A stretch of 64,000 bases of DNA, from the NCBI RefSeq assembly GCF_002234675.1, contig NC_019879.2, positions 28,413,063 through 28,477,062 on the forward strand, written 5' to 3'. Positions 1 to 64,000 of this stretch are shown one piece after another; position 1 is the first letter of the stretch, and each line of letters begins with the position of its first letter. Origin of the DNA: Oryzias latipes (Eukaryota > Chordata > Actinopteri > Beloniformes > Adrianichthyidae). The notes under the pieces are model-generated. The model did not search any database. It had not been told where the DNA came from and saw only the letters and a list, made by a program, of their open reading frames with translations. The position numbers were made by a program, and so were the translations under genes.

Positions 1-1304
1 AGTTATCAAAGATACTGGAAAAAATGTTCATAACCAGATTAAACTCTTTCATCGAAAAGCACAAGATACTGGACGAAGGACAGTATGGGTTCAGGTCAAA
101 TCGATCAACATCACTGGCCCTGATGAATGTAATAGAAAATATAACAAATGCTATTGATAATAAAAAACATGTAATCGGGGTATTTATTGATTTAAAAAAA
201 GCTTTTGACACAATTAACCACGATATGTTAATTAATAAATTGGAACGGTATGGCATTAGGGGGTTAGTGCTAGACTGGATCAGAAGCTATTTGAGCAACT
301 GAAAGCAGTTTGTAAAGGTTGAAGGTGCTTGTTCCCAATGTTTGTACATTGTTTGTGGTGTCCCTCAGGGGTCGGTTCTGGGACCAATATTGTTTATTTT
401 ATATATAAATGATTTATTTAAGGTTTCTAACAAATTACGGCTAGTTCTATTTGCTGATGATACAAATGTGTTTTATGATGGGGATGATCGGCAGCAACTC
501 ATTGAAATTGTTAAGAAGGAGATGGAAAAACTGAAGCTGTGGTTTGATGTAAATAAGCTTTCACTAAATTTAAGTAAAACAAAAATGATGTTATTTGGTC
601 ACCATAAGGGTAAAAATATTAACATTGACATGCACATAAATGGGGTGAATCTTGAAAGAATTTATGAAAATAAATTTCTTGGGGTCATAATTGATGACAA
701 ACTTACCTGGAAAGCACATATTAGCTACATACAAGCTAAACTATCCAGAATTATTTCTGTCTTAAATAAAGCTAAACTGGTTCTGGACCACAAATCACTC
801 CGCATGTTATACTGTACATTAGTTTTACCATATTTTTCTTATTGTGTAGAGGTTTGGGGGAACAACTATAAAACAACGTTACATTCACTTTCAATACTTC
901 AGAAGAGAGCAATACGAATCATACATAAAGTCAGTTACCTTGAACACACAAATAAATTATTCATAGAATCAAAATTACTCAAATTTTACGATCTAGTAGA
1001 GTATTGTACCGCTCAAATAATATTCAAGGCCAAAAACAATTTATTACCGACGAATATCCAAAGGTTATTTATCACAAGAGAGGAAAAATACAATTTTAGG
1101 GAAAAAGATAAATTTGTCATACATAAAGCACATACAAATAAAAAGAGATTCTGTGTTTCAATTTGTGGAGTGAAGTTGTGGAACAGAACCAGTGAATGCT
1201 TGAAACAATGTCCAAACATAAAATAATTTAAATATAGATACAGAAAGATGATCAAGGATAAATATGAGCAAATACAAAAAAATACAGAATGTCAGCATTT
1301 ATAA
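1..1304 (+). pseudogene. LINE reverse transcriptase, C-terminal two thirds
   Basis: The frame encodes an RT domain that would copy the element's RNA at a nicked target. Visible landmarks in order are the GFRSNRST fingers motif, FIDLKKAFDTI (motif A with the first catalytic Asp), GVPQGSVLGP (motif B), LFADDTN (motif C, FADD catalytic pair near nt 450), and a C-terminal VKLWN segment typical of Jockey-superfamily ORF2 proteins. The frame is held throughout but broken by two in-frame stops, one at 300-302 (TGA where Arg is expected, consistent with decay of a CpG) and one at 1224-1226. No endonuclease domain is in the window. With only two breaks the copy is fairly young but inactive. Confidence 0.85.
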
Positions 1305-1640
1305 ATCTGCATACTTTGACAATACGTTTTGTTATTCATTTGCATGTTGTTTGGAAATGAAAATTACATGTATATATGTACATATACACTTGGGTAGGGC
1401 ACTGGACTTTGATGGTGGGAAAGTAAGGGCTTAAGGTAAAGGGGGGTGAGAGTTTATAAGATTTTTCTTCTTCTCACTCCCTTTTGGACTGGTGTTTATA
1501 CAATTTTGTTTTGTTTTGTTTTATATAATTTACTTGTCTTTTTCTTGTTTTTTTTTTTTGCAAGTTTAGTCTCGTTTTTGTCTTATTTTGTTATTTTACT
1601 CTTGTTTCACTAGTCCAAAATAAAAAAAGATGAAGACGAA
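1..1640 (+). mobile_element. LINE (Jockey/CR1-superfamily-like), 5' end outside window
   Basis: Non-LTR retrotransposon. The reverse transcriptase reading frame runs to 1304 and is followed by an AT-rich 3' region ending near 1640 in a GAAGAC-like simple tail. The 5' end lies beyond the window, so truncation and target-site duplication cannot be judged. The clade is uncertain: the RT resembles Daphne/Crack/CR1-type fish LINEs more than L1 or RTE. Confidence 0.85.
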
Positions 1641-2569
1641 GACGAAAAATTAAGCATTTTATGGTAATTTTACTGTATCTGCTCTGCCATGTCACTCTAT
1701 ATGTATCTTGGGCAATAGTAACAGGCCAGCGTAGCATCTCAAGCAATTTATTACTCATGGAGTGAACCAGCCTCTGGTGGTCTTTTGAGGGACTGCAACA
1801 TGTGGTACTTCCCGATTTAAGTTAAACATGGCACTGGAAGAATTCTTCGGGCAGGAACGTTGTCGAACAGACTCAAAGCTATTACCAGTGGGATCAGTCT
1901 GTCTGATTTCAACAAATTCCATTTGGAGTGACATTATTTGAAAGACGCTTCGCTGATCTTCCTCCGTTCTTCAGCTCTCAAGGAGATCTGGAGAGTTTCT
2001 ATTGAGACTTTGTATTTACCCCCCTAACTTATTCAGTCATTGAGGTTTCTGAGATGGAATCCTTTCAAACCAGGATTACAAGCAAATATAGATCATTTCC
2101 TCACATCAGCATCAAGTCAGGTTTCCACTTCCATTTTAGTTTCTATTTAAATTTTGAGTTTTATGTTTCATTCTGTTGGGTGCAGGCATCAGGAGGGTTG
2201 AGGGCGTTTTGTGTGTTTTATTATCACATTTGAATAGTTTTAGGTCTTCAAAGCACGAGTTCCTGCCTGGATGTCTGAATTTGACTCCTTTTCTCTGATA
2301 GAAACTCAGGAGAAGTTCATTTCAGTTTCAGCTCTATGTCACGGGTGAGGACAATATTATAGTTATTGTATTATGTGTTGTTGAATACCATAAGGATTTA
2401 TGGGATGCAGAGTAAAAAAGTTCAGGTTATAGAAATAAATATAGAAATAAACTCATAGTTTCCTCAGATTTAGCTATCTTTTCTAGTTGCTGCATTTTAT
2501 TACATTCATGTCAGAATTTAAAACAAACTAATGTGTAATTTAAAACAATGTTATTTTAATGTAAAAATA
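1641..2569. other. No gene recognised
   Basis: AT-rich intergenic DNA. I see no conserved reading frame, RNA gene or clear terminal repeats. Confidence 0.5.
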
Positions 2570-2770
2570 AACATAAATGTTTAATCTAAATGTTAAGTAA
2601 ACATGTAAATGTTTCATGTAGATTTAAATGTTTTATTCTAACAGGTAAATATAAATGTTAAAAAAGAATTTTGATATGAATGTTTTATTTGAATATTGTT
2701 GTTCAATCTAAATGTTAAACCTAAATCTGCACATTTCCACACATTTAGGTTAAACAATAATATTCAAATA
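2570..2770. repeat. Degenerate AAATGTT-rich repeat
   Basis: The heptamer AAATGTT and its variants recur many times, and part of the stretch is self-complementary (TAAACCTAAA near 2715 against TTTAGGTTAAA near 2745). It looks like a decayed AT-rich minisatellite. Confidence 0.5.
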
Positions 2771-2799
2771 AAAGGTTTATTTTATTTTAGGATTTATTT

Positions 2800-2890
2800 T
2801 TGTATCCTGCAACGTTCCCCTCATCCAGCAGTAATCAGGATAGGCTCCAGCATCCCCATCACCCTGAAAGGGATTCAGCGGATTTAGAGG
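2800..2890 (+). repeat. L2-type LINE/SINE 3' tail fragment
   Basis: Contains GGATAGGCTCCAGCATCCCC followed by a CCTGAAAGGGATTCAGCGG segment. This is the conserved 3' tail shared by fish L2/Maui-type LINEs and the SINEs that use them. Only the last ~90 bp is present. Confidence 0.65.
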
Positions 2891-3070
2891 ATTTAGTATA
2901 AACATTTAGGTTTAACATTTACGTTTGAATCTGACATTAAAGTTATGAAAATTATAAACAAACATTACAAATGTTACATTTAGCAAAACGGTTGGCTAAT
3001 TTTATGTGTTGAACATTTTCAACGTCCTAAAGGACACTACCTTTGCTGAATGTTGTGAGGCTCATTAGAG

Positions 3071-3515
3071 TACGGTGGCCCTGAAGTCCAAATCACATGA
3101 ACAAATCACTCAGTGCCAAAACAATTTTAATATCAAAATGACAATTAAAACTGCAAAAAAAGAAACCAGAAAAGCTAAGTGAGATTGGACATCGCTGTTA
3201 TTTCAACTGAAGGTTATTTGACATAAAGCAAAACTGGATCTCCTCATCCAATCAGCGATGTCCCAGAGTACTACCTACCTTTCATGGTTTCTCCTTATGT
3301 CTCATTTTACAAACATTTCTTTTTTCCTCTAAAAGTTACTTTTGCTTTTCAAAATGTGTTTTTTTTATGCTTTGGTTTCTGAAATTTAGTCTTCTTTTTT
3401 GAAATGTAATGCAAATTTGCTTTAGTTTTTTAATGTTGTTGTGATCTATAAAAGGTTTTTGCACTGAGTGATTTAAAAAAAAAAACAACGTGATTTGGAC
3501 TTCAGGGCCACCGTA
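3071..3515. mobile_element. Non-autonomous DNA transposon with ~60-bp TIRs
   Basis: The ends are inverted copies beginning TACGGTGGCCCTGAAGTCC. Similarity continues about 60 bp inward through ATCACTCAGTGC. Flanks repeat TTAGAG directly (3065-3070 and 3516-3521); with one more base on each side this becomes a 7/8 match, so an 8-bp hAT-like duplication is possible. There is no coding capacity. A second, eroded copy lies at 19485-19736 inside the ZP-gene intron. Confidence 0.75.
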
Positions 3516-3826
3516 TTAGAGAACTCATACACACCATCCGAACCCGTGTTTCTAGTCCCAAAAGTATTGCAGGTTAACGGGAGCTTTCAAAGTGAATTAT
3601 AAGATCAGATCAAGTCTTTTAATGACACAAACTTGCACAAATGAAGATATAAGCACAAATAAATCCTTAAAACTGTTATTTGTTTTTTCCTTTGAGCTGC
3701 CATGAATGCTAAATTTCTGTTCTGTGAAACAACACAATTTCAATTCAATTCAAAATAAGCATAAAGGGCTGAAATGTCATTAGCTGATTAAAATAACAAA
3801 TATGACACAACCTCCTCTTTGTAACA

Positions 3827-4878
3827 TCACATCATTTTTATGTCTCGAGAGCCAGGTTTCATAACTTTAAAAGTCACAATGATTTTTACAGACTTTCTGA
3901 ACCAGGGGTAGAAAAGGGCGTAGATCAGCGGATTTATGCAGGAGTTCAGGTAGAACACAGATGTGACAAAAGCTACATATGAAGCATTGACAAAGTCGGC
4001 GGGGCCTTCCAGAACGACACAGTAATACGGAAGGAGACACACAAGAAAAACCAGAACCACCACCCCGAGGGTCCGGGCTGCTCTCAGCTCAGACTTCCTC
4101 ACCGTCACACCACCCCTCTGAGGCTGAGCTGCAGCTCCAGGCCGGATGGCCCGAATCTGAGACACGGCCGCCACAAACACCCTCACACACAGGACAGTGA
4201 TGGCCGTGATGGGGATGACCACCGTGATAAAAAGGTCTGAGACATTTTCTGCACTGCTAAAGCTAATCACACACTCTCCGAGGCAGAGGTTAGCCTTTCC
4301 TGGATGTTTAAGGTTTTCCCTCATCAGCACAAAGTCATAGAGCAGAGAGCAGATCCAGCAGAGGGACACAGCGAGCCGAGCTCTGCTCAGAGTGACTTTG
4401 GTGGGATAATGCAAAGGGTAACAAATCGCTACGTATCGGTCAACTGATATGAGAACCATGTTTCCCACGGAGGAAGACGTAACGACGACATCTAAAACAT
4501 AGTAAAAGACACACAACAGGTCCCCCAGATACCAGCAGCCGTCCAGAAAAAAAATCTGGAAGAGAATCAGGAAGCCCACGCAGAAATCAGAGACCGCCAG
4601 AGAGAGGATGAGGAGGTTAGTCGGAGTGTGGAGCCGCCTGCAGAACAGGAGGTAGAACTTTGTGACCTCAACATCAGAGTCTTTGACAGTTTTCAGGTTC
4701 ACATTAAAAGTTACCTAAAGTGCGAGACGGAGACGATGACCAGCAGGTTGAGAGTCACGGTGGTCAGAGAGACGAAGCTCAGCATGAAGGGGATGAGCAC
4801 AGCAGCAGAGGGAGAAGGCTTTGTCCTCCTGCAGGAGGAGTTGAGGAGTTCTGGGAAACAGAGTTCCACTTCCTCCAT
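3827..4878 (-). CDS. Trace amine-associated receptor-like GPCR, gene 1 (2 exons)
   Basis: Probable olfactory amine receptor coupling to a Golf-type G protein in ciliary membrane. Exon 1 (4878-4715) gives the N-terminus with an NSS glycosylation site near residue 13 and TM1. A 77-bp GT-AG intron follows, and exon 2 (4637-3827) gives TM2-TM7; together they make 324 residues. I see VDRY after TM3, an Asp at position 3.32 (YYVLDVVV), an Asp at 5.42 (VSDLFITV), and the TAAR signature NSCINPLIYALFYPWF in TM7. The Asp pair is what zebrafish TAAR13c uses for diamines, so a dicationic ligand is plausible. Trp6.48 is Leu (CLLPYY). The start was chosen because MEEVELCFPELLNSSC matches the other two genes. 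No breaks seen; probably functional. Confidence 0.92.
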
Positions 4879-4929
4879 CTGAGAGGGAGCTGCTGAGCTC
4901 TGACTGCTTCTCAGACAACTGCAGCCTCT

Positions 4930-5608
4930 TATGGTCTTTGACAGGAACCCCCCCTTGGTTTGTTACTTGGTTACATGTCTGTAAGGACTACGGACCCTTT
5001 TTTATTTATTGATTATACATTTAAAATTTTCTTTTAAAAGCTTAGCTAAAGTAACATGCAATGAGGCTTTAACGTTTTTATGGATTTGTTTTGGGATCAT
5101 TCGAGGTTTCCAAAGTAAAAAAATGACCAGATCGATTTTGCAGATACTACAGTTATGTCTAAAGTCCCTCACTACTTACTACCACTACTTATCTAGTGTT
5201 CTGAAAGTTTCCCAGAATTCTCTCCAAAAAACAGTATACATGGATTCTCACAATATTGGTGAAAATAGACCACAATGCCCTGTGTTTCAATGATTTTTTG
5301 TTAGGAAAAATTTTATTTTAATGTTTTTATAAACCGTTTAAGTTATTGTCTGTGACTTTAAAAATAATCTTTGTAAAATCTCTTTTTTTGTAAATAATGA
5401 GACTTTACCTCCATAAATTGGGATGTCATAATTGGCATTTTATTTTAAAACGTAGTGAGTATGGTGTGAATCTCGATCCAGGATATTTCTATCACAGCTC
5501 TATTCCAATATATAAAAGAACAGGCGTCGTACAATTTCAGCGAGGCACAAACCGCAATTATTCATTTCTCCTTCATTCACATGCAGAACGGTTGGCACTT
5601 CAATGTTT
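4930..5608. other. No gene recognised
   Basis: AT-rich spacer upstream of TAAR-like gene 1. The open frames here are short, with no recognisable motif. Confidence 0.45.
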
Positions 5609-5634
5609 TTAACCCTTGTGCTATCCTAAATTAT

Positions 5635-6052
5635 TAATTGCAAATTTGTCATTATCGCGATTTCAAGCTGTGCAATATCCCACATATCGCAAAAGTCAGC
5701 GAAAATCACAATGAAAGGTAAACCCCAAATGTGCTAAAACAATCTTATGGCTACTTGAACTATCTAATGAATTGAATAAATCCCTTTGTGCATTTGACCA
5801 ATCAGATGGAGCCCTTCACGTTTTTGACCAATCAGATGGAGCTTTTATGTCAGATGTTGCCCTCCTAGTTAGACGAGGGTCATTTGGAGACTAATTAAAG
5901 GTATTTTGACTCTTATTTAAATTAAACTTTTGCAGTGAAATGGAAATATTTTTGTTGTTTTTGCTATTTGTTCATTTATCGCAAGTTATATTGTCATCAC
6001 AATACTGATCAATAATATCGTAAGTTTTTCTCATACCATGCAGTCCTAATTA
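5635..6052. mobile_element. hAT-like non-autonomous element, left end missing
   Basis: The right part reads TATCGCAAGTTATATTGTC and ends CCATGCAGTCCTA, the inverse of the TAGG(A/G)CTGCA(C/T)G terminus of a common fish hAT MITE. The matching left terminus is absent. Internally, GACCAATCAGATGGAGC occurs twice (about 5797 and 5827). Confidence 0.45.
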
Positions 6053-7284
6053 CATCAAATCCTTTAGGTGCATTCTTCCCCCTTCTGAAGCCGCTGCTTT
6101 TCTACACTCTGAAAATGGATCTGATCAGCTGGTCTCTAAATTCGATCGACAAAGTATTTTCCACACTAAGGAACGGGAAAGCGGACCCTTCCTGCCCGGA
6201 CGGCACCCACGCGGCTGGATACACCATCGATCCATGGGGCAAGTGGAGGCTGGTGTGCCTGGCCCAGCTGTCTGTGGAGGATGTCGAGGACGTGTACCTA
6301 TTTGGATTTCTGATAATTGGATTCCTCGTAATTGGGATCCGAGGATTTCTAATTTATCAGGCGGTCTGGGAGCAGAAGATGGAGAGAGGCAATCAATCAA
6401 AGCTCCTGGGAAAGATTTTTCGGGGAGGAGAGACTCAGAATGAGAAACTTTCACAAGCGGATCAAAAGCTCTGTGCTTGTCTTGCCCACTTAAGCAGATT
6501 GCTTGAGACCCCTGAACTTGTGCGGAAGATGGATGCCACCTTGGAGCAAGTTTCTGCCCGGATTTGAGGGAAGACTGGGCTAAATTCACCCACTTCTCAT
6601 TCGGACCAATCTCTGCCTCACACAAAGCGAAGAGCCAGTCGAGGACTCTGCCGGCAGTACAAACAACCTGATGGCGCCAAAAAGTATTTTATCTAATCAG
6701 ACTCCCCGAAGGAGCTATGGACAACTGTCCTTGGCTCCACCAAAACAAAGCCGCTTCTACAGAGTGGACTACAGCAGCTGTTCTTGAGGGTTGATAACTG
6801 CAACTCACCCCCTCCCTGCTTGTCCTCGGCTTCCCAACCCCCTCCCTACCTCCTCTGTGAGCTGCCCGGAAGATGTGCCTGGCTCACGGAGCTGCACCTG
6901 TTGGACAGACTCATGGGGGGCCCCCCACTCCCGTCCACCACCCTTTCCCCCCTGAGCCTCATGTACTGTGTCTTTGTCTGAATATGTGCTATTTGTGTTT
7001 AACCGGTGTAGTTTTTTTCTTGTATCAACACATTGTACGCAGTGTAGGGATACGACTTTTTTTTGTCACCAAACCCAACCCCAGGCCCTCTTCGTGGTCC
7101 ATCTGCATGCTATACAAAGGTGCGCCGGCGCAGGTCATCTAAGGCGCTCGGCTGCATTGACCTCAGTAACCTCTCGAGATGTGTGTGTGTATCCTGTGCT
7201 GTTTGTCTGACCTTCTTCATCGAGATGTACTGGAACTGAGTTTCTCCTTGTTGGGATTAATAAAGTTTTCATTCATTCCTCTTC
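6053..7284 (+). mobile_element. Unclassified retro-unit with membrane-protein ORF
   Basis: A transcribed-looking unit. A GC-richer body carries one ORF (6115-6567), followed by ~700 bp of 3' untranslated-like sequence, a poly(A) signal AATAAA at 7259-7264 and a short CATT tail (7269-7280). A signal plus simple tail suggests RNA-mediated insertion by a LINE. I do not recognise the family. The 5' boundary is inferred from where the hAT-like piece ends. Confidence 0.5.
6115..6567 (+). CDS. 150-residue single-pass membrane protein of a retro-unit
   Basis: Unknown function. The ORF is whole. It starts MDLISWSLNSIDKVFSTLRN, has a Cys/Pro/Asp-containing middle (DPSCPDGTHAAGY, then DPWGKWRLVC), and then one clear hydrophobic helix around residues 62-84 (VYLFGFLIIGFLVIGIRGFL). 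A charged tail of about 65 residues follows and ends in an amphipathic, coiled-coil-like stretch (LSRLLETPELVRKMDATLEQV). There is no cleavable signal peptide, so a type II or internal-anchor topology is possible. GC content is higher than in the flanks. It sits in a unit with its own AATAAA and CATT tail, which points to a mobile-element protein rather than a host gene. The start is the first Met of the open frame. Confidence 0.55.
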   Translation: MDLISWSLNSIDKVFSTLRNGKADPSCPDGTHAAGYTIDPWGKWRLVCLAQLSVEDVEDVYLFGFLIIGFLVIGIRGFLIYQAVWEQKMERGNQSKLLGKIFRGGETQNEKLSQADQKLCACLAHLSRLLETPELVRKMDATLEQVSARI

Positions 7285-7569
7285 ATCTTTATCCACCTTT
7301 GTCATGGTAGGGATAACATGTCATTTAAGGATCGGGTCATCTGGACCCCATGGGATAGCACAAGGGTTAAGAAGAAGGCTATCCATACATCACCAACAAA
7401 TGTGAGTCCCTGATTGGTAAAAGTTCAGCTGTTTGACGTTAAAGGTGTTGACAGTTCAGTAACACCCAGTTTGTACATAGGATGGACTTAACAACTGGCT
7501 TAGTGACACCTGAACGCAAGGGTTTGGAACGCGGAAGCCTAAAACGTGGGTTTACCAGCGTTTACGTAG

Positions 7570-8055
7570 ACCAGTAACGTGCAGTGAGGTTGATGGCAGG
7601 TGAGGCACTAAGTGTTCAGCACACATTTGGCCCTCTGTAACTATGTCTGGGATTTTCCAAATTCTGGCGCTTTAATCAGTTATCAAATGTTGTCTGTGAA
7701 AATGATGATAAAAAATAAAATGAATGATTTTACTTACATTTTTTTCCACTTACTCCCATTTAAAAACTAAAAAAAACATTGAAAAGCATGTTTGGCCTTA
7801 CTTTTTGGGTATATGTGTCGATCCTTCTCCACAAAAAGCTCTTTGGTCTGTAGGAAAAGTTTTCCTTATTTTCCTTTAGTTTATATGAGTTTCTTCCTCT
7901 CAATAGAGACGTCTCCTCTTTCTGTTCTGTTTCTACAGCACCAGTGTAGCTACAAAGCAGCTGTCAGCTCACGTCTGCCCCCTGCTGGTGAGGCATGCCT
8001 CACCTAAAGCCTTTTCTGCGGGCCTACAGCAGCGTTTTCACTGCACGTCCCTGTC
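7570..8055. mobile_element. MITE with GACGTGCAGTGA-type ends
   Basis: The left end CAGTAACGTGCAGTGAGG and right end TCACTGCACGTCCCTG are imperfect inverted repeats, and the body contains GGTGAGGCACTA near the left and GGTGAGGCATGCCTCACC near the right. Length and lack of coding capacity fit a MITE. I could not find a convincing target-site duplication. Confidence 0.6.
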
Positions 8056-8059
8056 AACA

Positions 8060-9430
8060 TTGAGTCATGCCGTCAGACGTGAGGCACAGCGCTTCAGAGC
8101 CTAACCCGGAGTTTCCGCTCCGTCTGTGATCGCGCAACACCCAAATTCTGCGATTTTAACCTCAGAAACTGTGGAAAACATGTTGAGTTGACTGAAAATG
8201 TGTATTTAACAAAGATCAGTGGAAAATAATATCTACTTAATTTACCTTTTTATTGAACATACCGCTGTGAATGTAGCATTAGGCTATGTCCAAATTCCCT
8301 TACCACTTAGTGCATTAAATAGGGCATACATGAATTTTCCAGGGTACTAAACTAAACTAAACTAAACTAAACTAAACTGGACATCCCTGCCCTTAGACCC
8401 TTCATCTAGGTAAGGAAAAACGGATTCCTGGAACAAAAAGAAGCCTCAGTGATGTCCACATGAAGGAGAGATCCAATTCAAAATAATTACATCGCCAATA
8501 TCAGTACCAATGCTTTTGTCTTGAAATGTTGTGTTTACGAATATTTTCTGTAATACACACACTTTTATTAATTAAGTGTATAATAAAACACATTAAAGAG
8601 ACTTTTCGCAAATAAAAATGATAATTAACTAATCACAACAATGTGAACTGTGAAAAAAATCAAAAAAGCAGCAAAAATGTAAGCATAACAGCATCGTAAA
8701 AGTATATATTTAAAAAATAAAAAAAGCCAGTAATGAATTGTAAAATTTAAAAGTGAAAAAAATAGGCAAAAGCAATACTGTAAGAAATTTAAAAAATATA
8801 AACAACACAACAAAAAACCCTGCCTTGGGTGCAAATATGTGGCTCCTTAATGACTCTGCTCTTGGGGTTGCTGAAACCCCCACAGCTTTTGGTTCCCTGA
8901 AGCACATTTTGAGTTGCTGCCCTGGATAGGTACACATGGTTGAAGTCAGCTGCAAATCTCATCTGATGGAACATATTGCTAAAACAAAGTGTTGCATAAG
9001 AGCACATAGCCGCGTTTCTCCATGACAGAATCAGTATCTGCTTGGTTTTTACATCAGAAGCTTTGACCAACAACCATCAGTAGCCTCTGAGCTCATCCAT
9101 GAGTTTGCCATTTACAGGATAGACACGGATCTATCATTAGTATTAGTATAGTTTTCAGCTTTGAGATTTCTGGTGTAAAACAGACATAGAAGTTATGACA
9201 CATAGCTGGAAGAAATCCTTGGAACACTGTTTAATACAGCTTTGTGTTTTTTAGACATATTTTCCTCATTATTTGACAGTCTTTGCTTTGTCTTTGGATT
9301 TATACAAAAAACAGTTTTAACAGAGAAAATTGCAAAGTAGAAAAAAAAATCTGAAAAAGGAGTACTAAGCTTTGATCAAACTTGACAATAAATTGATCAA
9401 AATATGAGAAGCTTGAACAAAAGTCTACAG
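8060..9430. other. No gene; contains a short (ACTAA)n microsatellite
   Basis: AT-rich intergenic DNA. About six ACTAA units lie at 8346-8378. The open frames on the minus strand are low-complexity and show no domain. The first ~60 bp after 8284 (GGCTATGTCCAAATTCCC) is a fragment of the same MITE seen at 58857 and 59106. Confidence 0.5.
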
Positions 9431-9435
9431 CTGAG

Positions 9436-9600
9436 ATGGGGAACTCCAGGCGTCAAGTGTCGGTGACCCTACAAGTTTTTCCGATACCGTCGGCCTGTTC
9501 ACAACCTGGATCAGGTGTGTCCAAGCAGGAATGCATCCCTCGATTGCATCACAGGTTCACAGGAAACTGATTGCATTGAAGCTCGTTTCAAATCTTACTG
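9436..9600. repeat. hAT-type MITE fragment
   Basis: GGGGAACTCCAGGCGTCAAG followed by GATCAGGTGTGTCCAAGCAGG matches the left half of an abundant fish hAT MITE whose ends read GGGGAACTCCAGGCC. The right end is missing. Confidence 0.5.
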
Positions 9601-9691
9601 TAAACATGCCTGCAGGTCAGATGCTGCTGTTGTACTAGCTTTTATTCTCCACACAAGGTAGATTTTTTCTATGTAGAAGCTCTTGAAGATC

Positions 9692-10739
9692 CTACATTAG
9701 GTTGGCATCACGGGAATCAGCTTTCAGAAGTCCAAGCGTCATGATTAGTTTTATTGATTTTCTGAACCAAGGATAGAAAAAAGCGTAAATAATCGGATTC
9801 AGGCACGAGTTGAAGAAGGCCAGAAAAAACATGAAAGCGGCAGAGAATGTGTCGATCACGGTTTCCTGACCTGACAGCGATGCAGAGTAGGAGGGGAACA
9901 GACACACAAAAAACACAAAAACCACAACCCCAAGAGTGCCGGCGGCCTTCATCTCAGACTTTCTCACCCTCACTTTGGTTTTGCGAGGGACGGCTGCAAC
10001 GTGAGAGCGCATGGCCCGCCCCTGAGACACCGCCACCGCAAACACCCTGGCGTACAGGACCACTATGACCGTGATGGGAAGAAAGAAGGACACCACCTGG
10101 TCCACAACTTGGCTGACGTAACTGAGACGAACCACACAGTCTCCGGAGCAGGAGCTGAACTTGCCTGGCTGTTTGAAGTTGTCCTTCATCATCAAAATGT
10201 CGTAGAGGAACGAGCAGGTCCAGCAGAGGAACACGCTGATCCCAGCTCTCTTTGGGGTGATTTTGACAGGATAATGCAAAGGATAACAAATGGCCACATA
10301 TCTGTCCACTGATATGAGAACCATAGTCCCTATAGAGGCACAGGTAGTGGTTACCATAAAAATGTAGTAAAAAACACACATGAGGTCACCCAGATACCAG
10401 CAGCCGTCCAAGAGCGGGATCTGAAACAACAGGAGGAGGCCAACAAAGAAGTCTGCTACGCCCAGAGAGAGCAGGAGGAGGTTGGTGGGAGTGTGGAGCT
10501 GCCTGAAGACAACAGAGTGCATCACCATGACCGTCATCCACCAAAAGACATCCAGGTGGAGGAGGTGTCAGCGATTACCTGAAGTGGGAGATGGAGATGA
10601 TGAGCAGCAGGTTCAGAACCGCAGTGAGAACAGAGAAGACGGACAGAAGAACTGAAGCCAGCAGTATGAAGGAAGGAGAACGCCTCTGTTTGTGACACGA
10701 GCTGTTGAGCTCTGGAAAGCAGAGGTCTCCTCCTTCCAT
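9692..10739 (-). CDS. Trace amine-associated receptor-like GPCR, gene 2, lacking Asp3.32
   Basis: Probable olfactory amine receptor. Exon 1 (10739-10579) begins MEGGDLCFPELNSSC and covers TM1. A 76-bp GT-AG intron follows, then exon 2 (10502-9692) with TM2-TM7; the total is 323 residues. VDRY follows TM3 and the TM7 signature is NSCLNPIIYAFFYPWF. Counting back from Arg3.50 to the conserved Cys3.25, position 3.32 is Met (YYIFMVTTT), while Asp5.42 is present (VVDQVVSFF). This is the non-classical arrangement described for a large teleost TAAR clade, where the amine is held by TM5. Trp6.48 is Leu (CLFPSY). Same strand, intron position and exon-2 length (811 nt) as gene 1, so they are tandem paralogues. 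No breaks seen. Confidence 0.92.
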
Positions 10740-10759
10740 CTTCAGAGCAGAGGGGAGAT

Positions 10760-11190
10760 CTGCTGAACTCTGGAGACGCTGCACGCTTAAAGCCTCTGCA
10801 TGACCCTCCTCCCTGATGACCACAGGGAGACGAGCTTCACAACCGTGACTAACTTTGTTAGAACGTTTTCCTGTGATGACGAGGAGGAAGAAAACAGGAA
10901 TCCTCTGATGAAACAATGTTTGCTGTGCAGGAGAATTAGAAGAGCAGCACAAAGAAAACCTGAAAAACTAATAAAAGAAACTAAACCACATAAACCTTTG
11001 CTGTGTCTTTAAATATTTGGATGTTTTTTTTCATTTAAAATAAACTGAATGGTTTGCGGAAACATCTTTTGTGGTTTATTCTGCTTGTTTTGGTGCTTAA
11101 AAGGATCTTTGGTGCCGCCTTATGTTGGCTTTTACCTTTATTTAACCTTTATTTAAGAAAGAGATTTTCAATTGAAAATCAATGGATTTA
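10760..11190. other. TAAR gene 2 upstream region, no further gene
   Basis: Likely promoter-side flank of gene 2. The open frames on both strands are short and carry no motif. Confidence 0.4.
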
Positions 11191-11196
11191 AATCAG

Positions 11197-11866
11197 TGAC
11201 TGTATATGACACCTGGACCGACCCCTCCCCCCTTGTGTTCCAAATCCCATATGGAGAAAAAAATAGCTGTTACTCAGTCATTCTATTGGGAGCCGGTTTA
11301 GCTCGTGCTGGTTTGCGGTGCCTTCCATCCGTGAAACCCAGGCTCAACTCCGGGCTGCTCCCTGTTCCCTTCTCTACTTCTATGCCGGTCCCAAGCCCAG
11401 TTGCTTTGAGAGGGTTGCGTCAGGAAGGGCATCCGGCGTAAAACATTGCCAAGTTTCCCATGCGACTCGTTCGCTGTGGCGACCCCAGATGGGAAAAACC
11501 AAAAGAGAAACAACAACTCAGTCATTCTATTGGTCAGAGTTAACATTCTTGATCTGATTATTTTTTAACATGTTCTTGATAATCCTCATATTTTTCGTGA
11601 TATTTTTTTTTAGTAGTTCAAGTTTTTCAAGTTATTAACGAACCAATCAAATGCCTGATTTGCCAGAGTATGTTGCTATAGAAACTCTGACTGACTTGAA
11701 CCAATCACTTCTTACTGCAGTGGCTCCAATATGGCGGTGTCTTTATAGTAAAAACATGATGACCGAATTGACTTCATTTGGTTGGAGCCGGAAGTAAACC
11801 GTTTTCTATCATGGCGACATCACACTGACTCACTCAGTCCAGTTCTCATTTACAGTCAATGGTTTG
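11197..11866. mobile_element. MITE with CAATGGTTTG/ACTGTA-type ends, split by a SINE
   Basis: The left end GTGACTGTATATGACACCTG and right end CAGTTCTCATTTACAGTCAA are imperfect inverted repeats of about 25 bp. A related copy with the same right end lies at 21590-22035. The SINE at 11290-11515 sits inside it. Confidence 0.6.
11290..11515 (+). mobile_element. tRNA-derived SINE with RTE-type 3' tail
   Basis: The 5' part has Pol III promoter-like boxes (A: TAGCTCGTGCTGG; B: AGGCTCAACTCC). The 3' part carries GGGTTGCGTCAGGAAGGGCA then CTGTGGCGACCCC, the conserved tail of fish RTE LINEs and their SINEs. The element is bounded by a perfect 18-bp duplication, ACTCAGTCATTCTATTGG, at 11272-11289 and 11516-11533. 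Confidence 0.85.
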
Positions 11867-11869
11867 AAT

Positions 11870-12755
11870 ACAAAGAGGTGTAGTTATATGAACAGCTGCA
11901 GGGATTAGAAATTTAAAGTTGGTGTGATGAATGTAAAGGCAGAGCAGCTACGAAAACTACAATAAAGAAAAAGCTCAAACAAAAATAACTACAGAAGAAC
12001 AAAGAAAAAAAGAACTAGAACCCAAGATTTTCACTACATAGTTAACAGCTACAGTCAGAAAGATACAAACATGCTAGAAATACATCCAATAATATTTACT
12101 GTTTCTTTTCAGGAAGGAGATGTGTTTTTCTTAAAAGAGCAGTACAACCAAATTTATTCTAAGAATTCTCACCAACACAAATTTAACTACTTCTGTGGTT
12201 AGATTTTTTTCAAGTATAATGAGGAACAAACATCTTGTATTGTATTTTCTTTTAACTTGCTTTGAAAAGGAGGTTTTTTGTGGGCTCTTTCTTTTAGTGA
12301 AATCACCGAAGCAAAGCTTTTTACATCTGGAGGTCATTGATTAAAAATCCACTTCAGACTTATGTCAGGATCAAAACATAGAGCAAAGTTGATGAATTTA
12401 AATCATTTATTCAATAAAATGTCAAAGGTAAAGTTAGCTTTAGCAGTTTAACACAGAGCAAGGCCACGCTGCAACCATTTAAAGAACATTTCCTGAATAA
12501 GAAGTTACAGCAGAAACGTCAGAATGCAAAAAGAACATCTTGTTCAGTTTATTGTATTTAAGAGCAGAGACTTTAATCCATAGGGATTATATTTTAATGT
12601 ATTGATAGATTTAAAAATTCAGGAATATTTTTATTATTTTAGGACAGCTTGACTTTCCACAGAAACCTAGGAATAAAACAAATGTACGGTAAGTGAATAT
12701 TTTGTCCAAATGTGCATTTCTTTCATTGTAAATGAAAATGGTTCGTGGGTTGACT
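11870..12755. other. No gene recognised
   Basis: AT-rich DNA downstream of the ZP-domain gene. It could include that gene's 3' UTR. Confidence 0.4.
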
Positions 12756-12759
12756 GTAC

Positions 12760-15700
12760 CTAGTACATCCAGGCCACAGAGATGAGGGCGGGGTTTCTGT
12801 CCTCATATCCAGGCAGAGCAGACCGGCGCCTCCTCTGGCCCTGGCTGCACCTCTGGAAAGATGGTGTTTTGAAAAATAAAGGCTTAGATGAGACTTTTGT
12901 CTTCCTTTTTGTGCAACAATGCATATAGATAAGTGTGCAAAGACTGCCGTAAATGAAGTCACACAATGGAGCTTCAGCAGAACCTTTATGGTTTTCCTCA
13001 GAGTAATTCTGCTTTATTAGTCGGGATCCATACCTGCAATTTTCCAAAGGTCCAAAGGTCAAATGCTGCTCCTCTGCCGCCCACCATTCATGTTTCTATT
13101 TTTTTATTTTTATTATGTATAGTGCATTTCTTTTTGTGAAAATTCCTCTTTTTTTCCTACGTGTATATTTTAATTGATAGTATGACCAATGAAAAGCAAA
13201 AACCTTATTTCAAACTAAAAGTTTGTTCTGTTTTCCATGCTAGGAGCTGAATTTTACTCTGAAATTGTTAAGAAAACAGTACCAGATTACTAGCTATAAA
13301 AAATACTGAGGCGGAGCCAAATGAGACAGCAGCACTTTGTACCACAAAATGCACAACTATGTGGTACAAGCAGCAAATTTGGCATGGATGTACCTTCGGA
13401 TCTCCTCTGTCAGAAAAGCACGTTAGTGATGAGAAAAATAAAAAATGGCGGCCATGTAAAGATGGCGGCGATACACTAAACTGTTACTATATGCTATGTG
13501 TCTATTTGCCCCAGTTTCAACAATATGGGTCGCTCATTCATAAAATGCAGTCTTTAAACTTGAGGTGTCCTTCCATAATCCTATTGAATATAAATTAAAA
13601 TCTTTGTTTTTCCCGTGGCTAACATGCTTCTCAAAAAGAAGGGATCCTAAGGGACGTCCATGTCACACTTGGTGCTTGTACCACAAAATGCCAGCTCTAC
13701 TCCAGGTAGTTTCTCTAGGTTTGAGAAGTAAAATTACAGAGCAAAACAAAAGTTAGTAACAACTGCCCCTATGCTGCATTTGGCTGGTTATGCAGCTCTT
13801 CACAGAGAGGGAGGTTCCAATTATTAATGTTTCCAGCATCTTGTTTTCGTGCTCAGCCTATCTCTCATTGTCTTTCCCCATTAGTTTAGGGGTGGGAGGT
13901 GTGAAAGGAGTGGGGAGGTTGTGTGTAGGTAATTTTTGTGCTTGTGTATTTTAATTTTCATGCTTGTTTTTATATTATTCATTTTGTTTTGTTTTAACGT
14001 AAAGCACTTTGTTTTATGCTTTTATGTGAAAAGGGCTTTAAAAATAAAGTTTGATTTGATTTGATTTGATTTTGATTGTAGGTGGATATGGGCTGTCTGC
14101 TGGGGGGAAAATGGTCGTAGACCACTCAACAAACCTGCGGAGAGTAAATGTTCATGCACCTTTTTTCTACGCGCGACAGGTCCTAGAGAACACTTAAACA
14201 ACACATAGGTAAGGGTGAAGCAGGTGAGACGGAGGCGTGTCATCCAAATATTTCATTTTTTTTATCCCCCCAGGTCCTGCGGACTGTACAAGAAGTCCAT
14301 TAGTGCTCCTCACATGATAAGTGTGTTCAGCCTGACTGTTAGAAATAAGTAAATTAGACAATCAGAGTAGTTTGTGTGGACATCCTGACTAAGGTCTCAG
14401 GTTTATCCGACACACAAAGCCCACATGAAAGCAGCAGAGCTCAGTTTTTTAAATTCATGGATTTAAAGCTTTTTCTGATCATTTTGGGAGGTGAGACACG
14501 GGACGCACCTGGACACAGTTATCTCCCTGTTTGATGCACAGCTCTACTTTGCAGTGCAGGAAGACTTCACTGTTCCTGCCAGAAAACTGGAAGGTGTTGA
14601 AGCAGAAGTAGTTGGAGGTTCCCTGTCCGTTGCCTATCACCCTGATGGTTTCGTCGTCAGGGTTGGGACAGCTGTTGAGGCAGACAGCAAAGCAGAGACG
14701 TTAGCGTATGGCAAAGAGCAGCGTAGACAAGTCAGATCTTTGCACAGGGTCTCGCCTGTTTTTAATGAGGTCGTATCTCAGGTTTCCGGTTGGTGACGGC
14801 TGATCAGTCGCCCAACAGGAGTCCGTAACCACAGAAACCGCATTGCCATCAAGTCCCTCTGTCTTCAGCTCCACGCAGATTTGTTGGTTCAGATCGAGTT
14901 CTTGTTTTTCATCTAACTGTGTTGTGAGGTCTGAGCTGGTGTATGCCTTCATGGTCAGATTGTAGCTCCACTCCCCAGAAGAAACATGCTGGATCATTGA
15001 GCTAAAACAAAAAATGATGTTCTTTAATGGGGGCTGGAATTCTGACAAGCTCAATATTATCTGCTAAACATTGAAATATGTTTGTTTCCATAAGACGGAC
15101 GGTACCGGCCCGTGGGACAGTTGGTACCAACTCGCAGAGAAAAAACCCACAATCTACTATTTTTCTGTTTTAATCTTATTTTAAGTTAAAAGGGAAGCTT
15201 TATTTTGAAAAACTACAGGATTGTCTGCACTAAATCTGGCCAAAATAATACATAATTGCTCGGTCGCATGTCAAAAATCCATCCGCTACATACTTAAAGC
15301 AGCGGCACCGACCGCTAAATTAAAACCCCCAAGGTAGCAAAGTTAAAAATAAAAGTACACGGAAAGTTTCTTTTGGCAGAAAAGAGCCAATGACGAAACA
15401 GTAGAAAAACAAAATATAGATAGCCGCATTTAATAAATAAAAACTAGAAGTCTATACTCCAAATGTGGATTTATTGTCATTTATTGTCCCACAGACTATA
15501 ATAATAATGAATAAAATTCAGCGACCGGCTGTCTAATGTTACAAGGATGCTGCTAATAAAGTTGCTCACATGTATGATTATAATTAGAAAACACCAGTTT
15601 TATTGAACTTTTTTTAATCTGTTGCACCTTTGAAGTCGGACACGCTGAAGTTGGCGTCTGATTTTTGAAACTTCCATTTTGTCAGATATGGGTTACGGGA

Positions 15701-18700
15701 AAATAAATCCCATTTTTTCAACCCTTGTGCTATCCTAGGCACTTTAACATTGGGAGTGGGGTCATCTAGACCCACCAGACAGTGCTCTGAACCTTTTTTC
15801 TTCAATGATATGTGATCTACACTGGTGTCCATGGATTACATGAAATTTTTCCACCTTTATCGACCTTTGTCATAGTAGGGAGAACACGTCAAAGTAAGGG
15901 TGGGGTCATCTAAGATAGCACAAGGGTTAATGGTTCCAACTGGAAATTTAATGATTAAATAAAGTTTAAAGCAGCTGCAGACATTTTACAGAGGATGAAG
16001 ATAAACTTTACCCTCAAAAACTGAGGGAAATTGGAAGCTAAAATAATAAATAAATCAGACGGCAACCCCAACCTCGTACAGGCCGGTCCGTGACAATAAT
16101 ATACCGGCCCCTCTCCTGAAAAAGGTTGGGGACTACTGCCTTCAGACTGTGAAGAAAGTTTGGTTTTGGTCTGATGTTTCACAAAGAATTGTAAAAGCAG
16201 CTCGGAGACAGCGGCTGAGGTGGAAGAAGAAGAAAGTACTTTACATGATCGCCTCAGCATTGACCACGCCCACCTGGTATATCAAACCAATTGGTTACGA
16301 ATTTTAAACTAATGCCTTCAAGCCTAAAATGCATATTTTGGGAGCGTAACAACAAAGCTCAGACGTTATGGAGTCTGAACCGGTCTTACGAAACGCCTCA
16401 CCTATGCTTGAACCGCATGGCCAAGCTCTTCACCTCTGGTTGGCTGAGGTAACAGGAGAAGTCCACACGCAGCTTTTCGTGACGGACGATCTCCCCAGTC
16501 GCGGCTGTCTTTGTCATGATGGCGTTCTTGTAGATGATTTGAGTGTCGTTTGCCTGCAGATTCATTCCAGCTTTATTTGTCTTCATCCCAAACAGTTTCA
16601 TGTCTGCAGTTTACATGTTCTCTTCCATCATGTGTGGGTTTTCCTCCCACAGTCCAAAAACCTGCTTCATCGTTTAATAGATGATTACAAATTATCTCTA
16701 GGTGTGTTGGGATGGACTCCAGCAACCCTGTGACCCCCAAAGGGATTCGGTGGATGGATGGTCAAACATTGACATGTTGGAATCTCTTTATTTCTGTTCT
16801 CTAAACAGTTTCAGGCTCATTTTTGCAGACATACCACAGAAACAACTTGTTAAACTTTTGGCCTTCAATTTGAAGACTGAAGCTTGAAAAGATTTGAGAT
16901 TTTGTTAAAGAAAAAAAATCTTCAGACTGACTAGATGAACCATCATCTGATTTCATCTCCCAGCTTATTTCTGATTTCTTCCAGTTGAATTTTCCCTTTG
17001 AACCTCAAATAAGAAGAAGAACATTAACCTCTCTTGAACTACAGAGGATACCCACCATGATCAGGGTTCCACATGACTTCTCAGTGTCAAAGCCAAAGGT
17101 CACCATGTGGGTCACGTTGTCCATTTCCCCTCTGCAGGTCTGGTCATTGAGGTGTAAAGTGGTATAGTCGATGCGTTCGTCCTCCAGGAGACAGTTGGCC
17201 AGAACCACTGAAGCAGATTTCTTCTCACAAACTATCGGCTCACCTTAAATTCACACGGAACAAAGAGAGGTATTTTTCTGGTTCATTGCAAAACCCCGGC
17301 AGATAAAAACCACAGCTAAGGCTACCAAGTCCAGCATGTTGATTTAAAACCCATCAAGGCATTTCATAAAGTCACAGACTACTGAGATAAGAAAGAGGAG
17401 AAGACTGATAAAATTGTTTTATTTTTCTTTGATGACTCACCAAAGCGGCCAATTGGTTTGTATTTAGAGGCAAAAATGGCACGGCAAAGGCAGCGAGGCT
17501 TCTGACTGTGGCTGTCCAGACCACAGAACTCATGGGAGCTGCAGATCTTCTGACAGGCAGTCCGCTCAACTCCACCTGGAAACAGAAAATCCAATTAAAA
17601 AGCTGAAAACGTCCTTGTCTTTGTCTATTCCCTGCAGCAGAGCCATGACTTAAACACTAGGAGAAACATCTATTAATGGATCTATAAGTAAATTCCCTTT
17701 TTTTAATCGTAACATATATTACTGAATTATACAAAAATTAAGTTTCTAAAAACTTCACTAAAATAACATTGTCAGTGTCGATTAGGACAGATTAAGAAGA
17801 ATGGGTGTAGCAAAGGCCGTACAGTAGCTGGTCTGTGTCCGCCAACCCTCCACCCTCACACCGCTGTGGAGTTGGCAGGCCTTGGCATAGGCCTCCAGGA
17901 ACTGGCACTCCAGCCCGTCCTTTGCCGGGTATTTGCACAAAGTTTCTGAGCAGGCACTCATGAAGGGCTGAGGGTTGATGTTGGAGCTACATATGTCAAA
18001 GGGCGCCTTCTGCAGGACATCACACCTGTTAAACCGGAAAAAAAACCCAGAACATTAGAGTAAAGAGGAAAGACAGTGCTAGTTTTGTTTTATCTGCATT
18101 TACCATTTGACCGTGTTGTTGCAGTTTATGGAGCTGTCAGCTGCATCTTGATACTCAGTGTTACAGCTGCGTGAAAACAAAAACAATTATTAGATAAACA
18201 CTTTGAGAACATTTAAGGAAAGAATAATGACCTGGAGGGAGTCTTACTCTGCTGTGCTGTACTGAGAGACTCTGACTTGTGTCAAAGTTGTTGAATTCTC
18301 ACATAAACCCTGGAAAGTTGCTCCATTTGGTCCTTGGCATCCAAGACAGATCGTGTAAAATGTCAGTAATGTTTGACAGGACAATCTTCAGAACATCAAG
18401 TGCTTTGAAGTGTTTAACAGAGATAAACAGACACACTGGTGCAACTTGATCTGCAGGACTGACTTTAGCTGAAAGAAATGAAAAGTTTACTGTCTGTTCT
18501 TGAGTTTGTCCTCTCTTTTTTCCTGCATGGTAGTTTATCCTCCTCCTGCATTTCTTCTGACTTCCTTGTCCTTCTTTGTTAGACAGAGAGAAATGTAGCA
18601 CCACTTTTATTGGACAGATAATACTGTTACAATAGAAAGTAAGTAAAGACTTCCTGAACACAGCGGGAGTATATTTGCATAAACTCCTTTTGCTTAACTT

Positions 18701-21700
18701 TTTTTATAAGCGTTAAAACTAAGCGTTAAAACCAATATTTTCCTCATTAGCTTGACCACAAAACCTCAGCCCAATTACATTTGCTGAAAGTTAAGGTTGT
18801 TTTTGTAAACATGGAGTTATGTTGGATGGATAGACCCATGCTTGGTCTGTTCTTACTTTTGAAAGCCTACAACGACCATCACAGGAAATAAAGCACACGA
18901 GGCATGCATGTGCTTTAGTTTCAAAATTTATACCCAGGCTGAAAAACAATAGAAAGATGTTCCTAGCAACTGGGGTAATGGGGTTTATCTATACTAAATG
19001 TGGCAGGAGAGATATCAGATTTACTGTAATAAGAACAAACATCAAGGATCAGTTAGAATGACTCCACTGTATGAACGATGAAGTCCTTGACGGGAACTTT
19101 GAGCTCACCTGTAAGGTGGATTGTTGCAGAGGACCCATCAAAGAGGACCGTGACTGTGAAGTTGGAGGCTGCGATCTTGGCAGTCACATCCGCCTGGTCT
19201 TTGGAGAGCTCCACACCGTGGAAGAGCAGATGACTCGAGCCGAGGGGCAGCTCTCTGCCACCAAGCTTCGTGACAGGACAGAAGACGGGAGATGACTGAG
19301 GACTTTTGTTCCAAAGGGGCATCACTGGTTGGATGAAGAGGTTCGTTCACCTTTTCAACAGATATTTCGCTAGAGGAGATATTTCTTTAAGCTTCTGGGC
19401 ACACCGACTACAAAGGTTTGGCAATTGATCAATCAACTCTTTACCACAGTTCAGGTAAAAATCCTTCTTGAAACCCTCTTATTCAGAACTCAAACGTCCT
19501 CATCCAATCAGGGATGGCCCATATTACCCACCCTTCTTATTTCATTTCAATTTCATTTTGATTTCTGGATATTACTTTTGTTTTCCAAAATGTTTTATTT
19601 TTTAGTTTTTGTTTCTGGAAATTTGATTTAATTTCTAAAATCTATTGCTTTTTTTATTATTCATGTTGCTTCTTTCATTATCTTGATCTTTAAAATGTTT
19701 TTGCATTTGTTGATTTGCACTTCAAATCACCGTAGATTTCATTTTGACAATGCTAAAGTCCGTTAGTACCTTAACTCTGCCACCTTGTTCCAGAGAAATC
19801 TCGTTCCCGTCCAGATTCAGGATCACTTTATCCAGAAAACTCATGTCTCTGCGTCGTCTCTCCTTGAAGACCCCCGTCACATGCAGGCCGGGCAGGGAGG
19901 GGGACCTCAGCAGAGAGTACCCACACCGGTCGGGAAGGGAGCTCATTTTTCCACTGAAGTCAATGATGGTGGAGCCGGTCACAGAGCACACAGAGTTCCA
20001 GGCACAGCTGACGAGGAGCAGGATGGAATACTGGTCAGAGATGTAGGGACACGGTACCTAAAGTCTTAAAAATGTCCTTATATAAATCTACCTCCCATCG
20101 CCCCGGCAACGCTCATTAGGTCCACACTTAGAGACGGCTTTTGCAACCCCGTTGACATCACAGGTAATGGTGGAGCAGGTGCTCAGGTCTTGAATAGTGG
20201 TGTTGGTCACATAAACCGAACCTGAAAGTGTGGAACATGGATTCCAGCAGCGTTTTCAAAGGTGGGGGCTTTTTCCTCTTGGAGTTAGAAACCTCACCCG
20301 AGAGTCTGCATCCGCTCACGTCCGTGATGATGCCTCTGTTTGTTTCAGACGCCTGAAACGTCTGTCTGGAAACCGTGAGACCGTTGACAAGAGCATCTGC
20401 TTCCTGGAAGACACCAGAAAAGCCGCAGCAGGCAGGTTACAGTCAGCCTGCGTCAAAGTTTGCAGCTTCAGTGACTTGTTTCCTCAGAAGGGGATGACAG
20501 ACGCTGCTGTGCCAGAGCAGATTTCGATTTCATTCTCACGGCTTTTCATTGTTTCAAGGTGCAGAACAGCAGTTTGTCAATATTTCAACACGTCATGTTA
20601 ACCAAAAATGTAAGTATAGCCTACAGCTCACAGAATGATGTAATCAAGCTCCTAGTTTGAGCTCCTGTCCATGTCTGCTGTAATGACGGGTGTCTAACAA
20701 AGCCACATGCCCCGCCCATTCCGCACCGCACGCACACATTGTCCTGCTGTGTTTCGATTCAGGTCGTGGGTCAGATACGCACCACGCTGCTGTCGTTGTA
20801 TCCAGAGTAAGTCCTGATTCCCAGGATTGATTGAGCCCCAAAATTTCCGAGTTCAACTTGCTGAATCTGTGGAGAAGAGAAGGAGGTTTCTGTCAAACCA
20901 TCTTCATGAGGTTTAGACGGACTCACTGACTGATGGGAAACTCACCTGGGACATGTTGCTGTCCTTTAGCGGAATGACGTTTACGCATTTCCCAGCAGAC
21001 TTGAGGGTGGGCAGAAGTTTGTGGACTCCTGATCCGGTTGGGATTTCCTTCGTGAGCACTGACAGGTCCCCTCTGTCAGCCGTCCCACCTGACATCAGGA
21101 TGCAGTCGTTGTCGGCTCCACGGCCGTACGAGGCTTTGAAGCAGAGAGCAAATCTGTCTGCGCTGAAGTCCACCTGTTCAGCGGAAAGAGGCAGAAAAAA
21201 ATCGTCAAGCACTCTGTGAAGATTCAGAAACGACTGGATATTCCACAAAACCTTTGGACAAATATTCTGTGGATTGATGGGACAGAAGAAGAACTTTCTG
21301 GAAGCGGTCATATTGGAAATACAGAGAGCAGCAGTCAAACATGGGGGTGGGAGTATGATAGTGAGGGGCTACTTTGCAGTTATGATTGTTTTCGTTACCA
21401 AAAAAAATCGTAAACGGTAACATTCTTTCTCAGTACATTACATGTGCACAGGCTGAAACACACTTGGGTTCTGAAGCAGAACCATGTCCCAAGCCCTGCA
21501 GCAGGTAGACCTCCAAAATGATCCGAAGCCCTATTTGGGCTTTGTCCAAATTGCCTCACCATAGAAAATGGTTTTTGTTCAGCTCCAACCACAAAACGTC
21601 AATTCAGACTCCATTTTTTCATGATATGGACGCCGCCATGTTGAAGCCGGTCACTAAGCAGTGATTCGTCAAGTTGGTCTGAGTCATTGTTTCTATGACA

Positions 21701-22932
21701 ACCACTTTCGCCAATCAGGAGTAAGCTTGGTGGAAGGTCACACCCCCTACCACTTGAAAGCGAGCTAGACAAATTCTCATAAAAACGTTAGGAAATTCGA
21801 ACTTGAGGACAGTGGACCCCACCTTCTTTTACTGAGGCATCTGATTGGTCAGTTTATAACTGAAAAATAAATTGAACGACGAGAGGATTATCAAGAAGAT
21901 GTTGACTGAGTAACAGCTGTTTATTTCTCTATAGATGTCTATGGGATTTTGGCTTCTTGGAACCACTCCCTGTTAGGAAGTTGTAGGGGGAGGGGTCACT
22001 CAGTCCAGTTCTCATGTACAGTCAATGGTTTGAAAAATGTTTCATTTGAAAAAAATCTAAATATGTATTTTTTTATCATCAGAAGACAGTGGATTCATAA
22101 AAAGTCTTCATTAAATGTTCAGATTTATTAGGCGTTTACTGTGGTAAATGGGTGACGCTATATTTGGCTTTTAAAAAAAAGAAAAATTAGTGAGCTTGTT
22201 TGAACTGCATTAAAATTCAGGGCATTGGATAAAGTATTTTACGGGTTATGGAGCGGTGAGGGAAGTCAACCTTCATTACATTTTTTCTTTTGTGTGGGAA
22301 TAATCTACTTTTAGTTGAATTCAAATACTTAAAAATATCTATGAAAAACAGCTTCGTGTTAACAAACCTGCTAAATGTGAAATAACTCGTTTCAAGGCCT
22401 AGTTAGTGATCATTTCACATGTTACTTTGAGGTTTTGAGTGTAATATAGGCACATGTGAACATGTATGACTCACATAAGCTTTCTCGTATCTCTGTCCGT
22501 AGAAGTGAATGGGGCAAGAACTGAAGTTAATCTCGCCAGAACTTCTGAACGTTTGACTGGTTGACGCTGAACCTGAGGAAAAGAAAAATGAATGTTTGTC
22601 TTTAGAGACGGCTTTGTATGACACAGAAGAGGAGGACGAAGGAACATCTCAGCCCCTTTGACACGTCTGCAATTCAAAAAGGAAGCAAAATGATCCCCAA
22701 AAAAACCAATGAAAAAGGTTTTTGGTTGACAAAATATAAAAGAAATGACTGAAGAAAGAAGTTTTTAAAGCAAAAATCACACAAAAAAAGATGAAAGTAG
22801 AACATTTTTAAAACAATAACTCTGGTAGGTAAACACTAACAATGAGATGAAACTGACATGAATGTTTTATAAATCAGCCTCCTCACCTGACAGAAAGCTG
22901 CACACGGTCAGAATCACCCTGAAGAGCTTCAT
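12760..22932 (-). CDS. Secreted vWD-C8-ZP protein, tectorin/uromodulin-like, 17 exons
   Basis: Extracellular, probably filament- or gel-forming glycoprotein. Exons: 22932-22887, 22572-22475, 21173-20946, 20866-20783, 20403-20298, 20221-20092, 20007-19770, 19265-19109, 18332-18248, 18166-18104, 18025-17823, 17575-17441, 17243-17056, 16553-16402, 15001-14756, 14671-14509, 12852-12760. All phases agree and sum to 804 residues. Order: signal peptide (MKLFRVILTVCSFLSG); a unique N-terminal region to ~190; a Cys-rich linker; vWD ~235-365 (CSVTGSTIIDFSG, FKERRRRDMSFLD, FHGVELSKDQ); C8 ~395-480; a short Cys-rich EGF-like link ~480-525; ZP ~528-775 (YTTLHLNDQTCRG, VDFSCYLSQP, VTDSCWATDQP, SCPNPDDETI). 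The C-terminus has RRRR at ~781-784 but no TM or GPI segment, so it should be released. The intron after 14756 uses a GC donor. Exon 9's acceptor was picked for phase. The name is not certain: it is one of a multigene fish family. Confidence 0.88.
13860..14076 (+). repeat. Rex1-type LINE 3' end
   Basis: Ends with AAAAATAAAGTTTGATTTGA and further TTTGA repeats, and upstream has a GGTGGGAGGTGTG stretch like the 3' UTR of the Rex1 copy at 48635-49703. It lies in the last intron of the ZP-domain gene. Confidence 0.65.
15095..16138. mobile_element. hAT-like element, eroded left end, split by a MITE
   Basis: The right end reads AAAAAGGTTGGGGACTACTG, the inverse of the CAGT(A/G)GTCCCCAACCTTT terminus of fish hAT elements; ACCGGCCCGTGG near 15104 and CAGGCCGGTCCGTG near 16078 are the expected internal sequences. 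A piggyBac-type MITE (15718-15930) sits inside. No transposase frame seen. Confidence 0.55.
15718..15930. mobile_element. piggyBac-type MITE (TTAA)
   Basis: ACCCTTGTGCTATCCTAGG at the left and GATAGCACAAGGGTTAA at the right. The right TTAA is intact (15927-15930); the left duplicate has mutated to TTCA. Body matches the copies at 37671, 46296 and 57434, in the opposite orientation. Confidence 0.8.
16570..16765 (+). repeat. L2-type LINE/SINE 3' region
   Basis: Shows TGGGTTTTCCTCCCACAGTC, CTAGGTGTGTTGGGATGGAC and a final CCCCCAAAGGGATTCGG with GGATGGATGG, the ordered landmarks of fish L2/Maui 3' sequence. It lies in an intron of the ZP-domain gene. Confidence 0.7.
19485..19736. repeat. Partial copy of the 3071-3515 MITE
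   Basis: CTCATCCAATCAGGGATGGC and the following T-rich body, ending GCACTTCAAATCACCGTA, parallel 3240-3515. The left terminus is lost. It is intronic in the ZP-domain gene. Confidence 0.55.
21205..21565 (+). pseudogene. Tc1/mariner transposase fragment
   Basis: A decayed piece with a readable VKHGGGSM motif near 21330, a CAAAACCTTTGGACAAATAT segment before it, and CACTTGGGTTCTGAAGCAGA after it, in the order found in fish Tc1-type transposase genes. No continuous frame. It is intronic in the ZP-domain gene. Confidence 0.55.
21590..22035. repeat. MITE related to 11197-11866
   Basis: The right end CAGTTCTCATGTACAGTCAA is the same as in the copy at 11197-11866. The left end is not recognisable. 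Confidence 0.45.
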
Positions 22933-22939
22933 GTCTGCC

Positions 22940-25170
22940 TTAGGATTTCTGTGAAGAAAAACACAAATGAGTTTTTATGAATTCAAATTGTCCTTGTGTC
23001 AGCTGGAAATAATACATTTTCTCATGTTCAGTCTCCTTACTGTCCTGACCTCACAAAGAACAGCATCTTAGTGTCTATGAAAGATTTGCTAAAACGCACA
23101 AATCTATGACTTTCTGCAGGAAATCGGCTCCTAAAGACAATACTAAGGAATAAAAACAAAGTAAAAGTGATGACCCAAACGGCTTTCTGAGCTCTTGCTC
23201 TGCAGAAGAATGATTGAGAGTAGCAGGCTGTGAGCTGGAGGACACGTCCCACTGGAGCTTTGTGCTTCACAAACTCAAACAGCTGACATGAAGCGACTGT
23301 CAGTCTCTTCATCCAGAAGGTGGTTCTCCCAGCCCAGCTTCTTCAGGGAACATTCCACCTTTAACTCTGTAATTAACGCAAACACAGGCCTGAAGGCGAG
23401 AACCTGAACCTGACAATGGCAGATGAACGATTTAGGGACGGCTATTGTGTGGCAGGAATGTTTGTGGCTTTCAGATCGCCTTTGATGGTGTCAAGAACCC
23501 TGCAGAACAGCATCAGCAGGCTCTCCTGATGGAGCTCTGCTTTTGTGTTTTTCCTGCAGAAATGAACTATAAAAAAGTCACACCTGAGCTTAAAGGCTCT
23601 ATTGAAGCTTAAAGAGACAAACGCTGAAGAGCTGCTTTATCCATTCACCTCTTGAGGTCTTATGTGAACCCCGGGGACGCCTACAAGCCACTAAAATAAA
23701 GACAGAAAAGGGTTTTAGCACTGATGTTCTTTTTAAGTGACATAAAACACTTCAGGAAGTTCTAGTATAATTACGTCTATGGTGGTCAGTTACCCTTATA
23801 CCAAGGGAAAACTCGATTCTAAAGGTGTGGATTAAAAACGGATACATGCGGGAAAATGCCCTTCGAGGTGCGCATTATCAGAAATGAATTTATTACACTT
23901 TGTTGTTTTCACATCTTGTTCTTACAGTTTTGCATAAAGTAGTTGCTGCAACATTTCGTTGTACTTGTACAATAACAGTAAAGCTGATACCCAAAGTAGG
24001 ATGCATGTGTTTTCATTTCAAACTAAAATCATGAGGATTCTGAAGATAGCTGTCCTTTAGATTTGTCTTGAGGTTTATATAGACTTTGTGTTTAAAGGGC
24101 CAAACTAATGAAAAATGTGTTTTTTAACACGATCTTGCTGCCTTTTTTTATAAATGATGGACATATATAAAAAAATGTAAGCTCGAATTTGATTTGCAGA
24201 TCAATATGCAGAAACGATAGACGGCAGGCTTAAAGACGGCATGATCCTAATCAAAAGACCACTGGGAAGACTTTAAAAATAGATCAAAAGATGATGGACG
24301 TTTAGTTCTTTTTTTTCTGGGTCTGTTTCACCAGGTTTAAGTTCTAACACAGCACTTATTGTTTTTAAGTGTTTTTTTCACCAGTTGTTTCATAAAGTTT
24401 TGTTTTTTCCATTGTTATGTTATTGTTAAATGTTACTCCACTTATTGAAAAAAGTTTTTATCAATGCCTCTCTGGTCCTCCATGTTACAATTACTAACAA
24501 CCTGTGATCATGAACATAAAAAGAGCAGAAGAACAGACACACACAAAAAAAAAACTAGATTCTCATCCAGACTTAAAGGTTTGCCTCTGCAAACTTCAGT
24601 TGATTCGGTTTGAATGAGCAGGAATGTTGTTAAATTCCCCATTTCATGCTTTATTATTTAACCTACAGCACTCTAACATGAGAACCTAGAACTGAAACAG
24701 TCTAATCTGCTGAGAAGCATCATGCAGTTGCACCAGCTGCTCATTTGGGGGCGACATTTCCAGAAACAAATCCTGATCAGGATGAAAAACAAAAAACAGA
24801 TTTTCCCTCCAGTCCAGGCCTCCATCTGTCACATAAACACCTCCTTTTCATTTTTTATACTTAAGAAGAACATTCTAATCTTTTTAAAAGTATTCTTAAT
24901 TTTCTTATTAATTTAGAATAGTTATGCACAAAATAAAACACAAAGGACCTTGTTATAGATTCTTTATTTCAGAAACTCACTGAAGATCTGTCTTTGGCTG
25001 AGATCTGAGGTTTTATTCGTTTGTTCCTGATCTGTTCTTCTTGTCTTCTTATCTATTCTGTAAATTAAAGCAAATTCCCTGAAAAACGGACGATTTGTTT
25101 GTTATCAATGAAATGATTGACTGAAGAGAAAAAAAGGGGTTTTTGTATTCATGAACGCTGACCAACCGGG
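22940..25170. other. No gene; LINE tail near 23890-24000
   Basis: Flank upstream of the ZP-domain gene. TTCGTTGTACTTGTACAATA with AGTAAAGC near 23960 resembles a fish LINE 3' end. Otherwise nothing recognisable. Confidence 0.4.
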
Positions 25171-25249
25171 CCTTTTAGGATTCAAAAAAGGAGGATGATG
25201 GAGGAACCGGAGGGTTCAGACAGGAGTTCAGGTGAAACAGGAAAATGTC

Positions 25250-25385
25250 ACCCATCACACCTGAAGCCCAGAGAGAGAGAGAAACAGAAACATGGAGGAC
25301 AGCGTGACGAATATGGACACTGGAGGAGGACGCCAGCTTCTCCTGCAGGAGGAGTTGAGCAGATGTGGAGATCAACACTCATTCA
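25250..25385 (-). pseudogene. TAAR first-exon relic
   Basis: On the minus strand this reads a Leu-Leu-Asn-Ser-Ser-Cys-Arg-Arg segment followed by a hydrophobic stretch, aligned with exon 1 of TAAR-like gene 3; CTCCTGCAGGAGGAGTT is shared with 27152-27168. The TM1 part then loses the family's LNLLVIISISHF end, and no second exon follows. It is best read as the remains of a deleted fourth TAAR. Confidence 0.6.
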
Positions 25386-25439
25386 ACATCTACCATCAAA
25401 CGATGATGCAGATTTCCAGCAGGCTTCAGTCTTATGAGT

Positions 25440-26118
25440 CATTTTCATCTTTTTCCTCACACTTCCTCTTCCTCACCTCCTGCTGATGTGACCTGTTCCT
25501 CCTCAGTGGAGCAAATCGTCAAAGTCTGTTTGACAATATTTAATGAATTCAATGCGTCTAAATATGAATGGTTAACGATGTTGAGACGAGACATCATTAT
25601 ATTTTATTTTCCAATCAATTATGCCTGAATAACTTAAATATGTTTGATAAATCTGTTTCATGTTCTTGTCTTTTTTGTTTTTACAGCCTGAAATAAACCA
25701 AACTTGACCTTTAAGATTTTCAATTCTGGGTTTTCATTAGATGCTTAGATTATACTCATCAAAATAAAATAGCTCAATGGTAATTTATTTTGTTAAAAGA
25801 ACAATGGGGTCTTTGCAACACTTTGAATAGTTAATTTAGCATTTTTTGTTAATACGAAATAGATTTCAGCACCACAAAACAATTTTTGAAATGTTATTTT
25901 CAAAAAATAAATTAATATTTCAGTTGCTTGGAAAGACAACTGAAAAAAAAAATTGTGATGAAATTCAGTTTAAAATAATAGAATTAAGTAATTTTGAAGG
26001 AGCCCTTTGACTATTGAACTATTTCTTTTTTTATGACTGTTTGGAATTCACATTTTTTATTTGAATCTGACACAAAACGTTCTGTAATTTGGACTTTTTA
26101 AAAGAAAATTTGACTCTT
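25440..26118. other. No gene recognised
   Basis: AT-rich spacer between the TAAR relic and TAAR-like gene 3. The minus-strand poly(A) signal AATAAA for gene 3 lies at 26119-26124, at its right edge. Confidence 0.4.
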
Positions 26119-26152
26119 TTATTAAGAAGAAAAATCAGTCTTTTTTTTTTTT

Positions 26153-27214
26153 TTACTCCACATTGATCTGAGAGGAGCCGGCTCTCAGAACCTGAAGAGT
26201 GATGATGAGTTTAGCAGATTTTCGGAACCAGGGGTAAAACAGAGCGTAGATCAGAGGGTTCAGGAGGGAGTTAAAGTAGAAGAGAACGAAGGCGAACGAC
26301 GACGCCTGGAACTGGGCCTCCTGCCCTGTTTGGGTGACAGAAAAATACGGGCAGAGGCAGATCAGGAAAGCCAGCCCGACGAGTCCCAGAGTTCTGGCAG
26401 ATTTGAGTTCAGACTTCTTCAGAGTGACTCTGGCCGAGCCGTGAACGGCGCAAGTGCGCATGGCTCGAACCTGAGACACGGCCACCACAAACACCCTGAT
26501 GTACAGAACCAACACCACCGACACAGGCCCGACGAAGAAGAACAGAACATCCACCAGCCCCGAAAACTGGTCGAAAACAACCACGCACTCCCCTTGGCAG
26601 GAGTTATGACTGCCGGGCTGCTGCAGGTTGTTCTTCATCACGAGGAAGACGCAGAGGAAGGAGAAGATCCAGCAGCCCGACACAGAGATGCAAACTCGCC
26701 TCTTCGTCACCTTCATGGAGTACCGAAGAGGCTCGCAGATCGCCACGTAACAGTCGACCGATATGAGCACCACCGTCTCCACCGAGGCAGAGGTGACAAC
26801 GTAGTCCACAATATAATAGGCCACACACATGACGTCACCAAGAAACCAGCAGCCGTCTATGAGCAGGATCTGAAAGACCACCAGGAGGCCCACAAAGAAG
26901 TCTGAGACGGCCAGAGAGAGGAGGAGGAGGTTGGTGGGAGTTTGGAGCTGCCTGCAGGAGCAACAGAGGAACATTACTGTGCAGAACCTCATTCACACAC
27001 AAACTGTTCTGTTCTGCAGCCTAAAACGTTCAGAATACTTGAAGTGTGAGATGGAGATGATGACCAGCAGGTTCAGCGCCACGGTGAGCACAGACATGGA
27101 GCACAGTATGATGTACATGAACATGGATTCTGCAGGAGGACGCCCGCTTCTCCTGCAGGAGGAGTTAAGCATATGTGGAAAACAGAGTTCAGCCTCTTTC
27201 GCCTGGGTTTGCAT
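26153..27214 (-). CDS. Trace amine-associated receptor-like GPCR, gene 3, DRY changed to DCY
   Basis: Probable olfactory amine receptor. Exon 1 (27214-27039) begins MQTQAKEAELCFPHMLNSSC and ends in TM1. An 87-bp GT-AG intron follows, then exon 2 (26951-26153); the total is 324 residues. Asp3.32 (YYIVDYVVT) and Asp5.42 (LVDVLFFFV) are both present, as in diamine-type TAARs, and the TM7 signature is NSLLNPLIYALFYPWF. The DRY motif after TM3 reads DCY (ISVDCYVAICEP), so Arg3.50, needed for normal G-protein coupling, is Cys. Trp6.48 is Leu (CLCPYF). The frame is fully open, so this may be a recent loss or an altered receptor. A run of A follows the stop directly, and an AATAAA lies 28 nt downstream. 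Confidence 0.9.
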
Positions 27215-27589
27215 CCTCAGAGGAGGTGGGAGAACTCTTCAGTGCGTAACTCTTTTATGCCTGCCACCTCATCCCTCCTCCCTCCCAAGTATGGAGGCTG
27301 GATCCGTCCTACACCTTTGGGATCTGATCCAAGCCTGGTGCCAGGAGACTGACGTCTTCCAGAACAGTCAGAGAAATGTCACTTTTTATGAAAAGTTTTG
27401 TGTCAGCGACTGTCAGCATGACACAAGTCCTACCTGAAGATGTGCAATGACAGGTGATGGACCACGTAATGTGGAACAGGGACCCTTCAAAAACAGAACA
27501 AATAGATAGAAAGAGTTATCTTGGGCTTCTTTGAGGTCTGTTTTTAAGTTTCATTGTCAACACCTTCTTAGTCAGCCATGAAATGTTTA

Positions 27590-28445
27590 AAGTTTGGAAA
27601 AACGGAGGACAAAACCAGACTGGAACACACCCACACAAAAATCAACGCTCCAAACAAAAATTCCCCTGCTAAAGCCAGTACATGTTCAGGCCTCTCTAAA
27701 GTCTGCTAGAGAGCATTTGGATGATCCAGAAGAGGATAAGGAGAATGTCCTATGGTCAGATGAAACCAAAATAGAACTTTTTGGTAAGAACTCTACTCAC
27801 TGTGTTTGGAGGAGAAAGAATGCTGAGTTGTATCCAAAGAACACCATACCTGAAGTAAAGCATGGGGGTAGAAACATCATGCATTGGGATCAGGATGACT
27901 GATCTGTGTAAGTCAAGTCAACTTTATTTATAAAGCACTTTTAAAAACAGCAGAGGCTGACCAAAGCGCTAAACAATAAAAGATAAAACTAAACAATCTA
28001 AAAAAAACCAACATAATACAAAAGTAAAAAAAATCACTATGTAACGACAGATTTTGAGTGAAAACCTCCTTCCATCAGCAAAGGCATTGAAGATAAACCG
28101 TTGCTGGGTCTTTCAGCATGACAACCATCCCAAACACACTGCCCAGGTTATGTAGAAGTGGGTTCGTAGGAAACATTTCAAGGTCCTGGAGGGGCCTAGC
28201 TAACCTCCAGATCTCAACCCTATAGAAAGTCTTTGAAGGGAGTAGAAAGTCTGTGTTGTCCTCTAGAGCAGCCCCAAAACATCACTGCTCTAGAGGAGAT
28301 CTTCATGGAGGAATGGGCCAAAATTTCACAACAGTTTGTGAAAAGTTGAGGTCTCCCTATGATGAAAATTACAGGCCTCTTTCATCTTTTTAAGTGGGAG
28401 AACTTGCACATTTGGTGGCTGACTAACTACTTTTTTGCCCCATTG
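27590..28445 (+). pseudogene. Tc1-like transposon relic
   Basis: The most readable part (27700-27895) encodes LDDPEEDKENVLWSDETK, then ELFGKNS, CVWRRKNAELYPKN and VKHGG, the core of a Tc1-type DDE transposase with the second-block WSDE Asp. Downstream, GGGTCTTTCAGCATGACAAC and later segments match the C-terminal half, but the frame is broken many times. A LINE tail (27908-28016) is inserted. Confidence 0.7.
27908..28016 (-). mobile_element. LINE/SINE 3' fragment inside the Tc1 relic
   Basis: AGTCAAGTCAACTTTATTTA followed by TAAAGCACTTTTAAAAACAG is the inverse of the ...TTTATAAATAAAGTTGATTT tail of fish LINEs. It interrupts the Tc1 relic just after the VKHGG block. Confidence 0.5.
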
Positions 28446-28459
28446 TAAAGAGAAAATTT

Positions 28460-31440
28460 CAGACAAAACTTAAACAAATTCTATTTTCCACAGTGAAGAA
28501 AATCTGGCTTGGTCAGACTCACTGATGTTTGGCTTTAATCCTTCTGACAGTTCTGAAGGAATCATTTCTGACAGTTAGATATTAAAGGATTAGGCAGAGG
28601 CCTCGCTGGAGCTTTGATCAGTCCGCTCGGGTCATAGCTGAAGCTTCAGCGGATCTCTGCGAGCGTCTTAATTGAGGTCTGAACGTGAGGAATGAACCTG
28701 CTTTACAGGCTGGAGTTAAAACAGGAAGGCAGGTTTTTGTGTTTCTCTGGGAAACGTTCTCACTTGTGTACATCTTGTTCTAAAACTTTGTCCAAAACAG
28801 CAGCCTTATTACCAATAGCGACTGACTTGTTTTTATTCCTCGCAAACTCATCATCTTTTGTGATGGAAATGCAACTCTTCAACTTTTCTTCAAGACGGTT
28901 GTCTTGTTTTCCTGCCGTTGAAGAACAAAAACACCAAATACCTTTTCTATTTTCAAATTCAAGCCACTTTAGCTGTGTTTCTCTGCATTTTATCCATCCT
29001 TGCTGTAAGTCTATTTAGTCTGAACATTTTTTTATTTTTTTTACACCTTACTTGTCTTTAAAGTTTATGTAGAATCTGGACTCAGGAGAGGAGGTCCTTA
29101 GTCCTTTTGAGGCCCTTCCTCAAGAAGAAATAAACACATCCTGTGCAGCCTCCAGCATCCCTGCCAGCAAAAGAGGAGAAGTTCATCTTTGTTCTGGCAT
29201 CATTTTCCTGAGAAGACTAAGAAGATTCCACTGCAGAAAGAAACTCAACAAAAGATGGACTGAAAGTTAGGTATCAGAGACTTTGACACAAACGGATTCA
29301 TGGGAAAGTTCAAGAAGAAAGATAAAAGAACAGAGACAGGTTTGAATATTGTGATGTGATGAGGAAACAGAGAAAAAATCAGAATGCAAATGAACAATTT
29401 GAAGGCCGAGTCACACAGAACACTTTGTGCATGTTGCATGGACAGAAATTGGTCATATGTGATTACACCATGGTCCGGGTGAACACTCGATTCTGATTGG
29501 CTGCTGGGTGTGGATTAAAAAGTGATAATCTACACTTTTCTACCTAAAAAAGAAGTTCTAGTGATGTTCTGCATCACTGCGCTGGCTTCTTCAAAACAAA
29601 CTTTTGCTTCACCATCTGGACAAAAACAAGCGGTAAGAGGAGAACTTTCTCTCTGATTGAATGCGTTATTTGCTTTGAAAACCAGCCTGAGGTGATTTTG
29701 AAGGAGTGGCACTTCTGCTTCACACTTAAAGCTTTGTTCTGTTTCTTTCTTTTGACTTAATAAGTAACTCCCCCCCTTTTAAACATCTGTGCCTCCATTC
29801 TGGTTATTTTTACACCTTTGGGAGGTTACATTAGATGTTTGTGCTCATTTTGTGGATAAAAGTAAACATGTTAAGGTTTTAGTTTAATGTATTTCAAAAC
29901 TGATCAACGTTCCTGGAATTGTTATTTTTTCTAAGAACTTTTACTTCATAAAAGTATGTACACAAATTAAAAAAAATAGTTAAAATGGAAGCAGAAACCA
30001 AACATTTTCATTGATCAATAATAATATTTGACTAAAATGATGCCAACAATACTTTCCTTTGGAACTTTTCTTAATTATTCTACAGATGGACCCATGTTAT
30101 GTAAGTCCACAGGGAATTGATGCATATGAGACACTGAGATAAACATCTGAGCTGATAATGGCTCTCCTATGGATCTGTAGCACAGAGGATTCACACCTTT
30201 TAGAGGAAGCTTGGAGTCTTACCTCAAAGGAATCCTTTCAAATTAAAGGTGTTGAACACATGAAGGTAAGAGTTACATCCAAACAACGGCTGATGCAATT
30301 TTTTCTAACTGTGTTTGTGTTTTTTTTTCAGTCGGTTTTCTCACCTTTTTCAGCTGTGGTGTTGTGGTGTTGACATGCTTCCATTTATGGATAATCTTCC
30401 ACATCAGTCTTTGTTTGTGCTGACTTGCAGGAATGCTTTGCCGCACAAGCGCCTGCAGGCTGCTTCATTTTTAAACACAAAATCTGAATGCAGACAAAGG
30501 AAACAAAAGTTGAGTCATAAATGAGCTACAGCAGACTTACACTAATGCAAACACGCCTTTGTATTTTAAGGAAGAATACTTTATATGTCATAGAAGCGAC
30601 TTAACTTTCTTCATTCCCCACCCCTGGAAGTCTTCTCCTTCCCCTCGTGTCCATCTGTGCGCACACAAGATTGATGGGGTCCAAAAAGGCAGGGCTTGTA
30701 TAATGTGTAATAAAGAGAAAAGGAGAATTTAAGGCAACATTTTTTATCAATAACCAAAATTTCAAAAGATGAACCATCCGGGGCTCCGATCAAAAAGGTA
30801 GCATACGGCCCAAATACAGCCAAGAATAGATCTTTACCAAGAATGATTTTTTAGATCGAAAGCTTGACTTTGACTTCAAAGTCTTCCTTTGATGCGTAAA
30901 GCCAGCGAGATGTTTGATGACTGTAGTTCCACGGATTATAAAATTGTAACGTGCCAAAATTTGAGCCCTTTCTTGGTTGATGCTACGCGATGACCTCCCC
31001 GGAGTTCAAAATCTTTTAAAACCCTGGCCCGCTGCGACTGGCACCCAATTTGCGCTGCCAGACCTCAGTTCGCAACTGAGTTCGGTTTGAACACAGCACT
31101 ACCAGATCTTTGCAGATGCGCCCAAGCATTCCCCTGCTCCAGAGAAGGGTGCGGCGTCTCTGTTTGTCCCCTCCCTGAAATCTCTAGAATATTCTCCAAT
31201 GCTCTTGAAAGAAGCTGTACCTCATTTTGATGAGTCCCCCAAACTGGACCTTTCAAATCAGGAGGACCTGCCATTCTTTCCCAATGGACCCTATACATAT
31301 AGCTGTGTGACGTATTTCTGGTTTAAAATAAGTCCACTATCTTTCTTTCAGTTGTTGTCAACTGTATATACTGACTTGGCTAATCTCTGGTATTGTCTAA
31401 TTTTTGTTATTTCTTAGATTTGATGTTTGTGTGTTGTATG
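28460..31440. other. No gene recognised in ~3 kb
   Basis: AT-rich DNA. The open frames are under 110 residues with no domain or splice pattern I can support. GAACACTCGATTCTGATTGG near 29481 and a similar phrase near 23813 may be copies of one small repeat. Confidence 0.4.
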
Positions 31441-31646
31441 TACACACATTGACAAAAAAAAAAAAACCTTCCTTCCGCAGGTGGTCTCTAACCCAAGCTC
31501 GGGTCCTAGAGCTTGAGGGTCCTGTACACTATCTAAAATAAACAGCCTGTTTATTTAGTTTTTATTGTCTCATCAAAACGATTATGCAACCTGTGACATC
31601 ACTGAAATGAAGGAGATGAAAGATGACATCATTGACACGGCACCAT

Positions 31647-31823
31647 CAGTCATAATGCCTCATGCGCATGATGTCATATGACCTCATGACTGGCATCATA
31701 TGATGTAATATGACATCACATGACATAAGTCATGGGAATATAACCTCCTGACTGACATCATATAACATCATATAAAGTCAGTCATGAGGTCATATGACAT
31801 CATGCGCATGAGGTAATGGCATT
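31647..31823. repeat. Long palindrome upstream of coiled-coil gene, copy A
   Basis: Arms of about 45 bp (31647-31691 and 31779-31823) share CTCATGCGCATGATGTCATA and its complement. The ~87-bp spacer holds further ATCATATGA-type palindromes. It lies about 255 bp before the ATG at 32079 and is kept in copy B with a shorter spacer. It could form a cruciform or act as a regulatory element with paired CRE/AP-1-like half sites (TGACATCA). Confidence 0.8.
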
Positions 31824-32078
31824 ACTTGTCCTTTGGAAGTTTACATATAGGTCTTCTACTGACTGACAGGCTATTGAAACTTGAGGTGCGATCAGTGAGT
31901 GTTTAAGACATTGAAAACTGTTAGAAAGCAGTTTTTTCCCCCTACAGGAAACGAAAAAACTTAACAGGATTTTCATTTTGAGACTTTAGCATACAGGCAA
32001 TAAAAAAAACAAATTTCCCCTAATTTGTTTCATACCGTTTAATCTTTTACTAAATTTTGAGAACAAAAAGGGTAAAAA

Positions 32079-33497
32079 ATGTTTCTGAATAGACTGTTCC
32101 GCTCGTTCTTTGAGCCAACCACGAGCATCCACCATGAGTTTGTGTCGTTTGAACCCATGGATCCAGAATACCTGGAAGATTGTTCTAGAATTCAGATTCT
32201 GCAGCAGAAAAGCAAGGCTCTCAGGGAAGAACTGCAGGATCTGCAAGAGAAATATCAGAAAAAAGCGGAGGAAAAATTTGATTATGCCACCCTGAAAACT
32301 GAGACGACTTCTCTGATGAAGGAGCAATCAAACATGGAAGAGCATCTGCAGGAGCTGAAACTGCAGTATGACTGGGCTCTGAGAGTAAATCCACACAACT
32401 TTCCAATCGATCAGCACAGATTAAGAAAGGAAAAAGAGGAGCTTCTGGAAAAACGTGATGGACTTTCAAATACAATCAGCCAATTAGACCAACAAGTGTC
32501 CCAATATCAAAAGGATCAAATAATCACCTTGGAGCTGGAAAAAGAAAATAAAGAAATTATTCAGGAAGTGGAAAAGATGCAGAACAAATGTGTTGATTTG
32601 TCAAACTTAAAAAACAAGTTTGTTTCTGCAAGAGACAAATGTAAATCTGCTCAGGAGCAAAACTACCAACTCAAGGAGCAACTTTCACATCTGAAATCAA
32701 AGGTCCAACAAGAGGAGGCTCTGGTGCTGACCAGCTTGGATGTTTCTGCAAGTAATCTGGAAGAAAAATACAAAAGCAAATGCGATCACATCCAGGCTTT
32801 GCAGCAACAAAAAGCAGATCTCCAGAAAGAGTTAGAAGATCTAGAAAACAAAGAATGTGAAGAATCGGCCCTGAGAATCAAGTTATCCCACCTTGAGACT
32901 CAAAAGAGCAAGTTAGAGGGTCAATGTGAGCAAATTAAAAAGGTTACTGACATATTCACCAAACAATGTAAAAAGACAGCAAGCTGTCTTGAACAAGTGG
33001 ATGACCTAAAATCAGACATCGACTCACTTAAAAAGGAAAAAGAATCCCTCCTGAAAGAAAGGAAAGAAGTAGAACTCTTAAAATCAGAATTACAAGAGCT
33101 GCTACCGAAATATGAGGAGGTGTATTCCAGTGTCAAGACTTTAAAAAATGAAAAGTTTGACCTGAAAAAGGAAATCCTAAATCTCCGTTCAGACGCCTGC
33201 AAGTCTAAACGCATTCAGGTTGAGTTAGAAGCTGCAAAAAGCGAAGAAGCAATCCTGAGGAAACAAAATTTATCTCTGGCTAAAGTGGTTTCAGACTGCA
33301 GATCCAAGGTCCAACAGCAAAAACCGATTCAGAACAACCTTCGGCGGGCTGCAGTCAGACACCCGGGTCTGACACTTAGACCTGCATTGGAGAAGAAATC
33401 TGCAAAGACACAAGTGAAGAAAGCTGCTGTGAATAAGCCCCTTACCAAAGAAGCTAAGCAGCAGAGTCTCTGCGCACGTGAAAGAGGTTGGAGATAG
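32079..33497 (+). CDS. Intronless 472-residue coiled-coil protein, copy A
   Basis: I do not recognise this gene. The frame is fully open. The N-terminus is short and hydrophobic/basic (MFLNRLFRSFFEP). Heptad-rich coiled coil starts at about residue 35 and runs to about 420, with a small break near WALRVNPHNFPID (~98-110) and few Pro or Gly otherwise. The tail from ~435 is basic (KKSAKTQVKKAAV). There are no TM segments or enzyme motifs. A structural, cytoskeletal or chromosome-associated role would suit such a protein but is not shown. It has no introns, so it may be an old retrocopy or a gene carried with a repeat. Its partner in copy B differs at 13 residues. The start follows GGTAAAAA and is the same in both copies. 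No clear AATAAA within 200 bp downstream. Confidence 0.75.
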   Translation: MFLNRLFRSFFEPTTSIHHEFVSFEPMDPEYLEDCSRIQILQQKSKALREELQDLQEKYQKKAEEKFDYATLKTETTSLMKEQSNMEEHLQELKLQYDWALRVNPHNFPIDQHRLRKEKEELLEKRDGLSNTISQLDQQVSQYQKDQIITLELEKENKEIIQEVEKMQNKCVDLSNLKNKFVSARDKCKSAQEQNYQLKEQLSHLKSKVQQEEALVLTSLDVSASNLEEKYKSKCDHIQALQQQKADLQKELEDLENKECEESALRIKLSHLETQKSKLEGQCEQIKKVTDIFTKQCKKTASCLEQVDDLKSDIDSLKKEKESLLKERKEVELLKSELQELLPKYEEVYSSVKTLKNEKFDLKKEILNLRSDACKSKRIQVELEAAKSEEAILRKQNLSLAKVVSDCRSKVQQQKPIQNNLRRAAVRHPGLTLRPALEKKSAKTQVKKAAVNKPLTKEAKQQSLCARERGWR

Positions 33498-33734
33498 ACC
33501 AGGTGGTGAGACACAAGAAGAACCTGAATGCTCACAGAAAAAAAACCTGACTGGAACTCTGTCCACACTGTTCATCCAAATGAGAAGCACTAAAGATGAG
33601 AAGTTTGGACATACTCATCCATTAGACCCCCCCACCCCCCCACCCACATACACGGCATCTACACAAAATAATCAATGTCGTGAAAGATAAAGCAGTCAAC
33701 TGGACTATTTCATCTTTTAGTAATGAAAATGTTT

Positions 33735-35615
33735 CCTCTCTTCTCCAAGAGGCTTTTCTCTATTCAGAGCTTCAATTCTCAGATCTGAGAAAGCATGAAT
33801 GGAGAAAAAATGTCTTTTAGAGTAAAAAATAGGTAAAAAGGTGGTTTTAGAAAGAGTAGTCTAGATTTCAAACTTGTAATAAATCTAGCCACAGGGATAA
33901 AACCTGTCACCATAGTAGGACTTGAAAAAACAGGGCGGCACTTCGGCTTGTTGGGTCAACTTTGTGACCTCACTGACTTGTGTCTGAGTGGGTTTTCTCC
34001 GAGGGGTTCAGTCCCCCCCACCCACCTCAATCCACTAATGCTGCAGAAATGACATTTGGAAGTAGTAGATAAAACAGCACTTTAGTGGATTTGGTTCACT
34101 TATTAGTTCTGAAGACGTTTTTCATCTTCTCCAAGAGGCTTTCTTTCTGAAGTTTATTCCTCAAAACTGAGAAAGGTTCTTGGAGAAAAATTTATTTTAT
34201 AGTTTATATAGGACTTGAAAAAACAGGGCGGCAGGGTTTGTAGGATCAATTATGTGATCTGACTGACTTGTGTCTGAGTGGGTTTTCTCTGAGTGCTTCG
34301 GTTCCCCCCACCCATCCAAAACATGGTTTCATGGTTACCATTCAATTTGCAGGTTCATGTCAATTAAAATGACAAAGTCAGTTTGACTTAAAAATACATG
34401 AAATATGCAGAAAACCAAGATTTAGAACAAAGGCATTGGAGAGATTTCTGTATACGGACCTATGGAATGAATTAAACAAAGACTGTTCCTTGTCCTTTAT
34501 TAAATATTATCATTTTATTTTAGATTGTATTGATGTTTTGTATTGTTATAAAATGAAATACATGTTGAAAATAAATTTAAAAACTCTAATAATGTAAATA
34601 TGTAAAGATTTGTAGTTAAAACAACATTTAGGGGATTTGGTTTATTTTTAATTAAGAGGTTTTTCTTCTTCTCCAAAAGGCTTTTCTCTATTTTGAACTT
34701 TAATCCTCAGAATTGAGAAAGCCTCTTGGAGAAAAAATTTATTTATAGTAAAAAAATAAAAAAAATAAAAGGGAAAAACGTTGTTTTAGAATGGCTAGAC
34801 TAGATGTTAAACTTGTAATAAATCTAGCCATAGGGATAAAAATGGTCACCGAATTAGGACCTAAAAAACAGGGCGGCACGTCAGTTTGTTGGGTCGACTT
34901 TGTGACCTGACTGACTCGTGTCTGAGTGGGTTTTCTCCGAGTGCTTCGGTTCCCCCCACCCATCCAAAACATGGTTTCATGGTTACCATTCAATTTGCAG
35001 GTTCATGTCAATTAAAATGACAAAGTCAGTTTGACTTAAAAATACATGAAATATGCAGAAAACCAAGATTTAGAACAAAGGCATAGGAGAGATTTCTGTA
35101 TACGGACCTATGGAATGAATTAAACAAAGACTGTTCCTTGTCCTTTATTAAATATTATCATTTTATTTTATATTGTATTGATGTTTTGTATTGTTATAAA
35201 ATGAAATACATGTTGAAAATAAATTTAAAAACTCTAATAATGTAAATATGTAAAGATTTGTATTTAAAACAACATTTAGCGGATTTGGTTTATTTTTAAT
35301 TAAGAGGTTTTTCTTCTTCTCCAAAAGGCTTTTCTCTATTTTGAACTTTAATCCTCAGAATTGAGAAAGCCTCTTGGAGAAAAAATTTATTTATAGTAAA
35401 AAAATAAAAAAAATAAAAGGGAAAAACGTTGTTTTAGAATGGCTAGACTAGATGTTAAACTTGTAATAAATCTAGCCATAGGGATAAAAATGGTCACCGA
35501 ATTAGGACCTAAAAAAACAGGGCGGCACGTCAGTTTGTTGGGTCGACTTTGTGACCTGACTGACTCGCGTCTGAGTGGGTTTTCTCCGAGTGCTTCAGTT
35601 CCCCCCACCCATCTA
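33735..35615. repeat. Tandem hairpin-bearing repeats, copy A
   Basis: At least four related units. Each has (i) an inverted repeat CTCCAAGAGGCTTTTCTC ... GAGAAAGCCTCTTGGAG (hairpins near 33746, 34131, 34668 and 35318), (ii) an ACAGGGCGGCACGT block followed by TGTCTGAGTGGGTTTTCTCC and GGTTCCCCCCACCCA, an L2-tail-like stretch, and in two units (iii) a segment with LINE C-terminal-like coding. Units 34323-34970 and 34971-35612 are nearly identical direct copies of ~648 bp; copy B has only one. Confidence 0.75.
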
Positions 35616-35619
35616 AATC

Positions 35620-37450
35620 CACTAATGCCTGACCGGAACTTAACATGGTGTTCATTTGTTCTATCATGTTAAACACCATCCATCCATTTTCGAAACCCAT
35701 TTTTGAGTATTCCGTCAAAAAATGTGCAAGTATTTGAAGAAGCGGGGGTCACCTTTTTCTCAAAGAAATGTAAAGTAATAACAATAAATGACATACATAA
35801 ATAAATAAATAAATAAACAAATAAACAAACAAATAAATAAGTACATAAATATCAGTCACCAAAATATATAGATAATGAACCAAATTAAAGCCTGGCGGTC
35901 CTGTGGGTCTTCTCTTTTTTCGGCTTCCCCACAGTAATTGTTAGTCATTGGCTAGTGACTGATAAATACCCCCTCCCTGAATCGCCTCCTTATCGTGGTG
36001 GAGGGGTTTTCGTGCCCGAATGATCCCAGGAGTCGGTAGCTGGATGGTGTTCCACCTCAAACCGGTCCTGGGAGACGGGCCAGACTAAGGGCGATTCAAA
36101 CAAAAAACATTTCATTGCTAGATCCACTTATTCCCCCAATAAGAGTTACCAGGTCCCCACCCTGGAGCCAGACTAGTTCTTGTCTGGTGGCTTTTAATTG
36201 CACTGGGGCAGTGGACAGGAGGTTTTGTCTAAAATAAAAAATTTAAATTACCCACGAGAAAATGCTCCCTTCTCTTCGTATTTCAAAATTTCTTGAAGAA
36301 AATAAAACAATAGTTCAGATACAAATCTTAATGGTAATAAAATGTAACTTCCGGCTGGGCGGAGTCGGAGCTCAGATGTTTTTTATGCTGTAAACATTTC
36401 AAAGACGCTGGCTGCTTTACTAACATAAATAAATACAAAATCCTGTTTTATTTTTGTGGCTTTGATGCTCCTTCTGGGTTTTACTCAGAGAAAGGGGCAA
36501 GAATGGTGGAAAACGTCAGAATCCCTTTCGAACAGAACCAATACAAAGTCCAAATTCCCACCCGAATCCCTAGCTACTAAAACAATATGTAGTGCGGCAC
36601 GATATAGTTCTCTAGATTTTAAAAGCAATTCGGACACCATGCTCACTACTTTTTTCTTTCGGGTGTTGTTCATATGGCGCTTGACAAGAAAACAGAGTGG
36701 CGCATTACTGCCACCACCTGGTCGGGAGGAAAACTATTTCTATTTTACGCGGGTTATGATACCCATTTTCCAAAGTAAAAACCTAATAAATATGAACATT
36801 TTACGAAGACTATTTATGAATCGGCACACATTGGTATAGATTTAATGTATTTATTCAGAAATTTCCTGCCAAGTTACCGGTCCATTCCATGGCAATGTTT
36901 ATATTTATTTTTGTGCCGCTGAACTATTTACGGGCTTGTGCGGGTTGGCATTTTTCTGGGGTTTTCTCTTCAACTTTAATGAAAATGGCTTTGAATATTA
37001 ATCTGCCCGTGTTCCTGTTGGCAATAATTTAACCGTTTTTCGTGAGATCAAACCAAAAACGATCAGATATGCATTACAGGGTGGCAAGGAGGAGAAGCAG
37101 ACGTCTCAGAAGATTTCCTTTGACTGCCCTGACCAGACATGAACAACTTGTGGGTTAAACTAAAAGGATTTTTTTTTTTTTTACTCAAGCATTTGTCACT
37201 AATTGTGCTCAGGGTTACACCATCTGCTAGGCAAGAGTTTAACATTCTTTTTCAACACTGGAGTATGAGTTGCATAGTCTAATTACATGTAACACTCTTG
37301 TGAATTCAGAAAGTTTTTTCTTCTTCTTCAGAGTCAAACCATATCAGCCTTCAACAAAAGGGTTCTATATCAGTTCATTTAGAAAAAATATTTACAGCAC
37401 TCTTGTTATAAACAAAAATACTTTCATTTTTAAAACTTAATATGAAAATC
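35620..37450. other. Repeat-derived stretch without a gene, copy A
   Basis: Holds an (AAAT)n/(AAAC)n tract near 35795-35850, a GC-richer module at 36000-36235 (CCCAGGAGTCGGTAGCTGG; GGGAGACGGGCCAGACTAAG) that recurs at 38636-38850 and 44610-44860, and a MITE piece near 36553-36670 (CAAATTCCCACCCGAATCCC; AATTCGGACACCATGCTCAC). No supported coding region. Confidence 0.55.
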
Positions 37451-37454
37451 CAAA

Positions 37455-38412
37455 AACCCAGCCAGGGCCTTTGACATGCCACGGTCCACTGTGAGTGACG
37501 TTGTCCACAGGACGGCAGACCACATTGTCCAGGTGATGAGCAGGGTCATCCGGCTTCCCAAGAAGAATGAACTGCCATTAGTCGCCACTGGTTTTTAGCA
37601 GCTCGCTGGGTCTGCTGCCTTCCAAAATGTTGTGGGGAGCATTGTTGGCTGCCACATAATAATAAAGGCCTTAACCCTTGTGCTATCTTAAATGACCCCA
37701 CCCTTGCATTGACGTGTTCTCTCTTCCATGACAAAGTTGGATAAAGGTGGAAAGATTTCATGTAATCCATGGACACCAGTGAAGATCACAAATCATTGAA
37801 GAAAGGTTCAGAGCACTGTCTAGTGGGTCTAGATGACCCAACTCTCAATGTTACAGTGCCTAGGATAGCACAAGGCTTACAAGAAAATACAGCTTGTTAT
37901 TTTAACAGGAAATTGTTTTATTCCATTCAAATGCAGGCTGTATGTAAGATAAGATAAAATAAGATAAGATAAGATAAAGATGTATGTGATTTTAATTCCA
38001 ATTTCTTTGATATTTTTGTTGGATATCCAGGATCAGTCCATGACTCACGGGTTCTGTTTAACAGCCCAATTTATGTAAATCAAACATACCAACCTGAAGG
38101 ATACATCCTTTTGGGTGATGGTGGGTATCCCTGCATTGCACATCCCATCATGCTGCTGACTTCCTACAGGGAACCTGTGAGGAATGCGGTTGAGGCCGTT
38201 ACAACCAGTACCACGCCAGGTGGTGGAGAGAGCATTTGGCATGATGAAGATGAGGAGGAGAGGGGGCTTCTTGGAGCCACAGATGATGAGCCACAGCAGG
38301 ACGACACCAGGAACCAGCAGGAGGAGCAAAGTGTCGTCCGTCTGCGAGGACAAATCTCTGCTTTCCTTTCAGCTCCAACTGCAACACAAATTGCTCTAGA
38401 AGACCATGATTA
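37455..38412 (+). pseudogene. PIF/Harbinger transposase relic, copy A
   Basis: The first piece (37455-37670) reads RAFDMPRSTVS-type helix-turn-helix and SAVFQKVVGSI followed by HIRIKA-type residues near its end. A TTAA MITE (37671-37880) then cuts the gene. The frame resumes as CYFNRKLFYSIQMQAVC, and after a GATAA microsatellite (37945-37978) gives FFDIFVGYPGSVHDSRVL, the DDE nuclease core, plus GYILLGDGGYPC and an RQVVERAFGMMK segment in another frame. The gene is clearly dead: MITE insertion, microsatellite, frame changes and a missing stretch near the C-terminus. Confidence 0.8.
37671..37880. mobile_element. piggyBac-type MITE in Harbinger gene, copy A
   Basis: Begins TTAACCCTTGTGCTATC and ends GATAGCACAAGGCTTAC; the right TTAA has become TTAC. 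It splits the Harbinger transposase frame right after the RIKA residues. The same insertion is at the same codon in copy B, so it predates the duplication. Confidence 0.85.
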
Positions 38413-38635
38413 ATGTTAACATATATAAAAATAAGTTAACATTTAAAATTAAATTGTAAATATTCATATTTGATGTTTAAATGCAATCGTTTTGCGATTT
38501 TTAAAAATGGCTCAGATTTAAAACATACATGTAAATAATTCATTTTTGTTCATACATTTTTTCATACAAATTGCAAAAACACCAACGTTAGGGGTTAGGG
38601 CGGTAATCCGGACACATGGCATGTCTGCCTCCAAC

Positions 38636-39235
38636 CACCGAATGATCCCAGGAGCTGTTAGCTGGATGGTGTTCCACCTCAAACCGGTCCTGGGAGACGG
38701 GCCAGACTAAGGGCGATTCAAACCAAAAAACCTTTTCATTGCTAGCTCCTATTACACCCCCAATAAGAGATAACAGGTCCCCACCCTGGAGCCAGACTAG
38801 TTAGTTCTTGTCTGGTGGCTTTGAAGTGCTCTGCGGCAGTGGACAGCAAGCACGTTGTCCTGAAGGCCCCCCAAAGCAAAGGAACTATTCTCCGTGTCTT
38901 TGTGGCAGATGAGGCCTTCTCACTGCAGAGAAACCCGATGCAGTCATTCCCAGGGGGCCTCCTTTCAGATCCAGAGCAGAGTGGGAAGTTCTCGTGTTCT
39001 GCACAGCTTCATCAGGTCCTCAGGAACCACAGGAACCTGCAGTGATGAGGCTTTGGTAACTGAAAACCAGCCACTGCACGGGATCAAACAGGTTGCTGCC
39101 AACAGAGAGGCTCTCCAGCTGAGAAACTCCTTCATGATCTACTTTCCTGCAGCTGGCAGCTCCAGAATCGTGTTTTCTGTCCTCCAAGGACTGACCCACA
39201 ATGGTTCTTTTGAGAGCCACCCACAAAACCTTTAA
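38636..39235 (+). pseudogene. Second Harbinger-type transposase relic with shared module, copy A
   Basis: The module at 38636-38815 repeats 36000-36235. It runs into a frame reading VDSKHVVLKAPQSKGTI and FVADEAFSLQRNPM, then a later frame with KQVAANREALQLRNSF, matching in order the KHVVIKAP, FVADEAF and C-terminal blocks of HARBI1-like transposases. It is heavily deleted between the blocks. It is a different Harbinger lineage from the relic at 37455. Confidence 0.6.
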
Positions 39236-39239
39236 GAGC

Positions 39240-40725
39240 TTGATTCTCTCTTTTTCACGGTTTTTACTCAGAACTTTTAAAGTACTACATTAGTTGAAAA
39301 GGTAAGAGGTTAAATAGTATATTTGGAAAGGAGCAGAACTGCCCTCTTCCTTGTTAAATCCCACCCATGGATGCAGGACGCTGCTCAGTAGCATAAAAGC
39401 AGTGAGAGAGCGTATATCTTGAGTATATAAAATAAATCAAAATACGGCAACAAAACGAAAACACACGTGTCAGGGATATCCCAAGGAAGTTTTGAAATCA
39501 TTATGGGATGGCCACACGAGCAACGGCTTGGCAGCAAGTTTGTGGCAATTTTTGTGTTTTTCGACAACATGGGAAAACAACCTTTCCGTTTGTGCAATTT
39601 TCACAAAATTTCCCACACTTGCTACCAGCTCGAGTCTACCAACAACAAAGAAGTTTTGTTAACCTTTGACATTTGGAAGAGGCCACCATATTAAATCTTT
39701 TAAATAAAAAGCACCTTTAGTACCGGATTCAAACGAAAACTCGTCCTGGGGTTTTTTATCGATCGTCTCGTAACTTCTCGGGCATTAATGGCAAGCTACT
39801 GTGGAAAAAATGTTGGAATTCGATGCTGTGAATTTTGAACGGCGTTCGCTTGGAAAATTCACAATCAGTTAATACTTTAATGTCCCGTGAGAGAAGTTTG
39901 TCTTGGGCTTTGGAGCCCACAGCTACAACATAAAGAACAAAACAGAATAAACATAACAAAACAGAATAAACATAAACAATAAGACAACACCCACAAAAAA
40001 ACAACCCTATGAAAATAACGACCAGAGACACTTGCTCTCTAGACCAATTACAGTATGTTCAGCAACTTATGGCTGACGGAACGAACGAGTTCTTATCTGA
40101 TAAATGGCGTATACTAATAAAGCGCTTTTCTACCTTCTTCGAAGGCCCAAAGCGCTTTACATTCACAAATTCACACACTGGTGGCTGCTCTATATCTATT
40201 GGTTTTGTATTTGGCTGCTCTGAAGTGTTGTCCGTTGTGCAACAACTGATGCACATTTTCATCGGTATGTCGTAAAAAGGGTATCCATGAATTCTAAGCT
40301 CAAGCTGGACGCAAAAATATAAAATTGTGGGCGTGGTACACAAAAAACCCTCGGAAAAAAAATCTACTGACACAGCTAAATAATGAAATTTAGGGAAAAA
40401 ATGTTACAGTTCTAAGGAAATTAAGTTTTTTTTGTTTGTTTATCAAAATAATCTTTAAACTTCTTCTATTTATACATTGCAGAGCACAACCTTATGGTGT
40501 TTGTTGTCACGGCAACAAATATGCTTGAAAATCCAGAATAAAACTGGAATTTATTTCTGATCATGGCTCATTTGATGCCTGATGGAAAGATGCAGGTTCC
40601 ATCATTTCGTCTGAAGTAAAGCCATAGTGAATAACAAAAAAAAGAAATGTAAATCATAATTTAAAGTCAGACAGTTACTTCCTTAAAAGAATTTAGGCAG
40701 TTTAGGCAGCAACTCCATTTTGAAA
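39240..40725. other. End segment of copy A, no gene
   Basis: Aligns with 47930-48634 and 56788-57681 of copy B, with copy B's insertions missing. AAGCGCTTTACATTCACAAA near 40152 is a common fish repeat phrase. Short open frames conserved in both copies follow the DNA identity and lack motifs. Confidence 0.6.
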
Positions 40726-40981
40726 ACCAAACCATGGTCAATACTTTTCTTTCAATTTATTTTTTTTTGGACAAAAAAAAAACAAACCTTCATTCCGCAG
40801 GTGTCCTGTACAGTGTACACAGGTGTACAGTCATAGTGTGATAGTGTACAGGGGTCCTGTACACTATCTAAAATAAACAGCCTGTTTATTTAGTTTTTAT
40901 TGTCTCAACAAAACGATGATGTAACCCGTGACATCACTGAAATGAAGGAGATGAAAGATGACATTAGTGACACGGCACCAT

Positions 40982-41098
40982 CAGTCATAATGCCTCATGC
41001 GCATGATGTTATGTGACCTCATGACTGACATCATATAACATCATATGACGTCAGTCATGAGGTCATATGACATCATGCGCATGAGGTAATGGCATTAC
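40982..41098. repeat. Long palindrome upstream of coiled-coil gene, copy B
   Basis: Arms 40982-41027 and 41051-41098 flank a spacer of only ~23 bp. The right arm edge contains a full CRE palindrome TGACGTCA (41046-41053), which copy A lacks. It ends about 250 bp before the ATG at 41346. Confidence 0.8.
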
Positions 41099-41345
41099 TT
41101 GTCCTTTGGAAGTTTACATATAGGTCTTCTACTGACTTACAGGCTATTGAAACTTGAGGCGCGATCAGTGAGTGTTTAAGACTTTGGAAACTGTTAGAAA
41201 GCAGTTTTTTTCCCCTACCGGAAACGAAAAAACTCAAGAGGATTTTCGTTTTCACACATTAGCTTAAAGGCAATAAAAAATTTTCCCCAATTTGTTTCAT
41301 ACCGTTTAATCTTTTACTAAATTTTGAGAACAAAAAGGGTAAAAA

Positions 41346-42764
41346 ATGTTTCTGAATAGACTGTTCCGCTCGTTCTTTGAGCCCACCACGAGCATCCCCC
41401 ATGAGTTTGTGTCGTTGGAACCCATGGATCCAGAATACCTGGAAGATTGTTCTAGAATTCAGCTTCTGCAGCAGAAAAGCAAGGCTCTTAGGGAAGAACT
41501 GCAGGATCTGCAAGAGAAATATCAGAAAAAAGCGGAGGAAAAATTTGATTATGCCACCCTGAAAACTGAGACGACTTCTCTGATGAAGGAGCAATCAAAC
41601 ATGGAAGAGCATCTGCAGGAGCTGAAAATGCAGTATGACTGGGCTCTGAGAGTAAATCCACACAACTTTCCAATCGATCAGCACAGATTAAGAAAGGAAA
41701 AAGAGGAGCTTCTGGAAAAACGTGATGGACTTTCAAATACAATCAGCCAATTAGACCAACAAGTGTCCCAATATCAAAAGGATCAAATAATCACCTTGGA
41801 GCTGGAAAAAGAAAATAAAGAAATTATTCAGGAAGTGGAAAAGATGCAGAACAAATGTGTTGATTTGTCAAACTTAAGAAACAAGTTTGTTTCTGCAAGA
41901 GACACATGTAAAACTGCTCAGGAGCAAAACTACCAACTCAAGGCGCAACTTTCACATCTGAAATCAAAGGTCCAACAAGAGGAGGTTCTGATGCTGACCA
42001 GCTTGGATGTTTCTGCAAGTAATATGGAAGAAAAATACAAGAGCGAATGCGATCACATCCAGGCTTTGCAGCAACAAAAAGCAGATCTCCAGAAAGAGTT
42101 AGAAGATCTAGAAAACAAAGAATGTGAAGAATCGGCCCTGAGAATCAAGTTATCCCACCTTGAGACTCAAAAGAGCAAGTTAGAGGGTCAATGTGAGCAA
42201 ATTAAAAAGGTTACTGACATATTCACCAAACAATGTAAAAAGACAGCAAGCTGTCTTGAACAAGTGGATGACCTAAAATCAGACATCGACTCACTTAAAA
42301 AGGAAAAAGAATCCCTCCTGAAAGAAAGGAAAGAAGTAGAACTCTTAAAATCGGAATTACAAGAGCTGCTACCGAAATATGAGGAGGTGTATTCCAGTGT
42401 CAAGACTTTAAAAAATGAAAAGTTTGACCTGAAAAAGGAAATCCTAAATCTCCGTTCAGACGCCTGCAAGTCTAAACGCATTCAGGTTGAGTTAGAAGCT
42501 GCAAAAAGCGAAGAAGCAATCCTGAGGAAACAAAATTTATCTCTGGCTAAAGTGGTTTCAGACTGCAGATCCAAGGTCCAACAGCAAAAACCGATTCAGA
42601 ACAACCTTCGGCGGGCTGCAGTCAGACACCCGGGTCTGACACTTAGACCTGCATTGGAGAAGAAATCTGCAAAGACACAAGTGAAGAAAGCTGCTGTGAA
42701 GAAGCCCCTTACCAAAGAAGCTAAGCAGCAGAGTCTCTGCGCACGTGAAAGAGGTTGGAGATAG
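41346..42764 (+). CDS. Intronless 472-residue coiled-coil protein, copy B
   Basis: Paralogue of 32079-33497: same length, same start context, fully open. Twelve of the 13 residue differences fall in the first ~234 codons (for example His18Pro, Phe24Leu, Lys233Glu); the last ~238 codons differ by a single residue (Asn to Lys near 452) and about one silent change. I count roughly four silent changes over the whole gene, so replacements outnumber them about three to one. That is close to neutral expectation, or mildly above it, rather than strong purifying selection. The coiled-coil layout and basic tail are as in copy A. Function unknown. Two open copies in repeat-rich DNA suggest recent duplication or retained use. 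Confidence 0.75.
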   Translation: MFLNRLFRSFFEPTTSIPHEFVSLEPMDPEYLEDCSRIQLLQQKSKALREELQDLQEKYQKKAEEKFDYATLKTETTSLMKEQSNMEEHLQELKMQYDWALRVNPHNFPIDQHRLRKEKEELLEKRDGLSNTISQLDQQVSQYQKDQIITLELEKENKEIIQEVEKMQNKCVDLSNLRNKFVSARDTCKTAQEQNYQLKAQLSHLKSKVQQEEVLMLTSLDVSASNMEEKYKSECDHIQALQQQKADLQKELEDLENKECEESALRIKLSHLETQKSKLEGQCEQIKKVTDIFTKQCKKTASCLEQVDDLKSDIDSLKKEKESLLKERKEVELLKSELQELLPKYEEVYSSVKTLKNEKFDLKKEILNLRSDACKSKRIQVELEAAKSEEAILRKQNLSLAKVVSDCRSKVQQQKPIQNNLRRAAVRHPGLTLRPALEKKSAKTQVKKAAVKKPLTKEAKQQSLCARERGWR

Positions 42765-42984
42765 ACCAGGTGGTGAGACACAAGAAGAACCTGAACGCTC
42801 ACAGAAAAAACCTGACTGGAACTTTGTCCACACTGTTCATCCAAATGAGAACCACTAAAGATGAGAAGTTTGGACATGCTCATACATTAGACCCCCCCAC
42901 CCACATACACGGCATCTACACAAAATAATCAATGTCGTGAAAGATAAAGCAGTCAACTGGACTATTTCATCTTTTAGTAATGAA

Positions 42985-44245
42985 AATGTTTTCTCTCTTC
43001 TCCAAGAGGCTTTTCTCTATTCAGAGCTTCAATTCTCAAATCTGAGAAAGCCTGTATGGAGGAAAAATGTCATTTAGAGTAAAAAATAGGTAAAAAGGTG
43101 GTTTTAGAAAGAGTAGTCTAGATTTCAAACTTGTAATAAATCTAGCCACAGGGATAAAACCTGTCACCATAGTAGGACTTGAAAAAACAGCGCGGCACTT
43201 CAGCTTGTTGGGTCAACTTTGTGACCTCACTGACTTGTGTCTGAGTGGGTTTTCTCCGAGGGGTTCAGTCCCCCCCACCCATCTCAATCCACTAATGCTG
43301 TAGAAATTACATTTGGAAGTAGTAGATTAAACAGCACTTTAGTGGATTTGGTTCATATATTAGTACTGAAGACGTTTTTCATCTTCTCCAAGAGGCTTTC
43401 TCTATTCTGAAGTTTATTCCTCAGAACTGAGAAAGGTTCTTGGAGAAAAATTTATTTTATAGTTTATATAGGACTTGAAAAAATAGGGCAGCAGGGTTTG
43501 TAGGATCAACTATGTGATCTGACTGACTCGTGTCTGAGTGGGTTTTCTCCGAGTGCTTCGGTTCCCCCCACCCATCCATCCAAAACATGGTTTCATGGTT
43601 ACCATTCAATTTGCAGGTTCACGTCAATAAAAATGACAGTCATTTTGACTTAAAAATACATGAAATATGCAGAAAACACAGATTTAGAACAAAGGCATTG
43701 GAGAGATTTCTGTATACGGACCTATGGAATGAATTAAACAAAGACTGTTCCTTGTCCTTTATTAAATGTTATCATTTTATTTTATATTGTATTGATGTTT
43801 TGTATTGTTATAAAATGAAATACATGTTGAAAATTAATTTAAAAACTCTTATAATGTAAATATGTAAAGATTTGTAGTTAAAACAACATTTAGGGGATTT
43901 GGTTTATTTTTAATTAAGATGTTTTTCTTCTTCTCCAAGAGGCTTTTCTCTATTTTGAACTTTAATTCTGAGAATTGAGAAAGCCTCTTGGAGAAAAAAT
44001 GTATTTATAGTAAAAAAAATAAAAAATAAAAGGGAAAAAAGTTGTTTTAGAATGGCTAGACTAGATGTTAAACTTGTAATAAATCTAACCATAGGGATAA
44101 AACTGGGTCACTGAATTAGGACCTAAAAAAACAGGGCGGCACGTCAGTTTGTTGGGTCGACTTTGTGACCCGACTGACTCGTGTCTGAGTGGGTTTTTTC
44201 CGAGTGCTTCGGTTCCCCCCACCCATCTAAATCCACTAATGCCTG
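42985..44245. repeat. Hairpin-bearing repeats, copy B (first block)
   Basis: Same parts as 33735-35615 but with one 648-bp-type unit instead of two. Hairpins CTCCAAGAGGCTTT...AAAGCCTCTTGGAG lie near 43386 and 43932. The unit 43585-43860 keeps an open frame with KALERFLYTDLWNELNKDC, resembling the C-terminal WN block of LINE ORF2 proteins. Confidence 0.7.
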
Positions 44246-44249
44246 ACCG

Positions 44250-46061
44250 GAAGTAAACATGGTGTTCATTTGTTTTAACATGTTAAACACCATCCATCCA
44301 TTTTCCAAACCCATTTTTACAGTATTCCGTCAAAAAAATGTGCAAGTATTTGAAGAAGCGGGGGTCACCTTTTTTCTCAAAGAAATGTAAAGTAATAAAA
44401 ATAAATGACATAAATACATATATAAATAAACAAATAAATAAACAAACAAACAAACAAATAAATAAGTAAATAAATATCAGTCACCAAAATATATAGATAA
44501 TGAACGAAATTAAAGCCTGGCGGTCCTGTGGGTCTTCTCTTTTTTCGGCTTCCCCACAGTAATTGTTAGTGATTGGGTAGTGACTGATAAACACCCCCTC
44601 CCTGAATCGCCACCTTATCGTGGTGAAGGGGTTTGCGTGCCCGAATGATCCCAGGAGTCGGTAGCTGGTTGGTGTTCCACCTCAAACCGGTCCTGGGAGA
44701 CGGGCCAGACTAAGGGCGATTCAAACAAAAAACATTTCATTGCTAGATCCACTTACTCCCCCAATAAGAGTTACCAGGTCCCCACCCTGGAGCCAGACTA
44801 GTTCTTGTCTGGTGGCTTTTAATTGCACTGGGGAAGTGGACAGGAGGTTTTGTCAACAGGTTTTGTCTAAAATAAAAAATTAAAATTACCCACGAAAAAA
44901 TGCTTCCTTCTCTTCATATTTCAACATTTCTTGATGAAAATAAAACAATAGTTCAGATACAAATCTTAATGGTAATAAATGTAACTTCCGGCTGGACGGA
45001 GTCGGAGCTCAGATGTTTTTTATGCTGTAAACATTTTAAAGACGCTGGCTGCTTTACTAGCATAAAAAAATACAAAATCCTGTTTTATTTTTGTGGCTTT
45101 GATGCTCCTTCTGGGTTTTACTCAGAGAAAGGGGCAAGAATGGTGGAAAACGTCAGAATCCCTTTCGAACAGAACCAATACAAAGTCTATCTCTGTCCAA
45201 ATTCCCACCCGAATCCCTAACTACTAAAACAATATGTAGTGCGGCACGATATAGTTCTCTAGATTTTAAAAGCAATTCGGACACCATGCTCACTACTTTT
45301 TTCTTTCGGGTGTTGTTCATATGGCGCTTGACAAGAAAACAGAGTGGCGCATTACTGCCACCACCTGGTCGGGAGGAAAACTATTTCTATTTTACGCGGG
45401 TTATGATACCCATTTTCCAAAGTAAAAACCTAATAAATATGAACATTTTACGAAGACTATTTATGAATCGGCACACATTGGTATAGATTTAATGTATTTG
45501 TTCAGAAATTTCCTGCCAATTTACCGATCCATTCCATGGCAATGTTTATATTTATTTTTGTGCCGCTGAACTATTTACGGGCTTGTGCGGGTTGGCATTT
45601 TTTTCTGGGGTTTTCTCTTCTACTTTAATGAAAATGGCTTTGAATATTAATCTGCCCGTGTTCCTGTTGGCAATAATTTAACCGTTTTTCGTGAAATCAA
45701 ACCAAAAACGATCAGATATGCATTACAGGGTGGCAAGGAGGAGAAGCAGACGTCTCAGAAGATTTCCTTTGACTGCCCTGACCAGACATGAACAACTTGT
45801 GGGTTAAACTAAAAGGATTTTTTTTTTACTTAAGCATTTTTCACATTTGTCTGCTAGGCAAGAGTTTAACATTCTTTTTCAACACTGGAGTATGAGTTGC
45901 ATAGTCTAATTACATGTAACACTCTTGTGAATTCAGAAAGTTTTTTTTCTTCTTCAGAGTCAAACCATATCAGCCTTCAACAAAAGGGTTCCATATTAGT
46001 TAATTTAGAAAAAATATTTACAGCACTCTTATTTAAACAAAAATACTTTCATTTTTAAAAC
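44250..46061. other. Repeat-derived stretch without a gene, copy B
   Basis: Counterpart of 35620-37450: an (AAAT)n/(AAAC)n tract near 44400-44475, the shared module at 44610-44860, and a MITE from about 45188 (TATCTCTGTCCAAATTCCC) through ATTCGGACACCATGCTCAC near 45285. Confidence 0.55.
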
Positions 46062-46590
46062 TTGATATTAAAATCCAAAAACCCAGCCAGGGCCTTTGAC
46101 ATGCCACGGTCCACTGTGAGTGACGTTGTCCACAGGACGGCAGACCACATCCTCCAGGTGATAAGCAGGGTCATCCGGCTTCCCAGTAAGAATGAACAGC
46201 CATTAGTCGCCACTGGTTTTGAGCAGCTCGCTGGGTCTGCTGTCTTCCAAAAGGTTGTGGGGAGCATTGTTGGCTCCCACATAAGAATAAAGGCCTTAAC
46301 CCTTGTGCTATCTTAAATGACCCCACCCTTGCATTGACGTGTTCTCTCTTCCATGACAAAGGTGGATAAAGGTGGAAAGATTTCATGTAAACCATGGACA
46401 CCAGTGAAAATCACAAATCATTGAAGAAAAAAGGTTCAGAGCACTGTCTAGTGGGTCTAGATGACCCAATTCCCAATGTAACAGTGCCTAGGATAGCACA
46501 AGGGTTACAAGGAAATACAGCTTGTTATTTTAACAGGAAATTGTTTTATTCCATTCAAATGCAGGCTGTATGTAAGATAAAATAAGATAA
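46062..46590 (+). pseudogene. PIF/Harbinger transposase relic, copy B
   Basis: The frame reads NPARAFDMPRSTVSDVVHRT, then VISRVIRLPSKNEQ, GFEQLAGSAVFQKVVGSIVG and SHIRIKA before the MITE (46296-46508), and resumes as CYFNRKLFYSIQMQAVC. The sequence then switches to hairpin-repeat DNA, so the DDE nuclease part present in copy A is absent. The helix-turn-helix region is better preserved than in copy A. Confidence 0.8.
46296..46508. mobile_element. piggyBac-type MITE in Harbinger gene, copy B
   Basis: TTAACCCTTGTGCTATC to GATAGCACAAGGGTTAC, at the same codon as in copy A. Confidence 0.85.
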
Positions 46591-46604
46591 GAAAAAGATG
46601 TATG

Positions 46605-47635
46605 TGATTTCAAACTTGTGATAAATCTAGCCACAGGGATTAAACCAGTCACCTAAGTAGGACTTGAAAAAACAGGGCGGCACGCCGGTTTGTTGGGTCA
46701 ACTTTGTGACCTGACTGACTCGTGTCTGAGTGGGTTTTCTCCGAGGGCTTCGGTTTCCCTCACCCGTCTAAATCCTCTAATGCTGTAGAAATGACATTTG
46801 GAAGTAATAGATAAAACAGCACTTTAGAGGATTTGGTTCACATATTAGTACTGAAGACGTTTTTCTTTTTCTCCGAGAGGCTTTCTCTATTCTGAAGTTT
46901 ATTCCTCAGAACTGAGAAAGGCTCTTGGAGAAAAAATGTATTTTATAGTTTATATAGGACTTGTAAAAACAGGGCGGCACGTCGTTTTGTAGGGTCAACT
47001 TTCTGATCTGACTGACTCGTGTCTGAGTGGGTTTTCTCTGAGTGCTTCGGTTCCCCCCACCCATCCAAAACATAGTTACATGCTTACCATTCAATTTGCA
47101 GGTTCATGTCAATATAAATTCATTTTGACTAAAAAAAGACATGAAATATGTAGAAAACCAAGATTTAGAACAAAGGCATTGGAGAGATTTCTGTATAAGG
47201 ACCTATGGAATAAATTTGTCCTTTATTAAATATTATAATTTCTTTTTATATTGTATTGATGTTTTGTATTGTTATAAAATGAAATACATGTTACAAATTA
47301 ATTTACAAAAATAATGTAAATATGTATAGAATTTGTAGTTAAAACAACCTTTAGTGGATTTGGTTTATTTTCAGTTAAGATGTTTTCCTTTTTCTCCAAG
47401 AGGCTTTTCTCTATTCTGAACTTTAATTCTCAGAATTGAGAAAGCCTCTTGGAGAAAAAATGTATTTATAGTTAAAAACAAAAAAAGGTAAAAAGACTAG
47501 ACTAGATGTTAAACTTGCAATGAATCTAGCCACAGGGATAAAACTGGTCACCGAATTAGGACTTAAAAAACAGAGCGGCACATAAGTTTGCAGCCCGGCT
47601 GCGTGTGAAGAATGTCCTCTGGATGCTCTCTGCAC
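46605..47635. repeat. Hairpin-bearing repeats, copy B (second block)
   Basis: Starts abruptly after GATGTATGTGATTT, where copy A continues into Harbinger DDE sequence, with CAAACTTGTGATAAATCTAG. It holds at least two units, with hairpins near 46873 and 47395, each followed by the GGGCGGCAC block. It looks like an exchange between dispersed units of this repeat. Confidence 0.65.
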
Positions 47636-47930
47636 AGTGGAGTCTATATTGACGCCTGACTGAAGATCCAGAGCAGAGTGTGAAGTTCTCGTCTTCTGCA
47701 AAGCTTCATCAGGTACTCAGGAACCTGCAGTGATGAGGCTTTGGTAACTGAAGACCAGCCGCTGCATGGGATCAAATAGGTTGCTGCCAACAGAGAGGCT
47801 CTCCAGCTGAGAAACTCCTTCATGATCTACTTTCCTGCAGCTGGCAGATCCAGAATGTTTTCTGTCTTTCAAGGACCGACCCACAATGGCTCTTTTGAGA
47901 GCCACCCACAAAACCTTTAAGAGCTTGATT
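47636..47930 (+). pseudogene. Second Harbinger-type relic, copy B, shorter
   Basis: Matches copy A from GATCCAGAGCAGAGTG onward (copy A 38968-39235), with the ADEAF-type block lost. Too short for coding. Confidence 0.5.
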
Positions 47931-48634
47931 CTCTCTTTTTCACAGTTTTTACTCAGAACCTTTAAAGTACTTCAACTACAGTACTGAACATTGGTTTTTG
48001 TACGCACTTCTAGCTTCCGGCGTTCACACAGGTCTGTCGCCATCGATGTATGACTGGGTTGGCCGTCATGTGACATGCGACACGCATGTACCATTACTGT
48101 TTATTGAGTATATTTCTTCCAGTATATATTGAGTATATAAAATAAATCAAAATACGGTAATGAAACGAAAACACACGTGTCAGGGATATCCCAAGGAAGT
48201 TTTGAAATCATTATGGGATGGCCACACGAGCTACGGCTTGGCAGCAATTTTGTGGCGATTTTTGTGTTTTTTGACAACATGGGAAAACAACCTTTTGGTT
48301 TGTGCAATTTTCACAAAATTTCCCACACTTGCTGCCAGCTCGAGTCTACCAACAACACAGAAGTTTCGTTGACCTTTGACATTTGGAAGAGGCCGCCCAT
48401 CTTGAATCTTTTAAATAAAAAGCACCTTTAGTACCGGATTCATACGAAAACTCGTCCTGGGGTTTTTTATCGATCGTCTCGTAACTTCTCGGGCATTAAT
48501 GGCAAGCTACTGTGGAAAAAAATTTGGAATTCGATGCTGTGAATTTTGAACGGCATTCACTTGGCAAATTCACAATCAATCAATCAATCAATCAAGCCCA
48601 CAGCTTCAACATAAAGAACACAGCAGAATAAACA

Positions 48635-49087
48635 TTCGCAACGAGGACCAGGGGGGCGGGAACACATTACACCGATTTTAAAGTCGCTGCATTGGCTCCC
48701 TGTGCGTTTCAGGATTGATTTTAAAGTTCTTTTAATGGTTTATAAGTGTTTTTATGGTCTTGGGCCTTCTTATTTGAATGATATTCTTTTAAAATATGAG
48801 CCCTCGCGGACCTTGAGGTCTTCCGGTGCTGGCCTCTTAGTTGTTCCTAAGGTGAGGACCAAAACTTATGGTGAGGCTTCGTTCTGCCATTACGGTCCTC
48901 GCCTGTGGAACGGACTGCCGGAGGGCCTCAGGGCCGCAGAGACTGTAGAGGTTTTTAAGAAGAGGCTCAAGACCCACCTTTTTAATTTAGCTTTTAGTTG
49001 ATTTTAACTGCTAATTTATTCTATTAGTTTTATTATAGGCTATATTCTATACTATATTTCATTTCATTTTATGCATCTTATTCTCAG

Positions 49088-49118
<31 letters not shown>

Positions 49119-49703
49119 TATTTTATTTATTTTTTTATTTATTTTTAATAAATCTTATAATTTTAGTATCTTATTGTGATTTTAGCCCCAGTGTTTCTTG
49201 TGGGAGTCTTTTCTGCCAGGGTTGCCGGCTTGCCCGGTGGCTGTTGTTGCAGTTCTTGCCCTTGCTGGGGCGGCTGGGGTTTAATTTTGCAGCCTCACGG
49301 CTGTGAAGTGGACCCTGGTGTTGTCCCGGTCTGGGTTGGCGCTGTGGCGATGCTCCCGTGGCCGGGCTGGCCCCTGGTATGAAGAGATTCCCAAATGCCG
49401 TTTCCTCGCAGCAGAGCCAAGCCTTGTTTGTTTGTTTGTTTGTTTGTTTGTTTGTTTGTTTGTTTGCTTGCTTTTTTATTTATTTATTCATTTATTTATT
49501 TATTTATTTATTTTAACTTGCATTGGTAGTCAACATTCATTGTCGTAGGTCATGTGCTTTATTGGAGGGGAGTGGGAAGGGTGTAGGGTGGGTTGGGTTT
49601 TTACTGTAATGTTGTGTGTTTTTTGTCTTTAATGTTAAAGCGCTTCGAGCTGCATGAAATGCATGATAAGCGCTATTTTATAAATAAAGTTTGATTTGAT
49701 TTG
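48635..49703 (+). mobile_element. Rex1-type LINE, 5'-truncated, copy B only
   Basis: The C-terminal RT piece in frame (about 48660-49001) reads ILKSLHWLPVRFRIDFKVLL, SRTLRSSGAGLLVVP and FKKRLKTHLFNLAF, characteristic of Rex1/Babar LINEs. The 3' UTR carries T-rich, (GTTT)n (49421-49466) and (TTTA)n tracts and ends with AATAAAGTTTGATTTGATTT. Copy A lacks it at the equivalent point (near 39970). GAATAA on both sides may be the target duplication. Confidence 0.85.
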
Positions 49704-50159
49704 AATAAGACAACACACACAAAAATAACAACCCCATAAAAATAACAACCAGAGACACTTGCTCTCTAGACCAGGGGTGTCAAACTCATTTTGGTTCGGG
49801 GGTCGCACTCAAAGCGTCTGATCCCAAGTGGGCCAGACCAGTAAGATAAAATCAAAAAACTGTTTTTTTTATTCAGTTGGAAAAAATGCCTCAGCCAACA
49901 TGGTAGCCTAATAATTTATTATTACACATTTATTCATAGAGGCCAATGGATGTAAAATAAAATGCATTTCCCTTAAAAAAATTGGTTTATTTAATTTTAT
50001 TTAGACTGAATATTTTACATTTGATACTGAATCAATCCTTATAATAAACTCAAGAGGGGCTATGGAAAAAATTAAACACCTGCCTAAAGAGTAAATGTGC
50101 AAATCAATGAATAATTTCACTAAATTAAACTTACAAACATTTGTGAACATAACAAGAAT

Positions 50160-50900
50160 TTGGAGTTAACCTCCGTTCTCTCCTCAAACTTCAGCCAGCC
50201 ATTAATATCAGGATTCAGATCCTGAGCAGAAACATATTTACTGTCATTCAAGTGTGCAAAACAAATGTCCAAGAATCTTTTCCTGGTTTTTGCCTGAATT
50301 TTGTGGCAACACCTGCCTTCTTCCTAGCCTTTAATGGGCACCATCAGTGACCAGACTGACCAGACTGACCAGTTCACTCCAACATGGTCCAGCACTGTAA
50401 CAAGATAACTGACTATGTCCTCAGCTGTTGTTGTGTCCATCAACTCAAGAAACTCTGCTATGACGGTCTTTTCAGCACCTCTAAGAAATATGCACTGTTG
50501 TGCAATATCTGTATCTGTGCTTTCATCAATAGTGACCGAAAATACAATAAATGACCGGATTCCTTAATATGGCGCCCAAATCTCCTCAGAGATGTTGTAT
50601 CTGCAATCATAATCCTTGACAGACTGCTTTTTAGGGAACAAGACTTCGGCAGCCTTCAGCATTTTTCAATAGGTACAGCATCTGAAAATGGTTTGGATGT
50701 TTGCTCCAACTTGTCTGCAATCAGGTGTCTGTCACTGCTCCATCACTGACGTCACGCTGCAGTAAATGCAGACATTTTTTTTTTAAGGCCAGGTTTTAGT
50801 TGGTAAATCCTCTCTTTTCTTAACTGCAAATGGTGAAACTTTCCTCATTGTCTCATTGTCTCATGGTGGTGCTGAATATTATATTCTTTGAGCACTGCTA
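50160..50900 (-). pseudogene. hAT transposase relic
   Basis: Minus-strand fragments in succession read DINGWLKFEERTEVN, VTVLDHVGVNW, a segment with GDLGAILRNPVIY, and IDEST-like remains around 50530. This resembles transposases of the GTF2IRD2/Charlie-type hAT group. Frames shift and stops are frequent, so it could not have moved itself recently. Confidence 0.5.
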
Positions 50901-51551
50901 CCTGTTGATGACATAACAAGCACGCAGGTTTTGCATTCAACTCTGAAAACAAATAAAACTTTGTCCATTGTTCCTGGAAAGCTCAGCACTTCACTTCAAC
51001 CCTTTTTTTCTTTTTGACAATATCTTGGTCATTAGGGTTTAACTACTGATCATTCTTATGACAATGTAACAGCAGTGGGGCTTGCGGGGAACCAAACTGC
51101 ATCTTATTCAGACAAAGAGTCATTAGGTTTCACTTTTGGCAGGTGCAAAGATATGCATTTTCACCTGTTTTGCTTAGCCTTTGTTCCCCCTAGTGGCGGA
51201 ATTGCACATTTCGGTTATTTCTTTAAAAAATCATAACTCGCCACAGGAATGGACTAGAAACGTGCTTGTTTTTTTAAATATTCTTATAATTTACTCTTTA
51301 TGACTGGGGCAGATTGAACCATTTGGCGTGCCGGATACGGCATTGATTGCCGTATTGATTGATTGTGTATGTTTGACACAATGAGTTATATCAATAGAGG
51401 AGACACGCCCGGTTTGGAAGCCTGGCCAGCAGTGGCGGAGCGCGACGCCATCTTGGTGAGGGCGAGGGCACCCACTTGACAATGCTTTCTATAGCCGTTA
51501 GTGGCATTTAAGTTGTTTTTATATCATTTATATATATTCATATTTTATATA

Positions 51552-51589
<38 letters not shown>

Positions 51590-51927
51590 ACACATCATTT
51601 GTTGTTGTTAAACAAGACAAACCATCAGCCTTCAAAGTTCAAACTGAAATTAATAAGGCATAGTTGCTGAACTTATAAATAAAAAAAATGTACAAAGAAA
51701 TTTTAAAGAATAAATTCTAAACATTTAATAATTTTAGACCTCTTTGACGTGTAATAAAATTATTTATACAATCCCAACAATATCCAAATAATAATAATAA
51801 AAATGAATAAATCTATAGTAAGTAAAAAACAACAATAAATAACAATAGTAAATAAACAAGTCAACAATAATATATAACAATAATCAGTCAATAATGATAA
51901 TAAATAATCATACATAAATCAAAAATA

Positions 51928-51960
<33 letters not shown>

Positions 51961-54552
51961 TAATAAGTCAACAAAAGATTTACCCTAAAAAAACCCAATA
52001 GATTTACATCCCCAAAAATAAATAAATAAAAGAATAGACTTAACCTACTGATTCATTTGAGTAATCAGTTTTGTGTATTTCTGCCTAATGTTAATTTTTC
52101 TGCTTTGAGAGTTGTGCAGTTTGGCAACATGGCCTTGTCTTAAACAAAAATAACTTTGAACAAGTAACTCCAACAAATCAAAGTAATGATTGTCAATGCT
52201 ATATTGACTGTCAGTAATGTGAACCTGTAAATTTAAAGCATCAAGAGCACCAAACTCCGACTTGACCATTGATGATCACCTGCACAGGGCACATGTGCCT
52301 TGCTGAATGGATATTCTGGGACCACCTGATGGCTTTCTCTGCCCCTATCAGGATATCCACAACACCTTGAGATGGTATGACAAGCCCCTCGTTGTCTTTC
52401 AGCTTCAGCAGGTGATACATTTCATTTAGCTGGAAATTTGCAGGGTGCGACACCAAACAGTCCCTATCACATGTGACCTGAGACATAACCTTCCTAAACA
52501 CAAAACCAGCAATATAGGCTACAATATTGACCAAAAATTCCAAATGCAAAGGAAGGACCCATTTGCTGTAGTCATGTTCAAACACTGTAGATTCTTCCAC
52601 AAAAGGTGATGGAGCATCCAGGTTTGATTTCGATGTCTTGGAAACTGTCAGGCACACTGTGTTGTCCTGACTGTCGATGTTGCCTCTTGTACCAGTTTTC
52701 ACCCCGCTGTGAACCAAAAGGTGCCGGAATGTGGCATTGAACTGCCTACATGTTGGGTTATTATTCCAGCCACCTGCAAAAACATAATACTTCATCGATG
52801 TACAATACAACTGATTCTTATAAATTCTGCAACAACTGAACTGAACGAAAGTGAGAGCATTTTACACATAATCCACTCCACCGTGCTAGAAGTAATTGTT
52901 GATGGAACTCTCCACACTGCCATGAACCAGCCTTCACTGCGATTAGTAATAACTGATGCAGTCAGAAGACAATAACTGTGATGTTTACATAGTTGCATGA
53001 ACTGCAGGGCCAAAATCACACATCTCAAGAGACTCCCTCAAACACCAAATTAAACAACTTAAAAATTTAGCCCTTGTACCTGCCCTCCGAATGGCACTGA
53101 AGAAAAGTTCTAGGTGATCCTGGCTGAGTTTATATGTCAGGAGAAAACTTTGCATTTGTAGGATTTCAGGCACCAAAGCCAACAAACTTTCGATGTTTAT
53201 GAGAAAACCCAAAACATTAATAAATCTGAAATACAAATATTAAATAAGATGACCAACAATGAATAGGTTTCTAAAAAGCAGTTTGTTTTAATTAAGGATT
53301 GTATATGCGGTGTTCCTAATTCATGAACAGTATTCTTTTTCGGAGGAACATAATCATAATAAAGAAACAAAAGCATGAATTAATAAAAAATTAATTAATT
53401 GCTGATCAGGAAGTCAGATTACCTGACCGCGAGGAATGCACTGGAGTTCCTTCTGGAGCTTTCAATGACAACAAGAAAAGACGGATTTCCTGAAGTTTCG
53501 TTTTGATATCTTCCCAATTTTTTTCACTAATGGGTTTTTTGTAGCCAGGACACTTCAAATTTCTTGAATTGAAGATGTCAAATAAAGTATCAAACATCTG
53601 CAAATTAACAAAGCAATGATGGTAATGTTTTATAATGGAAATTTTTGTAGACAATTCTCTATTCATGACCAGGATATTTCAAAATTACCTCAATGAAAGT
53701 TGCTGTTGCTGTTGCAGTCATCATCGCTGAAATTTTGAAGCCCCAAAGTGTTTGCCAGCCGCAGAGCTTTGGCAGTAGAACTGCTCAGGAGTTGTGCCGC
53801 TAGATTTACTTTCATCTTCTGTGTCTTGAAGTTAATATGATCTCGCGTCAACTTATTCCCAGCTCGAAGTCCACAATCATCCTGCCATGGATAAGGATAA
53901 TTAATAAACAATCATACAATATTCAACGAACCAAACAGCAAGACCCCTGTGCTGTGCTTTAAAGGTGTTTTTATTTTATTTTCAAAGTTCTCTTAAAATG
54001 TATACTAGGCAAAACCAACAAAGCAAAAATTTCAACCTGATTAACATTATATGTAATGTACTAACCTGAAGCTTCTGGAGATCTTTAATATGTTGCCAGC
54101 ACACCCTTCCTTCATCTGAATGCACAACCTGGTAGTTTTCCAACATATTTCGAACTACCTTCATCATATGGCAGGCATCAAAAAACACATGAACATCCTG
54201 TCTGCTTGCTGGATCATCAAAAGAGGTTTTCAAACTTTGTGGGTCAAGACTGCATCCCAAAATTCGACACATAGCAACATTGCTGGCATGCCCATCCATT
54301 GTCAATCCTCTTGCTCTCATTCCAGTTTCATTCATAAGATGAAGCAGATGACGAACAAGCTGTGCCTGTGCCGAGGCACTTAGGGTTCTTGTAAAGAAGT
54401 GACCTAATGGCATTTCCCATGATCCATGCAGTCCAACAGCCATAAACACGAGGGCTTCTTTGGCATCATCTTCCCGGTCACCAAGTGGCTCCACGAAACC
54501 AACCATTCTTTTGTTAGCATTGACATACTCAATTTGGTGTTTGATTGCCATA

Positions 54553-54759
54553 GATAGATAGACAATTTTATTTATCCATTTGGGAGGTTCCCGCATGGAA
54601 ATTGACAAAAAAAATTCCGTATCCATAGGATACCTATCAGTAAAACGTAGGATAAGAAAAAGAAAGAAAAACAAAAAAAGGATTGAAAAACGAGAAACAG
54701 TGCTGCGGAGCGGCTGGAGTGGCTGCCGTCTCTTACAGCGCCCTGCTCAATGAACGCCC
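54553..54759 (-). mobile_element. LINE/SINE 3' fragment inserted in P transposase
   Basis: A 207-bp insert bounded by TGCCAT on both sides (54547-54552 and 54760-54765), with an (AGAT)n tail at its left end, so on the minus strand it ends ...TCTATCTATCT as a LINE 3' tail. It interrupts the transposase coding region, so the P copy was dead from this event on. Confidence 0.75.
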
Positions 54760-55892
54760 TGCCATCGCATCAAGGGTGATGTTACAGAGAGTGTAGTTCT
54801 TCGGATCTTTTTCATGCAATTCTTTCAAGGTCCCAAAGACATCCTTATTAAAACCTGGTGAACCGTCCACCTTTTCAAGCCATCTATGGAGACCAAAAAA
54901 AGAAAATAAATTTTTTTCAAAAATTTGTATGAAATATTATTTGCAGTCAGGATGATAAAGGGAAATATAAAAATTTATATTCGTAATGTTTTGAAGAACT
55001 GTTCTGGAGATGTACAAGGTGAAGAGAGCACAGTTAGACTGGAGTATGAACATTTTGTTTCACAATAACACATAACAAAATCAAATAATCATAAGCTTTC
55101 AGACTATAGAAATGCAGTGTGAGGGCAAAATCACATTGTTCTTCACTCTATTCCTGCACTGGCTTTTGGAGAAGTTCCACAGGAAAGTCTGATTTTTTTT
55201 TTAAATGAGCTATATGTAAAGGTCCTCCCCAGTGAAAAAATAAATATTAAAAAAAAGATGCCTTTCAAACGACTAATGTTTTGCGCTGGACACAATCAGG
55301 GACATGACTTACCTGCAAAAGAACTTAGTTTTTCTTGCAATTCACTTGTCAACATGTTTTTTTCACTGAGCTCTTGCAAAAGGCAATCACAGGTTACCCT
55401 TGCTCGTTTTTCTCTCCTCCGAACATTTCTCAGTTGTTCTTCTAAATGTTCTCTCTGGGAGTTGAGTCGATCCAACCGATTCTTCATTTCAGCAGCATCA
55501 GGCAAGTCATATGTGTGATCCTGCAAATTAAGATGAGTCGATTTTATCTAATTCGTTATTTAAAGACAGGACTGACGGTTGGACAGAAAATTAATTTCAA
55601 TAGAGAATAACTTAATCAATGCAATAAGTGGACACATATACAACATATTATCATTGATATTACAGCCTCAGAATATAACAGAATTAAACTAATATTCACA
55701 TTTATTGAAGTAGACAGATTATGATCTTCATCTGAAATCGGTGATTGTTGCACTTCTGTTACATTGGCAGTCTCTGTAGAACGTCTGCTGTTTTTGGTTG
55801 TTCTTTTCAACTGTTTTATGGTGTCAACCTGCAAGATGGATAAATTCCTTTAAACAATAAATACATTTTATTTATTAATAATACTAAAATTT

Positions 55893-56007
55893 TTGTTGTC
55901 AGGCATTACTGGTGATTAATGGGTTGGGCCCGAGGACAGATATCATTAATGCCAGAGCAGAAGGCCAAGGGCCCAACCCATTAATCACCAGTAATGCCTG
56001 ACAACAA
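55893..56007. repeat. Perfect 39-bp inverted repeat in a P-element intron
   Basis: Left arm 55893-55931 and right arm 55969-56007 are exact complements (ends TTGTTGTCAGGC; centre GGGTTGGGCCC). The spacer is 37 bp. With one mismatch the pairing extends a few bases further into flanking AAAAT/ATTTT. It lies between the THAP exon and the following exon, so the pre-mRNA would form a very stable hairpin. Confidence 0.9.
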
Positions 56008-56787
56008 AGATTTTATTGTATAATTAATACAAGGTAATGCCCACAAACCCTGATGTTGTTTGAAGAAGGTTATACAATGTTTATGGTGACCATTAGCACT
56101 AATTATTTTTGTTCACCTGTAAATGACTTGGAAAATCGAACACAGATGGTATGGTGCCAACTTTCAAGCGAACAGTCTGGCCAGTCTTGTCAAAATCTGT
56201 TTCCAAAAAATGTTTAGAGCATAGCCAGACTGTCTTGCTTGTTGGCAACCACAGAGATCCATCTGGGTTAGCTCTTTTTACAGCTAAGGCCCATTTTTTC
56301 CTTAACTCAGAATCCATTGGAAATCTGCAAAAAATGTTCAGTCACTGAGTCAGAAATGTATAAATCTGTATTACAATAATAGCCTAGTACTGGTATACTG
56401 TATATAGGTTTTTTTAAAAAAAGTTTACATTTATGTCGACAGCAAATTATGCATACATCAAGTAGCATGTTGATCATGCTATCCCTGCAGTATGATCATC
56501 ATGCATGCCAAAATGTGTACTATTAATGATGCCCCTGCAGCTTTATATTAAAAAAAAATTTATTTACCTGTGAAATGTTATGCCTTCCTCCGTTGTAGAT
56601 TCATTTCTACAATTTAGGCAGTTAAAACCCGCACAATGAGCTGGCATTTTGGAAAAAATATGTTCACATCCATTCACCAAAGCAGTATCTTGACCTCACC
56701 AAGATGGCGGTGCGCTCCTCCCATGAGGAATCACGTGATGTCTCCTCTAGTGATGTAACTCATTGGTTTGACACCCCTGCTCTAGAC

Positions 56788-57433
56788 CATTTATAGTATG
56801 TTCAGCAACTTATGGCTGGCGGAACGAACGAGTTCTTATCTGGTAAATGGCGTATACTTTTAAAGCACATTTCTACCTTCTTCGAAGGCCCAAAGTGCTT
56901 TACATTCACAAATTCACACACTGGTGGCTGCTCTATATCTATTGGTTTTGTATTTGGCTGCTCTGAAGTGTTGTCCGTTGTGCAACAACTGATGCTCATT
57001 TTCATCGGTATGTCGTCAAAAGGGTATCCATGAATTCTAAGCTCAAGCTGGACGCAAAAATATAAAATTGTGGGCGTGGTACACAAAAAACCCTCGGGAA
57101 AAAAAATCTGCTGACACAGCTAAATAATGAAATTTAGGGAAAAAATGTTGCAGTTCTAAGGAAATCAAGTTTTTTTGTTTGTTTGTTTATCAAAATAATC
57201 ATCAAACCCCTTATATTTCTACATTGCGGAGCACAACCTCGAGGTGTTTGTTGGTTGTTACGGCAACAAATATGCTTGAAAATCCAGAATAAAACTGGAA
57301 TCGATTTCTGATCATGGCTCATTTGATTCCTGATGGAAAGATGCAGGTTCCATCATTTCGTCTGAAGTAAAGCCATAGTGAATAACAAAAACAAGAAATG
57401 TAAATCATAATTTAAAGTCAGACAGTTACTTCC
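56788..57433. other. Copy B resumes after the hAT, no gene
   Basis: Aligns with 40045-40682 of copy A with only small differences. No coding evidence beyond DNA identity. Confidence 0.6.
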
Positions 57434-57637
57434 TTAACCCTTGTGCTATCTTAGATGACCCCCCCTTCCATTGAGGTGTTCTCCCTACCATGACAAAGGT
57501 GGATAAAGCTTTCATGTAATCCATGGACACCAGTGAAGATCACACATCATTGAAGAAAAAAGGTTCAGCGCACTGTCTAGTGGGTCTAGATGACCCAACT
57601 CCCAATGTTAAAGTGCCTAGGATAGCACAAGGGTTAA
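57434..57637. mobile_element. piggyBac-type MITE, copy B only, with empty site in A
   Basis: TTAACCCTTGTGCTATC ... GATAGCACAAGGGTTAA with perfect TTAA at both ends (57434-57437 and 57634-57637). Copy A has a single TTAA at 40683-40686 in otherwise matching sequence, so this copy jumped after the duplication. Confidence 0.92.
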
Positions 57638-57681
57638 AATAATTTAGGCAGTTTAGGCAGCAACTCCATTTTTGAAAACCT

Positions 57682-58256
57682 GCAATTTTACAATGACGTT
57701 TATCTAGTAATTAAATATGATTTAAGAACTCAATTTGTGGAAAACACTTTTTTGGAAAGCATTTTTCTGATTGCAAAAGTGTTTTTTTCTTTTGAATTTT
57801 CCCCTTTGACAACATGACAGAGCTGGAATGTTCCTAACTCTGATCTCTACTGCCCCCCTCTGTTCACGGATGGAAAACATTTCCAAATATTTTTGGATTT
57901 TTGTCATGAAGAAGTCACAGAACGGTTTTGAAACAGTTCTTTTTAAATTGAATTAGTTTGGTTTTCATTTTTACAGTAATGAAGATATTTGATAAAAACA
58001 GTAATATTGTATGGATGAGAAAAGCCACTGAGAAAAGGTAGAGAGACAAAATAGAAAAAAAAGCATTAGAAACTCAATGCTACATAAAGATGAATATATG
58101 GATGCTTCATTTCAGTAATTGATCTTTAAATGTCATGGTGCCAAAATGCAAAGCTGTGAACCTTCTCCAGGGGTGCAGATGAGGATTTGTCCTCCCCTGC
58201 TGGTCATTTTTGACATGACACCAAATATTCTGCAGAAACAGCTGCTATCATGAAGG
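57682..58256. other. Downstream flank of the CD28-like gene
   Basis: AT-rich and unique. It probably contains the 3' UTR of the CD28-like gene on the minus strand. Confidence 0.4.
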
Positions 58257-61200
58257 CTACAGCACTGTAGCCGCGCCCAGCCTCAGATTATCGTAGATGT
58301 TGTTCAGGGATGGAGGACCTTTCCTCATTTCCACGTAGGTCGGGTTCTCAATGTCTTGTTTGCTCCTCTGTCAAACAACAGGAAAAAAAATCTGAAACAC
58401 TTCATTAAACCCACAAAGATATTCTTTTAAGTGGGTTTCTCTGTTCATTATGAAAGATCTGGCTGGTTGTGTAACGATTGTGGTGGTTTTTTATTTTTGG
58501 TAACAATGACATGATTCCAGTTTGAGAGTCCTGAGAGTTCCTTTTGCTTAATCACTTAACAGAAAGTGGTTTACAACCCACCACTAACGTAAATTGTATC
58601 ATAGCGGTGCAAAGCTGCTTTTCTCCATGAAAGAATCCGTACTGTCACTGCTGTATCAGCGCTCTTCATGCTACGTACACACCAGGTTTGGAAACACGTG
58701 TTCAAGCAGCCACTTTCAGTTATGTTTATGTGCATATATGCACGTTTCTGCATTCAAAATTCTCGCGTCTAGCGCATTCTTGAATGTGCATCAGGTGTCT
58801 GGTGTGAAGGTAGCATCAGTATCTGCGTTACTTGCGTAAACGGTTTAAGAGCTGTAGGCTACGTCCGAATTCCCACCCTAATCCTTAACTACTAAAAAAC
58901 CCAAATAGTGTGGAACTATTTAGAGATCTGGATTTTAAAAGTAATTCGGACACCACGCTTACTACTTTTTGTTTTTCCAAACTGTGAACATGACGTCACC
59001 AATTTCACTAAGTGAAAATGGAACTGATGAGAGTCTTACGATTATTCATGAATCTTGATGTTCTGATGATTAAAACGTTGATGGTATTAAAACATACATT
59101 TAAATATATTGGCTATGTCCAAATTCCCACTCTATCCCCTAACTACTGAAAAACTATATAGTGCAGCACTATGAAGTGCCCTGGATTTTAAAAGCAGTTG
59201 GGACACTCTGCTCACTACTTTTTTTTTTTTTAAATGGCGAATATGATGTCATCGATTCCACAAAGTAAAAAGTTATTAGAGGTTTTTTTGCGGGGGGAAT
59301 AAATACTTTTCCCCGGCAGTGCGGCTGAGATGTTTGGAGAGGAGTCATTCTTCTGAACTGATCAGGATCAGGTTTGGATCGGGTTCGACCCGATGATTCA
59401 GCAAACAGAAGTTACCATAAGGCGGATGTAGCAGCAGGTGACGAAGCTGCTGTACAGGAGGGTTGACAGTAGCAGACCAATCAGGATCCACATCAGGACG
59501 GAAATCTGTTCGTTAGGAGGAGGTGCTGCAGTCTGTGTCTTTGGAAGAAGAGTGTAACTTTTTCCGGCTTCATCCACGTGAATTACTGGTGAATTATGAA
59601 GTGCAACAATCATACAGAGAGAATTTCTGTTAGAAAAGTAAAAATAAAATTCTGAATAAATAATATTTCATATGAAAATATTAAAATAAATATCTAGATC
59701 AAAAAGAAATGCTCATGGAAACTTCCTAGAACATGTTTTACTCACCAGATTAACTTTTTCTATGTTTATTTTTAATAATATTTGCCCATTTTAAATATAA
59801 AATGCAAAAAGCCACATGATTTAGGAAAAATGTAATCCCTGTCAATCTAAAAGCCTAAACTGTCCATAATTCAGATGAAAGAAGTCATGGAAAAGTGAAA
59901 AAATATTAATTACAAGAAGTGTATGAAAATGAAAATGTTTTTAAAAATCAAGTTATCCATTTTAAACTCTTTCTTGAGCAGTAAAAGTGAATTTCCGTCA
60001 ATTTAATTTTTTTTTACACAGGTCAAAACCTAAATGATTTTTATTTTTAATTTTTGAAATAGAGATGCAAAAATATCTGCATGTGGTTACAGGTGATGCT
60101 GAACGGATAAGGGCTTATCTCTTGCTACACAAGTAAAAATGTGACAGATGCTACCGGTAATTTAGCAGCAGATCTGATTTAAAAGAATATGTTGCACTGG
60201 TTCAATCCTCGGTTCTATCTTCTCCTTGACAGAAAAACTCAGTTCTTTTCATCTGATTTGGAATTTTTCAGTCATTATTCTGAAGTTTTCTTCCTAAAAA
60301 TAGTTCACTTGGGGCTTTCATTTGTGTGTTTTGTGTTTGAAGTTGGCCTGCAGTGTCAAACGCTCCAGCCTTGTTTCCACTGAGCGGTGCGGTCCGGTTT
60401 AGAATAGTCCAGGCAGTTCAGGCAAACGTTTCTAATCCAAGTTGGATCCTCACGATGCATGTGGGGTGAAACTAACAACATCAACAATGGAGGTGATCCA
60501 GCAGCTCATTTTTTCATTTGCCTTTTGGTTCTTTGCAGATAAAAAGCATTTCATGCTGTCTGAGAGAAGATTGCGGGCGGCTGACAGGAATACAGCTGCT
60601 TTCTTGGAGCTTAGGGTTTTGTAATTTCAATCACCAGGTTCCAGCAGTAGCTGCGCCCTAACCGATCCAGTCCATTTTTCTATGGACTTACAACCAACGG
60701 GAGCTAAATAAGTGGTACGGTTTGGTCCGGCTTTATGGATCTATTTTATAATGGACATGCTGAAAATACCGGACTGGACTGGACCGCTCAGTGGAAACGA
60801 GGCTTTTTAGACCTTCAAAGAAGAGATAGATAAAGAAGAACATGTGGTAAATCAAACTAAATGAAACTACAGACCTCTGCACAAATTCTCCAGTTACCTT
60901 GTAGTTTGGATGGTTTTCCAGTTGCGGTGTAAAACAGACCACCATGGCTCAGTGTGAACTCGCACTGGTAGGAGAGCTGCATGGCCTCCTCTCCAATGTT
61001 GACCAGCAAGAAGACAGTCTTGTTTAAACTCGCTTGATAAAAAACATTCGCGCAGTTGGAACTTCCCTTCTGGCAGAGCAGCTTTTTATTATTTCTGAAA
61101 TACAAAACGAGATTACAGGTCCTGGTTGGTTTCTCAACATATTAACAAACATATAAATAAACATATTATCAAAAATATTCAGAATGAGTCAAACGGTCTG

Positions 61201-62986
61201 TGGCCTAAATTTCTGATCGACTGACAGAAAAGTGAGAGGAGAGGCTGACGGCTGTTTTCAGTGATGGATTTGCTGAGGTGAAATAACTACCTAAATGAAA
61301 CGTGTGCATGTAGACAAAGTTTTTCAAAACAACACAAATACAACATTTCCTTTAGGTTTAGCATGACTGTTGTGAGTAGAATTTTTCTTTAATTTGAATA
61401 TGAAATTTCATCTGCTAAATTACTGTCATTACCTTTTGGGCTGTCCCCTCTCCTTTTTATATTTTTTAAATTAAATAATTATTGTCACTGCAATTTTACG
61501 GAATATTGCTGGGGATGTAAAGGCAGATCAGGGTCAGTGAACCTCCACCATGAATCTTGGGAGTGTAAGAACATTTCTGCAGCTACAATTTCTTAGGTTA
61601 ATATCTGGTCTGTATGCAAACTTCAAATTATGTGGAATTACTTTGTCTTTGTAGCTGCCTGCCAGAGAGCTGTATAAAATTCTTCTTCTAAGACAAATTA
61701 GAAAATGTGACCTTGAGATGGACCTTCTACAACGTAATGCCAAAAAGACCAGCTTTGAAATAGAATTGCTGGAGCACCAGCGTAAGGTGAGAAAAAGTTT
61801 GTGAACATTTAATCTGTTATTTGTTAAATGGAGTATTAAGCAATAAATTCACTTTTTTTTATTACAGCAAATAAATAATAAAGAAAGAACAATCAGCCTT
61901 TGACTCTTTGACTAATTTTATTTGACATAATTTTGGCAAATATTGTTCCGTACAAAAAACATGATGCATAAAATGTGCTCGGCGCTCAGCGCTGCTCCAC
62001 CGTGGGTCACGTTGGCTAAGAGCGGCTTCAAAAGATATGTTAAGTTTCTATCGCAACTTAACATTCCCTGAAACATACCTTTGTTTTTGGAACAGAAGGC
62101 TGAGCTTATCCGCTTTCTTAGCCTCAAACCTACCGAGGTAACTCACATAACTTGCTTTCTGGAACAGGGCCCAAGCTGTTGGCCAGATTAACATCAAGAT
62201 GTTTATACCTCTCCCCCACCTCCACAGAAAAGCGCACACGGAAAAAAGGTATGGCATGTTGCTGCCCCACTTAAAAACCACAATCTTCTCTTTTTTTTCT
62301 TGCCAACATTCAGTATGAAATGATTGATTCCACACCAAAGAGGCCCACCATTACTCTGTCTCATATCCATCTCTGATGCAACAGAACAACTGTGAGGTAA
62401 CCGGAGTATTTCTGTAAAGCTCATCCCATGATGGAGTAGTGAGCAACAGTCGATGTTGCATGTTGGCCCTTACTTTGACCCGACTGTGGACTCAAACCCA
62501 CAATTTTCCATATTGAAGACGTACACTCACTCTAGCCCACTGATCTGGTGGACAATCTACCCCAAATACCTCCAACATAAAGTCTATTGAAATCAACATC
62601 AGCACAAACACGTATTAGGCTTGAGTCATGATGTGTCGTGATTTGTTTTGACGGGCAACTTACCCTGAAATACTATAGAGTCGAAAATCTTCAACATTTC
62701 CAGATTGGCCTGTGTGTTCACAGCCAATGATGGCTGACTGATTTGGGTAGACGTTGTAAAGCAGAGACTGGATAACGACAAAACCTGAAAAGTAAAACAA
62801 AAAAACAATTTGCAGGGTTTAATTTCAAACCAAAAGTGTTTTTAATGAAGGCATTGTCACAGATTCTGAAAATAAAGCATCAAAACATGCAAATAAAACA
62901 ATGCAACGTGTTACTAGATGATAAAAATGAATCCTACCGTGGCTCATATGAGCGATGAAGACGACCCTGAGAATGAAGGGTACCAT
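58257..62986 (-). CDS. CD28-family costimulatory receptor-like protein, 5 exons
   Basis: Type I membrane protein, probably on T cells, expected to bind B7-type ligands and signal through PI3K. Exons 62986-62938 (signal peptide), 62784-62664 and 61094-60898 (Ig V domain), 59585-59416 (stalk and TM), 58367-58257 (cytoplasmic tail); all phases agree and give 215 residues. Cys38, Cys64, Cys71 and Cys101 fit the four-cysteine CD28/CTLA4/ICOS V domain, though Cys64 and Cys71 are unusually close. The FG loop has SHGGLFYT instead of MYPPPY. VIHVDE matches the domain end (CD28 IHVK). TM is about 150-173. Y190-VEM is a YxxM PI3K site and Y204-DNL a second Tyr motif. The stalk has no Cys, so the usual dimer bond is missing. 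The V domain is split by an intron. Which of CD28, CTLA4 or ICOS it is closest to is unclear. Confidence 0.82.
58857..58990. repeat. MITE fragment (GTCCGAATTCCCACCC type)
   Basis: GGCTACGTCCGAATTCCCAC ... AATTCGGACACCACGCTTAC; a sister copy lies 250 bp away at 59106. Both are in the fourth intron of the CD28-like gene. Confidence 0.6.
59106..59235. repeat. MITE fragment, sister of 58857
   Basis: GGCTATGTCCAAATTCCCAC ... GTTGGGACACTCTGCTCAC. Relatives also at 8284, 36553 and 45188. Confidence 0.6.
60368..60806. mobile_element. MITE with GTTTCCACTGAGCGG ends
   Basis: The left GTTTCCACTGAGCGGTGCGG and right GGACCGCTCAGTGGAAACGA are inverted repeats of about 30 bp. It sits in an intron of the CD28-like gene, with no coding capacity. 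Confidence 0.75.
61500..62175 (+). mobile_element. Harbinger-type element relic with Myb-like protein fragment
   Basis: 61659-61788 reads LPARELYKILLLRQIRKCDL, EMDLLQ and KKTSFEIELLEHQRK, like the C-terminal part of the SANT/Myb-type accessory protein of fish Harbinger elements. The right end TTGCTTTCTGGAACAGGGCC resembles a Harbinger terminus. The left terminus was not found. It lies in the second intron of the CD28-like gene. Confidence 0.5.
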
Positions 62987-63454
62987 CTCAGCTTGGCTGC
63001 TGCTTCAATCTGTGAAAAAACACACATGAAACTGAGCCATCTCATCACAAAGACTACCCTCAAGCGATCAACACGTCAAAAAAAAGGTGTGACGCTGCAC
63101 AAATAGAGTCAAACAAAGACACCAGAGGTGATATCTTTACTTGAGATCTTTAAGCCCTTTCCTGTTTCATCTTGCTATGCAAACAGAACACCAAGTCATA
63201 TAAGGTAAAACACTTTCTGATCAAGAGTCTAGTTCAGCTTCCTTTTGTGCAAGCTGAACTAGTAGATAATGTTGTGGGTTAGGGTTAAAACCCAACAAAT
63301 TCATGTTTTAAAGTTAAATTGCCTGCAGGTTTAAAATGTGAAGAAGTACATTTCTACGAAATAAAAAACGTGTTGTGCTGATCAAAGTATCCTTGAGGCC
63401 TGAAACCATTTTTACACTTGTGTGTCAAACTGTTACCATACGAATATTATTTGA

Positions 63455-63670
63455 CATTTCATATTTGGGGATAGGATAGTGGGAAGCAGATGGAGATGGT
63501 TTGGACACAGGAACAGTGATGATGTGGGTAAAAGTATGCTGCAGTTGGAGAGGCCTGGAAGAAGACCATGGTTCTTGGATGTAGAGAAGGAAGACACGAA
63601 GGTGGATGAGTGAGGATGATGAAGGTCTAGGTGGAAGCAGATTATTTTTGAAGTTGAACCCGCAGTTAGA
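63455..63670 (+). pseudogene. RTE/BovB-type LINE ORF2 C-terminal relic
   Basis: Reads SRWRWFGHRNSDDVGKSMLQ, then a LERPGRRPW block, LDVEKEDTKVDE and, after a stop, RSRWKQII. This is the ordered RWFGHVxRR / PGRR / DVxKEDM / RxRWRxxI pattern at the end of RTE-type LINE proteins. The rest of the element is not seen. Confidence 0.7.
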
Positions 63671-64000
63671 GCATTCATCTTGACTTGACTTGACTTGCAA
63701 AAGTCCAGAGCTAAAGGTCAGAAAATCCACCTAAAGTCCAACTAATAACAAAAAGAAAAAAATACCGATCTTTTACACCAAGTACCAAGAGGCCAAACTG
63801 GTTTCAGCAGTTTCAAGGGCCTGGAAAACCAGATGATTGAAAAATGTTTTTGCTGCAGTTGCTGAACAGATACAGAAATACTGAGGTCTTATAATCAATG
63901 CATGGAAATTCTGAGGTAAATGTTTGGTCCTCAGAGTTTAAGAGTGCATCAAACACAAATGAATAAACATTTGGAACAAATACAGCTGTCTGGAGCACTT

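Follow-up and report, generated by a model that had tools for sequence, protein, structure and literature searches.

Is a reading frame of 472 codons, which occurs without introns in both copies of a tandem duplication of the medaka genome, a gene, and which sequences could control it? The window, that is, the whole 64-kb stretch of DNA that was analyzed, is located on contig C21 of the Oryzias latipes genome (C21:28413063-28477062). A sequence-only reading had presented the frame as a real but unnamed intronless coiled-coil gene and had pointed to a palindrome upstream of it. The features discussed below are collected in table 1.

Table 1. Features of the window and the array genes with a named domain on other contigs
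Feature	Position	Strand	Remarks
Reverse transcriptase fragment	342-1226	+	RVT_1, at the start of the window
7TM receptor frames	3827-4702, 9692-10537, 26153-26992	-	Pfam 7tm_1
Frames with ZP-C and C8 domains	14704-15063, 17785-18054	-	
Tandem unit A	31451-39873		approximate limits
Array A	31594-31802		six TGATGTCA/TGACATCA sites (TG/CA-variant CRE), -485 to -284 of ATG A
Palindrome	31658-31813		
Frame A	32079-33497	+	472 aa
E1	33921-34022		repeat of about 100 bp, further copies in the unit
E2	35762-36218		repeat, well-conserved hairpin core near 35900-36021
Harbinger-type DDE transposase piece	37973-38410	+	inside unit A
E4 of unit A	38967-39405		repeat holding a histone-type 3' stem-loop
Tandem unit B	40770-48584		approximate limits; 46606-47590 is a more diverged repeat segment
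Array B	40929-41075		three TGATGTCA/TGACATCA sites and one TGACGTCA, -417 to -278 of ATG B
Frame B	41346-42764	+	472 aa
E4 of unit B	47664-47974		
Rfam Histone3 stem-loop	47883-47927	+	35.3 bits; counterpart in unit A at about 39206
Split THAP9/P-element-like transposase frames	52241-54746	-	Pfam TNP-like domains
L040	C1:31.51 Mb		protein kinase, full Pkinase domain
L044	C3:13.86 Mb		ubiquitin C-terminal hydrolase (UCH), full domain
L046	C2:17.84 Mb		UCH hydrolase, partial domain just above the cut-off

Two Open Frames in a Tandem Duplication

Both intronless frames are present as described earlier and are 97% identical, each with an in-frame stop two codons 5' of its ATG. Their length is far beyond chance, as the longest ATG frame of an order-3 Markov control (60 windows of 64 kb) had 234 codons. 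A frame reading on after the stop was dropped because the two copies are not both open in that frame.

The two units differ from each other by insertions and deletions. The coding sequences differ at 17 of 1419 sites without any gap, and the aligned flanks (31450-38000 against 40769-46620) at 174 of 4372 sites with 26 gaps. Of the coding differences, 13 are replacement and 4 silent (dN/dS 0.82), the latter among about 285 silent sites, so that silent divergence, too, is below that of the flanks (p = 0.024). Because of this low silent divergence and this dN/dS ratio, part of the likeness between the copies may be due to gene conversion. In addition, 15 of the 17 differences fall within the first 234 codons, a clustering by which the 3' half of the frames in particular may have been converted. 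The pair alone is no proof of selection on the protein.

The tandem units adjoin a cluster of three 7TM receptor frames, which probably encode trace-amine receptors. The frames with ZP-C and C8 domains are perhaps parts of a ZP/tectorin-like gene with several exons that lies between those for the receptors. Remnants of mobile elements include the reverse transcriptase fragment and the split transposase frames of table 1. The domain DDE_Tnp_4 was found in one of the 47 frames scanned and was assigned to the Harbinger-type piece from a reading of its translation.

The Protein

The hydrophobic residues of the 472-aa protein show a periodicity with a peak at 3.5 residues among the periods tried. 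The AlphaFold2 model, built on a two-sequence alignment (pLDDT 72, pTM 0.30), is almost wholly helical, with long helices at residues 29-64, 69-103, 108-219, and 229-427. The breaks between the helices of the model indicate that the heptad pattern is interrupted near 104-107 and 220-228. Thus, of the almost unbroken heptads claimed earlier, the period is confirmed, but the continuity appears to give way at these two places.

The protein is made up of two halves, each of about 200 residues, that are homologous to each other, with 46 of 179 aligned residues identical. The local score of one half against the other is 152, whereas the maximum in 300 heptad-preserving shuffles was 113. At the DNA level, the halves are only 46% identical, an indication that selection probably acted on the protein long before the tandem duplication.

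The Pfam scan of both window copies gave no family above the gathering cut-off. The sequence search of the PDB returned coiled-coil noise and no convincing solved relative, and the fold search of the model against a PDB library had no match at E ≤ 0.001. No relative was confirmed in prokaryote genomes. The description as a real, unnamed coiled-coil gene is therefore upheld by the Pfam and PDB searches.

A Family of Single-Frame Genes

The protein search of the medaka's own genome (734 Mb, 25 contigs) yielded at least 50 matches at E ≤ 0.001 among the best 90 of 194 candidates, which were scored. Grouped by hand, 50 matches correspond to at least 35 loci on ten contigs (C1, C4, C6, C9, C11, C12, C13, C14, C20, and C21), and the family size of about 35 loci is a lower bound. 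The matches on C4 and C6 and at the C14 locus at 28.997 Mb are weak; the membership of C14b has E 6e-4 and 22% identity behind it and is weak.

Twenty-eight loci were fetched, and one, split by the border of two pieces, was excluded. An ATG-to-stop frame of 472-1149 aa is held by 23 of the 27 assessed loci, and the remaining four (C9, C20, C11:2.54 Mb, and C12:25.35 Mb) are broken. The frequent broken copies that would mark a simple repeat were thus not found.

Members share several traits. The start MF is found in 19 of the 23 intact members, and a basic tail ending in ERGWR or ERGWK in 10 of the 13 rows of the family alignment. In the members of C11, a tail repeat of varying number precedes the basic end. 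For instance, L016 (C11:3.138 Mb) has 1149 aa and a C-terminal tail that repeats an ELEKGWNSPA motif. A Pfam scan of eight other members gave one match, that of L016 to DUF6158 (54.9 bits, cut-off 26.8), in which no single stretch passes and which concerns a repetitive protein. The frame of C11.316 (L017) starts at an inner ATG; the sequence upstream matches the start of C11.313 but hits a stop, so that C11.316 has probably lost its N-terminus.

The subfamilies are 22-43% identical to the window protein. Together with the two diverged internal halves, this does not support the young host gene that had been suggested at first.

The other early suggestion, a retrocopy of a longer multi-exon coiled-coil gene, whether maintained or not, agrees with the lack of introns in the frame. 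SYCP1, for instance, is a coiled-coil protein. The excerpt available for the amphioxus SYCP1 retrogene (PMC5803294) describes a single-exon gene, as in medaka, but there the retrocopy replaced its parent. In medaka, no match resembling a spliced parent was seen among the best 90 of the 194 candidates. Furthermore, all 23 intact members have an upstream array of their own, and members on different contigs have 5' flanks in common, which a retrocopy would not carry. As a trace of a poly(A) tail, no A run longer than 8 was found after the stop. An origin by retrocopying has, on this evidence, very little probability.

The gene family is well supported, and the frame of the window, as one of its roughly 35 single-frame loci, is best read as a probably functional gene for a coiled-coil protein.

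Selection on Family Members

The comparison of silent and replacement changes (one-sided test of pS > pN) was applied to 12 overlapping pairs that share branches, and 8 of them showed significantly fewer replacement than silent changes (below 0.05). These are C12a/C12d (p = 6e-6), C12d/C12e (2e-4), C12c/C12e (1e-4), C12a/C13.249a (3e-15), C13.3222/C11.366 (7e-4), C11.313/C11.316 (3e-6), C14/C11.69 (0.03), and C11.69/C11.115 (0.02). The test was not significant for the copies A and B of C21 (p = 0.46), C13.3222/C13.3234 (0.18), C1/C11.1751 (0.10), and C11.121/C11.174 (0.08). Among the family pairs for which w was listed, four have values above 1. Taken together, these values indicate a family that evolves fast yet is constrained in several lines. 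The C21 pair may have been homogenized.

An Array of CRE-Variant Octamers Upstream

The upstream palindrome pointed out earlier is real and proved to be the key lead. It overlaps with array A, whose units are TGATGTCA/TGACATCA octamers, and belongs to that array; TGACATCA is the complement of TGATGTCA. Nine of the 12 such octamers of the 64-kb window sit just upstream of the two frames. According to the available excerpt of PMC1796609, TGATGTCA is a TG-variant CRE, weaker but functional, and is thought to arise via methyl-CpG decay.

All 23 intact members carry 3-11 TGATGTCA/TGACATCA sites, located at -485 to -74 of the ATG (up to 1000 bp were examined). Over the family, the octamers amount to 131 in 11,500 bp of upstream sequence, with none in 41,469 bp of frames and none in 29,413 bp downstream. 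Upstream of 11 representatives there are 71 octamers, against a mean of 1.0 and a maximum of 4 in 200 runs of an order-1 Markov model. Counted as TGANNTCA, the octamers of these representatives are 41 TGATGTCA, 30 TGACATCA, 10 TGACGTCA, and 5 others. The linkage of the array to the family is well supported.

Neighboring sites are separated by exactly 10 bp in 21 of 70 gaps and by 30-32 bp in 11. The circular spacing test has its peak near 10.5-11 bp, with periods 7 and 12 scoring too; this 10-bp phasing is confounded because local tandem repeats cause part of the spacing signal.

Repeats Downstream and Two Further Frame Types

The frames are followed by repeats named E1 to E4. E1 was found 3' of 12 of the 23 intact family frames and E4 downstream of seven. 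E2 lies downstream in the same orientation at 18 of the 23 loci; for four of the five loci without it, less than 1.2 kb of downstream sequence was fetched. At gathering scores, Rfam found in the window the histone stem-loop only, with the copy of unit B alone above threshold, and the tRNA scan found none. In E4 copies of other contigs, the stem-loop has kept its ability to pair, and the stretch that follows it resembles a histone downstream element.

A genome-wide search with E4, in which the best 40 of 128 candidates were scored, led to 11 fetched loci (L029-L039). Five of these hold an intact single frame of type B (L029, L030, and L038) or type C (L033 and L037), in all cases with an array upstream, at about -110 to -305. 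Proteins B and C match no Pfam family above the cut-off, and BLASTP against the coiled-coil family gave no match at 1e-3. The other six comprise two LINE loci, two loci with fragments of B, and two with neither.

In general, E1-E4 look like transposon-derived repeats that were copied along with array loci or repeatedly landed near them. In a stronger form, array, frame, and E1-E4 would be one transposable unit derived from a LINE or SINE, with exchangeable frames as its cargo. This agrees with the constant order and orientation of E2, E3, and E4 at family loci, with the similar distances at which E2 to E4 follow B and C frames, and with the LINE EN-RT frames that E4-E2 abut in L031 and L032. 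On the contrary, E4 also occurs without any array gene: the six E4 loci without an intact B or C frame have no array, with one lone site in L034. Conversely, the frame of C14b, which has an array, is not followed by any E2 within 3.2 kb. Moreover, the inverted repeats around unit A are only short or A/T-rich pairs, none of them convincing as terminal inverted repeats. A single mobile unit is, for these reasons, unlikely.

The Array in Front of Other Frames

Genome-wide, the array pattern has 657 matches and the backward pattern 377. The excess is only about 1.7-fold because satellites also make arrays, and by itself the pattern is therefore not specific. The places listed on contigs C1-C6 include 18 new nonsatellite array loci or clusters and five satellites. 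Nine of the 18 were picked by eye and fetched, satellites and known loci being left out.

All nine arrays precede an ATG frame. The frames measure from 207 aa to no fewer than 647 aa, and six of them run past the end of the fetched piece, so that their lengths are minima. The nearest site is located 101-240 bp upstream of the ATG in all nine. For comparison, random draws from the window hit upon a frame of at least 200 aa in 5.1% and of at least 400 aa in 1.7% of cases, both figures including the two ORFs. At L049, a satellite array of 20 sites that served as control, no frame reaches 100 aa. At eight new array loci, none of E1, E2, and E4 was seen; this says nothing against a link, since most of the pieces stop short of where the repeats are expected.

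The new frames are of several kinds. Three encode enzymes, a protein kinase and two ubiquitin hydrolases (table 1). L041 is a coiled coil that matches C at 8e-11 and C13.249a at 7e-7, where coiled-coil bias is possible; by this likeness, the window family and C may be distant kin. By eye, L048 is coiled-coil-like and L042 and L043 resemble each other; L045 and L047 are two other frames behind arrays. Thus, some array genes may be far kin of the coiled-coil family, and the kinase and the hydrolases appear not to be kin. The array of L040 recurs in steps of 5.8 and 11 kb over C1:31.51-31.54 Mb, which is probably another tandem gene cluster.

The array could also be a passive tandem repeat of an ancestral unit, without any regulatory role in front of a gene family that is itself real. 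Parts of it are indeed local tandem repeats, with periods of 10 and 41 bp, and satellites yield arrays too. However, the upstream DNA of different subfamilies is hardly alignable except for the sites, and the array recurs at other frames, so that a passive origin seems improbable.

Large viruses also have intronless kinases, ubiquitin hydrolases, and coiled-coil proteins. The genes might accordingly descend from an endogenous large DNA virus or a virus-transposon hybrid, as their long single frames, their copy number, and their mostly unfamiliar families could suggest. Yet no relative was confirmed in viral contigs with six peptide patterns, and no capsid or viral DNA polymerase family was present among the 108 of 225 window frames scanned. 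The loci are also scattered singly or in tandem arrays of the same gene, and purifying selection between diverged copies is of long standing. A viral ancestry is very unlikely in the light of these results.

A Probable Promoter Class of One-Exon Genes

The same kind of array stands before other long frames whose similarity to the coiled-coil family is faint or absent, which argues that the array defines a promoter class, or regulon. The explanation we prefer, with a probability of about 57%, is that one-exon genes in multiple copies are under the control of a homotypic CRE-variant promoter class, probably in the early embryo or the germline. The lack of a dN < dS signal in the C21 pair counts against it.

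The proposed mechanism is as follows. Each intact member would use its own array of CRE-like sites, mostly TGATGTCA/TGACATCA with some TGACGTCA and often 10 bp apart, as a promoter or proximal enhancer. A bZIP factor of the CREB/ATF/JUN type, or a relative preferring the TG variant, would bind the array and switch the gene set on together. Genes without introns, arranged in many tandem copies, would be suited to short and intense expression, for example when zygotic transcription first sets in or at some stage of the germline. The protein itself is predicted to act as a scaffold, in the form of an elongated coiled coil that has a basic tail.

A first zygotic or germline setting is the likeliest since short, intronless, and newly evolved genes are typical there. 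In the work of Heyn et al. 2014 (Cell Rep), the earliest zygotic genes are said to be short, newly evolved, and different between species. The shared CRE-variant array of the medaka set apparently has no counterpart in that description. In flies, most early zygotic genes are intronless, as stated in the available part of PMC3989599, and the medaka frames likewise lack introns.

Compared with the TG-variant CRE promoters, as far as the excerpt of PMC1796609 describes them, the octamer is identical (TGATGTCA/TGACATCA upstream, some TGACGTCA), but single sites are found there, whereas a homotypic array of 3-11 copies extends across the medaka gene set. The TG-variant sites of medaka may be CREs that were converted by methyl-CpG decay and kept as a working code.

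An early-embryo setting is also favored by a mammalian parallel in which intronless ubiquitin hydrolases take part. In mammals, the DUX-driven early-embryo regulon includes intronless tandem families such as USP17-like. In both cases, several multicopy intronless families, ubiquitin hydrolases included, would share one promoter code; the difference is that a homeobox motif serves in mammals and a CRE-variant octamer in medaka. Tentatively, and as something we would sooner doubt than assert, homotypic TGAYRTCA arrays could define, throughout the genome, a regulon of single-exon genes that are multicopy and evolve fast, and this regulon could correspond in fish to the DUX-type first-wave program of mammals, with a bZIP factor as its trigger. 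In the open-access literature, no description was found of the coiled-coil family or of such an array regulon.

If the preferred reading is true, a code of one-octamer arrays would predict hidden one-exon genes that are otherwise seen as unrelated orphans. The factor that switches on the earliest or germline-specific genes of medaka would then become directly testable.
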